A DNA stretch of 64,000 nt from an uncultured Verrucomicrobiota bacterium (GTDB lineage: Bacteria > Verrucomicrobiota > Kiritimatiellia > CAIVKH01): positions 62,001 to 126,000 of the forward strand of contig CALMUP010000027.1 in assembly GCA_937872895.1 (NCBI GenBank), given 5' to 3'. A program made the translations under genes and the position numbers. The first letter of the stretch is position 1; each line of letters begins with the position of its first letter. The notes under the pieces were generated by a model. That model saw only the letters and a program-made list of their open reading frames with translations, made no database searches and had not been told where the DNA came from. This document shows, piece after piece, positions 1-64,000 of the stretch.

Positions 1-1
1 A

Positions 2-901
2 TCGGAAGAGGACACAGCACCAATCGCTGAGCCCGGATCGGAATCGATCAACCTCAACGCGACAACCAACGAAGTGCGTCGCCACCCCAGCGGCGAAGCC
101 GAGGTCTGGTCGTGGCGCCAGGGGGATGCGGATATACAACGTGTCACCCACGATCGACGCAATGATTTTGCCCCCAGCTTCTGGGGCAACCTGATCGCCT
201 GGCAAAAAGAAAGAGGTTGGCCGTTCGGGTGGGAAATCATGGCGCTTGCCGGCGATATCCGCATGCAGTTGACCACGAACTTCTATTACGACATCGGCCC
301 GAAGGTCCATGGCGACAAGGTGGTCTGGTATGGCTGGGATGGCTTTGACTATGAAATCTACCTGTTCGATGCCGCAACCACCACGACCGTTCAGATCACC
401 AGCAACCGCTACGATGACGTTGCCCCCATGGTGTGGGGCGATACCATCGTCTGGGAAGGTTACACCGCCGTGGAAGCCGACATTTTCATGTGGCGCGACG
501 GCGTGGTTACGCGCATCAGCGACAATGTGAACGACGACCTCTATCCGCGCGTCTGGGGCAACAAGGTAGTTTGGCAAGGATTTGACGGCGATGACTTCGA
601 GATCTACCTCTACGAAATTGGCTCCGACCGCAAACCGATCAAACTGACGTCGAACACCTACGACGATACCAATCCGGACATCTACGACGACCTCGTGGTC
701 TGGATGGGCTACCACGACAACTGGGATGCCGAAATCTTCTACATGGATGTCCGATCGATCAATGATCCCGCGAACCTGAAAGCCGTTCAGTTGACCAACA
801 ACGAGGACGATGACCGCGATCCACGCACCGTGGCTCGCCGTATCATCTGGGTTTCGGACAACGAGAACGACACCAGCGTTATGCTTGCCGAGCCGAAGTA
901 A
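2..901 (+). CDS. TolB-like beta-propeller protein, 5' end cut by window edge
   Basis: The reading frame is open from the first bases of the window, so the true start lies to the left and only about 299 C-terminal residues are seen. The protein consists of roughly 45-residue repeats, each with a W-G-x-x-I/V-V-W core followed by D-x-E-I-F/Y and a T/S-x-N-x-x-D-D turn. This is typical of TolB/WD40-like six-bladed propellers. Such propellers bind proteins or sugars and are often exported, but no signal peptide can be judged because the N-terminus is missing. A GTG at 74 could be an internal start, but the frame continues upstream without a stop. The specific role is unknown. The gene converges on comM, with only 9 bases between the two stop codons. 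Confidence 0.7.
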   Translation, partial: SEEDTAPIAEPGSESINLNATTNEVRRHPSGEAEVWSWRQGDADIQRVTHDRRNDFAPSFWGNLIAWQKERGWPFGWEIMALAGDIRMQLTTNFYYDIGPKVHGDKVVWYGWDGFDYEIYLFDAATTTTVQITSNRYDDVAPMVWGDTIVWEGYTAVEADIFMWRDGVVTRISDNVNDDLYPRVWGNKVVWQGFDGDDFEIYLYEIGSDRKPIKLTSNTYDDTNPDIYDDLVVWMGYHDNWDAEIFYMDVRSINDPANLKAVQLTNNEDDDRDPRTVARRIIWVSDNENDTSVMLAEPK

Positions 902-910
902 TCCCCCGCC

Positions 911-2446
911 CTACACCTGCCACTGGCGGTCGAGCGAACGGTACTGGATCGCCTCCGACACGTGCTCGTCGGTGATAGCCTCGCTGCCGGCGAGATCCGC
1001 GCAGGTCCGCGCCACCTTCAGGATCCGGTCGTAGGCGCGGGCGCTGAAATTCAACTCGGTGATCGCCATCTTGAGCATCGCCTGCGGCCCCTCCCCCAAC
1101 CGGCAGAACTTCTGGATCTCGCGCGACCGCATCTGGGCGTTGCACGTGACCGCACGCAGCCCCTTGAATCGCGCCTGCTGGATCGCCCGCGCCGCCACCA
1201 CCCGCTCGCGGATCACCGACGAAGGCTCTCCCTTGCCCAGCGAGGAGAGATCCTGGTAACTGACCGCGGGCACCTCGACCTGGATGTCCATCCGGTCGAG
1301 CAACGGCCCGGAAATCTTCGAGCGGTACCGCGCGATGTGCTGGGGCGAGCAGCGGCACTCGCGCTTGGGATCGCCGAAGTAGCCGCACGGGCACGGGTTC
1401 ATCGCGGCGACGAGCATGAAGCGGCAGGGAAAGGTCAGGCTGGCCGCCGCCCGCGAGATCGTGACCACGCCATCCTCCAACGGCTGCCGCATCACCTCCA
1501 GCACGTTGCGGTGGAACTCCGGCAATTCGTCGAGGAACAGGACGCCGTGGTGCGACAAGCTGACTTCGCCGGGCATCGGGTGGCTGCCACCCCCGAGCAA
1601 CCCCGCGTCGGAAATCGTATGGTGCGGCGTACGGAACGGCCGCCGCGCGACCAGCGCGTGGTGCGGCGGCAGGATACCGGCGATGCTGTGGATCTTGGTC
1701 GTCTCCAGCGCCTCCTCGAGCGACAACGGCGGCAGGATGCTCGGCACCCGTTTGGCGATCATGCTCTTGCCGGTTCCCGGCGGACCAATCGCGAGAAGGT
1801 TATGCCCGCCCGCCACGGCGACCTCAACGGCGCGTTTGGCCCCTTCCTGCCCCTTCACGTCGCTGTAACACTCCTCGTACAACGAGGCGCAGGTGAACAC
1901 GGCGTGGCTGTCCACGCGGTGGGGCATGAGCTGGATCTTGCCGGCCACGAAATCCGCCGCCTCGCGCAACGAAGCCACCGGAAACACCGGCAACCCGGAC
2001 ACCACGCACGCCTCCTCGGCGTTTTCCTCGGGCACGAGCATCATCCGGTACCCCTTCTCGCGGGCCATCAAGGCCAACGGCAAAACGCCGCGCACCCGGC
2101 GCACCGCGCCGCTCAACGCCAGCTCGCCAATTACGCACGCCGGTTCCAGGGCTTCGCGCGGAATCGCCTCGGTCGCCGCCAGCATACCGAGGGCGATGGG
2201 CAAATCAAAACTCGGTCCCTCCTTCTTGATGTCGGCCGGAGCGAGGTTCACCGTGGTGCGACCCATCGGGGTGGCAAAGCCGGAGTTGAGCAGCGCCGTC
2301 CAGACCCGGTCGGAACTCTCCTTGACCGCCGCATCGGGCAGACCGACCACGACGACCTTGGGCTCACCATGGCCGGCATTGACCTCGATTTCCACCGGGA
2401 ACGCATCCACGCCATAGACCGCTCCGGAAAAGACTTTCGCCAGCAT
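911..2446 (-). CDS. comM: YifB/ComM family Mg chelatase-like AAA+ ATPase
   Basis: A 511-residue protein of the full length expected for the YifB/ComM family. The N-terminal ChlI-like domain begins with [20 protein letters not shown], which is diagnostic of the family. The central AAA+ module has Walker A GPPGTGKS (Lys227) and Walker [10 protein letters not shown]. The C-terminal Mg-chelatase-like domain includes the CPCGYFGDP segment and a Cys pair. Characterised ComM proteins are hexameric helicases that extend branch migration during natural transformation. In organisms without known competence the role is unclear. There is no obvious operon partner: the next minus-strand gene ends about 96 bases upstream of this start. 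Family assignment is secure; the transformation role is inferred. Confidence 0.9.
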
Positions 2447-2542
2447 AACGCACCTGACCTCCTGCCCGGACGCTACTGTTAAAGCGCTCTACCGGCAAGG
2501 GTTTTGTTGCCGGCCATGAGCCGAACCGGCGGGTTCCCGGGA

Positions 2543-4492
2543 CTAGTAATACCCGCGGCTGGGTCGTTCGGTGTGGAGGAGGTGCGAGGGCACTTCCATG
2601 ATGAAGCGCGAGGGCATAAAGGTTTGTACGCCGCCATCGCGGGTGCGCCGGTAGCGCGGGCAGCACAGGTAGAGGTCGTCGCGAGCGCGGGTGGTGGCGA
2701 CGTAGAACAAGCGGCGTTCCTCGGAGACATCGCCGTCGTCGGCCATGGTTTTCTGCGAAGGGAAAAGACCTTCCATGGTCCAGAGGATGAACACCACGCT
2801 CCACTCGAGGCCCTTGGCCTGGTGGATGGTGCTGAGGCGGATGACCTCGCCCGCGGCGGACTCCCCGCCATCGGCCTGCTGGTCGAGGTTGCTTTGCAGC
2901 GCCATCTCGCCGAGAAACTCCGCGACCGTCTCGAACCGGGTGGTGAAGCGGACCAGTTCCTCGATGTCCTCGACGCGCTTGTCGGCGTTGTCGTAGGTGG
3001 TGGTGGCGTGCGCCTGGTAGAAGTGGTCGATGAACACCTGGATGATTTCCGAGGGGTGCACCACCGGGCGCGCGTCGAACAGCACGGCCATCTGGTCGTG
3101 CAGCGGACGCCACAGTTCGCGGGCCGCCGCGGGCAACGCGGCGAGCAGGCTGTCGCGATCGCGCGCGGCACGCGGATCGAACCGTCCTCCGATCTTCTCC
3201 CAGATTTTGGATACCGTCTTGGGCCCGAGTTTCGGGAACAACTCGAACAACCGGCCGAAGGCCAGCTCGTCCATCGGGTTGCCGACCAGCCGCACGAGGC
3301 AGCAGACATCCTTGATGTGGGCCTGCTCGAAGAAGCGCATGCCCGAGGTGATGTGGTACGGGATGCGCTGGCGGGCGAGGTTCAACTGAAGTTCCATCGC
3401 GTGGAAGTGTGAGCGGTAGAGCACGGCAATCTCGCTGGCCGGCACGCCCATGCCGAGGTGGCGGCGGATCTGCTCGATGATGTACTCGGACTGGTGGTCG
3501 CCGTCCTGCACCTGCACCACGCGCGGCTTGCGCGCGGCGGGACGGACTGCCCGGAGGGTCTTCTGGAACTGCTCGGGATTGCCGGCGATGCAGGCATTGG
3601 CCACGGCAAGGATTTCCGGCACGCTGCGGTAGTTGGTCTCGAGCTTGAGGACCACGCTGTCCGGGTAACGCTTCGGGAACTGCATGATGTTGCGGAAGTC
3701 CGCGCCGCGCCACGAGTAGATGCTCTGGAAATCGTCGCCGACCACCATCAGGTTGCGGTGCTGCCGGGCCAGGGCATCGACCCATTCGGCCTGGATGACG
3801 TTGGTGTCCTGGTATTCGTCCACCATCACGTAGCGGAACCGTTCGCTGTAGCGCTGCTGGATGTCCGGATGCTCCTGGAACAGCTTGAGGCCGTTGGCCA
3901 GCAGGTCGTCGAAGTCCATCGCATTCAGTCCGCGTTTCCGCTCCCCGTAGATCCGGTGCACCTTGACCACGTCGGCGGGATTGACGAACGGGACGCTGGC
4001 GAATTTCTCCTCGGCCATGGCATCGATCGATCCCGCGCGGCTGGAGGCGAGGCCGTACATCGAGAGCAGCACCTCCGGCTTGGGAAACAGTTTCGGAGGC
4101 AGCTTGAGATCCTCGATGGTGAGTTTGACCAGGCGCTTCGCATCGTCCTCGTCGAGGATCGAATAATCGCGGTTGTAACCGATCAGGTCGGCATGCATGC
4201 GCAGCATGCGGTTGGCCATGTGGTGGAAGGTGCCGCCCCACAGGCCGCCCACCGACTCGCCGACCAGCGCGTGGGCGCGTTCGAGCATCTCGCGGGCCGC
4301 CTTGTTGGTGAAGGTCAGCAGCAGGACGCGGCGCGGGTCGATCCCCTGCTCCACCAGCCAGGCCACGCGGTAGGTCAGGGTGCGGGTCTTGCCGGTGCCG
4401 GCAGCGGCGATGATCAGCACGGGGCCGTCGGGTGCCTGCACCGCGCGCAACTGTTCCTCGTTGAGTTCCTCGGCAAACGCGATCCCGGTCAT
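2543..4492 (-). CDS. UvrD/Rep/PcrA-type ATP-dependent DNA helicase (superfamily 1)
   Basis: A 649-residue 3'-5' SF1A helicase. Residues 8-16 (EELNEEQLR) form the Q motif, Walker A AAAGTGKT lies at 29-36, and motif II is VDEYQDTN. Further along are GDDFQSIYSWRGA (motif III), LETNYRS (motif IV) and the late motifs TIHQAKGLEW and VATTRARDDLY. These enzymes unwind DNA in repair and in clearing replication blocks. The start at 4492 is chosen because the protein then begins just ahead of the Q motif and its ATG overlaps the stop of the upstream YihY gene (ATGA). A longer frame upstream has out-of-frame-like composition. At 649 residues it is shorter than E. coli UvrD (720), so it may be a Rep/PcrA-like paralogue. 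Confidence 0.9.
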   Translation of the reverse strand: MTGIAFAEELNEEQLRAVQAPDGPVLIIAAAGTGKTRTLTYRVAWLVEQGIDPRRVLLLTFTNKAAREMLERAHALVGESVGGLWGGTFHHMANRMLRMHADLIGYNRDYSILDEDDAKRLVKLTIEDLKLPPKLFPKPEVLLSMYGLASSRAGSIDAMAEEKFASVPFVNPADVVKVHRIYGERKRGLNAMDFDDLLANGLKLFQEHPDIQQRYSERFRYVMVDEYQDTNVIQAEWVDALARQHRNLMVVGDDFQSIYSWRGADFRNIMQFPKRYPDSVVLKLETNYRSVPEILAVANACIAGNPEQFQKTLRAVRPAARKPRVVQVQDGDHQSEYIIEQIRRHLGMGVPASEIAVLYRSHFHAMELQLNLARQRIPYHITSGMRFFEQAHIKDVCCLVRLVGNPMDELAFGRLFELFPKLGPKTVSKIWEKIGGRFDPRAARDRDSLLAALPAAARELWRPLHDQMAVLFDARPVVHPSEIIQVFIDHFYQAHATTTYDNADKRVEDIEELVRFTTRFETVAEFLGEMALQSNLDQQADGGESAAGEVIRLSTIHQAKGLEWSVVFILWTMEGLFPSQKTMADDGDVSEERRLFYVATTRARDDLYLCCPRYRRTRDGGVQTFMPSRFIMEVPSHLLHTERPSRGYY

Positions 4493-5832
4493 CGTACATC
4501 CTCCGGGCTGGCGGGCACCCGTGCGAGCAAGGCTTCGATGGAAGTGTCCGCCAGGGCGCCCTCCAGTCCCTGATCGAGGCAGCGCATCGCCGCCTCCACC
4601 GCCGGTGCATCGGAGCCGAAACCGTACCGCTCGGGACCGACGCCGTCCAACTGGACCAGGTCGACGATGTGTTTCAGGGAAATCTCCGCGATCGGCCGCC
4701 GCAGGACATAACACGGCTCCTCGCCCGCGACCTCGACGAGCAGGCCCCCGCGCACCAGCAGCCGGATCAGCTCGTGGATCAGGCGGACCGGGATCCGGTG
4801 CCGCTCGGCGAATTCCGAGGCGTTCAGCAGGGCACCGCCACGCTGGAACGACTGGCCGGCCTGCAGGGTGATGGCAAAGGCAATCATGACCTTCGCCCGC
4901 TGGCTGGCATTGCCGGCGCTGCGCTCCAGGTCATAGGTGGCGTGATTCTGCAGCGCGAAGCAGAATTCCGCGCCGAGCAGCACGATCACCCAGCTCACGT
5001 AGAGCCAGGCCAGGAAGATCGGCACCGAGGCGAAGAACGTTCCATAGATGGCGGTGCTGCTGGACACCCCCACCTGCAGGGTCACGTAGACGTTCTGCCA
5101 CACCAGCCAGACCGCCGCGGTCAGCACGGCGCTGATCACCGCAGGACGGACGCGGATCGCGGTATTCGGCACCAGGGCGAACAGCGCGAACATGGCTACA
5201 GCGGTAGAGAGGAACGGCAGCGATTGAAGCAGCGCCTTGTAGGCGAAGGCGGCCTCACCGAGCCGGCTGATCACCGCATCGCTCGACAGCGAGGCGTTGA
5301 GGGCAAAGCCGAACAGGATCAGCACCGGCACCAGCACGACGAGGCTGAAGTAGTTCACCACGCGGCGCCAATAGGCACGGGAGGAACGGACACCCCAGAT
5401 GTTGTTGAAGGTCGACTCGATGCTGCCGAGCAACTGGATGACCGCGAAGAACAGCACGCCGAGGGCGGCCCAGCCAAGGGCCCAGAAGTTGGTTCGGTTG
5501 ACGATGTCGAGCATCTGGTCGACGAACGATTGGAACTCGACCGGCATGTCATCGAGGTTGGCCTGCAGGCGGGTAATGAATTCGTCGCCCGCGCCGAGGC
5601 CCCTGACCAGGGAGAGGGCAATGGCGAGCAGCGGCACGAGGGAGATCAGCGTGGTGAAGGTCAGGGCCGAGGCCTGCACGGTCAGGTGGTCGTCACGGAA
5701 ACCTTTCACCACCAACTGGCCAACCCGAAAGCTGCGCGTGACCAACGCCTTGATGCCGGTCAGGCTGGACAACTCTGATACCCAGACGTCATGCAGCAGG
5801 AATTGCCGAACCTTGTTCCACCGGCCGGTCAT
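4489..5832 (-). CDS. YihY/BrkB-family inner membrane protein
   Basis: A 447-residue membrane protein. It contains the YihY/virulence-factor-BrkB core: an N-terminal segment with a helix reading LTFTTLISLVPLLAIALSLV, and later the conserved TAIYGTFFASVPIFLAWLY stretch with at least five more hydrophobic helices. A roughly 150-residue soluble C-terminal extension looks like a winged-helix region (IPVRLIHELIRLLVRGGLL), as in larger members of the family. The molecular function of the family is not established; older RNase BN claims were withdrawn. The start at 5832 overlaps the stop of the Nudix gene (ATGA), and the stop overlaps the helicase start in the same way, so the three genes form a translationally coupled run. 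Confidence 0.85.
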   Translation of the reverse strand: MTGRWNKVRQFLLHDVWVSELSSLTGIKALVTRSFRVGQLVVKGFRDDHLTVQASALTFTTLISLVPLLAIALSLVRGLGAGDEFITRLQANLDDMPVEFQSFVDQMLDIVNRTNFWALGWAALGVLFFAVIQLLGSIESTFNNIWGVRSSRAYWRRVVNYFSLVVLVPVLILFGFALNASLSSDAVISRLGEAAFAYKALLQSLPFLSTAVAMFALFALVPNTAIRVRPAVISAVLTAAVWLVWQNVYVTLQVGVSSSTAIYGTFFASVPIFLAWLYVSWVIVLLGAEFCFALQNHATYDLERSAGNASQRAKVMIAFAITLQAGQSFQRGGALLNASEFAERHRIPVRLIHELIRLLVRGGLLVEVAGEEPCYVLRRPIAEISLKHIVDLVQLDGVGPERYGFGSDAPAVEAAMRCLDQGLEGALADTSIEALLARVPASPEDVR

Positions 5833-6377
5833 GAGGCGGCTCCGCCGGCGCGTTCGTATTCGATCAGCATGGCCCAGGCGGCCAGGGTCTTGGCGTCGCG
5901 GATCACACCGTTGCGGATCGCGGTGGCCCATTCGGCGCGGCTCCAGATCACCGTGGCGACGCGTTCGTCGTGATCGAAGCGGGTGGCCTGCGGTACCGGA
6001 TCGAGCTCGGCGAGGTAGATCTCCACCCGTTCATCGACGTACCCCGGCGAGGCATAGAGGGTGCCGAGATGGACCAGCGAGCGCGCGGAATAGCCGGTTT
6101 CCTCGGCCAGTTCGCGGTGCGCGGCATCGACCGGATCCTCGCCCGGATCCAGCAGGCCGGCCACCACCTCGGTCATGACCGCCTCGACCGCCTTGCGGTA
6201 CTGCTGCACCAGCACGAAGCGGTCCCCGTCAAGCCGGGCCACCACCCCGATCGCGCCGGGATGACGGATGATCTCGCGGTAGCCTTTCCGGCCATCCTCC
6301 AGTTCGATATCGAGTTGCTCAAGGGTGAGGAAACGGCCCTTGAACGCGATCTGGCTATGGATGGTTTTTTCCTGCAT
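5829..6377 (-). CDS. Nudix hydrolase, ADP-ribose pyrophosphatase-like
   Basis: A 182-residue protein with a complete Nudix box near its centre, starting GLLDPGEDPVDAAHRELAEE and continuing TGY (GX5EX7REUXEEXGU pattern). It also has the SPGYVDERVEIYLA segment typical of the ADP-ribose pyrophosphatase (NudF-like) subgroup. It would hydrolyse ADP-ribose or another nucleoside diphosphate derivative using divalent metal. The start at 6377 is preferred because GGAG lies 5-8 bases upstream; an in-frame ATG at 6428 gives 17 more residues with little family resemblance. First gene of the coupled Nudix-YihY-helicase run. It is divergent from the dGTPase-like gene, with about 86 bases between starts. 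Confidence 0.85.
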   Translation of the reverse strand: MQEKTIHSQIAFKGRFLTLEQLDIELEDGRKGYREIIRHPGAIGVVARLDGDRFVLVQQYRKAVEAVMTEVVAGLLDPGEDPVDAAHRELAEETGYSARSLVHLGTLYASPGYVDERVEIYLAELDPVPQATRFDHDERVATVIWSRAEWATAIRNGVIRDAKTLAAWAMLIEYERAGGAAS

Positions 6378-6463
6378 GGAGGCTCCGGTGTGCGGATAGT
6401 AGCCATGCCCTTCGCGAACATTCAACATTTCAATCGGCGACCGGTTGGGCTAGCTTATCCGAC

Positions 6464-7609
6464 ATGTTACGGACCCGTGAAAACCAGGAGGAACTCGAGC
6501 AGCAAAGCCTTGCGCCCTACGCGTGGTGCAGCGGGGCGTCGCGCGGACGCCCGAGCCCCGAACCGCGCCACTTCCTGCGCACCGAATTCCAGCGCGACCG
6601 CGACCGCATCATCCACAGCCGCTGTTTCCGCCGACTCGAGTACAAGACCCAGGTCTTCGTCAACGGCACGGCCGACCACTACCGCACGCGGTTGACCCAT
6701 ACCATCGAAGTCGCCGCAGTGAGCCGCACCCTCGCCCGTGCGCTGCGCGCGAACGAGGACCTGGCCGAGGCCATCGCCCTCGCCCACGACATCGGCCACA
6801 GTCCGTTCGGGCACATGGGCGAGCGGGCGCTGGACGAATTGATGAAGGACGAGGGCGGTTTCGACCACAACATCCAGAGCCTGCGCTGGGTTGAACGGCT
6901 CGAGCAACGGTATCCGACCTTCGACGGGTTGAACCTGACCTGGGAGTTGCGCTCCGGCTTGCGCAAACACGTGTCGAAGATCCCCGGGGCGGAACTCGAC
7001 GGCCACCCGATCGGCCCGTTCCAGTTCATCGAAGCGCAGATTGCCGACGTCGGCGATGACCTCACCTATTACGCCCATGACATCGACGACGGCCTGGATG
7101 CCGGACTGATCACCGCGGATCAACTGGACAAGCTGGAGGTCTGGCGCAAGGCCGGCGAGCAAGCCCGACGGGAGTATCCGGGGCTCGGCGAGGCCCACCG
7201 GATCCCCATCACCGTGCGGTGTCTGCTCGACCTGCAGGTGCGTGACGTGATCCAGCACAGCGAAAGCCGGCTCGCCGCGCACCGCCCCGGATCGCCGACC
7301 GCGGTCATGGCCGCACCGGAACGGATCGTCGCCTACAGCCCTGCCCTGTGGGACCTGCTGGTGCCGTTGCGGAAATTCCTCTTCCAGCATGTGTACTGGC
7401 ACCCGGACGTCCACCACGCCAACGAGGAGGCGGTCGCGTTGATGCGCAAACTGTTCCTGCACTACGTCAGCCACCCGGAGGTCATGGGCGGAAAGGCCCG
7501 GGCACGCATCCCCACCGACGGCGTGTGGCGCACCGCTTGCGACTATGTTTCCGGCATGACCGACCGGTATGCCTTGGAGGAAGTGGCGAAGTTCGGGCTG
7601 GGGAAGTAG
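6464..7609 (+). CDS. dGTPase-like HD-domain triphosphohydrolase
   Basis: A 381-residue protein of the deoxyguanosinetriphosphate triphosphohydrolase-like family. The N-terminal RDRDRIIHSRCFRRLEYKTQ motif is typical of the family. Metal ligands of the HD domain are visible as His79 (RLTHTIEV) and His108-Asp109 (ALAHDIGHSPFGHMGE), with a later Asp in DVGDDLTYYAHDIDDG. The enzymes convert dNTPs to deoxynucleosides plus triphosphate and help keep dNTP pools balanced. It starts at an ATG about 86 bases from the divergent Nudix gene, so a shared bidirectional promoter region is possible. Substrate preference cannot be told from sequence. Confidence 0.9.
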   Translation: MLRTRENQEELEQQSLAPYAWCSGASRGRPSPEPRHFLRTEFQRDRDRIIHSRCFRRLEYKTQVFVNGTADHYRTRLTHTIEVAAVSRTLARALRANEDLAEAIALAHDIGHSPFGHMGERALDELMKDEGGFDHNIQSLRWVERLEQRYPTFDGLNLTWELRSGLRKHVSKIPGAELDGHPIGPFQFIEAQIADVGDDLTYYAHDIDDGLDAGLITADQLDKLEVWRKAGEQARREYPGLGEAHRIPITVRCLLDLQVRDVIQHSESRLAAHRPGSPTAVMAAPERIVAYSPALWDLLVPLRKFLFQHVYWHPDVHHANEEAVALMRKLFLHYVSHPEVMGGKARARIPTDGVWRTACDYVSGMTDRYALEEVAKFGLGK

Positions 7610-7611
7610 CA

Positions 7612-7714
7612 TTCAGTGTTCAGTGTTCAGTGACATTGGATGGGGACGGATGGCGTTGGTTTCAGCAAGGTTGATTTCCGCTTGTCTTTTCTTCCCCGAA
7701 CACTGAACACTGAA
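7612..7714. repeat. 17-bp perfect inverted repeat of TTCAGTG units
   Basis: Left arm 7612-7628 reads TTCAGTGTTCAGTGTTC and the right arm 7698-7714 is its exact reverse complement, separated by 69 bases. Each arm is built from overlapping 7-base TTCAGTG units. The structure fills most of the gap between the dGTPase-like gene and trpD. A related short copy (GTCAGTGTTCAG) lies at 50813-50824 upstream of dapL, suggesting a dispersed repeat family. It could form a long hairpin in RNA that acts as a terminator or leader, but no U-tract follows. Confidence 0.6.
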
Positions 7715-7759
7715 ACCCGACGACGAAGCAACGAGACCGCATGTAACAAAGGTTTACCT

Positions 7760-8770
7760 ATGATCCGGGAAGCAATTGCGAAACTGGCGGAGGGCGTGAT
7801 GATCACCGGCAACGAGGCGTTGCTGGCGATGCGGCAGATCATGGCGGGCGAGGCAACGCCGGCACAGATCGCCGCCTACCTGACCGCGTTGCGCATCCGC
7901 GGCGAGACGCCGGAGGTGATTGCCGGCAGCGCGACGGCGATGCGCGAGCACTTCACCGCGGTGGAACCGCACGCGGATGTCGTGGTGGATACCTGCGGCA
8001 CCGGCGGCGACGGCGCCCACACCTTTAACATCTCGACCACGGTGGCGCTGGTGGTGGCCGGGGCGGGCATTACCGTGGCCAAGCACGGCAACCGAAGCGT
8101 GTCGAGCAAGAGCGGTAGCGCGGATGTGCTCGAGGCGCTCGGCGTCAACCTCTCGGTTTCGCCGGACGTGATGTCGGCGTGCCTGAAGGAGATTGGCATC
8201 GCCTTCCTGTTCGCCCCGGCGCTGCATCCGGCCATGAAACACGCGATCGGCCCGCGCCGCGAGATCGGGATCCGCAGCATCTTCAACATCCTCGGCCCGC
8301 TGTCGAATCCGGCCAATGCGCGCTACGGCATGCTCGGGGTGTACCAGCGGTCCCTGGTGCCGGTGCTGGCCGAGGCGGCGGCGAGCCTGGGGGCGCGCCA
8401 CCTGTTCATCGTGCACGGGCATGATGGACTGGATGAGATCACCCTGACCGGACCGACCGAGGTCGCGGAGGTGCGCGACGGGCGGGTGCAGGTCAGCACG
8501 TTCGATCCGCGCGAGCATGGCTTCGCCCTGTGCTCGGCCCCGGACCTGGCCGGTGGCGACCCGCAGCACAACGCGGGGATCATCCGCTCGATCCTCGACG
8601 GCCATCGCGGGTTCCCCCGCGACATCGTGGTGCTGAACGCGGCCGTCGCGATCGTGGCCGGTCAGCAGGCGGGCTCGATCAAGGAGGGTATCGCCAAGGC
8701 CGAGGCTGCGATCGACTCCGGCGCGGCGCGCGGAAAGCTGGAGCAGCTCGTGGCGCGGACGAAGGGTTAG
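7760..8770 (+). CDS. trpD: anthranilate phosphoribosyltransferase TrpD
   Basis: A 336-residue enzyme that transfers phosphoribose from PRPP to anthranilate in tryptophan synthesis. The start at 7760 (MIREAIAKL) matches the family N-terminus; a longer in-frame extension crosses the upstream repeat and is rejected. The PRPP/Mg loop DTCGTGGDG and the KHGNRSVSSKSGSADVLEALG region (quoted in part: KHGNRSVSSKSGSAD) are intact, as is the GHDGLDE motif near residue 220. It stands alone here; no other trp gene is in the window, so the pathway genes are scattered or elsewhere. It lies directly downstream of the TTCAGTG inverted repeat. Confidence 0.95.
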   Translation: MIREAIAKLAEGVMITGNEALLAMRQIMAGEATPAQIAAYLTALRIRGETPEVIAGSATAMREHFTAVEPHADVVVDTCGTGGDGAHTFNISTTVALVVAGAGITVAKHGNRSVSSKSGSADVLEALGVNLSVSPDVMSACLKEIGIAFLFAPALHPAMKHAIGPRREIGIRSIFNILGPLSNPANARYGMLGVYQRSLVPVLAEAAASLGARHLFIVHGHDGLDEITLTGPTEVAEVRDGRVQVSTFDPREHGFALCSAPDLAGGDPQHNAGIIRSILDGHRGFPRDIVVLNAAVAIVAGQQAGSIKEGIAKAEAAIDSGAARGKLEQLVARTKG

Positions 8771-8790
8771 CCGACCAGAAGAGGAGAAGG

Positions 8791-8950
8791 CAACCACCCG
8801 CTTCGCTAGAGAAAGAGGAGGCGGAGGAGAGCGATTGCATCTTCTCGTAAGAGCCTGAAAACAGAAGGTGTAACCACGGATGAACACGGATCGAAGAGAA
8901 TCATTCCGACCCTCCTCTGCCTCCTCTTCCTCCAGCGAAGCGGGTGGTTG
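8791..8950. repeat. Long imperfect inverted repeat enclosing an AACCACGGATGAACACGGAT copy
   Basis: Arms 8791-8830 and 8911-8950 are about 40 bases each. The outer 17 bases (CAACCACCCGCTTCGCT against its reverse complement at 8934-8950) are perfect, and the inner 23 match at about 19 positions across purine/pyrimidine-rich tracts. The 80-base loop carries the dispersed 20-mer AACCACGGATGAACACGGAT at 8872-8891. It lies between the convergent trpD and cardiolipin synthase genes. It could serve as a bidirectional terminator, or be a MITE-like or REP-like element. Confidence 0.7.
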
Positions 8951-8964
8951 ACCCCTTCCCCGCC

Positions 8965-10479
8965 TTACAGGATCGGCGTGAGGATGCTGCAGGCGTTTTC
9001 CTTCATCCGCTGAACGAGCGGACGGGTGCGCCATTCGTACAGGCGCAGTTCGTGGCTGAGGGCGACTTCCTCCAGCATGGTCTGCTTGAGCCGGTTGATG
9101 AAGGGCGCATCGTAGACCATCAGGTTCGTCTCGTAGTTCAGCTTGAGGCTGCGCACGTCGAGGTTGGCGCTGCCGATCATGGCCACGGCATCGTCCACGA
9201 TCAGGCCCTTGGCATGCATGAACGGCGGATGGCGTTCGAACACCCGGACACCGGAGGCGAGCAGTTCCTCGTAGTAGGCACGCCCGGCCCAGCCGGCATA
9301 GAAGTGGTTGTTGTATTCGGGCACGACGAGGCGGACATCGACGCCACGCAGGGCGGCGTTGCGCAGGGCCTGGATGATGTCGGTGGTCGGGACCAGGTAG
9401 GGCGTGACGGCGAGGATGCTCGACTGTGCACTGACCAGGCAGGCGAAGAGGCTGTCGCTGATCTCGTCGAGTTCGGTGGCCGGTCCGCCATTGACCATGC
9501 GGATCGGCACGTCGCCGGCGGGTTCCAACCGGGGAAAATGATCCTCGCAGAGCAACCGGTCGGGATCCTCCTCGGTGATGTAGAACCAGTCGCGCAGGAA
9601 GGTGTATTGCAGTTCGGAGACGATCGGTCCGGCGAGGGCGACCTGGTAGTCGCGGATCGGCGGTTGATTGCCGCGGGTGGTGTTCTCCACGTGCAGGTTG
9701 ATGCCGCCGGTAAAGGCGGTTTCGCCGTCGATGATGGCGAATTTGCGGTGGTTGCGCAGGTTGATCTGGAATTGGCGCTTGAGCAGGCGGGCCATGGTCC
9801 AGCCGGCGATCTGCAGGTTGGGTGTTCCGCGGTAGCGGAAAAACAGGCCGCTCAACACGGCCTTGGTCGAGCCGAGCCGGTCGTAGAGGATGCGCACCTG
9901 GACCCCGGAGCGGGCCTTGTCGGCGAGGGCCTTCATCAGGGCGCGGCCGAAGGGATCGTTGCCGATGATGAAGCTCTGGAGGTGGATGTGGCGGCGCGCG
10001 GAGGCGATGGCGTCCATCAGGCGCGGAAAGAACGCATCGCCGGTCAAGAGGAGCTCGATGCGGTTGCCGCCGAGCAGTGGGTGGTCGGTGAGTTGCGAGG
10101 CGATGGTGCGGTCAATTTCGCGGGCGACGGGATGGTCGGGCTGGCGGGATACGGCTTCGCGGATCGAGCGCCAGTAGTTCAGCGGCAATGCGCCGCTTTC
10201 TCGGGCGGAGCGTTCGTGCTGGAATTTCTGGTTAGAGGTTTCCTTGCGCCAGCTTTTCGCGGCGACGCGGTTGATTCCGAAACTGATGTACAGGAGAAAT
10301 CCGAGACCCGGGAGGGTCCAGGTAACCATGATCCAGAGCATCGCGGCAACGGGGTCGCGGCGGTGACGGAACAGGTGCAGCAGCACCCAGGCGAAGGAGG
10401 TCAGGTGGAGGATGGTGGACAGCGAGAGAATCGGCCAGAACGGATCGGCCATGACGGCTTCATACGCTTCAGCATTCAT
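8965..10479 (-). CDS. cls: Cardiolipin synthase (phospholipase D superfamily)
   Basis: A 504-residue enzyme that joins phosphatidylglycerol molecules to make cardiolipin at the inner membrane. Two N-terminal hydrophobic helices (about residues 15-60, with LHLTSFAWVLLHLF and WIMVTWTLPGLGFLLY) are followed by two PLD domains. Each domain has an HxKxxxxD motif: HRKFAIIDGE near residue 242 and HAKGLIVDD with its His at 422, each followed by a G-x-x-N segment. The start at 10479 is supported by GGAG about nine bases upstream and by an ATGA overlap with the stop of the SrkA-like kinase gene, indicating translational coupling. Length fits bacterial Cls proteins. Confidence 0.92.
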   Translation of the reverse strand: MNAEAYEAVMADPFWPILSLSTILHLTSFAWVLLHLFRHRRDPVAAMLWIMVTWTLPGLGFLLYISFGINRVAAKSWRKETSNQKFQHERSARESGALPLNYWRSIREAVSRQPDHPVAREIDRTIASQLTDHPLLGGNRIELLLTGDAFFPRLMDAIASARRHIHLQSFIIGNDPFGRALMKALADKARSGVQVRILYDRLGSTKAVLSGLFFRYRGTPNLQIAGWTMARLLKRQFQINLRNHRKFAIIDGETAFTGGINLHVENTTRGNQPPIRDYQVALAGPIVSELQYTFLRDWFYITEEDPDRLLCEDHFPRLEPAGDVPIRMVNGGPATELDEISDSLFACLVSAQSSILAVTPYLVPTTDIIQALRNAALRGVDVRLVVPEYNNHFYAGWAGRAYYEELLASGVRVFERHPPFMHAKGLIVDDAVAMIGSANLDVRSLKLNYETNLMVYDAPFINRLKQTMLEEVALSHELRLYEWRTRPLVQRMKENACSILTPIL

Positions 10480-11474
10480 GGGGCGAGCTCCAGGCGGATC
10501 AGGGAAAGCTGTCGGCGCAACTCGTCGATTTCGCGCCGCCAGTGGCTGGCCGATCCCCAGTCGGGGGCGAGGCGGTTGAATCCGCCGTCCGCCTTCTGGC
10601 GTGCGCACCAGGCGGTGTAGTGGATAAAGCGCATGGCGCGGAGCGGTTCGACGAGGCGCAGGGATTCGGGGGGGAGGTCGCGGAAGGTTTCGTAGCCTTC
10701 GCGGAACAGGTTGAATTCGGTGCGGGCCTGCTCCGGACGGTCGGGGAGGAGCATCCAGACATCCTGGATGGGCGGGCCGACGGCCATGTCATCGAAGTCG
10801 ATCAGGCGGAGCGGTTCGTCGGGGCGATCGAGGATGTTCTGCGGGTGGCAGTCGCCGTGGATGCGGATCATCTCCGCGTCATCGAAGCACGGGGCGATCA
10901 GGTCCACGATATCCCAGGCGGCGTCCTCGTATTCGTCGCGCAGGCTTTCATACGGAAAGAACGGTCCGTCGAGGAGAACATCGAGGTGGTCGGCGGTGGA
11001 TTCTTCCGGATGCAGGGAGATGCGGTCGCGGGGTTCGGCGCGGGCGCCGACCTCGTGCAGGCGGGCAAGCAGGCGGCCCAGTTCGATCCAGCGTTCGGGG
11101 GGTGGCTCGACGAGCGGACGGCCACCGATCCGGGGGAACAGGGCAAAGTGCACGCCGTGGGCATCGGTGTGCAGGCCGACATCGCCGTGGAAGATCGGCG
11201 TGACCACGGGCACTTCGGCGGTGGCGAGTTCGCGGAGGAAGTCGACTTCATCCTGCAACGCGGCGCGCGACCAGCGGCCGGGGCGGTAGAACTTGATGAT
11301 CAGCCAGTCGCCATCCTCGGCCTGCACCTCGTACACGCGGTTGATGTAGCTGTTCAGTTGGCGGCAGAGGTTGGTACAGCGGCGACCGATCACCGACTCG
11401 ACGTGTTCGATAACGTGGTCGGGGGTCAGGTGGGAAAAGTCGGCCAGGGCGACGGATGGTTGCGGTTCGGTCAC
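10476..11474 (-). CDS. srkA: SrkA/YihE-like stress response kinase
   Basis: A 332-residue protein with an aminoglycoside-phosphotransferase (APH) fold. Features are a conserved N-terminal LNSYINRVYEVQ glycine-poor loop, the lysine of WLIIKFYRPGRW, the catalytic loop HGDCHPQNIL and the metal-binding LIDFDDMAVGPP. This combination matches E. coli SrkA, a cytoplasmic Ser/Thr kinase that limits stress-induced death. Its stop overlaps the start of the cardiolipin synthase gene by four bases, so the two are probably co-transcribed. Homoserine/choline kinase-like enzymes share the fold, but the YINRVYEV and FYRPGRWS segments favour SrkA. Confidence 0.85.
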   Translation of the reverse strand: MTEPQPSVALADFSHLTPDHVIEHVESVIGRRCTNLCRQLNSYINRVYEVQAEDGDWLIIKFYRPGRWSRAALQDEVDFLRELATAEVPVVTPIFHGDVGLHTDAHGVHFALFPRIGGRPLVEPPPERWIELGRLLARLHEVGARAEPRDRISLHPEESTADHLDVLLDGPFFPYESLRDEYEDAAWDIVDLIAPCFDDAEMIRIHGDCHPQNILDRPDEPLRLIDFDDMAVGPPIQDVWMLLPDRPEQARTEFNLFREGYETFRDLPPESLRLVEPLRAMRFIHYTAWCARQKADGGFNRLAPDWGSASHWRREIDELRRQLSLIRLELAP

Positions 11475-11637
11475 GGGGAGAACCTAGCACACTGGCGCGA
11501 TGCGGGAAAGATCAACGCGGCAGTGGCGCGAATAGCCTGCGCAAGGGCGGGTGCTCCGCGGACGCTGATGCGGCACACGGGGCAAGGCACATGCGCCCGG
11601 GGACCGGGCGCATGGCCTTCGTTCCGAGGGCGACGAC

Positions 11638-14600
11638 TTACTTCACGATGCGCGCGAACGGCGAGGTGAACAGGTCGGTGTCCGACCATTCCAGCGACGA
11701 GTTCCAGACTTCGACGCCGGGGGTATTCAGGGTGGCGCCGTCGTTCGGGATCGTGTCGAGGGACGACTGGGATCCGGTGTTGATGAACACGCCGATGCCG
11801 TTGGCTTCGAGGGTCGCGCGGGTCAGGCCGAGGCGGGCCAGCGGGATCGAGATCTCGTAGAAGGTGTCGCGGCCCTTGTTGTGGCCGATGTAGTTGTTCA
11901 GCGCCACATTCGGATTCGACAGGTAGTTGTCCACATCGCCCACACCCCAGAGGGAGTCGGCGGCGTTACCGGCGAGCCGGGCGATCTGGATGCCAGCCTC
12001 GGCGGCGGAGAGGTAGTTCGTACCGCGGCTCTCGTCGCCGGCGAAACGGCCGTTCACCGCCTTCGAGATAAACGAGGCACCGGCCCACAGGTCGGCGCGC
12101 ATGGCGATCTGGTAGTCGGGCAGTGTGGACCCGGTGAACTTGTCGTTCTTGGCCCACATGTTGCTGACCGCGCCTCCGGCACCGGTGTCGATCGAGATGA
12201 AGTGCAGGATGCCCTGGTTGTTGCCGAGGGCGTCGCCGGAGCCGTAGTTCGAGGGGTCGATCACGTCGGTGATGTCGGCGAACTGGTAGGCCAGGTACAG
12301 GTTGTTGTCATCCCAAGCGGCCCAGAGATGGGTCAGGTCGGCCGGGGTCTCGTGCATCGTCCAGTTGCTGCCGAGCGAGCGCGGGTCGTCGTTGGCGAGG
12401 TCGATGGCGATCAGGTTGTTGGTGGACCATTCACCGTTGTTGGTGCCATCCACGGTCTTCGTGCCGAACTGGCCGAAGGTGGGGTTGGTGGACGGGGGCA
12501 GGAAGCCGCCGGTACCGCCACCGCCGCCACCGCCAGCGCTGTTCACCGTAGCGGTGTAGTTCGCGCCACCGTTGTTGTCGGTGATCGTGGTACCCTGGGC
12601 GTCGGTGACCGAGATGGTGTACTGGACCGAGGAGCCGGCCGGGAAGGATCCGATGTTTACGTTCCACCAGGCGCGGCCGGCATCATCCCATGCCGGATTC
12701 CGGTTCATGGCCACGGTGGTCCAGCCGCCGGGGCAACCGCCCGAGCAGTACGAGATGGAGGCACTGACGCCGGCACCGGTCGGCGACGAGGCGCTGTTCA
12801 CCCAGATCTCGCTGTTCGAGGTGATCGAGCCGTTTTCCGGCCAGTGGTGGGTGCCGTTCACGTTGGTGATCGCGATGCCGGCGGCGCGGGTGTAGGTGTA
12901 CACCTTCTGGTCGCTGTTGCCGGCGGTATTCTGGCCGAACACGGTCAGCGTGCGGGCCTGGCCGTTGGAGAAGCTGGCGCCGATGACGACAACCTGGTTG
13001 TTGGTGAACGGCAGGGCACCCTGGCCTTCGATCGTATAGATCGCGTTGGTGATGGTGCCACCGGAAACATTCAGCGTGACAGCGATGCCGGCAATGTTGG
13101 TGAACACGGTGCTGCCGGGGGTCGCGCTGACGATGACCGGATCGGATCCGCCTCCACCACCGCCACCGCCGCCACCGGCCGAGGTGAGCTCGAGGCGATA
13201 GAAGCTGGACGGGTGGTTGGTGCTCTCGGCGTCTTCGATGACGATCATGTACGAGGAACCGCCGACGGTGGTGCGGGTAGCGACCTCGTGGTCGTACGGA
13301 CCTTCAATGCCGGAGCGCGAGGCCATGACACGGTAGGAGCGCTGGGGTTTGGCATTCCAGGCCATCGAGGCACGCCGGTTGTTGTTCGAACTGGCCATGA
13401 TTTCCTCCATGACCATCGTGTCGGCGGAATTGGTCGGGCTGGTGCCGGCCATGTATTCCTCCCAGTCGGTAGCGCCGTCGTTATCGAAGTCGCCGGTACC
13501 GGGTACGAGCTGGCCGAACCAGAGCAATTCCAGCTCGTCGGGGATACCGTTGTTGTTGGTGTCGGCGGCGGCCGAGCCGGAGCGAACGATGGTGACGGAA
13601 TCATTGGTGACCGTGCTGGAACCACCGCCGAGCGAGGTCAGCATCAGGTTGTTGAAGAAGAAGTCGCGGTTCGGATTGAATTCATCGCTGGTGCCGTTGT
13701 TGGCCGACCAGGCGCGGAACTGGTTGATGCTTCCGCTGAACGAGCCGGTGTAGGTGCGCTTGCTGCCGCCGACCGGGGTGACATCAACGCTGTAGGCGGC
13801 CGTAGCGGTGCGGGTAAAGGCGACATCGACGCCGTTGCTGGTCCACGGGATGTCCGTCGGGTTCGTGCCGGTGTAGTTGGTTCCGCCACCGACGAAGTAT
13901 AGTTCCCACTTCGTTGCGCCGCTGCTGTCGCGCAGGGCCATGCCGACGGATCCACCGCTCTCCCATATCCAGTTGTTCTGAATGCGGGCGTGGAAGGTCT
14001 GGCCGATCGCCAGCTCGGACGGGAACGGGCGGATGGAGGCGGCGTAGTTGCCGCCTTGGTAGGACCACATGCCGAAGCCCTTGGCCGCCGTGAAATGGCC
14101 GGCCGAGGTGCCGCCGCTTTCGAGCTGCCAGGCGTTGAAGCCGGTGCCGAGGTTCGAGCCGTTGGTCCAGGAACTGTAGTTCGAGGCGACGTCGCGGGCG
14201 TTCGTGACGGTGGAACCGCCGGTAGTATTGCTGCCGCGCACGGTGATGACATTCGTGCCGACACCGAGGCCGACCAGCGGGATGCTCCACGGGCTGGCGG
14301 CGGCGATCGCTCCCGATGCGCCGGTCAGGGTGTTGGTCCAGCGCAGGTGGCCGGTCATATTCACGGCGAGGCCCTGCAGCGTGTAGGACTCGACGTTGTT
14401 GGCGACATTCAGTAGCTCCGCAACCGGATCGGTGATCACGAAATCGGGCGGGGGCAGGATCGAGCCGCAGCCGGAAACGGGTTTGCTCCAGTCATTCCCG
14501 CCGTTGTTGTCCCAGATGCGGGCGGCGAGGTTGGTGTTGCCGTCATTGAAGACGAAATTGATCGTCTCGGTGCCGGTGGTCGGGGTGTAGGTGTACATCC

Positions 14601-17253
14601 AGACCGAATTGCTGGCGAGGGTCATCGCCGGGGTCGGGGTGACCATGTTCGTCCAGCCATTGCGACCGATGTGGATGTAGACCGGGTTGGCCGAAGCCAG
14701 CGGGCGGCTGGCGGCGTTGTAGTAGATGGTGACCGGTTCGCAGTTCTGGATGGTTTCGGGAACAGTCCAGACGGCTTGGGGCACGGCACCGGTGCAGCCG
14801 GTGACGGTGACGTTCCAGTTCTGGTTCGCATTGTTGTCCCAGGTGCCGGAGCCGTTGTTGAACACGAAATTCAGGTTGGTCGTGCCGGCGGCGGGGGTCG
14901 CGTAGTACACCCAGTTGCTGCCGTCGTTGGCCATCTGGGGATTCGGCAGGATCACGTCCTGGAAGCCGTTACGGCCGATATGGATGTAGACCGGTCCGGC
15001 GCCGAGCGGGCTGTCGGCCTTGCGGTAGCGGATGGCGACGACGTCGCAACCGACCGGATTGGTCGGGTTGATGGTCACATACGGTTCGACCGGGCCGGTA
15101 CTGCCGTGCTCTTCGAGCTTGAGCATCTGGACGAAGGCGCGGTCGGGGTTGGCCGAGCCGTTGGCGGGCATATCGATGACGATGCCGTTGTTCAACAATT
15201 CCTGGCCGGTCTTGCCGGGGGCGGGCCAGAGTTGCTGGTTCGGATTGTCGGCGGTCAGGTTGCGCACGTTGTAGTAGCGGGTGGGGTTCAGGTAGATGGC
15301 ATTCACGCCGTTCAGCTTGAAGGTGCCGCCCTGCTGGGACCACGGGGTCAGGTTCACGAAGTTAAGGACGACGTTCTGGTGGGCGGGATCCCAACCGAAT
15401 TTCTCGTACTTCAGCACGGAGAAGATCTGCTGGTGCGGCGAACCGTCGGTCTTGTCGAGGTACCACTGGTCGTGCAGGCGGTTCGCGATGTTCGCCATGC
15501 GGCCCTTGTTCACGCGGCTGTAGGCGTTTTCAAGGATGGTGTCGCGGTTGTTCCAGAGGGTCTGCATGTTGTGCCACTTGAAGATGTGGGGGATCCAGCG
15601 ATCGAACTGGCTGCGGAACTGGGAGAAGCCGTACCGGTTGGTGTAGCCGAGTTCCTGACCCTGGTAAAGCTGGGGAGCGCCATCGATTACCGCGCCAACG
15701 GCGTAGCGGGAGAAGCTGTACCACTTGTCGTTCGGGGCATTCTGGTCGTGGTTGATCAGGCCGCGCATGATACCGGCGTAGCCATACGCGGTCTTGTTCG
15801 CATCGATGATGCCGCGGAATCCGGTGGTGTTGCCGGCATTCTCGAGGACCTGCCATACCCAGTTCTGGTTGATGATATCCATGTGGCGGCCGGCGCGCTT
15901 GGAGACATTGCCGCCGTCGAGGGATTCGGCCATGAACACGAAGTCCCATTTCTTCTGGCGTGTCTTGTTGACGAGGTATTCCCAGGCTTGGGGAGGAAGG
16001 CCCTGGGCGTAATCGCAGCGGAAGCCGCCGAGGGTACCACCGGACTTCTCGATCCAGTACTCGCCGAAGTAGGCGAAGTATTCGACCATGCGCTTCACGT
16101 CGTTGCCGGTCTGGGTGACATCCCAGTAGGCGTCGGTATCGGTCTGCGGATCCAGCAGGGCGGGATAGGTGCCCCAGAACAGGTCGGCGACATCCGGCCA
16201 TTTGCCGAAGTCATTGCGCTCGGCCGGGGCGGGGCCGATCTGGTTGGCGGACGTGGCGGGCAGGGAAAACTGGAAATTCGCCTGGTTGTAGGAGTATTCG
16301 CCGCAGGGAAGGTCGGTCGAGTTGTAGCGGGAATACCACTGGGGCAGGATGTCCTTGATCTTCGCGGTGGGGGTCACGTGCGGCTGGGACGGATTGTTCG
16401 GATCGCGGCCGATTTCCGCATCCCACGAGGTGTGGTTGAAGATGATGTCGAAGAAGAAATCGATGCCCTTGGCCTTGGCGGCAGCGGCAAAGTTCGTAAA
16501 GGCGGCCATCGACGATTCGCGGGTGTTACCCTGGCTGTGGTGCGGCGCGACTTCCCACATGTTCTGGATCGAATAGGGGCTGCCGGGGCCTTCCACGTTC
16601 ACGCAGTAATGACTACCGATAGGGTGGATCGGTTGGATCCACAGCGTGTTCACGCCGAGGTCCTCAAAATAGTCGAGGTTGGCGGGCTTGGCCGGGTTCA
16701 TCAGGTCTTCGAACGTGGAACGGGTTCCAAAGGTATCGCCGGACGCATTGATGGCGTTGACCTGCAGCTCGTAGAGGATGACATCGCGGGACTTCTTCGG
16801 GGAGGCAACAATGGCAGTGTCACGCTTGCCGACCCATTTCCAGTTCGGGTTTCCTGCAACCTTGTAGCGGGCGGTCAGGCGGTATGCGCCGGTTTTGTTC
16901 ACGGGAAGGGCAACGGTCCATTTACCGCCACCGGCATTGGTCATCGGGAAGCCGACAAAGTAATTTGTGCTGGCCGGGGCGGGACCGGGTACGCTGGCGA
17001 AATCCTGGTCACCCAGGGTTGCGCGATCCCGGCGGCCGAGGTTGGACCAGATCTGGGCTTGCTCGACATTGCCTTCGTTGGGATAGAAATCGAGGTAGAT
17101 GGTCTCGGTATCACCCGGCTCATTGATGTAATAGTTCAGGGTCAGATAATCGTGATTCGCCCCGTTCACCGCGAGGTACGGCGTCTGGGCCAACGCACCC
17201 GTCGCCACCAGCAACCAACCCAGCACCCAAGTCATCCAACGTTCGCTACGCAT
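11638..17253 (-). CDS. Giant secreted GH13 alpha-amylase with multiple carbohydrate-binding modules
   Basis: An 1871-residue exported starch-degrading enzyme. The start at 17253 gives a classic signal peptide (MRSERW charged head, VLGWLLVATGALAQ core and cleavage region); the frame extends further upstream but lacks such a head. An N-terminal Ig-like module is followed by the GH13 barrel (about residues 155-650). Its conserved regions are intact: DIIFNHT, GFRCDYAQ (nucleophile Asp414), FMAESLD (acid/base Glu443) and LINHDQ (Asp503). Two tandem CBM25-like starch-binding modules follow (about 720-930, each with PVYIHIGRNG). Then come an Ig-like and a lectin-like segment, a calcium-loop D-x-N-x-N/D-x-D segment (about 1229-1270), Gly-rich linkers near 1360 and 1575, another CBM-like module, and a C-terminal DOMON/CBM9-like domain (about 1590-1871). 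No sortase or PEP-CTERM signal is seen. Confidence 0.9.
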   Translation of the reverse strand: MRSERWMTWVLGWLLVATGALAQTPYLAVNGANHDYLTLNYYINEPGDTETIYLDFYPNEGNVEQAQIWSNLGRRDRATLGDQDFASVPGPAPASTNYFVGFPMTNAGGGKWTVALPVNKTGAYRLTARYKVAGNPNWKWVGKRDTAIVASPKKSRDVILYELQVNAINASGDTFGTRSTFEDLMNPAKPANLDYFEDLGVNTLWIQPIHPIGSHYCVNVEGPGSPYSIQNMWEVAPHHSQGNTRESSMAAFTNFAAAAKAKGIDFFFDIIFNHTSWDAEIGRDPNNPSQPHVTPTAKIKDILPQWYSRYNSTDLPCGEYSYNQANFQFSLPATSANQIGPAPAERNDFGKWPDVADLFWGTYPALLDPQTDTDAYWDVTQTGNDVKRMVEYFAYFGEYWIEKSGGTLGGFRCDYAQGLPPQAWEYLVNKTRQKKWDFVFMAESLDGGNVSKRAGRHMDIINQNWVWQVLENAGNTTGFRGIIDANKTAYGYAGIMRGLINHDQNAPNDKWYSFSRYAVGAVIDGAPQLYQGQELGYTNRYGFSQFRSQFDRWIPHIFKWHNMQTLWNNRDTILENAYSRVNKGRMANIANRLHDQWYLDKTDGSPHQQIFSVLKYEKFGWDPAHQNVVLNFVNLTPWSQQGGTFKLNGVNAIYLNPTRYYNVRNLTADNPNQQLWPAPGKTGQELLNNGIVIDMPANGSANPDRAFVQMLKLEEHGSTGPVEPYVTINPTNPVGCDVVAIRYRKADSPLGAGPVYIHIGRNGFQDVILPNPQMANDGSNWVYYATPAAGTTNLNFVFNNGSGTWDNNANQNWNVTVTGCTGAVPQAVWTVPETIQNCEPVTIYYNAASRPLASANPVYIHIGRNGWTNMVTPTPAMTLASNSVWMYTYTPTTGTETINFVFNDGNTNLAARIWDNNGGNDWSKPVSGCGSILPPPDFVITDPVAELLNVANNVESYTLQGLAVNMTGHLRWTNTLTGASGAIAAASPWSIPLVGLGVGTNVITVRGSNTTGGSTVTNARDVASNYSSWTNGSNLGTGFNAWQLESGGTSAGHFTAAKGFGMWSYQGGNYAASIRPFPSELAIGQTFHARIQNNWIWESGGSVGMALRDSSGATKWELYFVGGGTNYTGTNPTDIPWTSNGVDVAFTRTATAAYSVDVTPVGGSKRTYTGSFSGSINQFRAWSANNGTSDEFNPNRDFFFNNLMLTSLGGGSSTVTNDSVTIVRSGSAAADTNNNGIPDELELLWFGQLVPGTGDFDNDGATDWEEYMAGTSPTNSADTMVMEEIMASSNNNRRASMAWNAKPQRSYRVMASRSGIEGPYDHEVATRTTVGGSSYMIVIEDAESTNHPSSFYRLELTSAGGGGGGGGGGSDPVIVSATPGSTVFTNIAGIAVTLNVSGGTITNAIYTIEGQGALPFTNNQVVVIGASFSNGQARTLTVFGQNTAGNSDQKVYTYTRAAGIAITNVNGTHHWPENGSITSNSEIWVNSASSPTGAGVSASISYCSGGCPGGWTTVAMNRNPAWDDAGRAWWNVNIGSFPAGSSVQYTISVTDAQGTTITDNNGGANYTATVNSAGGGGGGGTGGFLPPSTNPTFGQFGTKTVDGTNNGEWSTNNLIAIDLANDDPRSLGSNWTMHETPADLTHLWAAWDDNNLYLAYQFADITDVIDPSNYGSGDALGNNQGILHFISIDTGAGGAVSNMWAKNDKFTGSTLPDYQIAMRADLWAGASFISKAVNGRFAGDESRGTNYLSAAEAGIQIARLAGNAADSLWGVGDVDNYLSNPNVALNNYIGHNKGRDTFYEISIPLARLGLTRATLEANGIGVFINTGSQSSLDTIPNDGATLNTPGVEVWNSSLEWSDTDLFTSPFARIVK

Positions 17254-17322
17254 ATCTGCCCCCAATGTCTGACGCGAATATCCGCGCCGTATGAACCAAC
17301 TGCAGTCCGTGAAACGTTTTAA

Positions 17323-17351
17323 TGAATAGCGATGTGTGTAGGTTTTGTTAA
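17323..17351 (-). promoter_or_regulatory. Candidate sigma-70-type promoter for the amylase gene
   Basis: On the minus strand, TTAACA (17346-17351) and TATTCA (17323-17328) are separated by 17 bases and lie about 70 bases upstream of the amylase start. The surrounding DNA is unusually AT-rich for this genome. Prediction only. The 280-base gap between the divergent amylase and histidine kinase genes should hold promoters for both; none was convincing for the kinase. Confidence 0.35.
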
Positions 17352-17533
17352 GCGGTTTTATGGAAAAAGTTTCGCCCATCGCCTTACCCGTTACCCGGGA
17401 AGGGATTAGGCCGCTCGATGGAACGACCCACCCGGGGCGCGCGGGAAAAGGGGAGCGGACTGGATGATCCAACTGAATTCCCCGGATCGTAGCGGTTATT
17501 TTGTTGATGCAGGATTGCACTGGAGAAGGAGTT

Positions 17534-18634
17534 ATGTACAATTTCGGCATGGATTCCTCCGCCAACGCCTCATCTCCCCGAACGAAATCATCCATGGTTC
17601 CGGACGGGGCGAACATTACGGCGTATGTCGAAGCGATTTTAGAGACGGCGGCTGATGCGATCGTCACGATTGATCAGGACGGCCTGATCCTTTCATTCAA
17701 TCGGGCCGCCTCCCGCATGTTCGGATACCTTCCTGGCGAGGTCATTGGAAAGAATGTCAGCATCCTGATGCCGTCACCCTACCGTGAACAGCACGATGGG
17801 TACATACACCGTTACCTGAAGTCGGGAAATGCCCGGATCATCGGCATCGGGCGCGAAGTGGCCGGGCAACGCCGGGACGGCTCGGTTTTCCCGATGGACC
17901 TCGCGGTCAGCGAAGTGGCCAACCAGCAGAAACGGGCTTTTGTGGGAATCATCCGCGACATCAGCGAACGGAAATACATGGAAAAGGCCTTGGTTACCGC
18001 CAGCGAAAACGAGCGGCGGGAAATCGGGCGCGACCTCCATGACGCACTCGGCCAGATCATCACGGGTATCTCCTTGCTGGCCAAGTCGTTGGCCAAGAAG
18101 ATTTCCGCCAGCGATCCCGGGCTTGCCGCCGAGGCGGAATCGATTGCCACCCTGTCCATGGAAGCGATGAGCGAAGCCAAGCGGTTGGCCTATGGCGCCT
18201 TCCCCACGGAACTGGAACGCCAGGGCCTGCTCGCCGCGTTGACGCAGATGGCCGAGACGGCCCGGCGGCTTTACAAGGTCGAGGCGATCTTTCATGGCCC
18301 GGCGCGCTGGGAATCCCTCGCCCCGGATGCCGAACTGCACCTCTACCGCATTGCCCAGGAAAGCGTGGCCAACGCCATCAAGCACGGCAGGCCGCGCCGG
18401 GTGGTCATCGGTCTCAGCCGCGATCGCGACAGCCTGATCCTTTCCGTGACCGATGACGGTTCCGGTTTGCCACCGAAGCGTGATCCGACGCGGATCAGCA
18501 TGGGTCTCGACATCATGCGCCACCGCGCCGGCCTGCTCGGCGGAACCTTTTCCATCGCATCGGTCAAGGAAGGTGGCACCGAGGTTCGTTGTTGTATTCC
18601 CCTGACATTCCTTGTAACAAAAGACGGCGCATAG
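17534..18634 (+). CDS. FixL-like heme-PAS sensor histidine kinase (HisKA_3 type)
   Basis: A 366-residue cytoplasmic kinase without membrane helices. Residues 30-155 form a PAS domain that aligns without gaps to the heme-PAS of Bradyrhizobium FixL. His87 sits at the heme-ligand position (YREQHDGYIHRY), with Arg93, Ile102 and Arg107 at the FixL Arg206, Ile215 and Arg220 positions. An H-box of HisKA_3 type follows (ENERREIGRDLHD, His169), then a HATPase domain with NAIKHG, DDGSGLPP and GLDIMRHRAGLLGG. HisKA_3 kinases partner NarL-type regulators, and one follows 20 bases downstream. The start at 17534 is chosen for the GGAGAAGGAG tract just upstream; an ATG at 17501 lacks one. Predicted oxygen (or other gas) sensor; heme binding is inferred. 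Confidence 0.88.
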   Translation: MYNFGMDSSANASSPRTKSSMVPDGANITAYVEAILETAADAIVTIDQDGLILSFNRAASRMFGYLPGEVIGKNVSILMPSPYREQHDGYIHRYLKSGNARIIGIGREVAGQRRDGSVFPMDLAVSEVANQQKRAFVGIIRDISERKYMEKALVTASENERREIGRDLHDALGQIITGISLLAKSLAKKISASDPGLAAEAESIATLSMEAMSEAKRLAYGAFPTELERQGLLAALTQMAETARRLYKVEAIFHGPARWESLAPDAELHLYRIAQESVANAIKHGRPRRVVIGLSRDRDSLILSVTDDGSGLPPKRDPTRISMGLDIMRHRAGLLGGTFSIASVKEGGTEVRCCIPLTFLVTKDGA

Positions 18635-18654
18635 GACCGGAAGGACGAAGGAAC

Positions 18655-19326
18655 ATGGCCCAAGCTGACAAGAAACACTCGATTCTGATCGTTGACGACC
18701 ACCCGCTCGTGCGAAAGGGCATCCGTTCCCTGCTGGAGCAGGAATCCGACTTCGTGGTGGGCGGCGAAGCGGCCAGCCGGGCCGAAGTACTGGACGCCCT
18801 CCGCCGGCAGCTCCCCGACCTGATCCTGCTCGACATCTCGCTCCACGGGAGTGACGGCATCGAGGTGACCAAGGCCATCCGCAGCGAATTCGACAAGGTG
18901 CCGGTGCTGATCGTCTCGATGCACGACGAATCCCTCTACGCCGAACGCGCGCTGCGTGCCGGTGCGAACGGCTACATCATGAAGCAGGAGGTGGCGGAGA
19001 ATGTCATCAAGGCCATCCGGCAGGTGCTTTCCGGCAAGATCTACGTCAGCGACAACATGCGCCAGAAGGTGCTGCGCGACCTGACCCAGCCCAGCGCGGA
19101 CATCAAATCCTCCCCGATCGAGCGCCTCAGCGACCGCGAACTGGAAGTGTTCCGGTTGATCGGCGAAGGCCGCGGCACCCGGGAGATCGCCGAGGCCCTG
19201 CACCTCAGCATCAAGACCATCGAAACCTACCGCGCCCACATCAAGGAAAAGCTCTCCATCAAGAGCGCCGCCGAACTCGCCCGCAGCGCGGTGAATTGGG
19301 TCGAAAACGGCCGCCATCCGGCCTAA
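18655..19326 (+). CDS. NarL/LuxR-family response regulator
   Basis: A 223-residue regulator. The N-terminal receiver domain is complete: acidic pair Asp14-Asp15 (IVDDHPLVRKG), phospho-acceptor Asp60 (LILLDISLHG), and Lys110 (GYIMKQ). The C-terminal LuxR helix-turn-helix reads LSDRELEVFRLIGEGRGTRE with the recognition helix SIKTIETYRAHIKEKL. It should bind DNA when phosphorylated by the adjacent HisKA_3 kinase. The start at 18655 is chosen for AAGGA seven bases upstream; the frame upstream runs into the kinase gene. Likely target: the PFOR/hydrogenase array that follows on the same strand (inferred from position). Confidence 0.93.
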   Translation: MAQADKKHSILIVDDHPLVRKGIRSLLEQESDFVVGGEAASRAEVLDALRRQLPDLILLDISLHGSDGIEVTKAIRSEFDKVPVLIVSMHDESLYAERALRAGANGYIMKQEVAENVIKAIRQVLSGKIYVSDNMRQKVLRDLTQPSADIKSSPIERLSDRELEVFRLIGEGRGTREIAEALHLSIKTIETYRAHIKEKLSIKSAAELARSAVNWVENGRHPA

Positions 19327-19434
19327 CGGACGCAACTGGCCAGACGCGTTCCGGGCAAATCAGCCAATCCCTGATACCCCGAACCGGCGCGTACCCGATG
19401 TTCGCGAACCGTGACCCCGCGCATGATGTGGGGC

Positions 19435-20183
19435 ATGAGCGCGAACCACGAATCCGCGAACCCCGCGACCCATGCCGAGACCGCCACGAAAACGGCGTCC
19501 ATCTCGGTGTTGGTACTGACCAACGAGCGGGCCCATGCCCGCATCATCGAACAGGCCATCGCCCGCGAGAACCAGCGATCCTTCGTTGTGACGTACCGGT
19601 CCTTGCGTGCCGGTTACGAGCACGGCGATGAAGGCGCCGTCGACCTCCTGGTCATCGATGCCATGGCCCCGACCATGGATCCGCTCCACGAATTAAAACG
19701 TATCCGCAACCAGGCTCCCGACCTTCCGGTCATGCTGCTCCACGCAAACGCGGACGCCTTGGTCGCTTCGCGGGCCCTTCGCGCCGGCGCCACCGCCTTT
19801 CTCGCTGCGCACGAAGTTCCCGCCCTGCTCGCCTCGGCCATCGAAACCGCCGCCTCCGGGGAACGGTTTGTCTCCGAGGATGTGATGCAGGGCATCCTGC
19901 ACGGCATGGCGGAACCCGCCGAGGACGAAACGCGCATCCCCATCGAAGTGCTGAGCGACCGCGAGATGATGGTGTTCCAATTGCTCGGCAAGGGCAAGTG
20001 CCCCCGCAACATCGCCGACGAACTCGGGGTGAACATCAAGACCGTCGCCACCCATTGCAACAACATCCGGCGCAAACTGCACACCCCCGACAACCGCCAA
20101 CTGACCCGGATCAGCCACGACTGGGCCCAGAGCCGCAGCACGTTCACCCCGGGCGAATCAACCTACCAACACCGACACCACGT

Positions 20184-20187
<4 letters not shown>
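19435..20187 (+). CDS. Atypical LuxR-type regulator with degenerate receiver domain
   Basis: A roughly 250-residue protein. The N-terminal domain resembles a receiver and keeps the central acidic residue (Asp75 in VDLLVIDAMAP). It lacks the acidic pair (SVLVLTNERAH instead of DD) and the conserved lysine (TAFLAAHEV instead of K), so standard phosphorylation is unlikely. The C-terminal half is a LuxR-type HTH (LSDREMMVFQLLGKGKCPRN, then NIKTVATHCNNIRRKL). The start is uncertain: ATG 19435 is used here; GTG 19411 and ATG 19423 are in frame. Its TGA overlaps the nifJ ATG, so the two are translationally coupled. It could act as a phosphorylation-independent regulator or as a partner of the upstream regulator. 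Confidence 0.8.
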
Positions 20188-23770
<3,583 letters not shown>

Positions 23771-23774
<4 letters not shown>

Positions 23775-24787
23775 ACCTGAACACGACCTACATGGGGATT
23801 CCGCTGAAGAATCCCATCGTCCCGTCCGCCTCGCCGATGTCCGAGAACGTCGACAACATCCGGCGCATGGCCGATGCCGGCGCCTCCGCGGTGACGATGT
23901 TCTCGATCTTCGAGGAACAGTTGCGCATCGAAGCCGCCGCGCTCGACCACTACACCTCGCTGGGCGACAACATCTATTCGGAGTCGACTTCGTTCTTCCC
24001 GAAAGGGGATGACTACCACATCGCCCCCACCCGCTATCTCGATATCATCCACCGCGCCTCGGAAGCCGTGGATATCCCGATCATCGGTAGTCTGAATGGT
24101 ATAAGCAACGAGGGATGGATTGACTACGCCAGCCAGATCGAACAGGCCGGGGCTCGCGCCCTCGAATTGAACATCTTCATGCTCCCCACCGACCCGCACA
24201 TCAGCGGCACCCGTGTCGAGGAGTCCTACCTCGACATCGTCAAGGCGGTGAAGGAGATCGTGACCATCCCGGTCGCCGTGAAGATGAACCCGTTCTTCAG
24301 CTCGATCGCCCACATGGCCAAGCGTCTCGAAGACGCCGGTGCGGACGGCCTGGTCATGTTCAATCGCTTCATCCAACCCGACTTTGATCTCGACGAGCTC
24401 GAAGTCGTACCGAGCCTGAACCTGAGCAGCCCCGGCGAGATTCGACTTCCCCTGCGCTGGATCGCCATCCTCTATGGAAAGCTCGGCGTCTCCCTCGCCG
24501 CCTCGCGTGGCGTACACTCCGCGAACGAAGTGGTGAAATACCTGCTCGCCGGCGCAGACATTGTATGCACGACCTCCGCGTTGCTCAAGAAAGGCATTCC
24601 CTTCATCACCACCCTGCTCAACGACCTGACCGCCTGGATGGATGCCCACGAATACGAGTCGGTCGAGCAGATGAAGGGCTCGATGAGCCAGCAATCGATC
24701 GCCGATCCCGCCGCCTTCGAACGTGCGAACTACATCAAGACCATCGAACATTTCAAGCGGCACCACGCCGCCAGCAATCCGTGGTAA
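23771..24787 (+). CDS. Dihydroorotate dehydrogenase-like flavoprotein (TIM barrel)
   Basis: A 338-residue protein related to class 1 dihydroorotate dehydrogenases. It has the N-terminal TYMGIPLKNPIVPSASPMSE, ALELNIF, PVAVKMNPF, and DGLVMFNRFIQPD segments of the DHOD-like family, and a C-terminal barrel end with GVHSANEVVKYLLAGADIV. Genes of this type are often found beside single-chain PFOR genes in anaerobes and are usually annotated only as DHOD-like. A true PyrD role is less likely given the divergent active site and setting. Its start overlaps the nifJ stop by four bases and the ferredoxin gene follows 20 bases later, suggesting that it works with or receives electrons from this PFOR/ferredoxin pair (inference). 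Confidence 0.85.
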
Positions 24788-24807
24788 ACCAAACAGGAGT
24801 ATCGAAC

Positions 24808-24996
24808 ATGAAAGTTGAAGTGGATGCCGGCACCTGCACCGGGTGCGCCGTATGCAGCGACCTCGTTCCCGAGGTATTCGAGATCAGCGACGACAATGTG
24901 TCGGTGGTGAAGAATCCCGACGTACCCGCCGGCCTCGAAGCAAAGGTCCAGGAAGCCGCCGACAGTTGTCCGGTTACCTGCATCTCCGTCTCGTAA
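24808..24996 (+). CDS. Small [4Fe-4S] ferredoxin
   Basis: A 62-residue ferredoxin of the single-cluster type found in Thermotoga and archaea. Cluster ligands are Cys10, Cys13 and Cys16 (TCTGCAVC), with the fourth in the C-terminal SCPVTC segment. The usual second-site cysteine after C16 is replaced by valine (SDLVPEVF), so only one cluster is expected. AGGAG lies about eight bases upstream of the ATG. It sits between PFOR and the Ech genes, making it the likely electron carrier from pyruvate to the membrane hydrogenase. Confidence 0.93.
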   Translation: MKVEVDAGTCTGCAVCSDLVPEVFEISDDNVSVVKNPDVPAGLEAKVQEAADSCPVTCISVS

Positions 24997-25057
24997 TCCG
25001 AAGGAAACCTCCGCGCGTCCCGCCGTGAACCGGCGGGACCACGGTGCCCTGACCATC

Positions 25058-26944
25058 ATGCACGTCCCGCTGGGATTGATCCTTGTTCCGCTGCTGTCCG
25101 CCCTGCTCCTGCTGGCGTTCGGCCTCACCCGTCTGCGCAAACCGCTGGTCCTGATCGCCTCGACCGCCATCGGACTCGGTTCCCTGCACCTGTTGTTCAA
25201 CCAACTCGAGCGCGAGGTGTTCCTGATACCGCTGAACGAGGCCCCCTACCTGACCGCATTCGGCTGGGCCGGTCTCGCGCTCGGGGCCTTTCTCCTCGTC
25301 ATCTGCCTGCGCCGCCGCCAGCCGCTGGCCGCCCTGCTGGTCCTCGCGCAAACCGCCCTTGCCTGGTGGGCCGAACACCTGACCCACGCCCGCCACGAAA
25401 CCGTGACAGCCCCGTTGCTGATCGACCATCTCGCGACCATCATGGCAGCCATCGTCGGCGTGATCGGCGGCCTGATCTGCGTCCACGCCATCGGCTACAT
25501 GAAGGAGTGGCACCAGCATCACCGCGAACTCCCGGACCGTCGCAACCAGTTCTTCTGCGTGCTCTTCATCTTCCTGTCGGCGATGTTCGGCCTGGTCTTC
25601 GCCAACAGCCTGCCCTGGTTCGTCTTCTTCTGGGAAATCACCACCGTTTGTTCGTTCCTGCTGATCGGCTATGCGCGCACCGACGAGGCCTACCACAGCG
25701 CCTTCCTCGCCCTGAAACTGAACCTCGCCGGTGGCATCGCCATGACCCTCGGCTGGATCCTGATCGTGCAGCGCGGCGGATCGCTCGACCTGCTCCGCAT
25801 CGTCGGCAGCGGCGACGCCCTGTACCTGCTGCCGGTCGTCCTGCTCTGCTTTGCCGGCCTGGCGAAGTCCGCCCAGTTCCCCTTCTCGGCCTGGCTGCTC
25901 GGCGCCATGGTCGCCCCCACCCCGGTGTCCGCCATGCTGCACGCCAGCACAATGGTGAAGGCCGGCGTGTACCTGATCGTTCGCTTCGCCCCGGTGCTGC
26001 AGGACACCCTGGCCGGCCTGTTCATCGCCCTGATCGGGGCGACCACCTTCCTGATCACCTCGCTGATCGCCATCGGCCAGAACAACGCCAAGCGGGTCCT
26101 CGCCTACTCCACCATCGCGAACCTGGGCCTGATCGTGGCCTGCGCCGCCTCCGGCCAGTACAACGCGGTGTGGGCGGCGATCCTGCTCATCGTCTTCCAT
26201 GCGGTGGCGAAAGCCCTGCTGTTCCTCGCCGTCGGCACCGTGGAACACCGGCTGGGCAGCCGCGACATCGAGGACATGCAGGGCCTGGTCATGCGCCACC
26301 CGGCCCTCGCCGTGGCCATGCTGGTCGGCATCGCCGGCATGTTCCTCGCCCCGTTCGGCCTGCTGATCAGCAAATGGGCGGCGCTGGAAGCGTTGATCCG
26401 CGTGAACCCGATCCTCCCGATCTTCGTGGTCTTCGGCAGCTCGGCCACCCTGTTCTTCTGGGCGAAATGGATGGGCAAGATCATCGGCGCCGAACCCGGC
26501 GAGCGACCCGCACCCGACGACACCCACTCGCTGGAATTGATCGTGCTGGCCGTGTTGACCGCGCTGGTCATCGTGTGCTGTGCCGTGTTCCCGTGGATCG
26601 CCGAGGTGCTGATCGACCCCTACGTCATCGCCGTCTACGGCCAGACCATGGTGCTCGACCGCGAAACCATGGTGGTCATGTCGATCATGCTGCTCCTGGT
26701 GGCCCTGCTCCCGTTGAGCCTGCTCTACCGGGGCGGCGACCGGTTCCGCCGGGTCTCACCATACCTGGCCGGAGCGAACTACGACCACCCCTACCGGTTC
26801 ACCGGTTCGGCCGGCAAGGAATACAGCATGAGTTTCCGCAACTACTACCTGTCCCAGTACCTGCCCGAGCGCCCGATGCAGCGCTGGGGCATCGCCGCCT
26901 CCCTCGTCCTGATGGCGGCCATCCTTGTGATGGTGACCGTATGA
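25058..26944 (+). CDS. echA: Ech hydrogenase subunit A (NuoL/MrpA-like ion-pumping subunit)
   Basis: A 628-residue polytopic membrane protein of the NuoL/NuoM/MrpA antiporter-like family, with about 15 hydrophobic helices. The core is intact: NSLPWFVFFWEITTVCSFLL, the lysine-bearing AGLAKSAQFPFSAWLLGAM, the VSAMLHASTMVKAGVYL helix and the later LVFHAVAKALLFLAVGTVE-like segment (seen as VFHAVAKALLFLAVG). It is the putative H+ or Na+ translocating subunit of the six-subunit Ech complex. ATG 25058 is preferred because it begins just before the first helix (HVPLGLILVPLLSALLLL). An in-frame GTG at 25025 would add 11 polar residues and lacks a well-placed ribosome site. The stop overlaps echB. Confidence 0.92.
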   Translation: MHVPLGLILVPLLSALLLLAFGLTRLRKPLVLIASTAIGLGSLHLLFNQLEREVFLIPLNEAPYLTAFGWAGLALGAFLLVICLRRRQPLAALLVLAQTALAWWAEHLTHARHETVTAPLLIDHLATIMAAIVGVIGGLICVHAIGYMKEWHQHHRELPDRRNQFFCVLFIFLSAMFGLVFANSLPWFVFFWEITTVCSFLLIGYARTDEAYHSAFLALKLNLAGGIAMTLGWILIVQRGGSLDLLRIVGSGDALYLLPVVLLCFAGLAKSAQFPFSAWLLGAMVAPTPVSAMLHASTMVKAGVYLIVRFAPVLQDTLAGLFIALIGATTFLITSLIAIGQNNAKRVLAYSTIANLGLIVACAASGQYNAVWAAILLIVFHAVAKALLFLAVGTVEHRLGSRDIEDMQGLVMRHPALAVAMLVGIAGMFLAPFGLLISKWAALEALIRVNPILPIFVVFGSSATLFFWAKWMGKIIGAEPGERPAPDDTHSLELIVLAVLTALVIVCCAVFPWIAEVLIDPYVIAVYGQTMVLDRETMVVMSIMLLLVALLPLSLLYRGGDRFRRVSPYLAGANYDHPYRFTGSAGKEYSMSFRNYYLSQYLPERPMQRWGIAASLVLMAAILVMVTV

Positions 26945-27807
26945 CCCGCAACTTCCTTGCCGGATTCGCCTACCTGTTGCTCGCACCGGTTATCGGCGCG
27001 CTGCTCGCCGGCATCGACCGACGCATCACCGCCCGCATGCAGGGACGCCGCGGACCTCCAATCCTCCAACCGGTCTACGACCTGCTCAAGCTTGCGCACA
27101 AGGAACCGATCGGCGCGCGCCGCACCGGACACTTCTTCGTGCTCGGCCACCTGGTGTTCATGATGGCGGCCGGCTTCGAGTTCTTCTTCGGCGGCGACCT
27201 GCTGATCGTGATCTTCGCCTTCGCCCTGTCGAGCATCTTCCTGGTGCTCGGGGCCTACGCCGCCCACTCACCGTTCAGCCACATCGGCGCAGAGCGCGAA
27301 CTGCTGCAGATGATGGCCGCCGAGCCGATCCTGCTGCTGACCGCGATGGGCTTCTACATCGCCAACGGAAGCTTCCGCGTCGAGGAGATCTCGGCCAGCC
27401 CGACCCCCGCGCTGCTCTGGCTGCCCGGCATCTTCGCCGCCCTCGCCTTCATCCTCACCATCAAGCTGCGCAAGTCGCCGTTCGACCTGGCGACCTCGCA
27501 CCACGCCCACCAGGAAATCGTCAAGGGCCTGACCACCGAGTTCTCCGGCCTCTCGCTGGCCATCATCGAGGTGACCCACTGGTATGAGACCATCATGCTG
27601 CTCGGCATCTTCTACCTCTTCCTCGCCCCCTACCCGGCGGCCGCGGTCCTGCTGGTCGCGGTGGTGTACCTGCTGGAAATCCTGCTCGACAACACCAGCG
27701 CCCGCATGAAGTGGCAGTGGGCGATGAAGAGCTCGTGGACCACCGCCTCGCTGCTCGGCGCGATCAACCTGATCGTCATCTACTACTGGCTGGGGGTGCA
27801 GCCATGA
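26941..27807 (+). CDS. echB: Ech hydrogenase subunit B (NuoH-like membrane anchor)
   Basis: A 288-residue membrane protein homologous to NuoH/complex I ND1. Family marks include GIDRRITARMQGRRGPPILQ near the N-terminus, the quinone-chamber-like GAERELLQMMAAEPILLL helix and the SPFDLATSHHAHQEIVKGL loop followed by TEFSGLSLAIIEVTHWYE. In Ech it anchors the peripheral hydrogenase and links electron flow to ion movement. It starts inside the echA stop (ATGA) and its own stop overlaps echC, so it is fully embedded in the operon. Around eight hydrophobic segments are visible. Confidence 0.93.
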   Translation: MTRNFLAGFAYLLLAPVIGALLAGIDRRITARMQGRRGPPILQPVYDLLKLAHKEPIGARRTGHFFVLGHLVFMMAAGFEFFFGGDLLIVIFAFALSSIFLVLGAYAAHSPFSHIGAERELLQMMAAEPILLLTAMGFYIANGSFRVEEISASPTPALLWLPGIFAALAFILTIKLRKSPFDLATSHHAHQEIVKGLTTEFSGLSLAIIEVTHWYETIMLLGIFYLFLAPYPAAAVLLVAVVYLLEILLDNTSARMKWQWAMKSSWTTASLLGAINLIVIYYWLGVQP

Positions 27808-28247
27808 GTTTCCTGAAACGCTCCCCCTGGATCGTCCATTACGACGGCGCGAGCTGCAACGGCTGCGACATCGAGGTGCTCGCCTGCCTGACCCCGCGGT
27901 ACGACGTGGAACGGTTCGGCGTGGTGAACACCGGCAACCCGAAACACGCCGACATCCTGCTCATCACCGGGTACATCAACGAGCAGAGCCAGCCGGTGGT
28001 GAAGGCCATCTACGAGCAGATGCCCGAGCCCCGCGTGGTCGTGGCCGTCGGCATCTGCGCGACCAGCGGCGGCATCTTCCGCGAATGCTACAACACCAAG
28101 GGCGGCGTCGATTCGACCATCCCGGTGGATGTGTACGTCCCGGGCTGTGCCGCACGCCCGGAATCGATCATCGACGGCGTCGTCAAGGCCATCGCCGTGC
28201 TCGAGGAGAAACACCTGGCCATGAAGAAGGCGCGCGCAGCATCATGA
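27804..28247 (+). CDS. echC: Ech hydrogenase small subunit C (NuoB-like, proximal [4Fe-4S])
   Basis: A 147-residue small subunit of a group 4 [NiFe]-hydrogenase, homologous to NuoB. The proximal [4Fe-4S] ligands are visible in SCNGCDIE, GICATSGGIF and VPGCAARPE. It passes electrons between EchF clusters and the NiFe site in EchE. The compact size, without the extra clusters of group 1-3 small subunits, fits group 4. It is coupled at both ends by four-base overlaps (echB and echD). Confidence 0.94.
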   Translation: MSFLKRSPWIVHYDGASCNGCDIEVLACLTPRYDVERFGVVNTGNPKHADILLITGYINEQSQPVVKAIYEQMPEPRVVVAVGICATSGGIFRECYNTKGGVDSTIPVDVYVPGCAARPESIIDGVVKAIAVLEEKHLAMKKARAAS

Positions 28248-28621
28248 TCCCCGAACAAGTCATCCACGAGATCGAACCCGCCGCGTTGCGCGAACGCACC
28301 GCCGCCTACCGGCGCGACGGCTGGCGGCTGGTCCAGATCTGCTCGACCACCCTCGACGTGTTCGAGCTCAGCTACAGCTTCACCAAGGACGACCGGTTCG
28401 AGCACCTCCGGCTGCGCCTGCCCCTCGACGGCGCACAGGTCGCCAGCATCACCGGGGAATACTTCGGCGCCTTCGCCTACGAGAACGAGATCCATGACCT
28501 GTTCGGCATCCGCTTCGATGGCCTGAAGCTCGATTACCTCGGCAACTTCTTCAAGACCTCGGTGAGCAAACCCTTCGCCACCAGCATGTGCGTGGTTACC
28601 GGAGGAAAAGCCAATGGGTGA
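28244..28621 (+). CDS. echD: Ech hydrogenase subunit D (NuoC-like)
   Basis: A 125-residue protein homologous to the NuoC/30-kDa subunit family. The C-terminal signature NEIHDLFGIRFDG matches the conserved E-x-x-D-x-F/L-G-I-x-F motif. The N-terminal half has an RDGWRLVQICSTTLD segment typical of EchD. It has no cofactor of its own and helps assemble the hydrogenase module. Its start overlaps echC (ATGA), and echE begins eight bases before its stop. GGAGG upstream of the echE start lies within its last codons. Confidence 0.9.
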   Translation: MIPEQVIHEIEPAALRERTAAYRRDGWRLVQICSTTLDVFELSYSFTKDDRFEHLRLRLPLDGAQVASITGEYFGAFAYENEIHDLFGIRFDGLKLDYLGNFFKTSVSKPFATSMCVVTGGKANG

Positions 28622-29693
28622 GCGCACCGTCATCCCCTTCGGCCCGCAGCACCCGGTGCTGCCCGAACCGATCCACATCGACCTTGTCGTCGAGGACGAA
28701 CACGTGGTCGAGGCGATCCCCTCGTTCGGCTTCATCCACCGCGGCCTCGAGAAACTGGTGGAGAAGAAGGATTTCCACGAGTTCACCTACGTGGCCGAAC
28801 GCGTTTGCGGCATCTGCAGCTACATCCACGGCATGGGCTACTGCCAGGCGGTGGAGACGGTCATGAACATCCAGGTCCCGCTGCGGGCGAAATGGCTGCG
28901 CTCCTTCTGGTGTGAACTGTCGCGGGCCCACAGCCACCTGCTGTGGGCCGGCCTGCTGGCCGATGCCTTCGGCTTCGAGAACCTGTTCATGCAGTGCTGG
29001 CGGATCCGCGAGACCGTGCTCGATGTCATCGAGGAAACCACCGGCGGCCGTGTGATCTTCGGCTCGGCGAAGATCGGCGGCGTGCGCCGCGACGTGGACA
29101 ACGACACCCTGAAGCGCTGCGCCGCCAAGATCGCCTCCGCTGCCGTGGAATTCGAGGAACTCAAGAAGGTCTTCCGCGACGACTACTCGGTGAAGCAACG
29201 CCTGTGCGGGGTCGGCATGCTTTCCCGCGATGATGCCTGGGCCCTCGGCGCGGTCGGACCGACCCTGCGCGGCAGCGGCGTCCGCACCGACACCCGGCTC
29301 GAAGGTTATGCCGCCTATGGCGAACTGAAGATCGAACCGATCGTCGAGACCGCCTGCGACAGCTACGCGCGGTGCATGGTCCGGATGCACGAGATCACCC
29401 AGTCGTTCGACCTGATCCAGGAAATCGCCGCCCGCACACCCGAAGGACCGGTCTTTGAAAAACCCTCCGGATACCCGAACGGCGAATACTTCGCTCGCCT
29501 CGAGCAGCCGCGCGGCGAGGTGATCTACTACGTCAAGGGCAACGGCACCAAGAACCTCAGCCGGTTCCGCGTCCGCACCCCCACCTTCGCCAACATCCCG
29601 CCGCTGCTGCACATGCTGCAGGGCTGCGAACTCGCGGATGTCGGCCTGATCGTCCTGACCATCGACCCCTGCATCAGCTGCGCGGAACGCTAA
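28614..29693 (+). CDS. echE: Ech hydrogenase large subunit E ([NiFe] catalytic subunit)
   Basis: A 359-residue catalytic subunit homologous to NuoD but with both nickel-binding CxxC motifs. Cys65 and Cys68 lie in ERVCGICSYIHG, and Cys353 and Cys356 in the terminal DPCISCAER. Complex I NuoD lacks these cysteines, so this is a true hydrogenase. The protein stops three residues after the last nickel ligand and has no C-terminal extension, so endopeptidase processing is not expected. It reduces protons with electrons from ferredoxin, or runs in reverse. echF follows after two bases. Confidence 0.95.
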   Translation: MGERTVIPFGPQHPVLPEPIHIDLVVEDEHVVEAIPSFGFIHRGLEKLVEKKDFHEFTYVAERVCGICSYIHGMGYCQAVETVMNIQVPLRAKWLRSFWCELSRAHSHLLWAGLLADAFGFENLFMQCWRIRETVLDVIEETTGGRVIFGSAKIGGVRRDVDNDTLKRCAAKIASAAVEFEELKKVFRDDYSVKQRLCGVGMLSRDDAWALGAVGPTLRGSGVRTDTRLEGYAAYGELKIEPIVETACDSYARCMVRMHEITQSFDLIQEIAARTPEGPVFEKPSGYPNGEYFARLEQPRGEVIYYVKGNGTKNLSRFRVRTPTFANIPPLLHMLQGCELADVGLIVLTIDPCISCAER

Positions 29694-29695
29694 CC

Positions 29696-30148
29696 ATGAA
29701 ACCCCTCGCCATGACCAAGTTGTCGCTGAAGAGCCTGTTCAAGGCCCCGGCGACCGTCGCCTATCCGGCGATCCCGCGCGAGTACTTTCCCGGCACCCGC
29801 GGCCGCATCCTGATCGAGCCGTCCACCTGCAACCTCTGCGTCATCTGCGACGTCCGCTGCCCGACCAAGGCGATCAAGGTGGACCGCAAGGGACAGACCT
29901 GGACCATCGACCGCCTGCGCTGCATCCAGTGCGGCGCCTGCATCGAGGCCTGCCCCCGCAAATGCCTGACCAACGAGAACCGCTACTCCGACCCGGTCAC
30001 CGCCAAGGAAACACTGACCGTGCCGATTCCCTTCGTGCCCCCCGCCCCGAAGCCGAAACCGGCCGCTCCTGCCGCCGCCGCGCCCGCGCCGGCCCCGGCC
30101 CCTGCGACCACCCCGGAGATTAGCGATGCAAAAGACGGTCCCGTTTAG
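29696..30148 (+). CDS. echF: Ech hydrogenase subunit F (2x[4Fe-4S] ferredoxin-like)
   Basis: A 150-residue polyferredoxin homologous to NuoI. Two cluster motifs are present: CNLCVICDVRCP and CIQCGACIEACP. It is the electron entry point of Ech, receiving electrons from reduced ferredoxin. After residue 115 the protein ends in a tail rich in Pro, Ala and Lys (about 30 residues with PPAPKPKPAAPAAA), which is unusual and probably disordered. The tail's coding region overlaps the flavin reductase start by 23 bases. Confidence 0.93.
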   Translation: MKPLAMTKLSLKSLFKAPATVAYPAIPREYFPGTRGRILIEPSTCNLCVICDVRCPTKAIKVDRKGQTWTIDRLRCIQCGACIEACPRKCLTNENRYSDPVTAKETLTVPIPFVPPAPKPKPAAPAAAAPAPAPAPATTPEISDAKDGPV

Positions 30149-30644
30149 CATGGCCATCGAGTGCCGGTATCCCGAACAGATCGCGGTCTGCATCGCGCGT
30201 GACGCCGCCGGCATGCTCAACCCCATGACCATCGGCTGGTTCATGCCGGTCTCGATGCGCCCCCCGATGCTCGCCCTCGCCGTCGGCAAAACCCGCCATA
30301 CCCACGACGCCCTCCTCCATGCCCGCGCGTTCGTGCTCGCCCTGCTGTCCGAGCCACAAGCCGAGATCGCCCGCCACTTCGGCACCCACAGCGGCAGCAC
30401 CTGCGACAAGTTTGCCGCCATGCCCACGTGCCTCACCCGGTCGGCCGCGAAAGTGGACAGCGTGCTGCTGACCGAGGCGGTGGCAAACTTCGAGTGCGAG
30501 TTGCGCCAGACCGTCGACGCCGGCGACCACACCGTGTTTTTCGGCGAGGTGGTCTGCGCCACCGTGACCGACAACCCCCTCAACCGGATGTTCACCCTGG
30601 TCAAGGCGGAGCACCTGGACGGGGTTCGGCAGAGAACCACATAA
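30126..30644 (+). CDS. Flavin reductase-like FMN-binding split-barrel protein
   Basis: A 172-residue protein of the flavin reductase/flavoredoxin-like family. It shows the typical N-terminal region, the PMTIGWFMPVSMRPPMLALAVG stretch (conserved T-x-G-W-x-x-P-x-S-x-x-P-P-M) and a later FFGEVVCATV strand. The family binds FMN and either reduces free flavin or carries electrons. It lies between echF and hoxE, overlapping echF by 23 bases, so it is part of the hydrogenase transcript. It may exchange electrons between ferredoxin, flavin and NAD(P)H pools (inference). Substrate unknown. Confidence 0.82.
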   Translation: MQKTVPFSMAIECRYPEQIAVCIARDAAGMLNPMTIGWFMPVSMRPPMLALAVGKTRHTHDALLHARAFVLALLSEPQAEIARHFGTHSGSTCDKFAAMPTCLTRSAAKVDSVLLTEAVANFECELRQTVDAGDHTVFFGEVVCATVTDNPLNRMFTLVKAEHLDGVRQRTT

Positions 30645-30655
30645 CGCGAGGTACC

Positions 30656-31149
30656 ATGAACGCGACACCGGCAATGCCAGCGGTGGCTGGCGACGAGAAG
30701 CGGTGGCGGCTGGTCGAGGCCGTCATGCGCCGCTGCGGATTCCGCGGCGATGCCCTGATCGAAACCCTGCACGCCGTGCAGGAAACCTACGGCTACATCG
30801 ACGAGACCTCGATGCGCCGCGTCGCCGCCGCCCTGAACCTGCCCTTGAGCAAGGTATACGGCGTGGCCACGTTCTACCATTTCTTCCACCTCAAACCCCA
30901 GGGACGCCACACCTGCGTGGTCTGCCTCGGCACCGCCTGCTACATCAAGGGCGCCGATGCGATCCTCCAGCGGCTGCGCGAACGCTTCGGCATCGCCGCC
31001 GGCGAAACCACCCCGGACAAGCACCTGTCGGTCATGACCGCCCGCTGCGTCGGCTCGTGCGGCCTGGCCCCCGCCGTGGTGCTGGATCAACAGACCCTCG
31101 GCCACGTCGGGCCCGAGGACGTCGTCCACCACATCGAGGAACTCCCGTC

Positions 31150-31153
<4 letters not shown>
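30656..31153 (+). CDS. hoxE: Bidirectional hydrogenase diaphorase subunit HoxE (NuoE-like)
   Basis: A 165-residue thioredoxin-like [2Fe-2S] protein homologous to NuoE. The four cluster cysteines are seen in VCLGTACYIKGA (C-x4-C) and ARCVGSCGLAP (C-x3-C). The helical N-terminal domain has ETLHAVQETYGYIDE and VYGVATFYHFF, both standard for NuoE/HoxE. GAGG lies about five bases upstream of the ATG at 30656; an in-frame upstream extension lies within the flavin reductase gene and is rejected. The stop overlaps hoxF by four bases. Confidence 0.93.
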
Positions 31154-32759
<1,606 letters not shown>

Positions 32760-32763
<4 letters not shown>

Positions 32764-33485
32764 ATCCCGCCACCACCGCCAAGGTCATCACCCTGACCAT
32801 CGACGACCGGTCCGTCGGCGCACGCGAGGACCAGACCATCCTGCAGATCGCCCGCGAGAACAGCATCCATATCCCGACCCTCTGCTTCCTCGAGGGCCTG
32901 ACCCCGGCCGGCGCCTGCCGCCTGTGCCTGGTCGAGATCGTCGGGACCAGCCGCGTGCTTCCCGCCTGCACGACCTATGCCACGGAAGGCATGGTCATCC
33001 GCACCACCTCGCCCGCGCTCGAGGCACACCGCCGCACCGTGATCGAGTTGCTGTTCGCCGAAGGCAACCACATCTGCGCGGTCTGTGTCTCCAACGGCAA
33101 CTGCGAACTGCAGGACCTGGCCACCGAACTCGGGGTCAGCCACATCAACCTGCCGTACCTCAACCCGACACGGCCCGTCGATGCCAGCCACCCGCGCTTC
33201 ACCCTCGACCACAACCGGTGCGTACTCTGCGCCCGCTGCGTACGGGTCTGCGACGAGGTGGAGGGGGCGCATACCTGGGACATCATGGGCCGCGGAGTCG
33301 ATGCCCGCATCATCGCCGACCTGAACCAGCCGTGGGGCGAAGCCGCCTCCTGCACCAGTTGCGGCAAGTGTGTCCAGGTCTGTCCGACCGGCGCGCTCGT
33401 GGAAAAGGGCAAGGCGGTGGCCGAGATGCGCAAGCGCCACGCCCTCCCGAAACTGATCACCCGCCAGCAGGAGCATGGATCATGA
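32760..33485 (+). CDS. hoxU: Bidirectional hydrogenase subunit HoxU (NuoG N-terminal-like, iron-sulfur)
   Basis: A 241-residue iron-sulfur protein. An N-terminal [2Fe-2S] domain has Cys ligands in [15 protein letters not shown] and PACTTYA. A His-Cys3 [4Fe-4S] site follows ([15 protein letters not shown]), then two ferredoxin-type [4Fe-4S] motifs ([13 protein letters not shown] and [14 protein letters not shown]). It links HoxF to the HoxYH hydrogenase. Its length is the usual one for HoxU, far shorter than NuoG. It is coupled by four-base overlaps to hoxF and hoxY. Confidence 0.95.
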
Positions 33486-33988
33486 GCAAAATTCGTTTCG
33501 CCACCGTTTGGCTCGACGGCTGTTCCGGCTGCCACATGTCGTTCCTCGACATGGACCTGATCCTGCTCGACCTCGCCCCGAAGATCGACCTGGTCTACAG
33601 CCCGCTGGTCGACTTCAAGACCTTCCCCGACCAGGTCGATGTGACCCTCGTCGAAGGCGCGGTCAGCAGCACCGAGGACGAGGAGAAGATCCGCCACATC
33701 CGCCGCCACACGAAAACCCTGATCGCCCTCGGCGACTGCGCCGTCACCAGCAACGTTCCCGGCATGCGCAACACCTTCAAGCCGGAGACGATCATGCAGC
33801 ACGTGTACGGCGATGCCCCCCCGGTGCAGGTCATCCCGCCGCTGCTGCCCAAGAGCGTTCCGGTCCATCATATCGTGCCCGTCGACGTCTTCATTCCCGG
33901 CTGCCCGCCCTCCGCCGACACCATCGTGAAGACCTTGCTGGCCGTGCTCGAAGGCAAGCCGAACCCCGTACCACCCCGCTTTGGATGA
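33482..33988 (+). CDS. hoxY: Bidirectional [NiFe]-hydrogenase small subunit HoxY
   Basis: A 168-residue small subunit of group 3d hydrogenase. The proximal [4Fe-4S] ligands lie in [24 protein letters not shown] and [10 protein letters not shown]. It lacks the extra C-terminal clusters of uptake-type small subunits. It transfers electrons between HoxU and the NiFe centre in HoxH. Its ATG overlaps the hoxU stop; hoxH begins seven bases after its stop. Confidence 0.95.
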
Positions 33989-33995
33989 ACCGACC

Positions 33996-35420
33996 ATGAG
34001 CAAAACCATCCTCATCGATCCCGTCACGCGCATCGAGGGCCACTCGAAGATCACCATCACCCTCGACGACCAGGGCACCGTCTCCAACGCCCGGTTCCAT
34101 GTCACCCAGTTCCGCGGCTTCGAGCGCTTCTGCGTCGGCCGCCCGTTCGAGGAGATGCCGTCGCTCACCGCCCGCACCTGCGGCATCTGCCCGGTCAGCC
34201 ACCTCGTTGCCTCGGCCAAGGCCGGAGACATGCTGCTCGCCGTGGACATCCCGCCCGCCGCGAAACTGCTGCGCCGCGTGCTCAACACCGCACAGATGAT
34301 CCAGTCGCACGCGTTGAGCTTCTTCTACCTGTCGTCGCCGGACCTGGTGCTCGGCATGGACGCCGACCCGAAGGAACGCCACATCCTCGGCCTCGCCGCC
34401 CGACACGAAGCGGTTGCCCGCAACGGCATCCTGCTCCGCCAGTTCGGCCAGCAACTGATCGAGGACCTCGCCGGCAAACGCATCCACCCGGCCTGGGTGG
34501 TTCCCGGCGGCGTGAGCCGGCCCATGACCCACGAGCAACGCGCCAAGGTGCTGGAGAAGATTCCGGCCATGCTCGACATCGCCCGGCAAACCCTCGCCGC
34601 CTACCAGGACTGGGCGGTGAAGTTCGCCGACGAGATCCAGTACCTCGGCCAGCATCCCAGCCTGTACATGGGTCTGGTCACCGACGACGGCGGACTCGAA
34701 CACTACGACGGCCACCTGCGCATCATCGATGCCGACGGCACGGTGCTCGAGGAATCGATCGCGGCGGAGGACTACGCCCGCGTGATCGCCGAACAGGTGG
34801 AGCCCGACTCCTACCTGAAGTCGCCCTACTACCTGCCGCGCGGTTATCCCGGCGGCATGTACCGCGTCGGCCCGCTCGCCCGCATCAACATCGCGCGGAA
34901 GGCCGGCACGCCGATCGCGGACGAGGCCTTCACCGTGTTCCGCCAGTTGAACCCGAAGGGCCCGGTGGACGGCACCTTCCACTACCACCACGCCCGCCTG
35001 ATCGAGATCATCTTCGGGCTGGAGAAGATGAAGGAATGGTTCGAGGATCCGCTGTGCGTCGATACCCGTGTGCGTGCGGTGGCCGCGCCCAACAACCCGG
35101 TCGGCGTCGGCATCTCCGAGGCGCCGCGCGGCACCTTGCTGCACCACTACGAGATCGACGGGAACGGACTGATCACCAAGGTCAACATGATCATCGCCAC
35201 CGGCCACAACAACCTCGCCATGAACACCGGCATCCTGCAGGCGGCGAAACAGTTCGTGCGCGGCGACAAGATCCCCGAAGGCGCGCTGAACCGCGTCGAG
35301 GCGGTCATCCGCTGCTTCGACCCGTGCCTGAGCTGCTCCACCCATGCCTACGGACAAATGCCGCTGAAGATCGAACTCCGCGCCGCGGATGGCGCGGTGC
35401 TCGACGAAGCGATGCGGTAG
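33996..35420 (+). CDS. hoxH: Bidirectional [NiFe]-hydrogenase large subunit HoxH
   Basis: A 474-residue catalytic subunit of the NAD-linked group 3d hydrogenase. Nickel ligands are Cys62 and Cys65 ([10 protein letters not shown]) and Cys444 and Cys447 ([10 protein letters not shown]). After His450 a 24-residue C-terminal peptide remains, the piece normally removed by a dedicated endopeptidase during maturation; hoxW about 1.5 kb downstream is the candidate. ATG 33996 is preferred over the in-frame TTG at 33981, which would overlap hoxY. This is the last gene of the long array. Confidence 0.96.
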
Positions 35421-35476
35421 GCGCGGTGTAGATCGGTAGCCAACGATCGACTTAACCCGAAAACCGGAGTCGACGG

Positions 35477-35614
35477 AACCACGGATGAACACCGATTCAC
35501 ACGGATGAAGGCATTAGGACGGGATCATCATAGGAAGAAGCCCTGTACTTTTCAGTACCATGGTTTTAAGAGCCACCCCCGTGAATCTGTGCCCATCCGT
35601 GTTCATTCGTGGTT
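35477..35614. repeat. Inverted copies of the AACCACGGATGAACACGGAT repeat
   Basis: The left copy (35477-35507) begins AACCACGGATGAACACCGAT. The right copy (about 35579-35614) is in reverse orientation and reads ATCCGTGTTCATTCGTGGTT at 35595-35614. Together they fill most of the gap after hoxH and could fold into a large hairpin that ends the hydrogenase transcript. A third copy lies at 8872-8891. No gene is seen in 35421-35633. Confidence 0.65.
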
Positions 35615-35633
35615 TCAATTTCATTTTTCAGGC

Positions 35634-36026
35634 TTAATCGAGTAGTACGCACGACTCGATGTCGGTGGCGACGAATTCCGTGCGGTCCAGGCGCAACCGC
35701 ACCGTGCGCGCATCATCCCCGCCAGGAATCAAGTCGGCCGGCACCAGCTTCCCGGTGAACGCGCCCGGCACCTCGCGCAAGGTCAACCGGACCCGCTTGT
35801 TCAAGATCAGCCCGAACCGCTGCTCCAAGGCGCGCAGGGCGGTTTCGCGCTCGGACACGAACCCGCGGTAACCCCGCTCCTGCGGATCAACCGGCAACCG
35901 CGGCGGCGCAGCGAACAACGGTGGCAGGCGGGCGGAAACCGGAACAGCATCCGCCCAGCCCAGCTCCAACTGGTCGTGGTCGGATTCCCGAATCTGCTTG
36001 CGGCCATCTTGTTTCACGCTCTTCAT
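35634..36026 (-). CDS. Hypothetical protein
   Basis: A protein of about 130 residues that I do not recognise. The start is taken at 36026 (MKSVKQDGRKQ), although GAGG abuts the ATG without normal spacing; an in-frame start at 36098 is also possible. The sequence is hydrophilic, without signal peptide or membrane helix. The N-terminal half is Pro-rich (LPPLFAAPPRLPVDPQERGY). The C-terminal half is strand-like and ends RLDRTEFVATDIESCVLLD, which suggests a small beta-barrel fold. It is the only minus-strand gene between hoxH and the maturation genes. Codon use resembles that of its neighbours, so it is likely real. Confidence 0.5.
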   Translation of the reverse strand: MKSVKQDGRKQIRESDHDQLELGWADAVPVSARLPPLFAAPPRLPVDPQERGYRGFVSERETALRALEQRFGLILNKRVRLTLREVPGAFTGKLVPADLIPGGDDARTVRLRLDRTEFVATDIESCVLLD

Positions 36027-36111
36027 CCTCGCGGGTATGTCGCAATCACTATTCGATTTCAAGCCCACAAACAGATTGGCAGCCATGGGATGAACCACGG
36101 GTGTAGGGATA

Positions 36112-36131
36112 AACCAGTTGTACGACTGGTT
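36112..36131. promoter_or_regulatory. Palindromic operator candidate upstream of phd/vapC
   Basis: The 20-base AACCAGTTGTACGACTGGTT is a near-perfect palindrome (only one base pair off) ending 21 bases before the antitoxin ATG. Phd-type antitoxin/toxin complexes typically bind such palindromes to repress their own operon. Function is inferred from position and symmetry. Confidence 0.5.
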
Positions 36132-36152
36132 GGTTCGTGGTATCTATCCTGC

Positions 36153-36404
36153 ATGACAAAGCATCAAACCGTCGGTGCATTCGACGCCAAGACACACCTG
36201 AGCCAGCTCCTTGACCGTGTCGAACAAGGCGAAACAATTGAAATCACCCGGCATGGTCATCCGATTGCAAAACTGGTACCCGTTCAACCGGTTGCCGAGA
36301 AAAACGCCCTTCGCAAATTGGTTGCAAGGGTAAAGGAGGAAAGGGGCACATTCGGGATTACCACACAGGACATCAGCGCCTGGAAAAACGAAGGTCGTAG
36401 ATAA
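36153..36404 (+). CDS. phd: Phd/YefM-family antitoxin
   Basis: An 83-residue antitoxin. The N-terminal DNA-binding fold is typical of Phd/YefM: VGAFDAKTHLSQLLDRVEQG followed by ETIEITRHGHPIAKLVPV. The C-terminal tail after residue 50 is charged and probably wraps the toxin. Its stop directly abuts the toxin start with no gap, so translation is coupled. A 20-base palindrome lies upstream. The pair has visibly lower GC content than the hydrogenase genes around it, consistent with acquisition by transfer. Confidence 0.9.
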   Translation: MTKHQTVGAFDAKTHLSQLLDRVEQGETIEITRHGHPIAKLVPVQPVAEKNALRKLVARVKEERGTFGITTQDISAWKNEGRR

Positions 36405-36821
36405 ATGACGGATCAACGGGTTGTTGATGCTTCCGCGTTGGCTGCATTTCTGCTTCGCGAGCCCGATGGACGGAAAATTGATTCAATCTTGCCTCTGGTT
36501 GAATCCGGAAAATGTGAACTGCATGCGCCTGCGATTCTCGAGTACGAAATGGTGAATATTCTCGCCATGGCCGAGCGAAAGGGACGCATCCACAGGAATC
36601 AAGTCCCCATTCTACTTCATGAGTGGAACACGATACCGATCACTCAGCATACCTCGACCACACCAAACATCCGCACCAGAATCCTGAACCTGGCCTCCCA
36701 ACATCGCCTCACCGCCTACGACGCAGCGTACGTTGAGCTGGCCGAGCGCATCCCGGCTCAACTGATCACGCTGGATCGAGACTTGCTGGCCTTGAAAAAA
36801 TTGTATCGCTGGATTTCCTGA
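36405..36821 (+). CDS. vapC: VapC-type PIN-domain toxin
   Basis: A 138-residue PIN-domain ribonuclease. Acidic active-site residues are visible in RVVDASALAAFLL, LEYEMVNIL, LTAYDAAYVELA and LITLDRDLL. Such toxins cleave RNA and are held inactive by the partner antitoxin, here the Phd-like protein encoded immediately upstream. Phd antitoxins often pair with Doc, but pairings with PIN toxins are common. It lies between the hydrogenase structural and maturation genes. Confidence 0.92.
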   Translation: MTDQRVVDASALAAFLLREPDGRKIDSILPLVESGKCELHAPAILEYEMVNILAMAERKGRIHRNQVPILLHEWNTIPITQHTSTTPNIRTRILNLASQHRLTAYDAAYVELAERIPAQLITLDRDLLALKKLYRWIS

Positions 36822-36936
36822 TCCAGACGATTCTCCCCCACCCCGGCCAATCGGGGATTCCCCGACGGCATGATCCATGCGATCCGAGGGTGTCCGCTCG
36901 TTGACCTTGCCCGTGGGCGCACCGCATAGTGATGGC

Positions 36937-37386
36937 ATGAAAACTACCTTGTCGTCTCTTCTGGTAATTGGTTACGGATCCACCCTGCGCGGCGATGATG
37001 CCGCCGGCTTCCGGCTGGCCGAGGAACTATCCGCCGAGGAAGGCATCTCTACGATGCCTGTGCATCAACTCACTCCCGACCTGGCCGCCGCCATCGCCGA
37101 GGCCGAGGAAGTGGTATTTGTCGATGCTGAATTCGGCGACTATGTCAACGGGCTCCAAATCCATTTGCTGCTTCCCGGCGGCAAGGGGTCTGCATCCTCG
37201 CATGGTTGCTCGCCGTCCGCCCTGCTCGACCTGGCCGACCGCCTCTACGGCCGCCGCCCGGTCGCGACGGTGATCGGCATTCCGGCCCGCGACGCCGGGT
37301 TGAGCGAGCAGGTCTCGGCCATCACCCGGACCGGCATCGAGGATGCGAAACGCTGGATCCTCGAACGATGGGCCTGCCATGCATGA
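36937..37386 (+). CDS. hoxW: Hydrogenase maturation endopeptidase HoxW-like
   Basis: A 149-residue protease of the HybD/HycI/HoxW family, which trims the C-terminus of [NiFe] large subunits after nickel insertion. The N-terminal LVIGYGSTLRGDDAAGFRLAE motif carries the nickel-recognising Asp. A second acidic site is in VVFVDAEFG, and a His lies in SSHGCSPSALL. The start at 36937 precedes the first strand; an in-frame upstream start (36877) adds an unlikely leader. The likely substrate is HoxH, which has a 24-residue C-terminal peptide, since EchE has none. It overlaps hypA by eight bases. Confidence 0.88.
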   Translation: MKTTLSSLLVIGYGSTLRGDDAAGFRLAEELSAEEGISTMPVHQLTPDLAAAIAEAEEVVFVDAEFGDYVNGLQIHLLLPGGKGSASSHGCSPSALLDLADRLYGRRPVATVIGIPARDAGLSEQVSAITRTGIEDAKRWILERWACHA

Positions 37387-37720
37387 GTTCGGCATTGCCC
37401 AGGGCCTGATGGACGTGGTGCTGGGCCGTGCCCGGGAGGCGGGTGCCACCCGGATCGAACAGGTGAACCTCGCGATCGGCGTGCTGGCCGGCGTCGAGGA
37501 GGAAGCGCTGCAATTCGCCTTCCGCGCCCTCGGCGAGGACACCCCCGCCGCCGAGACCCGGTTGGTGGTCGAAAAAATCCCGCTGCGCTGCTATTGCCGT
37601 CCGTGCGACGCCGTGTTTGAATGCAAACCATTCGCCTACCGCTGTCCGACCTGCGGCGCGGCCAGCGCCGAGGTGCGGACGGGCAAGGAACTGAACCTGG
37701 TATCGATGGAGGTATCCTGA
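37379..37720 (+). CDS. hypA: Hydrogenase nickel-incorporation protein HypA
   Basis: A 113-residue metallochaperone that works with HypB to deliver nickel to hydrogenase large subunits. The N-terminal MHE keeps the nickel-binding His2. The zinc site is formed by Cys73-x2-Cys76 and Cys89-x2-Cys92 (CRPC and CPTC). The start at 37379 is fixed by the need for the MHE terminus, and overlaps the hoxW stop by eight bases. hypB follows after one base. Confidence 0.95.
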   Translation: MHEFGIAQGLMDVVLGRAREAGATRIEQVNLAIGVLAGVEEEALQFAFRALGEDTPAAETRLVVEKIPLRCYCRPCDAVFECKPFAYRCPTCGAASAEVRTGKELNLVSMEVS

Positions 37721-37721
37721 C

Positions 37722-38479
37722 ATGTGTGAAACCTGCGGCTGCGCGGTGAACCATCACCCGCACGAACATCCTCACCACGGTGATGACCACGATCACCACC
37801 ACGACCACGGCACTGCGGAATCCGCGGGTGGCCCCCACGCCCTGCTGGCCATGAACGACCGCCTCGCCGCGGGCAACCGCCGCCACTTCCGCGAGCACGG
37901 CGTGACCGTCGTGAACATCGTTTCTTCACCGGGCTCCGGCAAGACCGCACTGCTCGAACGCACCATCCGCACCCTCGCCCCCGAACTGCGCGTGGCCGCG
38001 ATCGTCGGCGACCTCGCCACCGACAACGATGCCGCCCGCCTGCGCTCGGCCGGGGCCCCCGCCCACCAGATCACCACCGGTTCGGCCTGCCACCTCGATG
38101 CCCACATGATCCACCACGCGCTCGACGACATCCGGCTCGGTGACCTCGACCTGCTGCTGATCGAGAACGTCGGCAACCTGGTCTGTCCCGCCGCGTTCGA
38201 TCTCGGCGAGGACCTGTTCGTCGTGCTGCTGTCCACCACCGAGGGCGAGGACAAGCCGCTGAAGTATCCGGTGATCTTTCTCAAGGCCGACGCGGTCGTC
38301 CTGAACAAGACCGACCTCGCCGCGGCGGTGGAATTCAAACGCGACATCGCCATGGCCAACATCGAAACCGCCGCCCCGAAAGCAAAAGTCTTCACCACCT
38401 CCGCACGCACCGGCGACGGCGTGGAGGCCTGGCTGGACTACCTGCGCCGCCATGTAAAGGCCAAACGGAGCCTGGCGGG

Positions 38480-38483
<4 letters not shown>
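37722..38483 (+). CDS. hypB: Hydrogenase nickel-incorporation GTPase HypB
   Basis: A 253-residue SIMIBI-class GTPase. The N-terminal MCETCGC is the high-affinity CxxCGC nickel site. A His-rich segment follows at residues 10-30 (with HDHHHDHG), used for nickel storage. Walker A is SSPGSGKT near residue 70, and later motifs include VGDLATDNDA, TGSACHLD, ENVGNLVCPA and VLNKTDL. It delivers nickel together with HypA in a GTP-dependent step. The stop overlaps hypF by four bases. Confidence 0.96.
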
Positions 38484-40761
<2,278 letters not shown>

Positions 40762-40765
<4 letters not shown>

Positions 40766-43167
40766 CCACCGAACGGCTGATGTACCTGCCCCCGGCCTTC
40801 CAGGATGCGGCCGACCATGGCCGGCTGATCCTGCGCGACGGGAGCACGGCGACGATCCGCCTGTCGCGGCGCGAGGACCTCCCAGCGGTGCGCGAGTTCT
40901 ACGCGAGGTTGTCGCCGCAGTCGCGGCGCATGCGCTTCTTCAGCGAGAGCAAGCCGGGCGAGGATGTGATGTTGTCGCTGTGCGACTCCTCCGATCCGCA
41001 CCGCGGCATGACCTTGCTGGTGTGGCGCCACCTCGACGGCAAACCGCGCATCGTCGCCTCCGGCTCGTACATCGCCGATGGCGCGCATAGCGCGGAGTTC
41101 GCGGTCGCGGTCGACGATGCCTTCCACGGCAAGGGCATGGGCGGCCTGATGCTCGAACGCCTGTCGGTGCTTGCCGCCTCGCACGGGTTCATCCACTTCA
41201 ACGCCTACACGCACGTCGCGAACACGCCGATGCTCGATGTGTTCCGCCATTCCGGCTTCCAGTTGCGCGAGCAGTTCGAGGACGGCCTGATCAAGGTGGA
41301 CCTGTCGCTGCTGCCCGGCGAGGCCAGTGCGATGCATGCCGCGCAGCGCGACCGCCTGTTCACCAAGGCCTCGATCCGCCCGTTCTTCTATCCGCGCTCC
41401 ATCGCGTTGATCGGCGCCTCGCAGAAGCCGGACAGCGTCGGGTTCCGCATGCTCAAGTCCGTCCTGCTCCAGCCCTTCGCCGGGGTGATGTATCCGGTGA
41501 ATCCGAATACCGGCAACGTGAGCGGAATCAAGACCTATGCCACCGCGGAGGACCTTCCGGAGGCGGTGGACCTGGCGGTCATCATGGTGCCGCGCGACGA
41601 GGTCGAGACGGTGGTGGACCAGTGTGCACGGCGCGGCGTCCGGGCCCTGATCGTCGTGTCGTCCGGGTTCGCCGAGGTGGACGCGGAAGGCCGAGCCAAA
41701 CAGCAGGCGCTGGTGGAGAAGGTGCGCGGCTACGGGATGCGGTTGCTCGGCCCGAACTGCCTCGGCGTGATCAACACCGACCCCGAGGTCCGGCTCAACG
41801 CCTCGCTGTCGGCCGAGGTCCCGGCGCGCGGCCGGGTCGCCCTGTCCTCGCAGAGCGGGGCGATCGGCATGACCCTGCTCCAGCTCGCCCGCCGCCGCAA
41901 CCTCGGCGTCTCGATGTTCATCAGCATGGGCAACAAGGCGGATGTCACCGGCAACGACCTGCTGTACTTCTGGGAGGATGATCCGTCCACCGATGTGATC
42001 CTGCTGTACCTCGAGTCGTTCGGCAACCCCCGCCGCTTCGGCCGCATCGCCCGCGAGGTCAGCCGCCGCAAACCGATCGTCTGCGTGAAATCCGGCCGCT
42101 ACCGCGCCTCGCCCGAAGAGCACGCAGTGGCGGGCCTGTTCGACCAGACCGGGGTGATCCGGGCGGACAGCCTCGAGGACATGTTCGACATCGCGACCCT
42201 GCTGGGCGCACAACCGTTGCCCGGCGGCGAGCGGATCGGGATTGTTACGAATTCCCGCGGCGCCGGGGTGTTGTGCGCGGACGCCTGCGCTGCCGCCGGA
42301 CTGAACCGAGCCGTCACCGAACCCCTGGTCGATCTCACCGCCAACGCCACCCCGGACGACTACCAGCGCGCCCTCGGCGGCGTGCTCGCCGCGCCGGACC
42401 GCGACGCCGTGATCGTGATCTACACCCCGGTGACTCCCGCGCCGCCCGGCCCGGTGCTCGACGCCATCGCCCGCGCCCTCGGCGGCCAACCTGATGCCGC
42501 CGCACGCAAACCGGTGGTCCTGGTCATGATGACCGAAAGCACCGGAGCCACCGTCTTGCGGCACGGCGAACGCTCGTTCCCGGTGTATCCCTTCCCCGAA
42601 CGCGCGGCCGACACACTGGCCGCCGCCGCCCGCTACCGGGCCTGGCGCGATGCCCCGCCCGGCCTGATGCCGGCCTTCGCCGACCTGGATCCGGCGGTGT
42701 TGCGCGAGCAACTGTCCGGTCAACCTCCTGCGACCGACGGGGCCTGGCTGGACCGTGAAGCCGCGGAGCGACTGCTCGCCAAGGCCGGGATCCGGTGCGG
42801 ATCCCGACCCGCACCGGACGCGGTACCGGTTGAATTGGAAGTCAACGAGGACCCGCTGTTCGGGCCGGTCATGAACATCAGCCTGGCCGGCTACCACCGC
42901 GACGTGCTCGGCGACATCGCCTACCGGATGGCCCCGCTGACCGACCGCGAGGCCGAGGCCATGGTGCGCAGCATCCGCGGTTTCCCGCTGCTCAAGGACC
43001 ACGGCGCGGACCTCGGCGCGCTCCAGGAGCTGATCCTGCGGCTCTCCCAGCTCATCGAGGCCCTGCCGGAGATCAACGCGGTGCGGCTTGCCCCGGTCCA
43101 GGTCAGCCCGGCCGGTGGCGGCTGTCTGGTAGGCAATCCCCTGATACGCATTTCGGCCACCCCTTAA
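40762..43167 (+). CDS. GNAT acetyltransferase fused to a degenerate ADP-forming acyl-CoA synthetase
   Basis: An 801-residue fusion. An N-terminal GNAT domain (about residues 25-190) has the acetyl-CoA loop DDAFHGKGMGGLML. It is followed by a CoA-binding Rossmann domain (FYPRSIALIGASQKPDSVGF) and a succinyl-CoA-ligase-like domain (LLGPNCLGVINTDP, LSSQSGAIGMTLL). Compared with the intact paralogue downstream, the SHTGS loop carrying the phosphorylated histidine is deleted (about 12 residues) and the ATP-grasp core is missing. ATP formation is therefore unlikely. By analogy with PatZ/Pat, the CoA-binding part may regulate protein lysine acetylation by the GNAT domain. It is coupled to hypF by a four-base overlap. 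Confidence 0.85.
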
Positions 43168-43240
43168 CCTGCAATTCCCTTTGGGTTTTTCCGCCAATCT
43201 GGGATAGTAACTCCGAGTGGGACCAATCCCGCCGTATACC

Positions 43241-43501
43241 ATGTGTTTAGCCATTCCAGGTCAGATCCAGTCGATCCGCGAAGGCGATGCCTTTTCCCGC
43301 AGCGGAAAGGTCTCCTTCGGCGGGGTCGTGCGGGAGGTCAACCTGGCGTATGTTCCCGCCGCGGTCGTTGGCGACTACGTCATGGTCCATGTCGGATTCG
43401 CCCTCAGCATCGTGGATGCCGAGGAGGCCGCCCAGGTGTTTTCCTATTTGCAACAGATGGATGAACTCAACGAATTGAACGAAGGACACGCCACATCATG
43501 A
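43241..43501 (+). CDS. hypC: Hydrogenase assembly chaperone HypC
   Basis: An 86-residue chaperone of the HypC/HupF family. The essential N-terminal Cys2 is present ([12 protein letters not shown]), and the OB-fold segment [20 protein letters not shown] is typical. HypC carries the Fe(CN)2CO unit with HypD and binds the large-subunit precursor. The start at 43241 is required to place Cys2 at the terminus; an in-frame upstream start adds eight residues. It is separated from the previous gene by 73 bases and overlaps the next by four. hypD, normally adjacent, is absent. Confidence 0.95.
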
Positions 43502-46275
43502 GCCAGGACATTCCGGTTACCCCGCACTCGACGAAGAAGGACCTCGTCATCGATCCCGCCCGTGACATCTTCCACTACGGCGAGAACCCGCTGAACTACA
43601 TCTTCGCCCCGAAGACGGTGGCGGTAATCGGCGCGACCGAGCAGCAGGGCAGCGTCGGCCGCACCGTGTTGTGGAACCTGATCAGCAACCCGTTCGGCGG
43701 CGTGGTGTTCCCGGTGAACCCGAAACGCCCGAGCATCCTCGGCATCAAGGCCTACCCGAGCATCGCCGCCGTTCCGGAGAAGGTGGACCTCGCGGTGATC
43801 GTGACCCAGGCGCAACTGGTGCCGAACCTGGTGGCGGAGTGCGTGGCCGCCGGGGTGAAGGGCTGCATCGTCATCTCCGCCGGGTTCAAGGAGCTGGGTG
43901 AACCGGGCGAAAAACTCGAGCGCGAGATCCTTGTCCATGCGCGGCGCGGCGGCATGCGCCTGATCGGCCCGAACTGCCTCGGCGTGATGAACCCGATCAC
44001 CGGCCTGAACGCGACCTTCGGCGGTGTGATGGCCCGGCCCGGCAACGTGGCCTTCATCAGCCAGAGCGGCGCGCTGTGCACCGCGGTGCTCGACTGGAGT
44101 ATCCGCGAGCAGGTTGGCTTCTCCTCCTTCGTGTCGATCGGCTCGATGCTGGACGTCGATTTCGGCGACCTGATCGACTACGTCGGCAACGATCCGCGCA
44201 CCCAGAGCATCGTCATCTACATGGAGTCGATCGGCAACGCCCGCAACTTCCTGTCGGCCGCCCGCGAGGTCGCGCTGAACAAGCCGATCATCGTGATCAA
44301 GGCCGGCCGCACCGAGGCCGCCGCCAAGGCTGCCGCCTCGCACACCGGTTCGTTGACCGGCAGTTTCGAGGTGCTCGATGCCGCCTTCATGCGCGCCGGC
44401 GTGCTGCGGGTGAATTCAATTTCCGAACTGTTCAACATGGCCGAAGTGCTCGGCAAGCAGCCGCGCCCGAAAGGTCCGCGCCTGACCATCCTGACCAACG
44501 CGGGCGGCCCCGGGGTGCTCGCCACCGACGCCCTGATCGTCAGCGGCGGCGAACTCGCCGAGGTGTCGAAGAAGACCTTCGCCGAACTCAACAGCTTCCT
44601 GCCGCCGCACTGGAGCCGCAACAACCCGATCGACATCCTCGGCGACGCCGGGCCGGACCGCTACGCGAAGGCGCTCGAGATCGCCGCAAACGATCCGAAC
44701 AGCGATGGCCTGATGGTCATCCTGACCCCGCAGGACATGACCGATCCGACCCAGACCGCCGAAAAACTCAAGCCCTACGCGAAGATCGAGGGCAAGCCGG
44801 TCCTGGCCAGCTGGATGGGCGGCCCGGTGGTTTCCGCCGGCAACGACATCCTCAACCGCGTCGGCATCCCGACCTTCAACTATCCCGACACCGCCGCGCG
44901 CACCTTCACCTACATGTGGAAGTACAGCGACAACCTGAACCACCTCTACGAGATCCCGGAACACTCCGAGATGGACACCGGCGACATGGGGAGCGGTCGT
45001 GAAACCGCCAACGCCATCATCACCGAGGTACGCAAGCAGGGCCGCACCACCCTCACCGAGTTCGAATCGAAGAAACTGCTCGCCGCCTATGGCATCCCCA
45101 CCGTGCCGACGGAGATCGGCACCACCCGCGACGAGGCGGTGAAGCTGGCCGAGGCGATGGGTTATCCCGTCGTGTTGAAGCTGCATTCGGAAACCATCAC
45201 CCACAAGACCGACGTCGGTGGCGTGAAGCTGAACCTCGGCAGCCGCGAGGCCGTGCTCAAGGCGTTTGACGAGATCCTCGCCTCGGTGACCGAGAAGGCC
45301 GGCGCCCAGCATTTCCAGGGCGTGGCCGTGCAGAAGATGATCAAGATGGAAGGCTACGAGATCATCGTCGGCAGTTCGATCGATCCGCAATTCGGCCCGG
45401 TACTGCTGTTCGGCAGCGGTGGCCAGCTCGTCGAGGTGTTCAAGGACCGCGCCCTCGCCCTGCCCCCCCTGACCCGCACCCTGGCCCGCCGCAAGATGGA
45501 GAAGACCAAGATCTTCACCGCGCTCAAGGGCGTGCGCGGCCGCAAGCCGGTGGACATGGCGGCGATGGAGCGGATCATGGTCCGGTTCAGCCAGATGGTG
45601 GTGGAGAACCCGTGGATCTGCGAAAGCGACATCAACCCGCTGCTCGTCTCGGCCGAACAGATCATCGCGGTGGATGCCCGGGTGCTGCTGCATCCGCTGG
45701 ACATGAAGGAGGAGGACCTTCCCAAGCCGGCCATCCGCCCCTACCCCTCCCAATACCAGACCGACGCCCACCTCAAGGACGGCACCCCGGTGCACATGCG
45801 TCCGATCCGCCCGGAGGACGAACCGCTGATGGTCGAGTTCCACAAGACCCTGTCCGACCGCAGCGTGCTCCAGCGCTACACCCAGGCTATCACGCTCAGC
45901 GAGCGCATCACCCACCAGCGGCTCACCCGCATGTGCTTTATCGATTACGACCGCGAAATGGCCCTGGTCGTCACGACCAAGAAACAACCGGTTCCGGAAA
46001 TCATCGCGGTGGGACGCCTCAGCAAGATCCGCGGCACCGGCGAAGCCCGCTTCGCCCTGCTGGTCAGCGACGCCTGGCAGCAACGCGGGCTCGGCAAGGT
46101 GCTGCTCAGCCGCCTCCTCGACATCGCCCGGCGCGAAACCGGCATCGACCGCGTGGTCGGCGAAATGCTGAAGGACAACGTCGGCATGCAGCACATCTGC
46201 CGCAACGTCGGCTTCGCCCTCGCGGACGACCCGGCCACCGGCATGATCCGCGCCAGCATCAACGTGCACTCCTGA
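43498..46275 (+). CDS. ADP-forming acetyl-CoA synthetase fused to GNAT acetyltransferase
   Basis: A 925-residue fusion. The order is CoA-binding domain ([18 protein letters not shown]), ligase domain ([27 protein letters not shown]), the active loop [11 protein letters not shown] with phospho-histidine His282, and an ATP-grasp beta domain ([20 protein letters not shown], then [14 protein letters not shown]). A C-terminal GNAT domain (about 760-925) has [14 protein letters not shown]. The intact catalytic parts suggest it converts acetyl-CoA, ADP and phosphate to acetate, CoA and ATP. This would complete pyruvate fermentation downstream of NifJ. The GNAT order matches PatZ-type lysine acetyltransferases, so a regulatory acetylation role is the alternative. 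It starts within the hypC stop. Confidence 0.88.
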
Positions 46276-46366
46276 GGTCCTGCAACGACGGCGTGTAACG
46301 CCGGAACTACGGAAGAGAGCGGTTACCTCCCTCGCTGTAGCGCTGGTACTCTACGCCGGAGGGGCT

Positions 46367-47278
46367 TCACCCGCGCAGGATGACCGCGATCGTCATGCTG
46401 TTGAAGAAGGCGTGCATGGCGATCGAGGTGACCAGGCTGCCCCGGTAGATGTAGGCGAGGGAAAGCGCGGCGGACAGGATGAACAGCGGCACCGCCGACG
46501 GCAGGTGGCCGTGCACGAGGGCGAACAGCACCGAGACCGCGACGATGGCCGGCTTGACCCCGGCATAGCGCGTGAGTGCGGGGAGCAGGACGCCGCGGAA
46601 CAGCAACTCCTCGACCACCGGGGCAATGACCACCGCGAGCAGGGCGAAATAGACCTTGGTCGGCACATCGGAAGCCCCGTGGATGATCCGGGTCACATCC
46701 TGCACCGGCGGCTCATACCCCATCCAGTTCATCACGATCTGCGCCACCACGTTGTAGCCGATCAGCAGCGGCATGACCCCGATCATGATCCCGACCCCCC
46801 ACAGAATCTCGCGGCCGATCCCCTTGGGTGAAAAACCGAAGGCCGTTCCCCAGGGCAGGCGGTTCAGGTACAGCGAGGCCGCAATCAGGGCAAAGCATAG
46901 CCAATGGAACAGCAGGCTCTGCACAATGATCAGGGCGCGTTCACCATCGGGCTCCGACCATGGCATCCGGTCGGCGAATGCCGCGTGCGCGAAGCCGAGC
47001 AGCACCTGCACGGCAAGCAGGGGCAGAACGATTACCGCCGCCGAACGCAGACTCCACGGCCGCCAGGCCAGCCGGCGCACGGGTTCGTCCCAGTCCAGCG
47101 GCTTGCGCTGGATACGCCAGGTGAACGCGGCAAGCAGGATGAAGCCGAGGATGAACACGCTGCCGTACAGCCAGACGATGAAGGACACGTTGGCCTGGAG
47201 GTGCGCCTCGATGCCGGCCAGATCGCCGGCGAGGTCGCCGGCCGTGAATTCGGCCGGCCTGTGGTGCCAGTCCTCCAT
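46367..47278 (-). CDS. CPBP-family intramembrane metalloprotease
   Basis: A 303-residue membrane protein with about eight hydrophobic helices. The C-terminal CPBP (CAAX protease and bacteriocin-processing, formerly Abi) domain is complete: VVEELLFRGVLL (EExxxR), LFALVHGHLPSA (FxxxH) and SIAMHAFFNSM (HxxxN). Substrates of bacterial members are mostly unknown. The start at 47278 (MEDWHH) follows the stop of the glycosyltransferase gene by five bases; the frame continues upstream through that gene but is a shadow there. Likely co-transcribed with the glycosyltransferase. Confidence 0.87.
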   Translation of the reverse strand: MEDWHHRPAEFTAGDLAGDLAGIEAHLQANVSFIVWLYGSVFILGFILLAAFTWRIQRKPLDWDEPVRRLAWRPWSLRSAAVIVLPLLAVQVLLGFAHAAFADRMPWSEPDGERALIIVQSLLFHWLCFALIAASLYLNRLPWGTAFGFSPKGIGREILWGVGIMIGVMPLLIGYNVVAQIVMNWMGYEPPVQDVTRIIHGASDVPTKVYFALLAVVIAPVVEELLFRGVLLPALTRYAGVKPAIVAVSVLFALVHGHLPSAVPLFILSAALSLAYIYRGSLVTSIAMHAFFNSMTIAVILRG

Positions 47279-47283
47279 GCCGG

Positions 47284-48273
47284 TCAACCGGCCGAGCGGA
47301 CCGTCTCGCGCACCATGTAGATCGGCTTGCCCTGCGACTCGTGGTAGGTGCGGATCTGCATCTCGGCGAGCAGGCCCATGCTGATGAACTGCAGGCTGAA
47401 CAGGATCATCATGAACGAGGTGACGATCCAGAACGGACGCTTGATCAGGTCGGCCCCGAGTTCGGTGCCGAACAGGTGGTAGGACAGGTTGGCCAGGGTC
47501 ATGATGGCCAGCATCAGGAAGCCGGGCAGCGCGAAGAAGCCGCCGATCTTGCCGAAGATGTGGATCGGCCGGGTGCTGTAGTGCAGCAGGAACTTCACGG
47601 TCAGCAGGTCGAGCACGACGCGGAAGGTGCGGGAGATGCCGTACTTCGAGCGCCCGAACTGGCGGGCATGGTGGCGCACCACCACTTCGTCGATCGTGCC
47701 GCCCACCCAACTGGCCAGGGCGGGAATGAACCGGTGCATTTCCCCGTAAAGGTTCACGTTCTTGATCACGTCGTGACGGTAGGCCTTCAGCGTGCATCCG
47801 TAGTCGTGGAGCGCGACGCCGGTGATCTTGCTGATCAGGCCGTTGGCGATCATCGACGGCAGGCGGCGGTTGATGAACGTATCCTGGCGGTTCTTGCGCC
47901 AGCCGCTGACCACATCGAATCCCTGGTCGATCCGCTCCAGCAGCAGCGGGATATCGCCAGGATCGTTCTGGAGGTCGGCGTCGAGGGTCACCACCACCTC
48001 GCCCGCGGCGGCGTCGAATCCGGCACTCATCGCCGCGGTCTGGCCGTAGTTGCGGCGGAAGCGGATCAGTACCAGGTGGGGAACCTCCTTGGCCATCCGG
48101 TTCAACACCTCCCAGGTCCGGTCGGAGCTGCCGTCATCGACAAGGATGATCTCGTAGGTGCGGTTCAGGGTGGACAGCGATTCGTGGAGCTTGCGGCAGA
48201 GCAACTCGGCGCTCTCCTCCTCGTTGTACACGGGGATGACCACGGAAACCTGGATCTTGGCGGGTGTTGTCAT
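47284..48273 (-). CDS. Family 2 glycosyltransferase with membrane anchor (DPMS/ArnC-like)
   Basis: A 329-residue GT2 enzyme. The N-terminal catalytic domain has VVIPVYNEEESAELL, ILVDDGSSDRT and VVTLDADLQNDPGDIP (DXD-type metal site), followed by a YGCTLKAYRHDVI segment. Two C-terminal hydrophobic helices (FALPGFLMLAIMTLANL and FWIVTSFMMILFSLQFI) anchor it in the membrane. This architecture is that of polyprenyl-phosphate glycosyltransferases, which load a sugar onto a lipid carrier. ATG 48273 is used; a TTG five codons upstream is in frame. The CPBP protease gene follows after five bases. Confidence 0.9.
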   Translation of the reverse strand: MTTPAKIQVSVVIPVYNEEESAELLCRKLHESLSTLNRTYEIILVDDGSSDRTWEVLNRMAKEVPHLVLIRFRRNYGQTAAMSAGFDAAAGEVVVTLDADLQNDPGDIPLLLERIDQGFDVVSGWRKNRQDTFINRRLPSMIANGLISKITGVALHDYGCTLKAYRHDVIKNVNLYGEMHRFIPALASWVGGTIDEVVVRHHARQFGRSKYGISRTFRVVLDLLTVKFLLHYSTRPIHIFGKIGGFFALPGFLMLAIMTLANLSYHLFGTELGADLIKRPFWIVTSFMMILFSLQFISMGLLAEMQIRTYHESQGKPIYMVRETVRSAG

Positions 48274-48362
48274 GGCACGTTGTTGCAATACCTACTGTTG
48301 CCGGATGATGCGCGTCCAGGTGCGGTTTGGCAATCCCGAATCAGGACGTGGACCCGGGCCGA

Positions 48363-48776
48363 TCAGGCCTTCAGCACCGCCATGGCGGCGGCGGGATCGG
48401 CGACGCGGACGACGATCATGCTGGAGAGCGGGGTCGGGCTGTCGGCGGAATAGGCGTATTCGATGTTGATGTTCGCGGCGGACAGGCGGTCGATGACCGA
48501 GGCGAGGCCGCCCGGCCGGTTGGCCACCTCCAGCAGCAGCACCTCGCGCTCAAGCACCAGGTGACCGGCCTTGTTCAAGGCCTCGCGGGCGACATCGAGC
48601 TTGTCCACCGTCACCCGCAGGTAACCGATCTCGAGGCCTTCCGAAAGCGACAAGGCGAGCAAGTTCACCCCGGCCTCGCGCAACACATCGATCACCGAGC
48701 GCAGGGTGCCGGGACGGTTCTCCAGAAAGACGGAGATCTGATGGCCGATGCGTATGCTGAAGGGTGGCTGGTTCAT
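48363..48776 (-). CDS. Tandem ACT-domain protein
   Basis: A 137-residue protein made of two ACT domains and nothing else. The first begins QISVFLENRPGTLRSVIDVL and the second LLEVANRPGGLASVIDRLSA; each has the conserved N/R-x-P-G loop. Free-standing ACT pairs bind amino acids and act as sensors or regulatory subunits. AGGA lies about eight bases upstream of the ATG. The gene lies near dapL, but the ligand is unknown. Confidence 0.88.
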   Translation of the reverse strand: MNQPPFSIRIGHQISVFLENRPGTLRSVIDVLREAGVNLLALSLSEGLEIGYLRVTVDKLDVAREALNKAGHLVLEREVLLLEVANRPGGLASVIDRLSAANINIEYAYSADSPTPLSSMIVVRVADPAAAMAVLKA

Positions 48777-48827
48777 GGTTCAATCCTAGCGGTCCGGTCC
48801 GATTTGGCAACGGCAGAGCGGTTGTCG

Positions 48828-49232
48828 TCATCCATAGGTTTCCACCACCAATCCCTCGATGCGGCGAAAGTGCCCGTGATCCCGCGTAAGCAACGGCACG
48901 CCCAACGCAACCGCATGGGCACCGATCAGGAGATCCATCTGGGGAATGCCTTCTCCTTTGGCCTGCAGGGCGGCAGCCAACATTCCATACATGACCGCAT
49001 AGGTTCGATCCGGCAGGATCACCGGAACAAACTCGGTCAACCATTCGATCCGGCGCTGCTCAGCGGCGAACACCGATGCACCATGAATGCCATGCTGTAG
49101 TTCGCAATAGACAAACAGCGACATCTGCAATCTGACCTCCCCCAACCCGCCCAGCTTCCGAAGCGCTGGCCCCTCCTGCCCGCTACGACGCTCCCGGACC
49201 ACGTCGATACAAAACGAGGTGTCGATCATCAT
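48828..49232 (-). CDS. vapC: VapC-type PIN-domain toxin
   Basis: A 134-residue PIN-domain ribonuclease. Active-site acidic residues are seen in MIDTSFCIDVVRER, VYCELQHGI, IPQMDLLIGAHA and LLTRDHGHFRRI. The start overlaps the stop of the upstream antitoxin gene by four bases, the usual coupled arrangement. It is distinct in sequence from the vapC at 36405. Confidence 0.92.
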   Translation of the reverse strand: MMIDTSFCIDVVRERRSGQEGPALRKLGGLGEVRLQMSLFVYCELQHGIHGASVFAAEQRRIEWLTEFVPVILPDRTYAVMYGMLAAALQAKGEGIPQMDLLIGAHAVALGVPLLTRDHGHFRRIEGLVVETYG

Positions 49233-49480
49233 CGCGGATCCGCCTCCCAGCGCAGCGCCTGTACGGGATGCCGGGCACGGTCACGCACCACACCCTCCAG
49301 CCGCGCCAATGTCGACTCCTCCAACATCACCCGGTCAAGTTGACGCATCAAATCCGCAGCCGAACGCGATCCGCCCCCCAAGGTCCGTTTGATGACCTTG
49401 CTGAACGACTCACCCGCACGTTTTTCCGCTTCGAGCAACGTGTAGGCATCCATATCGATAGTGATGGTTTTAACCGCCAT
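49229..49480 (-). CDS. vapB: VapB-like antitoxin
   Basis: An 83-residue protein encoded just upstream of and overlapping the PIN toxin. The N-terminal VKTITIDMDAYTLLEAEKRA segment resembles short ribbon-helix-helix-type antitoxins, followed by ESFSKVIKRTLGG. The C-terminal half is charged and probably binds the toxin. The start at 49480 is supported by GGAG about eight bases upstream; a longer frame reaches into the AT-rich promoter region. A perfect 10-base palindrome, TCACGCGTGA (49512-49521), lies about 30 bases upstream and is a candidate operator. Confidence 0.85.
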   Translation of the reverse strand: MAVKTITIDMDAYTLLEAEKRAGESFSKVIKRTLGGGSRSAADLMRQLDRVMLEESTLARLEGVVRDRARHPVQALRWEADPR

Positions 49481-49511
49481 GACAAATCTCCATGCACTTA
49501 CCATACACTTG

Positions 49512-49521
49512 TCACGCGTGA
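49512..49521. promoter_or_regulatory. Palindrome upstream of vapBC, operator candidate
   Basis: TCACGCGTGA is a perfect 10-base palindrome lying 31 bases upstream of the vapB start in an AT-rich stretch. Antitoxin-mediated autoregulation through such sites is common. Inference only. Confidence 0.35.
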
Positions 49522-49569
49522 AGTAAAGCAACTTACACAGCAACAGGTTACATAACAATTAGGTAGAAA

Positions 49570-50793
49570 CTAGAACCGCAACGCGGCCTTGTCCAGCCGG
49601 CGGGCCAACTCGGCGAGCACCCGGTCGTCGTCGGCCTTTCCGGCCGATTCGAAGGTGGACGAGAAGCGCAGGAAGGAGCCGACGTCATCCCACGGCACGG
49701 TGGACACCGACTGTTCGCGGATCAGGTACTGGGAGGCGGCCTCGGCGTTGGCAAAGTCAAGACCCGCCGCCCCGACCGGGGCCTGGGTGTACAGGAAGAA
49801 GGTGCCACCGGGCATGGTGGCATCGAAACCGGCGTTCTTCAGGACCTTGACCAGTTTCTCGAGACGCACGCGGTAGTGCTCGCGGATCGACTCGGAGAGG
49901 GCCATGTCGGCGATGCCCGCGCAGGCCGCGACCTGGATGGCCTTGAACTGGCCGGAATCGCAATTGTCCTTCACCTCGGCAAAGGCCTGCACGACGCGGG
50001 CCGGGCCGGCCACGAAACCGAGGCGCCAGCCGGTCATGTTGTAGCTCTTGCTCATCGAGTGCAGCTCGATGGCGACCTCGGCACCGCCGGGACGCCCGAG
50101 GATCGACAACCGCTCCGGCCCGTACGACAGGGTGGCATAGGCCGCATCCTGGACGATCAGGATGTTGTGCTGTTTCGCGAAGGCGATCAGCTCGTCGAAA
50201 AACGCGGCGGTCGGCGCAGCGCCGGTCGGGTTGTTCGGGTAGTTGACGTAGAACAGCTTGGTGCGCTTGAGCACGTCGGCCGGGATGGCCTTGAGGTCGG
50301 GCAGGAAGCCGTTTTCCTTTTTCAGCGGGACCTTGACCACTTCGCCGCCAAGGTACTTGGCGTGGGTGGCGAGCACAGGGTAGCCGGGCACGGTCTGCAG
50401 CACGACATCGCCAGGATTGATGAAGCAGAGGGGCAGCATGGCGAGGACCGGCTTGGAGCCGATGCTGTGGTTGATCTGGGTGTCGGGATCGATGCCGGTC
50501 ACCCCGAAGAATTTGGAGAGGTACTCGGCGGCGGCGAGTTTGAACTCGCGGATGCCGTTGTCGGCGTACCCGCGGTTGGCCGGGTTGTCGACCGCCTTCT
50601 TCAGGGCCTCGCGGATCGCCGTTGGCGCCATCTGGTCGGGTTCGCCGACGCCGAAGTCGAGCAACTCGACATCGGGGCGGGCGGCGCGGGCCGCGGCCTT
50701 GGCGCGTTTGATCTTCTCGAACTTGTAGATCTCGTTCGACTCACCGAAGTTTTTACCGCCGATGCGCTCGGCGAAGAGGTTCTGTAGGTTCAT
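49570..50793 (-). CDS. dapL: LL-diaminopimelate aminotransferase DapL
   Basis: A 407-residue class I/II PLP-dependent aminotransferase that makes LL-diaminopimelate directly from tetrahydrodipicolinate, for lysine and peptidoglycan. Features are the N-terminal FGVGEPDQMAP, the NHSIGSKPVLAMLP and VNYPNNPTGA segments, and the PLP-lysine motif ELHSMSKSYNMTGWRLGF. The N-terminal IGGKNFGESNEIYKFEKIKR favours DapL over general aspartate aminotransferases. The pathway is typical of chlamydiae, other PVC bacteria, plants and cyanobacteria. The ATG at 50793 is preceded by a C-rich leader with no obvious Shine-Dalgarno sequence. Confidence 0.92.
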   Translation of the reverse strand: MNLQNLFAERIGGKNFGESNEIYKFEKIKRAKAAARAARPDVELLDFGVGEPDQMAPTAIREALKKAVDNPANRGYADNGIREFKLAAAEYLSKFFGVTGIDPDTQINHSIGSKPVLAMLPLCFINPGDVVLQTVPGYPVLATHAKYLGGEVVKVPLKKENGFLPDLKAIPADVLKRTKLFYVNYPNNPTGAAPTAAFFDELIAFAKQHNILIVQDAAYATLSYGPERLSILGRPGGAEVAIELHSMSKSYNMTGWRLGFVAGPARVVQAFAEVKDNCDSGQFKAIQVAACAGIADMALSESIREHYRVRLEKLVKVLKNAGFDATMPGGTFFLYTQAPVGAAGLDFANAEAASQYLIREQSVSTVPWDDVGSFLRFSSTFESAGKADDDRVLAELARRLDKAALRF

Positions 50794-50828
50794 GGGATGG
50801 GGGGTGTCGGGTGTCAGTGTTCAGAAAA

Positions 50829-50916
50829 ACCGTAATCGTAATCCTAATCGTACTCGTATCGCGCCGGGAGCCATGCTCATTCCGGCATGCCGGCCGGAAC
50901 GATCTCCGCCCGGCGC
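50829..50916. terminator. Nested inverted repeats between the V-ATPase operon and dapL
   Basis: An 8-base outer stem (GCGCCGGG at 50861-50868 with CCCGGCGC at 50909-50916) encloses an inner 7-base stem (TTCCGGC 50880-50886, GCCGGAA 50893-50899). On the dapL side are short reiterations of CGTAATC/CCTAATC/CGTACTC (50831-50860). The structure lies just after the last V-ATPase gene, so it may end that transcript or form a dapL leader. No U-tract is seen, so intrinsic termination is uncertain. Confidence 0.4.
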
Positions 50917-50967
50917 GGACGGGACTATCCGGCACGGGCGGCGATTTGTCCAACGGGAAATGAGGGC

Positions 50968-51423
50968 CTACTTGATGGCCCCGCCGATGAAGACCATGAC
51001 GAACAGGGCGACGGTTTCAATGACGCCGAGCACCATCAGGTAGTTGCCGAATCCCTTGCCGGTCTCGGCCAGGGCATCGGCCGCACCCGCACCGGCCTTG
51101 CCTTGCAGCCAGGCTGAAAGGCCCATGGCGATCCCGCCGAACAGGCCGGCGCCGATCATGGCGGGCCAGAAGGACGGGTTCGCGGCGACCGCGGTGTTGA
51201 TGTTGCCGAGCAGGATCATGCCGTAGATCGTCTGCGACAGCGGTGCGCCGACGAAGGTCACCAGGATGAACGGCGCGGCCTTGCTCTGTGCGAAGCATTT
51301 CTTCCACGCGCCCACCGCGGCGGCACCGGCGGCACCGGTGCCGAGGGCCGACCCCATGGCCGCGAAGGCGATCGCGGCGGCCGCGCCCAACTTACCCAAA
51401 CCGATCATGACTTGCTCTTCCAT
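50968..51423 (-). CDS. ntpK: V-type ATP synthase subunit K (rotor proteolipid)
   Basis: A 151-residue membrane ring subunit with two helical hairpins. Only one ion-binding carboxylate is present: Glu136 in the last helix (GVIETVALF). Other residues match the Na+ site of Enterococcus hirae NtpK: Ser63 and Gln64 (GAPLSQTIYG; Thr64 and Gln65 there), Tyr67, and Gln107 (WLQGKAGAG; Gln110 there). AAGGAG lies seven bases upstream of the ATG. It is the last gene of the operon, 21 bases after subunit I. Na+ use is an inference from these residues. Confidence 0.93.
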   Translation of the reverse strand: MEEQVMIGLGKLGAAAAIAFAAMGSALGTGAAGAAAVGAWKKCFAQSKAAPFILVTFVGAPLSQTIYGMILLGNINTAVAANPSFWPAMIGAGLFGGIAMGLSAWLQGKAGAGAADALAETGKGFGNYLMVLGVIETVALFVMVFIGGAIK

Positions 51424-51444
51424 ACCGTTACTCCTTCTGATGGA

Positions 51445-53202
51445 TCATCCGTTCTTGCGTTTGCGGGAAAAGGGTTCGTAGCCGTGGCCGGTCCACTGGA
51501 CGCCGAGGTGCGACGAGAACTCGAGGGTGTTCAGGCGCACCCCGTGCACGAGGATGCCCATGAACCCGAGCACGATGTTGAGGGTGTGGCCGGCGAGCAG
51601 GATCAGGGCGGCGCCGAGACCCGACCACAGGCTGGACACGCCGCTGGCCAGGGCCATGCTGTTGAAGGCCTGGGCGACGGCGAGCGAGGCGAAGCCGACC
51701 GCGAACAGGCGGATGTAGGACACGACATCGACGAAGTTGCCGACGATGTTCAGCGGGAACATCACGTGCTGGAACCATTCCTCCTTGAGCTTGGCCGGAG
51801 GGGTCATGAACAGCAGGATCAACCCGGAGCTGGCCACCGCGACCCAGGTGATCCACGGCGGCATCGGCTGGTTCAGCACCAGCTGGTGGGCGACGAAGTA
51901 CATGGTCCAGGTCATGCCGATCCAGCCGATCTGGGCGAGTGCGACCGGTTGCGGGGCCCAGCGGATGATGTTCCACAGGTGGGCGCAGGTCAGGTGTACC
52001 GCGCCGATCAGGAAGCAGAGGCTCTTCATGTTCTCCGGATCGGTGAGCCAGGTGATGATGAATCCCTCGAGGAGCGGAGGTACCCGGGCCGCGCCAAAAT
52101 AGGTGCCGGTGATCACGCCCCAGACGATGGTGCCGACGCTGTTGATGGTCAGGAGAGTGAAGGGTTCGGACGGGGCGGTTTTCCATTTGCGCCGGGCCAG
52201 ACGGGTGGCGACAAGGAACAGGGCACCATACCCGGCATCGCCGATCAGGATGGCAAAGAACAGGCTGAAGTACACGAGGAAGAGCAGGCTCATGTCCACC
52301 TCGCGGTAGCCGGGGAGGACGTTGATCCCGCGAAGGACGGACTCGATCGGGCGAATCCAGCGCGGATTGCGGATCAAGGTCGGCACGTCCTCGTCCGGGG
52401 CGGGGTCATCGATCTGCACCCCCCACCCTTCGCGGCGGGCGGCGGCGAAAACGGTGTCGGCTTGATCGGCCGGCAGGTAACCGCGCAGGTAGGCGATCGG
52501 GGCGGCGTTGCCCATGCCGTCGCGTGCCTCGAGGAAATGTACGGTATCCTCAAGCTGGTCGCGCAATGCGGCCACCACCTCGTGGTCGCCCTCGTGCAGG
52601 CGCAGCGAGGCGACACAATCGTCGAGGCGGGCTCGGTATTCGGCGATCTGCCCATCAACCTCGGCGAGCGAGCGCTCGGGCAGGCGGAAATCTGGCACGG
52701 GAAACGCGGTATCGGCGGAGCGGGAAACCAGGGCGAAGCGTGCGCCATTCTTGTCGCGGTTGAGTTCGACGAGGGCGGCCCCGTCGGGTGCCACCGGCTC
52801 CACGCCAGGAGAGAGGGCATACAGACGGATGAAGATGCCGTGAGCGTGCAGGTCGCGAACGAGGCCCGGGTCGAATGAGCCGAACGGCTCGATGCGGGCG
52901 CGCTCGGCCAGCAGGGCTTCCAAGGCATCCTCAATGTCCTTCTTGTCCTGCAGCATGGTCCAGACCAGGCTGACGATCACGTCGGCGGAAAGACCGGAAG
53001 GCGGCACAACGGGCTTGCGCGGCATCGTCTCGAGGGCGCGCTTGACGTAGGCCAGGTGGTTGCGCGAGGTCTCGAGGGCGCGGCTGTCGGGCGGCTTGAG
53101 GCTGGTCACATGGACCACGCCGAGGTCCTGCAGCGAGCGCAGGGTGGCATCGCGCGACGAGGCGAGACACAGCAGGGTCAGGCGCTTCATCGGGACGATC
53201 AT
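51445..53202 (-). CDS. ntpI: V-type ATP synthase subunit I (membrane stator)
   Basis: A 585-residue subunit homologous to eukaryotic subunit a. A soluble N-terminal half (MKRLTLLCLASSRDATLRSL) with coiled-coil segments is followed by about seven hydrophobic helices from residue 320 onwards (SLLFLVYFSLFFAILIGDAGYGALF). The essential arginine-bearing ion channel lies in the C-terminal region around SYIRLFAVGFASLAVA. It holds the stator and forms the ion path with the K ring. The start overlaps the subunit D stop by four bases; the C-terminus is highly charged. Confidence 0.93.
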   Translation of the reverse strand: MIVPMKRLTLLCLASSRDATLRSLQDLGVVHVTSLKPPDSRALETSRNHLAYVKRALETMPRKPVVPPSGLSADVIVSLVWTMLQDKKDIEDALEALLAERARIEPFGSFDPGLVRDLHAHGIFIRLYALSPGVEPVAPDGAALVELNRDKNGARFALVSRSADTAFPVPDFRLPERSLAEVDGQIAEYRARLDDCVASLRLHEGDHEVVAALRDQLEDTVHFLEARDGMGNAAPIAYLRGYLPADQADTVFAAARREGWGVQIDDPAPDEDVPTLIRNPRWIRPIESVLRGINVLPGYREVDMSLLFLVYFSLFFAILIGDAGYGALFLVATRLARRKWKTAPSEPFTLLTINSVGTIVWGVITGTYFGAARVPPLLEGFIITWLTDPENMKSLCFLIGAVHLTCAHLWNIIRWAPQPVALAQIGWIGMTWTMYFVAHQLVLNQPMPPWITWVAVASSGLILLFMTPPAKLKEEWFQHVMFPLNIVGNFVDVVSYIRLFAVGFASLAVAQAFNSMALASGVSSLWSGLGAALILLAGHTLNIVLGFMGILVHGVRLNTLEFSSHLGVQWTGHGYEPFSRKRKNG

Positions 53203-53801
53203 GACGCGGTGCCCTCCGCGGTCTTCTTCTTGGCGATCTTGCCACGGGCCACCTCGGAGGTCTGGACGTCGCCCAGGTAGATGCGGATCATGCGGATGTT
53301 GTTGCGCGCCTCGGGGATCTTCACCTTCTCGAACAGGTTCACGCGCTGGCTGGTCGTGCGGAGCTCGTCGGCGATGAGCTGGCGCTGCTCGCGCAGGATG
53401 TTCAACTCGATCTTCATGCGCAAGGCGCGCTCGATCGCGGCCAAGCCGTCGTCGTGCCAGCTGTCGGTGGCATGCAGGTCGAGCGGGAGCCGGTTCAGGA
53501 CGACCTCTTTCAAGACCGGGATGTTCACGCCGGCGATGTTCCCGGTGGTGGTCTTGACCTCGGCGAGGTGGAGGTGGCGGGCGAGATCGACCGGCACGGA
53601 GAACAACTTGATCCAGGGGCCGATCTCCTCGACGAATTTTCGCTGCTCATCCTGCTTGGCCTCGATCCGCTGGTCGAGCAGGCGCAACTCGAGTTGCAGT
53701 TGCTGCTTCTTGAGCAGCAATGTGGGCAGGTAGCGCTTGAACCGCTTCAGGGCGTCGCGCTGGGCCTTCAACTCGTTTTTCGTATATTTGATCTTGGCCA
53801 C
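53199..53801 (-). CDS. ntpD: V-type ATP synthase subunit D (central stalk)
   Basis: A 200-residue subunit forming the central rotor shaft. Long helical N- and C-terminal segments are visible (ELKAQRDALKRFKRYLPTLL and RQLIADELRTTSQRVNLFEK), and the C-terminal NIRMIRIYLGDVQTSEVARG is typical. It lies after an 80-base gap downstream of subunit B, the largest gap inside the operon. It overlaps subunit I by four bases. Confidence 0.93.
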   Translation of the reverse strand: MAKIKYTKNELKAQRDALKRFKRYLPTLLLKKQQLQLELRLLDQRIEAKQDEQRKFVEEIGPWIKLFSVPVDLARHLHLAEVKTTTGNIAGVNIPVLKEVVLNRLPLDLHATDSWHDDGLAAIERALRMKIELNILREQRQLIADELRTTSQRVNLFEKVKIPEARNNIRMIRIYLGDVQTSEVARGKIAKKKTAEGTAS

Positions 53802-53881
53802 GGATGGTGATCTTGAATGTTAGATTTTCGGGATGGACCTGGTCCGGATCTTCGTTCCGTTTTCCGTATTCCATCCTTTAT

Positions 53882-55174
53882 TTATTTCGGCCAGAACTTC
53901 TCCACCAGCTTGGTCGGGATGCCGGTTTCGGCGCGGTCAAAACAGTCGGCGAGGATGGCCCAGCCGAGGTCGAGGGCCTTCTCGATCGGGATGTTGACGG
54001 TGAGGTCCATCATCTCCGCTTCGAAGCGCTGGCCGTACTTCAGCAGCTTCGAATCCCAGCCGCTCATGCGGAAGCCCATCGACTGCTTCTCCAGCGTGTC
54101 CTTGTAGGAGGCGTAGAGCTGGATCATGCTGTCCATGATGGTGCGGTGATCCTCGCGGGTGCTCTTGTTCACGAGCTGCTTGAGGCGGCTCAGCGAGCCG
54201 AAGGGCTCGATGCGGCCGTTGCGCAGGTAGAACTGGCCCTCGGTGATATAACCGGTATTGTCGGGGACCGGGTGGGTCACGTCGTCGCCGGGCATCGTGG
54301 TCACGGCGAGGATGGTGATCGAACCTGCCGTATCGAAGTCCACCGCCTTCTCGTAGCGCGAGGCAAGCTGGCTGTACAGGTCGCCGGGGTAGCCGCGGTT
54401 CGACGGGATCTGCTCCATGGTGATGGCCACTTCCTTCATCGCATCGGAGAAGGTGGTCATGTCGGTGAGCAGAACGAGCACCCGCTTGTCCTGCAGGGCG
54501 AACTGTTCGGCCACGGCGAGGGCGAGGTCGGGCACCATCAGGCACTCGACCACCGGGTCGGAGGCGGTGTGGATGAACAGGACCGAACGCGACAGGGCGC
54601 CCTGGCTCTCCAGCGTGTCGCGGAAAAACAGGTAGTCGTCGTGTTTAAGCCCCATGCCGCCGAGCACGATCACATCGACCTCGGCCTGCATGGCGATGCG
54701 CGCGAGCAGCGGGTTGTAGGGTTCGCCGGCCACCGAGAAGATCGGGAGCTTCTGCGATTCGACGAGGGTGTTGAACAGGTCGATCATCGGGATGCCGGTG
54801 CGGACCATGTTCTTCGGGATGATGCGTTTGGCGGGATTGGCCGAGGGACCGCCGATCGGGGTCATGTTCTCGGTAATGGCGGGACCGCGGTCGCGCGGGG
54901 TGCCGCTGCCGGTAAACACGCGGCCGAGCAGCGCGTCGGAGAACGGGACGCGCATGGTGTGGCCGAGGAAGCGGACCTCGGAATCGGTGGCGATGCCGCG
55001 GCTGCCCGCGAAGACCTGCAGGTACACGCGTTCACCGTCGAGGCGGATGACCTGGGCCAGTGAGGTGCCGAAGGGCGAGCGGACCTCGGCCAGCTCGCGG
55101 TAGCCGACGCCGTCGGCCTTGACCACGATGACGTTGCCGGCGATCTGTTCGATGTTGGTGTGGACCTTACGCAT
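53882..55174 (-). CDS. ntpB: V-type ATP synthase subunit B (non-catalytic)
   Basis: A 430-residue non-catalytic hexamer subunit. As expected for B, the Walker A loop is replaced ([19 protein letters not shown]). Other family segments are [13 protein letters not shown], the [19 protein letters not shown] region (signature [11 protein letters not shown]) and [15 protein letters not shown]. The start overlaps the subunit A stop by eight bases. Length is slightly below the 460 residues of many B subunits, which is normal for the Chlamydia/Bacteroidetes type. Confidence 0.94.
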
Positions 55175-56903
55175 AGTCGGCGACCTCCGCGAGGGACTTC
55201 TCGATCAGTTCCTCGGTCTGCTTGAACTCGGGTTTGTCCCGGCCGATCCGGTTCCAGTCCTTCGTCATCTGGGTCAACTTCTGGAAGTAAAGGCGGGCCT
55301 CGTCCTTCTCGGTGAAGTGCATCCGGGTCTTGAGGATCTTGAGGATGCGGGCGAAGACGTATTCCTGACGGTCGCCGGGGGTCGCGCTGTCCACCTCGTC
55401 GAACGCGTCCTGCTGCAGGTACACGGCGTCGAGGTACTCGCCCTTCAGATAGAGGATGAAGTCATCGATGGAGGTGCCCTCCTCGCCGACCACCTTCATC
55501 ATCTGGCTGACCTCGTTGCCGGTGCGCAGCAGCTTGCGGGCGAAGGCTACATCGTCGCGGTTGAACACGCCCTCGTACTTGCTCCAGCTTTCCAGCGGAT
55601 GGATGGCCGGGTAGCGGCGGGCGTCGGAGCGTTCGCGCGAGAGGCCGTGGAACGCACCGACCACCTTCAGCGTGCTCTGGGTCACCGGTTCCTCGAAGTT
55701 GCCGCCGGCGGGAGAAACCGTGCCGCCGATGGTGACCGAGCCGGTGCCACCGTCGTGGAGGCGGACCAGGCCGCCGCGCTCGTAGAAGGCGGCGATGACC
55801 GATTCGAGGTAGGCGGGGAAGGCTTCCTCGCCGGGGATTTCCTCGAGGCGGCCGGACACTTCGCGCAAGGCCTGGGCCCAGCGCGAGGTCGAGTCGGCGA
55901 GCAGCAGCACGTGCAGGCCCATCTGGCGGTAGTACTCGGCGATGGTCACCGCGGTGTACACCGAGGCCTCGCGCGCGGCCACCGGCATCGAACTGGTGTT
56001 GCAGATGATCAGCGTGCGCTCCATCAGGCTCTTGCCGGTGCGCGGATCGGTCAGGTCGGGGAATTCGCGCAGGGTCTCGACCACCTCGCCGGCGCGTTCG
56101 CCGCAGGCGGCGATGATGACGATATCGACATCGGCATTGCGGCTGGTGATCTGCTGGAGCACGGTCTTGCCGGCGCCGAAGGGACCGGGAATGCAGTAGG
56201 TGCCGCCGCGGGCGATCGGGAAGAAGGTATCGACGATACGGATCTTGGTGACCATCGGATCGACCGGGCGCAGGCGCTCGGCATAAGCCCGGATCGGCAT
56301 CTTGACCGGCCAGCGCTGGATCATGGTCAGCTCCTGGCGCTCGCCGTGTTCGTTTACCAGCGTGGCGATCGGGTCGGCCACGGCGTACTCGCCGGTGGCG
56401 GCGATGGATTCGACCTTCCATGCACCGGTCAGGCGGAACGGAGTCATGATGCGGTGCTCGAAGATACCTTCGGGCACGGTGCCGAGGGTCTGCGCGGCGG
56501 TCACGGTGTCGCCGGCCTTCACCGCAGGCTTGAACGGCCAGCGCCGGGTTCGGTTCAGCGGGTCAAGGTAGGTTCCGCGCTGCAGGAAGAAGCCGCACTG
56601 CTCCGCAAGGTCGGGCAGCGGGTTCTGGAGGCCGTCGTAGATGCTGCCAAGCAGGCCGGGGCCGAGCTCGACGCTGAGCAACTCGCGGGAGAACTCGACC
56701 GGGGAACCGACCCGGAGGTCGGTGGTGTCCTCAAACACCTGCAGGTCGGCCACGTCGCCGCGCACGCGGATGACTTCGGCCTTGAGCCGGGTCGAACCGG
56801 TCACCGCATAGGCCACTTCGTTCTGGGTCACCGCCGAGGCGAAACGGACGCGCAACAAGTTGCCGTTCACGCCGACGACGGTGCCGGGCACCGCTTCACT
56901 CAT
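55167..56903 (-). CDS. ntpA: V-type ATP synthase catalytic subunit A
   Basis: A 578-residue catalytic subunit. Walker A is [12 protein letters not shown], with the catalytic [15 protein letters not shown] loop and the A-specific [11 protein letters not shown] insertion region. The C-terminal helical domain is present ([20 protein letters not shown]). The start at 56903 (MSEAVPGTV) is preferred over an in-frame ATG at 56915 since it leaves GGGTG about six bases upstream and matches the family N-terminus. It lies 28 bases downstream of the DUF2764 gene and overlaps subunit B. Confidence 0.95.
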
Positions 56904-56931
56904 ACAATCACCCATTCCATATGGTTCTTCT

Positions 56932-57504
56932 TCATACCTGGGAAAGTCCCGACCACGCCGATACCTCCTGCGCGCTGACACCGACCTGCTCGACCAGATC
57001 CTCGAACCGTTCGCGGCCGATTTCAGGGGTCAAGGCGCGCCAGTGTTCATTGAGGGCGAGTTTCACGGCGTAGGCAAGCAAGGCCGGCAGGGCAAACGCA
57101 TCGCCGGCGCTCAACTCGTCGGCAAGATTCCAGCGATAGCGGTCGAGCGCGAGTTCTCGTTCCAGCGGGTTTGCGCGTGAAAAGGCATCGCTTACCGCGG
57201 CCTCCGCATCGACACGGAAACCCTCGTGGCTCTGGAGGAATTTCTTCTCGTCCACCCCGAGCCGGAGCGCGCGGGCCCGAACCACCGCATTGCGCAACTG
57301 CCGGTCGGCATGCAACCAGGCCCGGCCGAAATCGCTCTGCACGTCGTCCAGCCGAGCGTCGAGCAGCGCGGTCACTTCCGCGAGGTCGTCGCCCACGAGT
57401 TGCTGTTCGCACTCGGCGATGAATCCGGCGCGGCTCATCGCCGCCGGCTGGGAAAACACCAGGGCGGGCAAACTGGCAATCAGGTAGTAATAGCGACTGC
57501 TCAC
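56932..57504 (-). CDS. DUF2764 protein of the V-type ATPase operon (possible subunit C equivalent)
   Basis: A 190-residue protein. The GTG start at 57504 gives the typical DUF2764 N-terminus SSRYYYLIASLPAL; the frame extends upstream through subunit E but is a shadow there. The rest is helical and acidic (RNAVVRARALRLGVD, RERELALDRYRWNLADEL-like segments seen as ERELALDRYRWNLADEL). Genes of this family occupy the position between subunits E and A in V-ATPase operons of chlamydiae, spirochaetes and Bacteroidetes. The operon has no recognisable C, F or G gene, so this protein may fill the subunit C role (inference). Confidence 0.85.
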   Translation of the reverse strand: MSSRYYYLIASLPALVFSQPAAMSRAGFIAECEQQLVGDDLAEVTALLDARLDDVQSDFGRAWLHADRQLRNAVVRARALRLGVDEKKFLQSHEGFRVDAEAAVSDAFSRANPLERELALDRYRWNLADELSAGDAFALPALLAYAVKLALNEHWRALTPEIGRERFEDLVEQVGVSAQEVSAWSGLSQV

Positions 57505-57517
57505 GGATCGCCGGACC

Positions 57518-58138
57518 TCAGGAAGCACGTGATACGTTATAGACGGTTTCCGCGAGAACCGGGCGCAGGTATGCGGCGACGGCATCGGCGATGGCTTCGC
57601 GGGAGAAATCGTGTTCAATGTGCCGGTCGTGGCGGCGAACCTTGAACCCCTTCTGGGTGCGGGGATCAACCGTGATCGCCAGTCCACCGGCCAGCGCGGC
57701 GGCGAATTCCTGCTTGAAGAAGTCCGTGATCGCGGCGCGATCGGCCTCGCCGACGATCACCTCGAGATCCTTGGGCAATCCACCTTCCCTGGCATAGACC
57801 TCCATGATCCGGGCCAGCACCGGTCGCAGAGTTGCCGCATCCAGTGCCTTCCCGGCGGCCTCGCGGGTCAACTGCTCAAAGATCTGTTCTACCCCGCGGC
57901 CCACCGAGATCAGCAAGTCGCGGGCTGCCTGGGAAAGCGCCTGCTCGCTGCGTTGGGTGAAGAGCTTGGCATCCTGGTCGGCCTTCTCCACGATGGCTGC
58001 CGCCTTGGCCTCGGCGTCCTTGACCAGCGCGGCCGCCTTTTCGCGGGCCTGCGCGACAATTTTAGCCGCCTGCTGTTCCCCGGTGTCAACGGCCTCGCGT
58101 TGGATACGTTCAATCAGATGCTGCAGTTCTTCAGCCAT
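57518..58138 (-). CDS. ntpE: V-type ATP synthase subunit E (peripheral stalk)
   Basis: A 206-residue peripheral stalk subunit. The N-terminal half is a long Ala/Glu/Lys-rich helix (AAKIVAQAREKAAALVKDAE) that would form the stalk coiled coil. The C-terminal globular part has LEVIVGEADRAAITDFFKQE and QKGFKVRRHD typical of VatE/NtpE. First gene of the operon; GGGAG lies about nine bases upstream of the ATG at 58138. The upstream 405-base gap should hold the operon promoter. Confidence 0.9.
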   Translation of the reverse strand: MAEELQHLIERIQREAVDTGEQQAAKIVAQAREKAAALVKDAEAKAAAIVEKADQDAKLFTQRSEQALSQAARDLLISVGRGVEQIFEQLTREAAGKALDAATLRPVLARIMEVYAREGGLPKDLEVIVGEADRAAITDFFKQEFAAALAGGLAITVDPRTQKGFKVRRHDRHIEHDFSREAIADAVAAYLRPVLAETVYNVSRAS

Positions 58139-58543
58139 GTTCCAACTCCCTCTCGGTGCGTCGTATCCGCAACCAGCGGACAGTGCGATAGTTGGTTCCA
58201 CTCTATCTGCTGATCAGCGAAAGAAAAGTCTAATCAGGAGGATTGCACCGGGATCCGGATCCGCTAGCCGACCGGTTTCCCGCCCACCCGGCACACTCGA
58301 ACCATGGACCCAAGGACAGGCCGAGCAGGCATAGGTCAATCAGGCATAGGGACAGAGCTGGTGGGGTGATCGATTCGATGGAGGATCCTGATATGGAACC
58401 CTTCCAGATGGCATAAGCACGCATTGTTACTCTAGTTCGCAGTTCGGTGCGGGATCGGGCTGTTGAGGTGACATCCGGCACGGCTGGCGCTTGCGCATTG
58501 CCGGGCATCGTGTTAGTTCTACACCGAACAGGAGATTGCTGTT
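58139..58543. other. Intergenic region between divergent V-ATPase and cyclophilin genes
   Basis: About 405 bases without a convincing gene. It must hold promoters for the leftward V-ATPase operon and the rightward cyclophilin gene, but no clear -35/-10 pair stands out. A 10-base direct repeat CAGGCATAGG occurs at 58326-58335 and 58341-58350 (15-base period). Short frames in the region lack family resemblance and good ribosome sites. Confidence 0.6.
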
Positions 58544-59230
58544 ATGCGTACGATCTGGATGTTGACGGTATTGGCGGGTTGGATGACGTTCGGCGCGGTG
58601 CCCGGGTGGACCGAGGAGATGACCACGACCGAGGAAACAACCGATGCCACGGCGGAAACCACCCAGCCACCCGCCGATGAATCACCCGCCCCCGAGGCGC
58701 AACCCCAACCCGAAGGAGAGAACCCCGTGGTCATCATCAAAACCGCCAAAGGCGATATCAAGGTCAAGCTGTTCGCCGACAAGGCCCCCGTCACTGTCGC
58801 CAATTTCCTTCAATACGTGGACAACGGGCACTATGAAGGTACGATCTTCCACCGCGTCATCGCCAACTTCATGATCCAGGGTGGTGGTTTCACCCCGGAC
58901 ATGCAGCAGAAGCCGACCCTCTCCCCGATCAAAAACGAGGCGCAGAACGGGCTCGCCAACAAACGCGGCACCATCGCGATGGCCCGCACCCAGGTGATCG
59001 ACAGTGCAACCAGCCAGTTTTTCATCAACACGGTGGACAACGAGTTCCTGAACTTCCGCTCCCCCGACATGTCCGGCTTTGGCTACTGTGTGTTCGGCGA
59101 GGTGGTTGAGGGCATGGACGTGGTGGACGCGATCCGCGCCGTCCCCACCACCCGTGTCGGTCCGCACGGCGATGTGCCGGCCGAACCGGTCGAGATCATT
59201 CAGGTCGTCCGGGTCGGCACCGGCGAATAA
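58544..59230 (+). CDS. Exported cyclophilin-type peptidyl-prolyl isomerase
   Basis: A 228-residue protein. An N-terminal signal sequence ([20 protein letters not shown]) is followed by a linker of about 40 residues rich in Thr, Glu and Pro. The cyclophilin domain begins at about residue 60 ([15 protein letters not shown]) and carries [28 protein letters not shown] and [10 protein letters not shown], which include the catalytic Arg-Phe-Gln region. It would help folding in the periplasm or outside the membrane. AGGAG lies about 10 bases upstream of the ATG. A Ser/Thr kinase gene follows after 18 bases. Confidence 0.93.
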
Positions 59231-59248
59231 TCTGCTTCGTCGGGCCCC

Positions 59249-60976
59249 ATGCCTGACCCGACCTCCAGCCCGTACGGCGGCCAACCGGCCAGGGAAACCT
59301 ACGCCCGCGACACCGCCGTTCCGGGCAAGGGGTTCAGGATTGGTGAATACGCCATCGAAAAAGCCCTCGGCCACGGGTCGATGGCCACCGTCTACCTTGC
59401 GCGCGACGCGACTGGCCACGAAGTCGCACTGAAGATCTTCCAGGAAGGTCCCGGCGTCTCGGTCACCATGCTCGAACGGTTCCGCCGAGAGGCCGAGGCG
59501 GCCAAGAAACTCCGGCGCCATCCGAACATCATGAAGGTGTACGCAACCGGCCAGGAGGGTCCGTACCACTACATCGTCATGGAACCGGTGCGCAACAGCC
59601 GCACCTTCGACGATTGCATCGAAGCAAACCCGATGACGACGAACCAAATCGTCGACACCATCATCAAGATCGCCGGCGCGCTCGAGTTCGCCCACTCCCG
59701 CAACATCGTGCACCGCGACGTCAAGCCGACCAACATCATGATCGACGAATTCGGCGAACCGCTGCTGACCGACTTCGGCGTGGCCGCGTTGATCGACTGG
59801 CCCTCGTGTACCGTGTCCGGCGCCCTCACCGGCACCCCGCTGTATATGTCGCCCGAGCAGGCCCGTGCCGAAAAGGTCGGGCCGGCCAGCGACATCTATT
59901 CGCTCGGCGTCGTGCTCTACGAGGCACTGACCGGCTCGCTCCCCTACAGCGCCCAGCACTCCTCCCCGGTCAAGAGCGTACTCGAGGCGGTTAAGAGCGA
60001 ACAGCCAAAGCGTCCGCGTGCCCACCGCAAGGACATCTCGCCGGACCTCGAGGCGGTGATCCTGAAGGCACTCGCCAAGGATGTGGCCGACCGCTACACC
60101 GACGCCCAGGCGTTCGCCAGCGACCTGGAACGCGCCATTACCGGTCGCCACGTCACCGCGCGCCTATTTTCCACGCAGGAACGGCTTCTTTACTTTTTCC
60201 GCCGCCACGACAAGATCGTCGCCCTGCTGGTGTTGATCCTGCTCATCGTCGGCGGCATCGCCCACTATTACAACCGGGCCTTGCTTCAGGCCCGGTATGA
60301 AACATTGATCTCGATGGCCAACCTGCGCAACTTCGCCACCCGGGTCATGACCGGCCGCGATATATCCGAAACCAGCGAGGTCCAACCGATCGGCGCGTGG
60401 CCGGAAATCCGCATGGCCCGACGCGCGATGAACCGGGGCGCCTGGGGCACCGCACTGCCCCACCTGGAGTCAGCCGTACAGATGAGCCTGCAATCGGGCG
60501 ACAACCGCACCGCCGCCATGGCCACGCTCGACATCGCCCGGATCCGCAGCCTCGAGGGGGATATCGACGGAGCCCTCCATCACTACCGGTTGGTGCTCGA
60601 AAATGCCGATGCCTCCCCGCCGATCTACCATTACGCCCTGCTCGATGCACTCAACCTCAGCCTGCTCCACGGCCGACGCAACGAGGCCATCAACCTGCTC
60701 ACCACCCATCCGGTTCCATCGGACGCAATCTTCCGCAACGCCATCCTCTGCCTGTCCGGCGATATGAGCATCGACCGGTTTCTGGAGATGGCCACCTACA
60801 TCCCGCGACGACTCCAGAACGACGCCCATCTCGTGGCCGCCGTCCGGTTCAAGATGGACAACAACCTGAAGGCCTACGAGCAACACTTGCGCCGGGCCAT
60901 CCAGCTCTCCACACCTTCCACCGAATGGCCAGCCCCGTTGGCCCGACTACTGTACGACCAGGTGTCCCGTGAATAA
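59249..60976 (+). CDS. Membrane-anchored Ser/Thr protein kinase
   Basis: A 575-residue eukaryote-like (Hanks-type) kinase. Kinase domain at residues 30-300: glycine loop LGHGSMATVYLA, ATP lysine Lys62 (VALKIF), catalytic HRDVKPTNIM (Asp157), LLTDFGVAAL, and GTPLYMSPEQ. A single membrane helix at about 323-343 (KIVALLVLILLIVGGIAHYY) places the roughly 230-residue C-terminal helical region outside the membrane; it looks TPR-like and could be the sensor. It may be co-expressed with the cyclophilin before it and the pilin-like gene that it overlaps by eight bases. Confidence 0.93.
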   Translation: MPDPTSSPYGGQPARETYARDTAVPGKGFRIGEYAIEKALGHGSMATVYLARDATGHEVALKIFQEGPGVSVTMLERFRREAEAAKKLRRHPNIMKVYATGQEGPYHYIVMEPVRNSRTFDDCIEANPMTTNQIVDTIIKIAGALEFAHSRNIVHRDVKPTNIMIDEFGEPLLTDFGVAALIDWPSCTVSGALTGTPLYMSPEQARAEKVGPASDIYSLGVVLYEALTGSLPYSAQHSSPVKSVLEAVKSEQPKRPRAHRKDISPDLEAVILKALAKDVADRYTDAQAFASDLERAITGRHVTARLFSTQERLLYFFRRHDKIVALLVLILLIVGGIAHYYNRALLQARYETLISMANLRNFATRVMTGRDISETSEVQPIGAWPEIRMARRAMNRGAWGTALPHLESAVQMSLQSGDNRTAAMATLDIARIRSLEGDIDGALHHYRLVLENADASPPIYHYALLDALNLSLLHGRRNEAINLLTTHPVPSDAIFRNAILCLSGDMSIDRFLEMATYIPRRLQNDAHLVAAVRFKMDNNLKAYEQHLRRAIQLSTPSTEWPAPLARLLYDQVSRE

Positions 60977-61475
60977 CCGCGCCGGCCATATCATCTTCAA
61001 ATTGTTCGTGCTGACCGTGATCGTCTTCACCCTGGTCGGTGGCATTTACCATGTCCTGATGCAGGTTACCAAGACGGTGCAGTGCGCGGAGCAACTCACG
61101 CGCATCTACCAGGCGCTGGAACTGTTCGAACTCGACCGCGGTGCCTTGCCCAAGCTCGCCTTCTACCCGGACGACCCGATGACCGACCCCGACAGCATCC
61201 GCGTCGTGCTCGAGGAATACGGCGTCGATCCCTCGGCCTGGATCTGTCCGGCCTCCCACCCCGCCATCGCCAACCTCGGCTTAAGCTACATTTGGAACAC
61301 CCGTCTCAACGGGGCCAACCTGCGCAGCTTCACCGATCGCCAGTGGGTGCTCATCGAGATCAACGCTCTCTCACCCGACGTTCCTGCGCCCCACCTCGGC
61401 ACCTACAACGTGCTCTACTCCGACGGCACGGTCGAACGCATCCGCGATCCGGCCAATACCCTAAAGGGATTCTGA
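60969..61475 (+). CDS. Pseudopilin-like single-helix membrane protein
   Basis: A 168-residue protein with one N-terminal hydrophobic helix (IIFKLFVLTVIVFTLVGGIY). The soluble part has CAEQLTRIYQALELFELDRG, ICPASHPA and NVLYSDGTVERI, which resemble the globular half of type II secretion/pilin-like proteins common in PVC bacteria. The prepilin GFTLIE peptidase motif is absent, so classic pilin processing is not expected. It starts inside the end of the kinase gene. Function unknown; it may be a target or partner of the kinase. Confidence 0.7.
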   Translation: MNNRAGHIIFKLFVLTVIVFTLVGGIYHVLMQVTKTVQCAEQLTRIYQALELFELDRGALPKLAFYPDDPMTDPDSIRVVLEEYGVDPSAWICPASHPAIANLGLSYIWNTRLNGANLRSFTDRQWVLIEINALSPDVPAPHLGTYNVLYSDGTVERIRDPANTLKGF

Positions 61476-61527
61476 CCCCTGACACTTGTCCAACGATGGA
61501 CACCCTACACCGCGCACCACCCCACCC

Positions 61528-62249
61528 TAGCACCCCAGGGACACAGACTTTAGCACCCTAGCGCAAACCCAGGGACACAGAAGTTTTGCCATCGAATACT
61601 TATTGGGCTCGAAAAAACATTCTTTTGCTTCCATAACGCCCACAACAGGTTGCGATGATACGCCCCCCTAACCCCAACTTTTTCCGGAAAGACGACCTGC
61701 TCGCCGCTTTAAGGATGCATGAGAACATCACGCATCAAGGTCGATGATTCCGATACTTGGTATCATTGTTACAATCGAACCGCCGGCACGTCAAAGGACC
61801 GGCCCTTCCGCGACGCCGACAAGGAGCAGTTTGTCCGGATCCTTCACCGGGTGAGCCATCTCTATGAAATCGGGATTGTTGCCTATCATAGCACCCCAGG
61901 GACACAGACTTTAGCACCCTAGCGCAAACCCAGGGACACAGAAGTTTTGCCATCGAATACTTATTGGGCTCGAAAAAACATTCTTTTGCTTCCATAACGC
62001 CCACAACAGGTTGCGATGATACGCCCCCCTAACCCCAACTTTTTCCGGAAAGACGACCTGCTCGCCGCTTTAAGGATGCATGAGAACATCACGCATCAAG
62101 GTCGATGATTCCGATACTTGGTATCATTGTTACAATCGAACCGCCGGCACGTCAAAGGACCGGCCCTTCCGCGACGCCGACAAGGAGCAGTTTGTCCGGA
62201 TCCTTCACCGGGTGAGTCAGCTCTACGGAATCGGGATTATTGCCTATCA
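61528..62249. repeat. 361-base tandem duplication at the REP-associated transposase
   Basis: Copy 1 spans 61528-61888 and copy 2 starts at 61889 with exact adjacency. Each copy holds two GGGACACAGA boxes, an upstream region and the first 57 or so codons of the transposase. The first 326 or so bases are identical; the last 34 carry five differences (for example GAGCCATCTC against GAGTCAGCTC). The clustering of differences suggests recombination with, or conversion by, another transposase copy. Confidence 0.9.
61719..61922 (+). pseudogene. Truncated 5' fragment of the REP-associated transposase
   Basis: The first 57 codons match the full transposase gene at 62080 (MRTSRIKVDDSDTWYHCYNR), then the frame runs into the second repeat copy and ends after ten unrelated residues (STPGTQTLAP). 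The catalytic His motif and the Tyr are missing, so it is a dead fragment created by the tandem duplication. It keeps the same AAGGA ribosome site and could still be translated. Confidence 0.88.
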
Positions 62250-62955
62250 GGTGATGTCAAACCACTACCACTTGCTGGTTCACGCCCCGCGGGAGGTAAT
62301 GAGTCCGGAAGACATGTGCCGCCGCTACAAGGTATTCCATCGGGATCGCAAGGATTTGAATCCGGATAGCGAGCTTTGCCGCTTATGGCAACAGCGGGCA
62401 CGTGACATCAGTTGGTTCATGCGCCATCTCCAGCAGCTGTTTACCATGTGGTACAACCGGAGCCGTCCGCTTCGACGTCGTGGCTCGCTTTGGGCCGATC
62501 GTTTCAAACACACGATTCTGGAAAGCGGATCGGCGGTATGGGCCTGTTGGAACTACATCGAAAACAACCCGGTCCGGGCAGGTATGGTTGAAAAAGCCGG
62601 GGACTACCGGTTTTCCTCCTACGGAGTATGGCATCAATCCGGAAAACATCCTTTTGCCGATCAGGTAGCGATACGCATTTTGCCCATGCTCGGACTCAGA
62701 AACCTGACCGATCTATTTTCCATGATGTCAGCCCTTCTTGACAAACAAGCCTCTTCTGGTGAGAGCCATACATCCGTCAACACGATTTCGCGGCGCATCC
62801 GCTATTGGGTGGACGGACTGGTCATAGGGTCCGAACTATTTGTTCGCACGGTCATGTCCACTCATCATCCGCAGGCATCCTGTCGTAGGATCATGAACCG
62901 AGCCACTGACGAGCCACCCCTTGCATGCTGGCGAAGACCGAGACCCGAACGCTAG
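62080..62955 (+). CDS. REP-associated tyrosine transposase (Y1/HUH family, RAYT)
   Basis: A 291-residue HUH single-strand transposase of the TnpA_REP type. Visible features: the N-terminal DTWYHCYNRTAG, the metal-binding HUH motif SNHYHLLVHAP, the candidate catalytic tyrosine in FTMWYNRSRPLRRRGSLW, and the family-typical ACWNYIENNPVRAGMV followed by DYRFSSYGVW. RAYTs are domesticated relatives of IS200/IS605 enzymes that spread short palindromic repeats. AAGGA precedes the ATG. GGGACACAGA boxes lie upstream and inverted copies downstream; these may be its substrates. Confidence 0.93.
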   Translation: MRTSRIKVDDSDTWYHCYNRTAGTSKDRPFRDADKEQFVRILHRVSQLYGIGIIAYQVMSNHYHLLVHAPREVMSPEDMCRRYKVFHRDRKDLNPDSELCRLWQQRARDISWFMRHLQQLFTMWYNRSRPLRRRGSLWADRFKHTILESGSAVWACWNYIENNPVRAGMVEKAGDYRFSSYGVWHQSGKHPFADQVAIRILPMLGLRNLTDLFSMMSALLDKQASSGESHTSVNTISRRIRYWVDGLVIGSELFVRTVMSTHHPQASCRRIMNRATDEPPLACWRRPRPER

Positions 62956-63156
62956 CTATTACCACCCAACAATACGCTTGCGGAACAGGACCGTGATATC
63001 GGCGGATGCGAAGAGGTCTGCCCGGAAACCGGAATATCACCCCCACGCGCGCACATACTGGGCCGTATGAGCGACCGCACCACCCTGCCGCGCAACCAGA
63101 CACCAAGCGCAATCCACGATCACCACGTCTATCGGTTCATACCTTAGGCATGGTCG

Positions 63157-64000
63157 CTATTTCTGTGTCCCCTTCGCCGTACCTTCGCCGTCTATTTCTG
63201 TGTCCCCTTCGCCCTGTGTCCCCTTCGCCCCTTTCGCCGAGGTTTCTATGTCCCTCTCGGACCGTCTTGGAAGAGGCGCACAATCCCGCCCTTTCCAGGC
63301 GAACCACAGGGTCCCCGCGACGCCGAAGGCAAATGCAATCTTCAGGTTCAGTTCCGGCGAAACCTGCCAGAGCAAGGCTCCCCCGAAGGCGGCAAACGCT
63401 ACTAGTATGTCCCTGATCAGGTAATAGAGGCCGAACATCGCGGCCTTACGGCCCTCAGGGGCCAGATCCATGATCAGGGCCTTGCGCGTCGGCTCACCAA
63501 ATTCCTTCAGACCGCGCAGTACGAAAACTGCAGCGAGCGGCGCCATCGATTCGGCATGGAGCAACGCCAGCGGAAACAAGGTGAAAAAGCCGAAGGTGAT
63601 CAGCACAAACGGTTTCTTGCCGAACTGATCCGCCAGGTAGGCCACAGGCAGGTAAATCAATACGGCGGTGATGTTCTCGATGGCGGATAGCCACCCGAAG
63701 GCCAGCTCGGAGACCGGCTGGGTGATCGCACGGGTAGCCCAAATCACCACGAAGGCATCCGGGATGCGTTCACAGAAACGAACGAGAATATCCGACCACA
63801 GCAGGTTCCGCAGCCCCTGCGGCATTTCCCGCCATACACGCCATGGATTCGCCTCCGGCTCCGGTTTCGACGGCGCTTCATCTGCAATCAGCCGCTGCTG
63901 CAGGATGGCCGCCACCACGGCCAGCAACAAGGCCATGACAAACGCCCGTCGCACCCCCTCCTCCACCCCCCATACCGCAATGCAGGCACCACCGACAACC
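63157..64000 (-). CDS. MFS transporter, 5' end cut by window edge
   Basis: The frame is open to the right end, so the true N-terminus lies outside and about 281 C-terminal residues are seen. At least six hydrophobic helices are visible, with the MFS loop motif YLADQFGKKPFVL between helices and FVLRGLKEFGEPTRKALI, the latter typical of MFS proteins of unknown substrate. The last 30 residues are a hydrophilic tail of repeated KGTQ/GEGDTE/KGTQK type encoded by transposase-associated repeats, which suggests that repeat insertion has replaced the original stop. Substrate unknown. Confidence 0.85.
   Translation of the reverse strand, partial: VVGGACIAVWGVEEGVRRAFVMALLLAVVAAILQQRLIADEAPSKPEPEANPWRVWREMPQGLRNLLWSDILVRFCERIPDAFVVIWATRAITQPVSELAFGWLSAIENITAVLIYLPVAYLADQFGKKPFVLITFGFFTLFPLALLHAESMAPLAAVFVLRGLKEFGEPTRKALIMDLAPEGRKAAMFGLYYLIRDILVAFAAFGGALLWQVSPELNLKIAFAFGVAGTLWFAWKGRDCAPLPRRSERDIETSAKGAKGTQGEGDTEIDGEGTAKGTQK
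63158..63254. repeat. Tandem TCTGTGTCCCC repeats inverted relative to the boxes upstream of the transposase
   Basis: A 21-base unit beginning TATTTCTGTGTCCCC occurs at 63158-63178 and 63193-63213, followed by partial units at 63214-63222 and 63245-63254 (TCTATGTCCC). The core is the reverse complement of the GGGACACAGA boxes at 61538, 61572, 61899 and 61933, so the transposase gene is bracketed by inverted copies. The repeats lie inside the 3' end of the MFS gene and encode its hydrophilic tail. Confidence 0.75.

Follow-up and report, generated by a model that had tools for sequence, protein, structure and literature searches.

A DUF2764-containing V-ATPase with a predicted Na+-carrying rotor in an uncultured Kiritimatiellia bacterium

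Introduction

The Na+ V-ATPase of E. hirae has a rotor subunit, NtpK, that folds as a double hairpin with a single Glu. According to the accessible parts of the papers, to which all citations in this text refer, the enzyme has F and G subunits (PMC3879392) and makes ATP on a sodium-motive force with a Na+/ATP ratio of 3.2, the expected value being 10/3 (PMC12018189). The V/A-ATPase of Thermus thermophilus belongs to the same enzyme class but moves H+; its c subunit is a single hairpin, and the enzyme has the AC39-type C and F families.

Two bacterial V-ATPases come closer in gene content. In Bacteroides fragilis, which belongs to another phylum than the host studied here, a seven-gene V-ATPase with few subunits has a DUF2764 protein as its second gene, and NQR is present; its K subunit has been aligned to the Na+ residues of NtpK, and the accessible text lists DUF2764 as of unknown function and the enzyme as uncharacterised (PMC10197588). 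In Chitinispirillum alkaliphilum, a haloalkaliphile of the Fibrobacterota and in this unlike our host, the genes were given as 'KIDBACE', which is the order found here read in reverse, with the second gene labelled C but no structural argument for this in the accessible text, and the enzyme was called Na+-dependent from its K motif (PMC4814513). A Na+ prediction for such a V-ATPase has also been phrased for Joyebacterota (PMC13271369). Since the prediction is in print for these other phyla, the kind of enzyme is already known, and the K subunit described here is a good but unsurprising further example of a predicted Na+ V-ATPase. A literature search combining Kiritimatiell-, Rnf and V-type found no paper.

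Results and Discussion

A seven-gene V-ATPase operon

The DNA analysed here, a 64,000-nucleotide stretch from an uncultured Kiritimatiellia bacterium (the window), carries a row of V-ATPase genes on the minus strand in the order E-DUF2764-A-B-D-I-K. The last gene, K (50968–51423), encodes a rotor protein of 151 aa that matches the NCBIfam model for V-type ATP synthase subunit K over its curated cut-off (4.2e-58) and the Pfam family ATP-synt_C (PF00137, 1.2e-10). The six genes beside it span 51445–58201 and encode subunit I, the stator a subunit (51445–53202; NCBIfam subunit I 2e-117, below the model's cut-off), subunit D (53199–53801; PF01813 3.2e-36), subunit B (53882–55174; NCBIfam 9.2e-223), the catalytic subunit A (55167–56981, with the start probably at about 56903; NCBIfam 9.4e-231), the DUF2764 protein (56932–57504, in an ORF that opens at 57687, with 57504 as the likely start; PF10962 3.1e-11) and subunit E (57518–58201, likely start 58138; NCBIfam subunit E 3e-39, below the model's cut-off). 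Rfam models gave neither a Na+ riboswitch nor any other family at gathering score in the window; upstream of the operon, at 58000–58700, a loose threshold returned only BTH_s19, far below its gathering score, which we took as a chance hit.

Of 80 named loci, the best of 405 relatives in a search with aligned sequences from the class, most of those on long-enough contigs have the same seven-gene order. These loci are labelled Kiritimatiellia, Omnitrophota, Spirochaetes, Planctomycetota, Fibrobacter and others; gene order was read from stop-to-stop frames, and some gene limits overlap. Four loci, all Fibrobacteria-like (L043, L047, L051 and L088), showed just I and K as recognisable neighbours.

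Neither the AC39-type subunit C (PF01992) nor subunit F (PF01990) has a match in the genome, whose assembly is 95% complete, in contrast to E. hirae with its F subunit. As controls, PF01992 and PF01990 match in 7 and 6 of 14, respectively, and both match in the control genome of Thermus composti, a relative of T. thermophilus.

DUF2764 as a candidate subunit C/d

The DUF2764 family has no function in Pfam. Its gene sits between those for E and A, the operon slot of subunit C, which we take to be the place of ntpC in E. hirae as well. When an AF2 model of the protein (pLDDT 93) was compared with 463 chains by VIA-align, the five best were all V-ATPase subunits C/d (Z 7.3–8.1, rmsd 5.6–6.1, 160–165 of 190 residues aligned), with T. 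thermophilus subunit C as the best match, and the next row followed at Z 4.0; Foldseek alone was weak and not significant. Sequence proof of this identity failed: a profile-profile comparison with PF01992, using 19 AC39 proteins of the phylum, was not significant (P 0.09), and one of 38 DUF2764 members matched PF01992, at E 0.044. Judged by its modelled fold and operon slot, DUF2764 is probably a compact subunit C/d, which would answer a question left open in the accessible part of the Bacteroides fragilis paper (PMC10197588).

The K subunit carries the residues of the NtpK Na+ site

An AF2 model of K, built from a 37-row alignment (mean pLDDT 95), consists of four long helices (residues 3–45, 52–81, 83–121 and 125–150). 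It superposes on NtpK (2bl2_A) over 147 residues with Z 17.1, rmsd 2.4 and about 22% identity in the structural alignment. NtpK was found by the structural search; PDB sequence searches, whether with K itself or with its alignment, did not return it at the thresholds used. Eukaryotic H+ c subunits fit the model equally well and score as high as NtpK, and therefore fold alone cannot decide the ion.

An earlier note on this DNA had matched Ser63, Gln64, Tyr67, Gln107 and Glu136 of K to Thr64, Gln65, Tyr68, Gln110 and Glu139 of NtpK. These positions are exact, and all five residues share their columns with the NtpK counterparts in a MAFFT alignment of the window K, 94 homologues and NtpK, whose residue letters were verified against PDB 2bl2. 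(Eight sequences were left out of this set: four duplicates as well as L035, L058, L079 and L084, for which no start was assigned.) BLASTP and hhalign pair Pro61, Gln64, Tyr67, Gln107 and Glu136 with NtpK as MAFFT does, the pairing of Q107/E136 with Q110/E139 being common to all three methods. Could the match be an artefact of aligning a membrane protein of low complexity? The scores against NtpK alone are weak (BLASTP E 7e-4, hhalign 2.4e-3), and around residue 63 the gaps of BLASTP and hhalign differ from those of MAFFT. However, all five residues are paired by MAFFT and four of them, residue 63 excepted, by both other methods; the spacing within the motifs is identical to that in NtpK (63/64/67 against 64/65/68; 107–136 against 110–139), and the predicted fold matches NtpK, which makes such an artefact hardly credible. 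Moreover, Gln64, Tyr67, Gln107 and Glu136 are invariant in 20 sequences (the window and 19 class relatives) with a mean column identity of only 70%, so that their conservation is not due to chance.

The observation of one carboxylate per double hairpin also holds, in the membrane sense: the acidic residues of K are E2, E3, D116, E120 and E136, of which Glu136 is the sole one within a predicted membrane helix, D116 and E120 lying at the loop end of helix 3 in the model. Position 62, where single-hairpin c subunits have their Glu, is a Leu in K, and helix 2 has a hydroxyl, a Gln and a Tyr ([ST]Q..Y) in S63, Q64 and Y67. Two site positions differ from NtpK, Thr64 being replaced by Ser63 and Leu61 by Ala60. 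The first is a mild difference; the ligand matching Thr64 in an F-type Na+ rotor is Ser66 (PMC2359735). At the backbone-ligand position, Ala60 resembles neither Leu61 of NtpK nor the Met at residue 61 that is listed for H+ rotors in a Halomonas paper using the same residues (PMC9006882).

Conservation and ion specificity

Across 95 K sequences, a set that draws on the best 80 of 405 relatives and therefore leans to close relatives, the five site positions read SQYQE in 67, TQYQE in 25, SQYME in two and AQYVE in one. Thus, [ST]QYQE is kept in 92 of the 95, from many phyla, and the three exceptions are second, tandem K genes. In the comparison with Na+ and H+ rotors that the earlier note had proposed as a check, the polar residues of K fall in the NtpK ligand columns. 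The H+ rotors are different there: the five columns hold I, I, Y, I, E in human c, and Thermus c keeps T, Q and E with L for Gln65 and F for Tyr68, so that both are without Gln65 and without one or more of the other ligands. Mulkidjanian and co-workers (PMC2359735) give a rule for the Gln65 column: predicted Na+ rotors have a polar residue there, H+ rotors a Leu, Ile or Val. By this rule K, with a polar residue at this column, is of the Na+ type.

It is conceivable that the V-ATPase moves H+ in the cell, its Na+ ligands being inherited from a Na+ ancestor or used to bind H3O+. Three residues of the site, Thr, Gln and Glu, are present in the H+ rotor of Thermus, and some H+ enzymes have partial Na+ ligand sets (PMC2359735). 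In K, however, those 92 of 95 sequences, drawn in part from the best 80 of 405 relatives, have the complete set with Gln65 and Tyr68, and the F-type c subunits of the same class, unlike K, have mostly lost Gln32 and Ser66. We therefore regard proton transport as unlikely. A rotor that carries either ion, mainly Na+ at high salt and mainly H+ when Na+ is low, seems about as improbable. In the absence of Na+, translocation of H+ is possible for Na+-dependent ATPases (PMC2359735); as to the site, this reading is compatible with the main one. Sequence, conservation and genome context give good support to the predicted Na+ specificity, and the K rotor very probably moves Na+ rather than H+.

Other ion pumps in the same genome

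The F-type c subunit of the same genome reads I-E-G-V-F where the I. tartaricus Na+ rotor has Q-E-S-T-Y, and is therefore of the H+ type. On a different contig from the V-ATPase lies an nqr cluster, in which NqrF, E, C, B and A, the five subunits scanned, score over their NCBIfam cut-offs and an ORF occupies the place of NqrD. The genome also has two membrane pyrophosphatase genes in tandem. Their Na+ assignment is based on GNTTA and DLYESY/DLFESY motifs, the latter presumably holding the residue that corresponds to Glu246 of the Thermotoga pyrophosphatase. The role of this Glu246 is treated in PMC9408878. Nearly all of the NCBIfam models concerned are named 'Sodium-translocating pyrophosphatase', and therefore the name is no independent evidence for Na+. 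Oxaloacetate decarboxylase was considered as a further Na+ pump and discarded, PF03977 having no match in the genome.

In the window itself, the region 25025–35420 contains a group-4 (Ech-like) hydrogenase-like cluster. It encodes a NuoL-like protein, a small subunit and a large subunit that has the motifs RVCGIC and DPCISC. The region also holds genes for a NuoF-like flavoprotein and for another NiFe large subunit, closest to VhuA (NCBIfam); genes for HypA, HypF and HypC lie downstream of it. The earlier note had suggested that a Na+ cycle could connect Ech pumping with ATP synthesis or Na+ export. Both of these uses are possible, but Ech as the Na+ partner finds no support: the cluster is present, and yet NQR is a more direct source of Na+ and thus the better partner of the V-ATPase.

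Distribution of K and candidate Na+ pumps in the class

K is encoded in 55 of 67 genomes of the class. A full site is present in at least one K of 54 of these 55, and the K of the 55th breaks off after SQY where its contig ends; a 170-aa match in G067 that reads LLFAV (L208) was set aside as not K. The NqrB/RnfD family is found in 47 of the 55 genomes with K versus one of the 12 without (p 6e-7) and, by family majority, in 23 of 25 versus one of five (p 0.003), in Fisher tests on genome counts that consider kinship only via the family tally. Eight of the 55 had no NqrB/RnfD match, and six of these belong to one family (f10). Membrane pyrophosphatases show no association with the presence of K (45 of 55 versus 11 of 12).

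Another, single-hairpin c subunit is present in 38 of the 55 K-bearing genomes, and in 35 of these 38 none of the c's has the Na+ set. The F-type c subunits of the class are mostly without Gln32 and Ser66, a group that also takes in canonical A/V-type single-hairpin c subunits (L109, L110, L117 and L138, which adjoin a subunit-I relative, and L139, by similarity). In the remaining 17 K-bearing genomes no other c subunit was found. Of the 12 genomes lacking K, five (G003, G008, G027, G038 and G048) encode an F-type c with Q/E32, E65 and S/T66, as if one Na+ ATPase had replaced another, to judge from these residues. Four of them, G008, G027, G038 and G048, belong to family f2; they have no V-type K, and their F-type c reads QESLY at the Na+ ligand columns.

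rnf genes and second K genes

In six of the 55 K-bearing genomes (G010, G019, G043, G059, G065 and G071), rnfABCDGE lies directly downstream of K on the same strand. The named locus L033 likewise has rnfABCDGE right after K, and L083 appears to be the G010 contig; Rnf names are from NCBIfam for these two. Complete sets on the K strand are located at L083:6107–11458 and L033:10416–15433 and in L198–L202, with rnfE running to the end of the stretch in L201. Rnf can pump H+ in some organisms, and the linkage is for this reason only indirect. In L073, a membrane pyrophosphatase follows K.

Two tandem K genes occur in L198, L200 and L201 (G065, G043 and G019, respectively) as well as in L037, L070 and L080. 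In such pairs one gene has the full site, and the Gln107 position of its partner is occupied by Lys (TQYKE), Met (SQYME) or Val (AQYVE); the two products may assemble into mixed rings with fewer Na+ sites.

A model for the enzyme

The operon E-DUF2764-A-B-D-I-K is very likely to encode a rotary V-ATPase that is reversible and has a Na+-binding, Na+-carrying K ring; for its working, we infer Na+ binding, ring size and direction as follows. Each K would form a four-helix double hairpin with one ion site, in which Glu136, by analogy with NtpK, would be the main Na+ ligand. The shell would be completed by three side chains, those of Ser63, Gln64 and Gln107, together with a backbone carbonyl close to Ala60, and Tyr67 would stabilise Glu136. 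With one site per double hairpin, the Na+/ATP ratio would be low; a ring of ten subunits, like that of E. hirae, would give about 3.3. Such a low ratio suits ATP-driven Na+ export and still permits ATP synthesis on a strong sodium-motive force, which would most likely come from NQR and perhaps from the pyrophosphatases too, while the separate H+-type F-ATPase would use the proton gradient. As this F-ATPase is present alongside, ATP-driven Na+ export may be a little likelier than ATP synthesis in this organism.

If the model is true, two ion circuits operate in parallel in a large uncultured lineage, one of Na+ via NQR/Rnf and the V-ATPase and one of H+ via the F-ATPase. Where the search found no c subunit besides K, as in 17 of the 55 K-bearing genomes, there may be no rotary ATPase other than the Na+ V-ATPase, which would then have to make ATP and serve both ways. 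We tentatively suggest a wider possibility, which we hold to be a good deal less certain than the Na+ specificity of K: DUF2764 V-ATPases of many phyla might form a separate, minimal, Na+-dedicated branch without recognisable F and with DUF2764 as a shrunken C that serves as the rotor socket. This branch would often be wired to NQR/Rnf, and a second K in which Lys, Met or Val replaces the Gln ligand would enter some rings and change their Na+/ATP gear.

Elsewhere in the window, two large neighbouring ORFs at 40747–46275 look alike, the first having succinyl-CoA-ligase-like, ATP-grasp and GNAT domains, and an ORF of 2009 aa occupies 11638–17667 on the minus strand.
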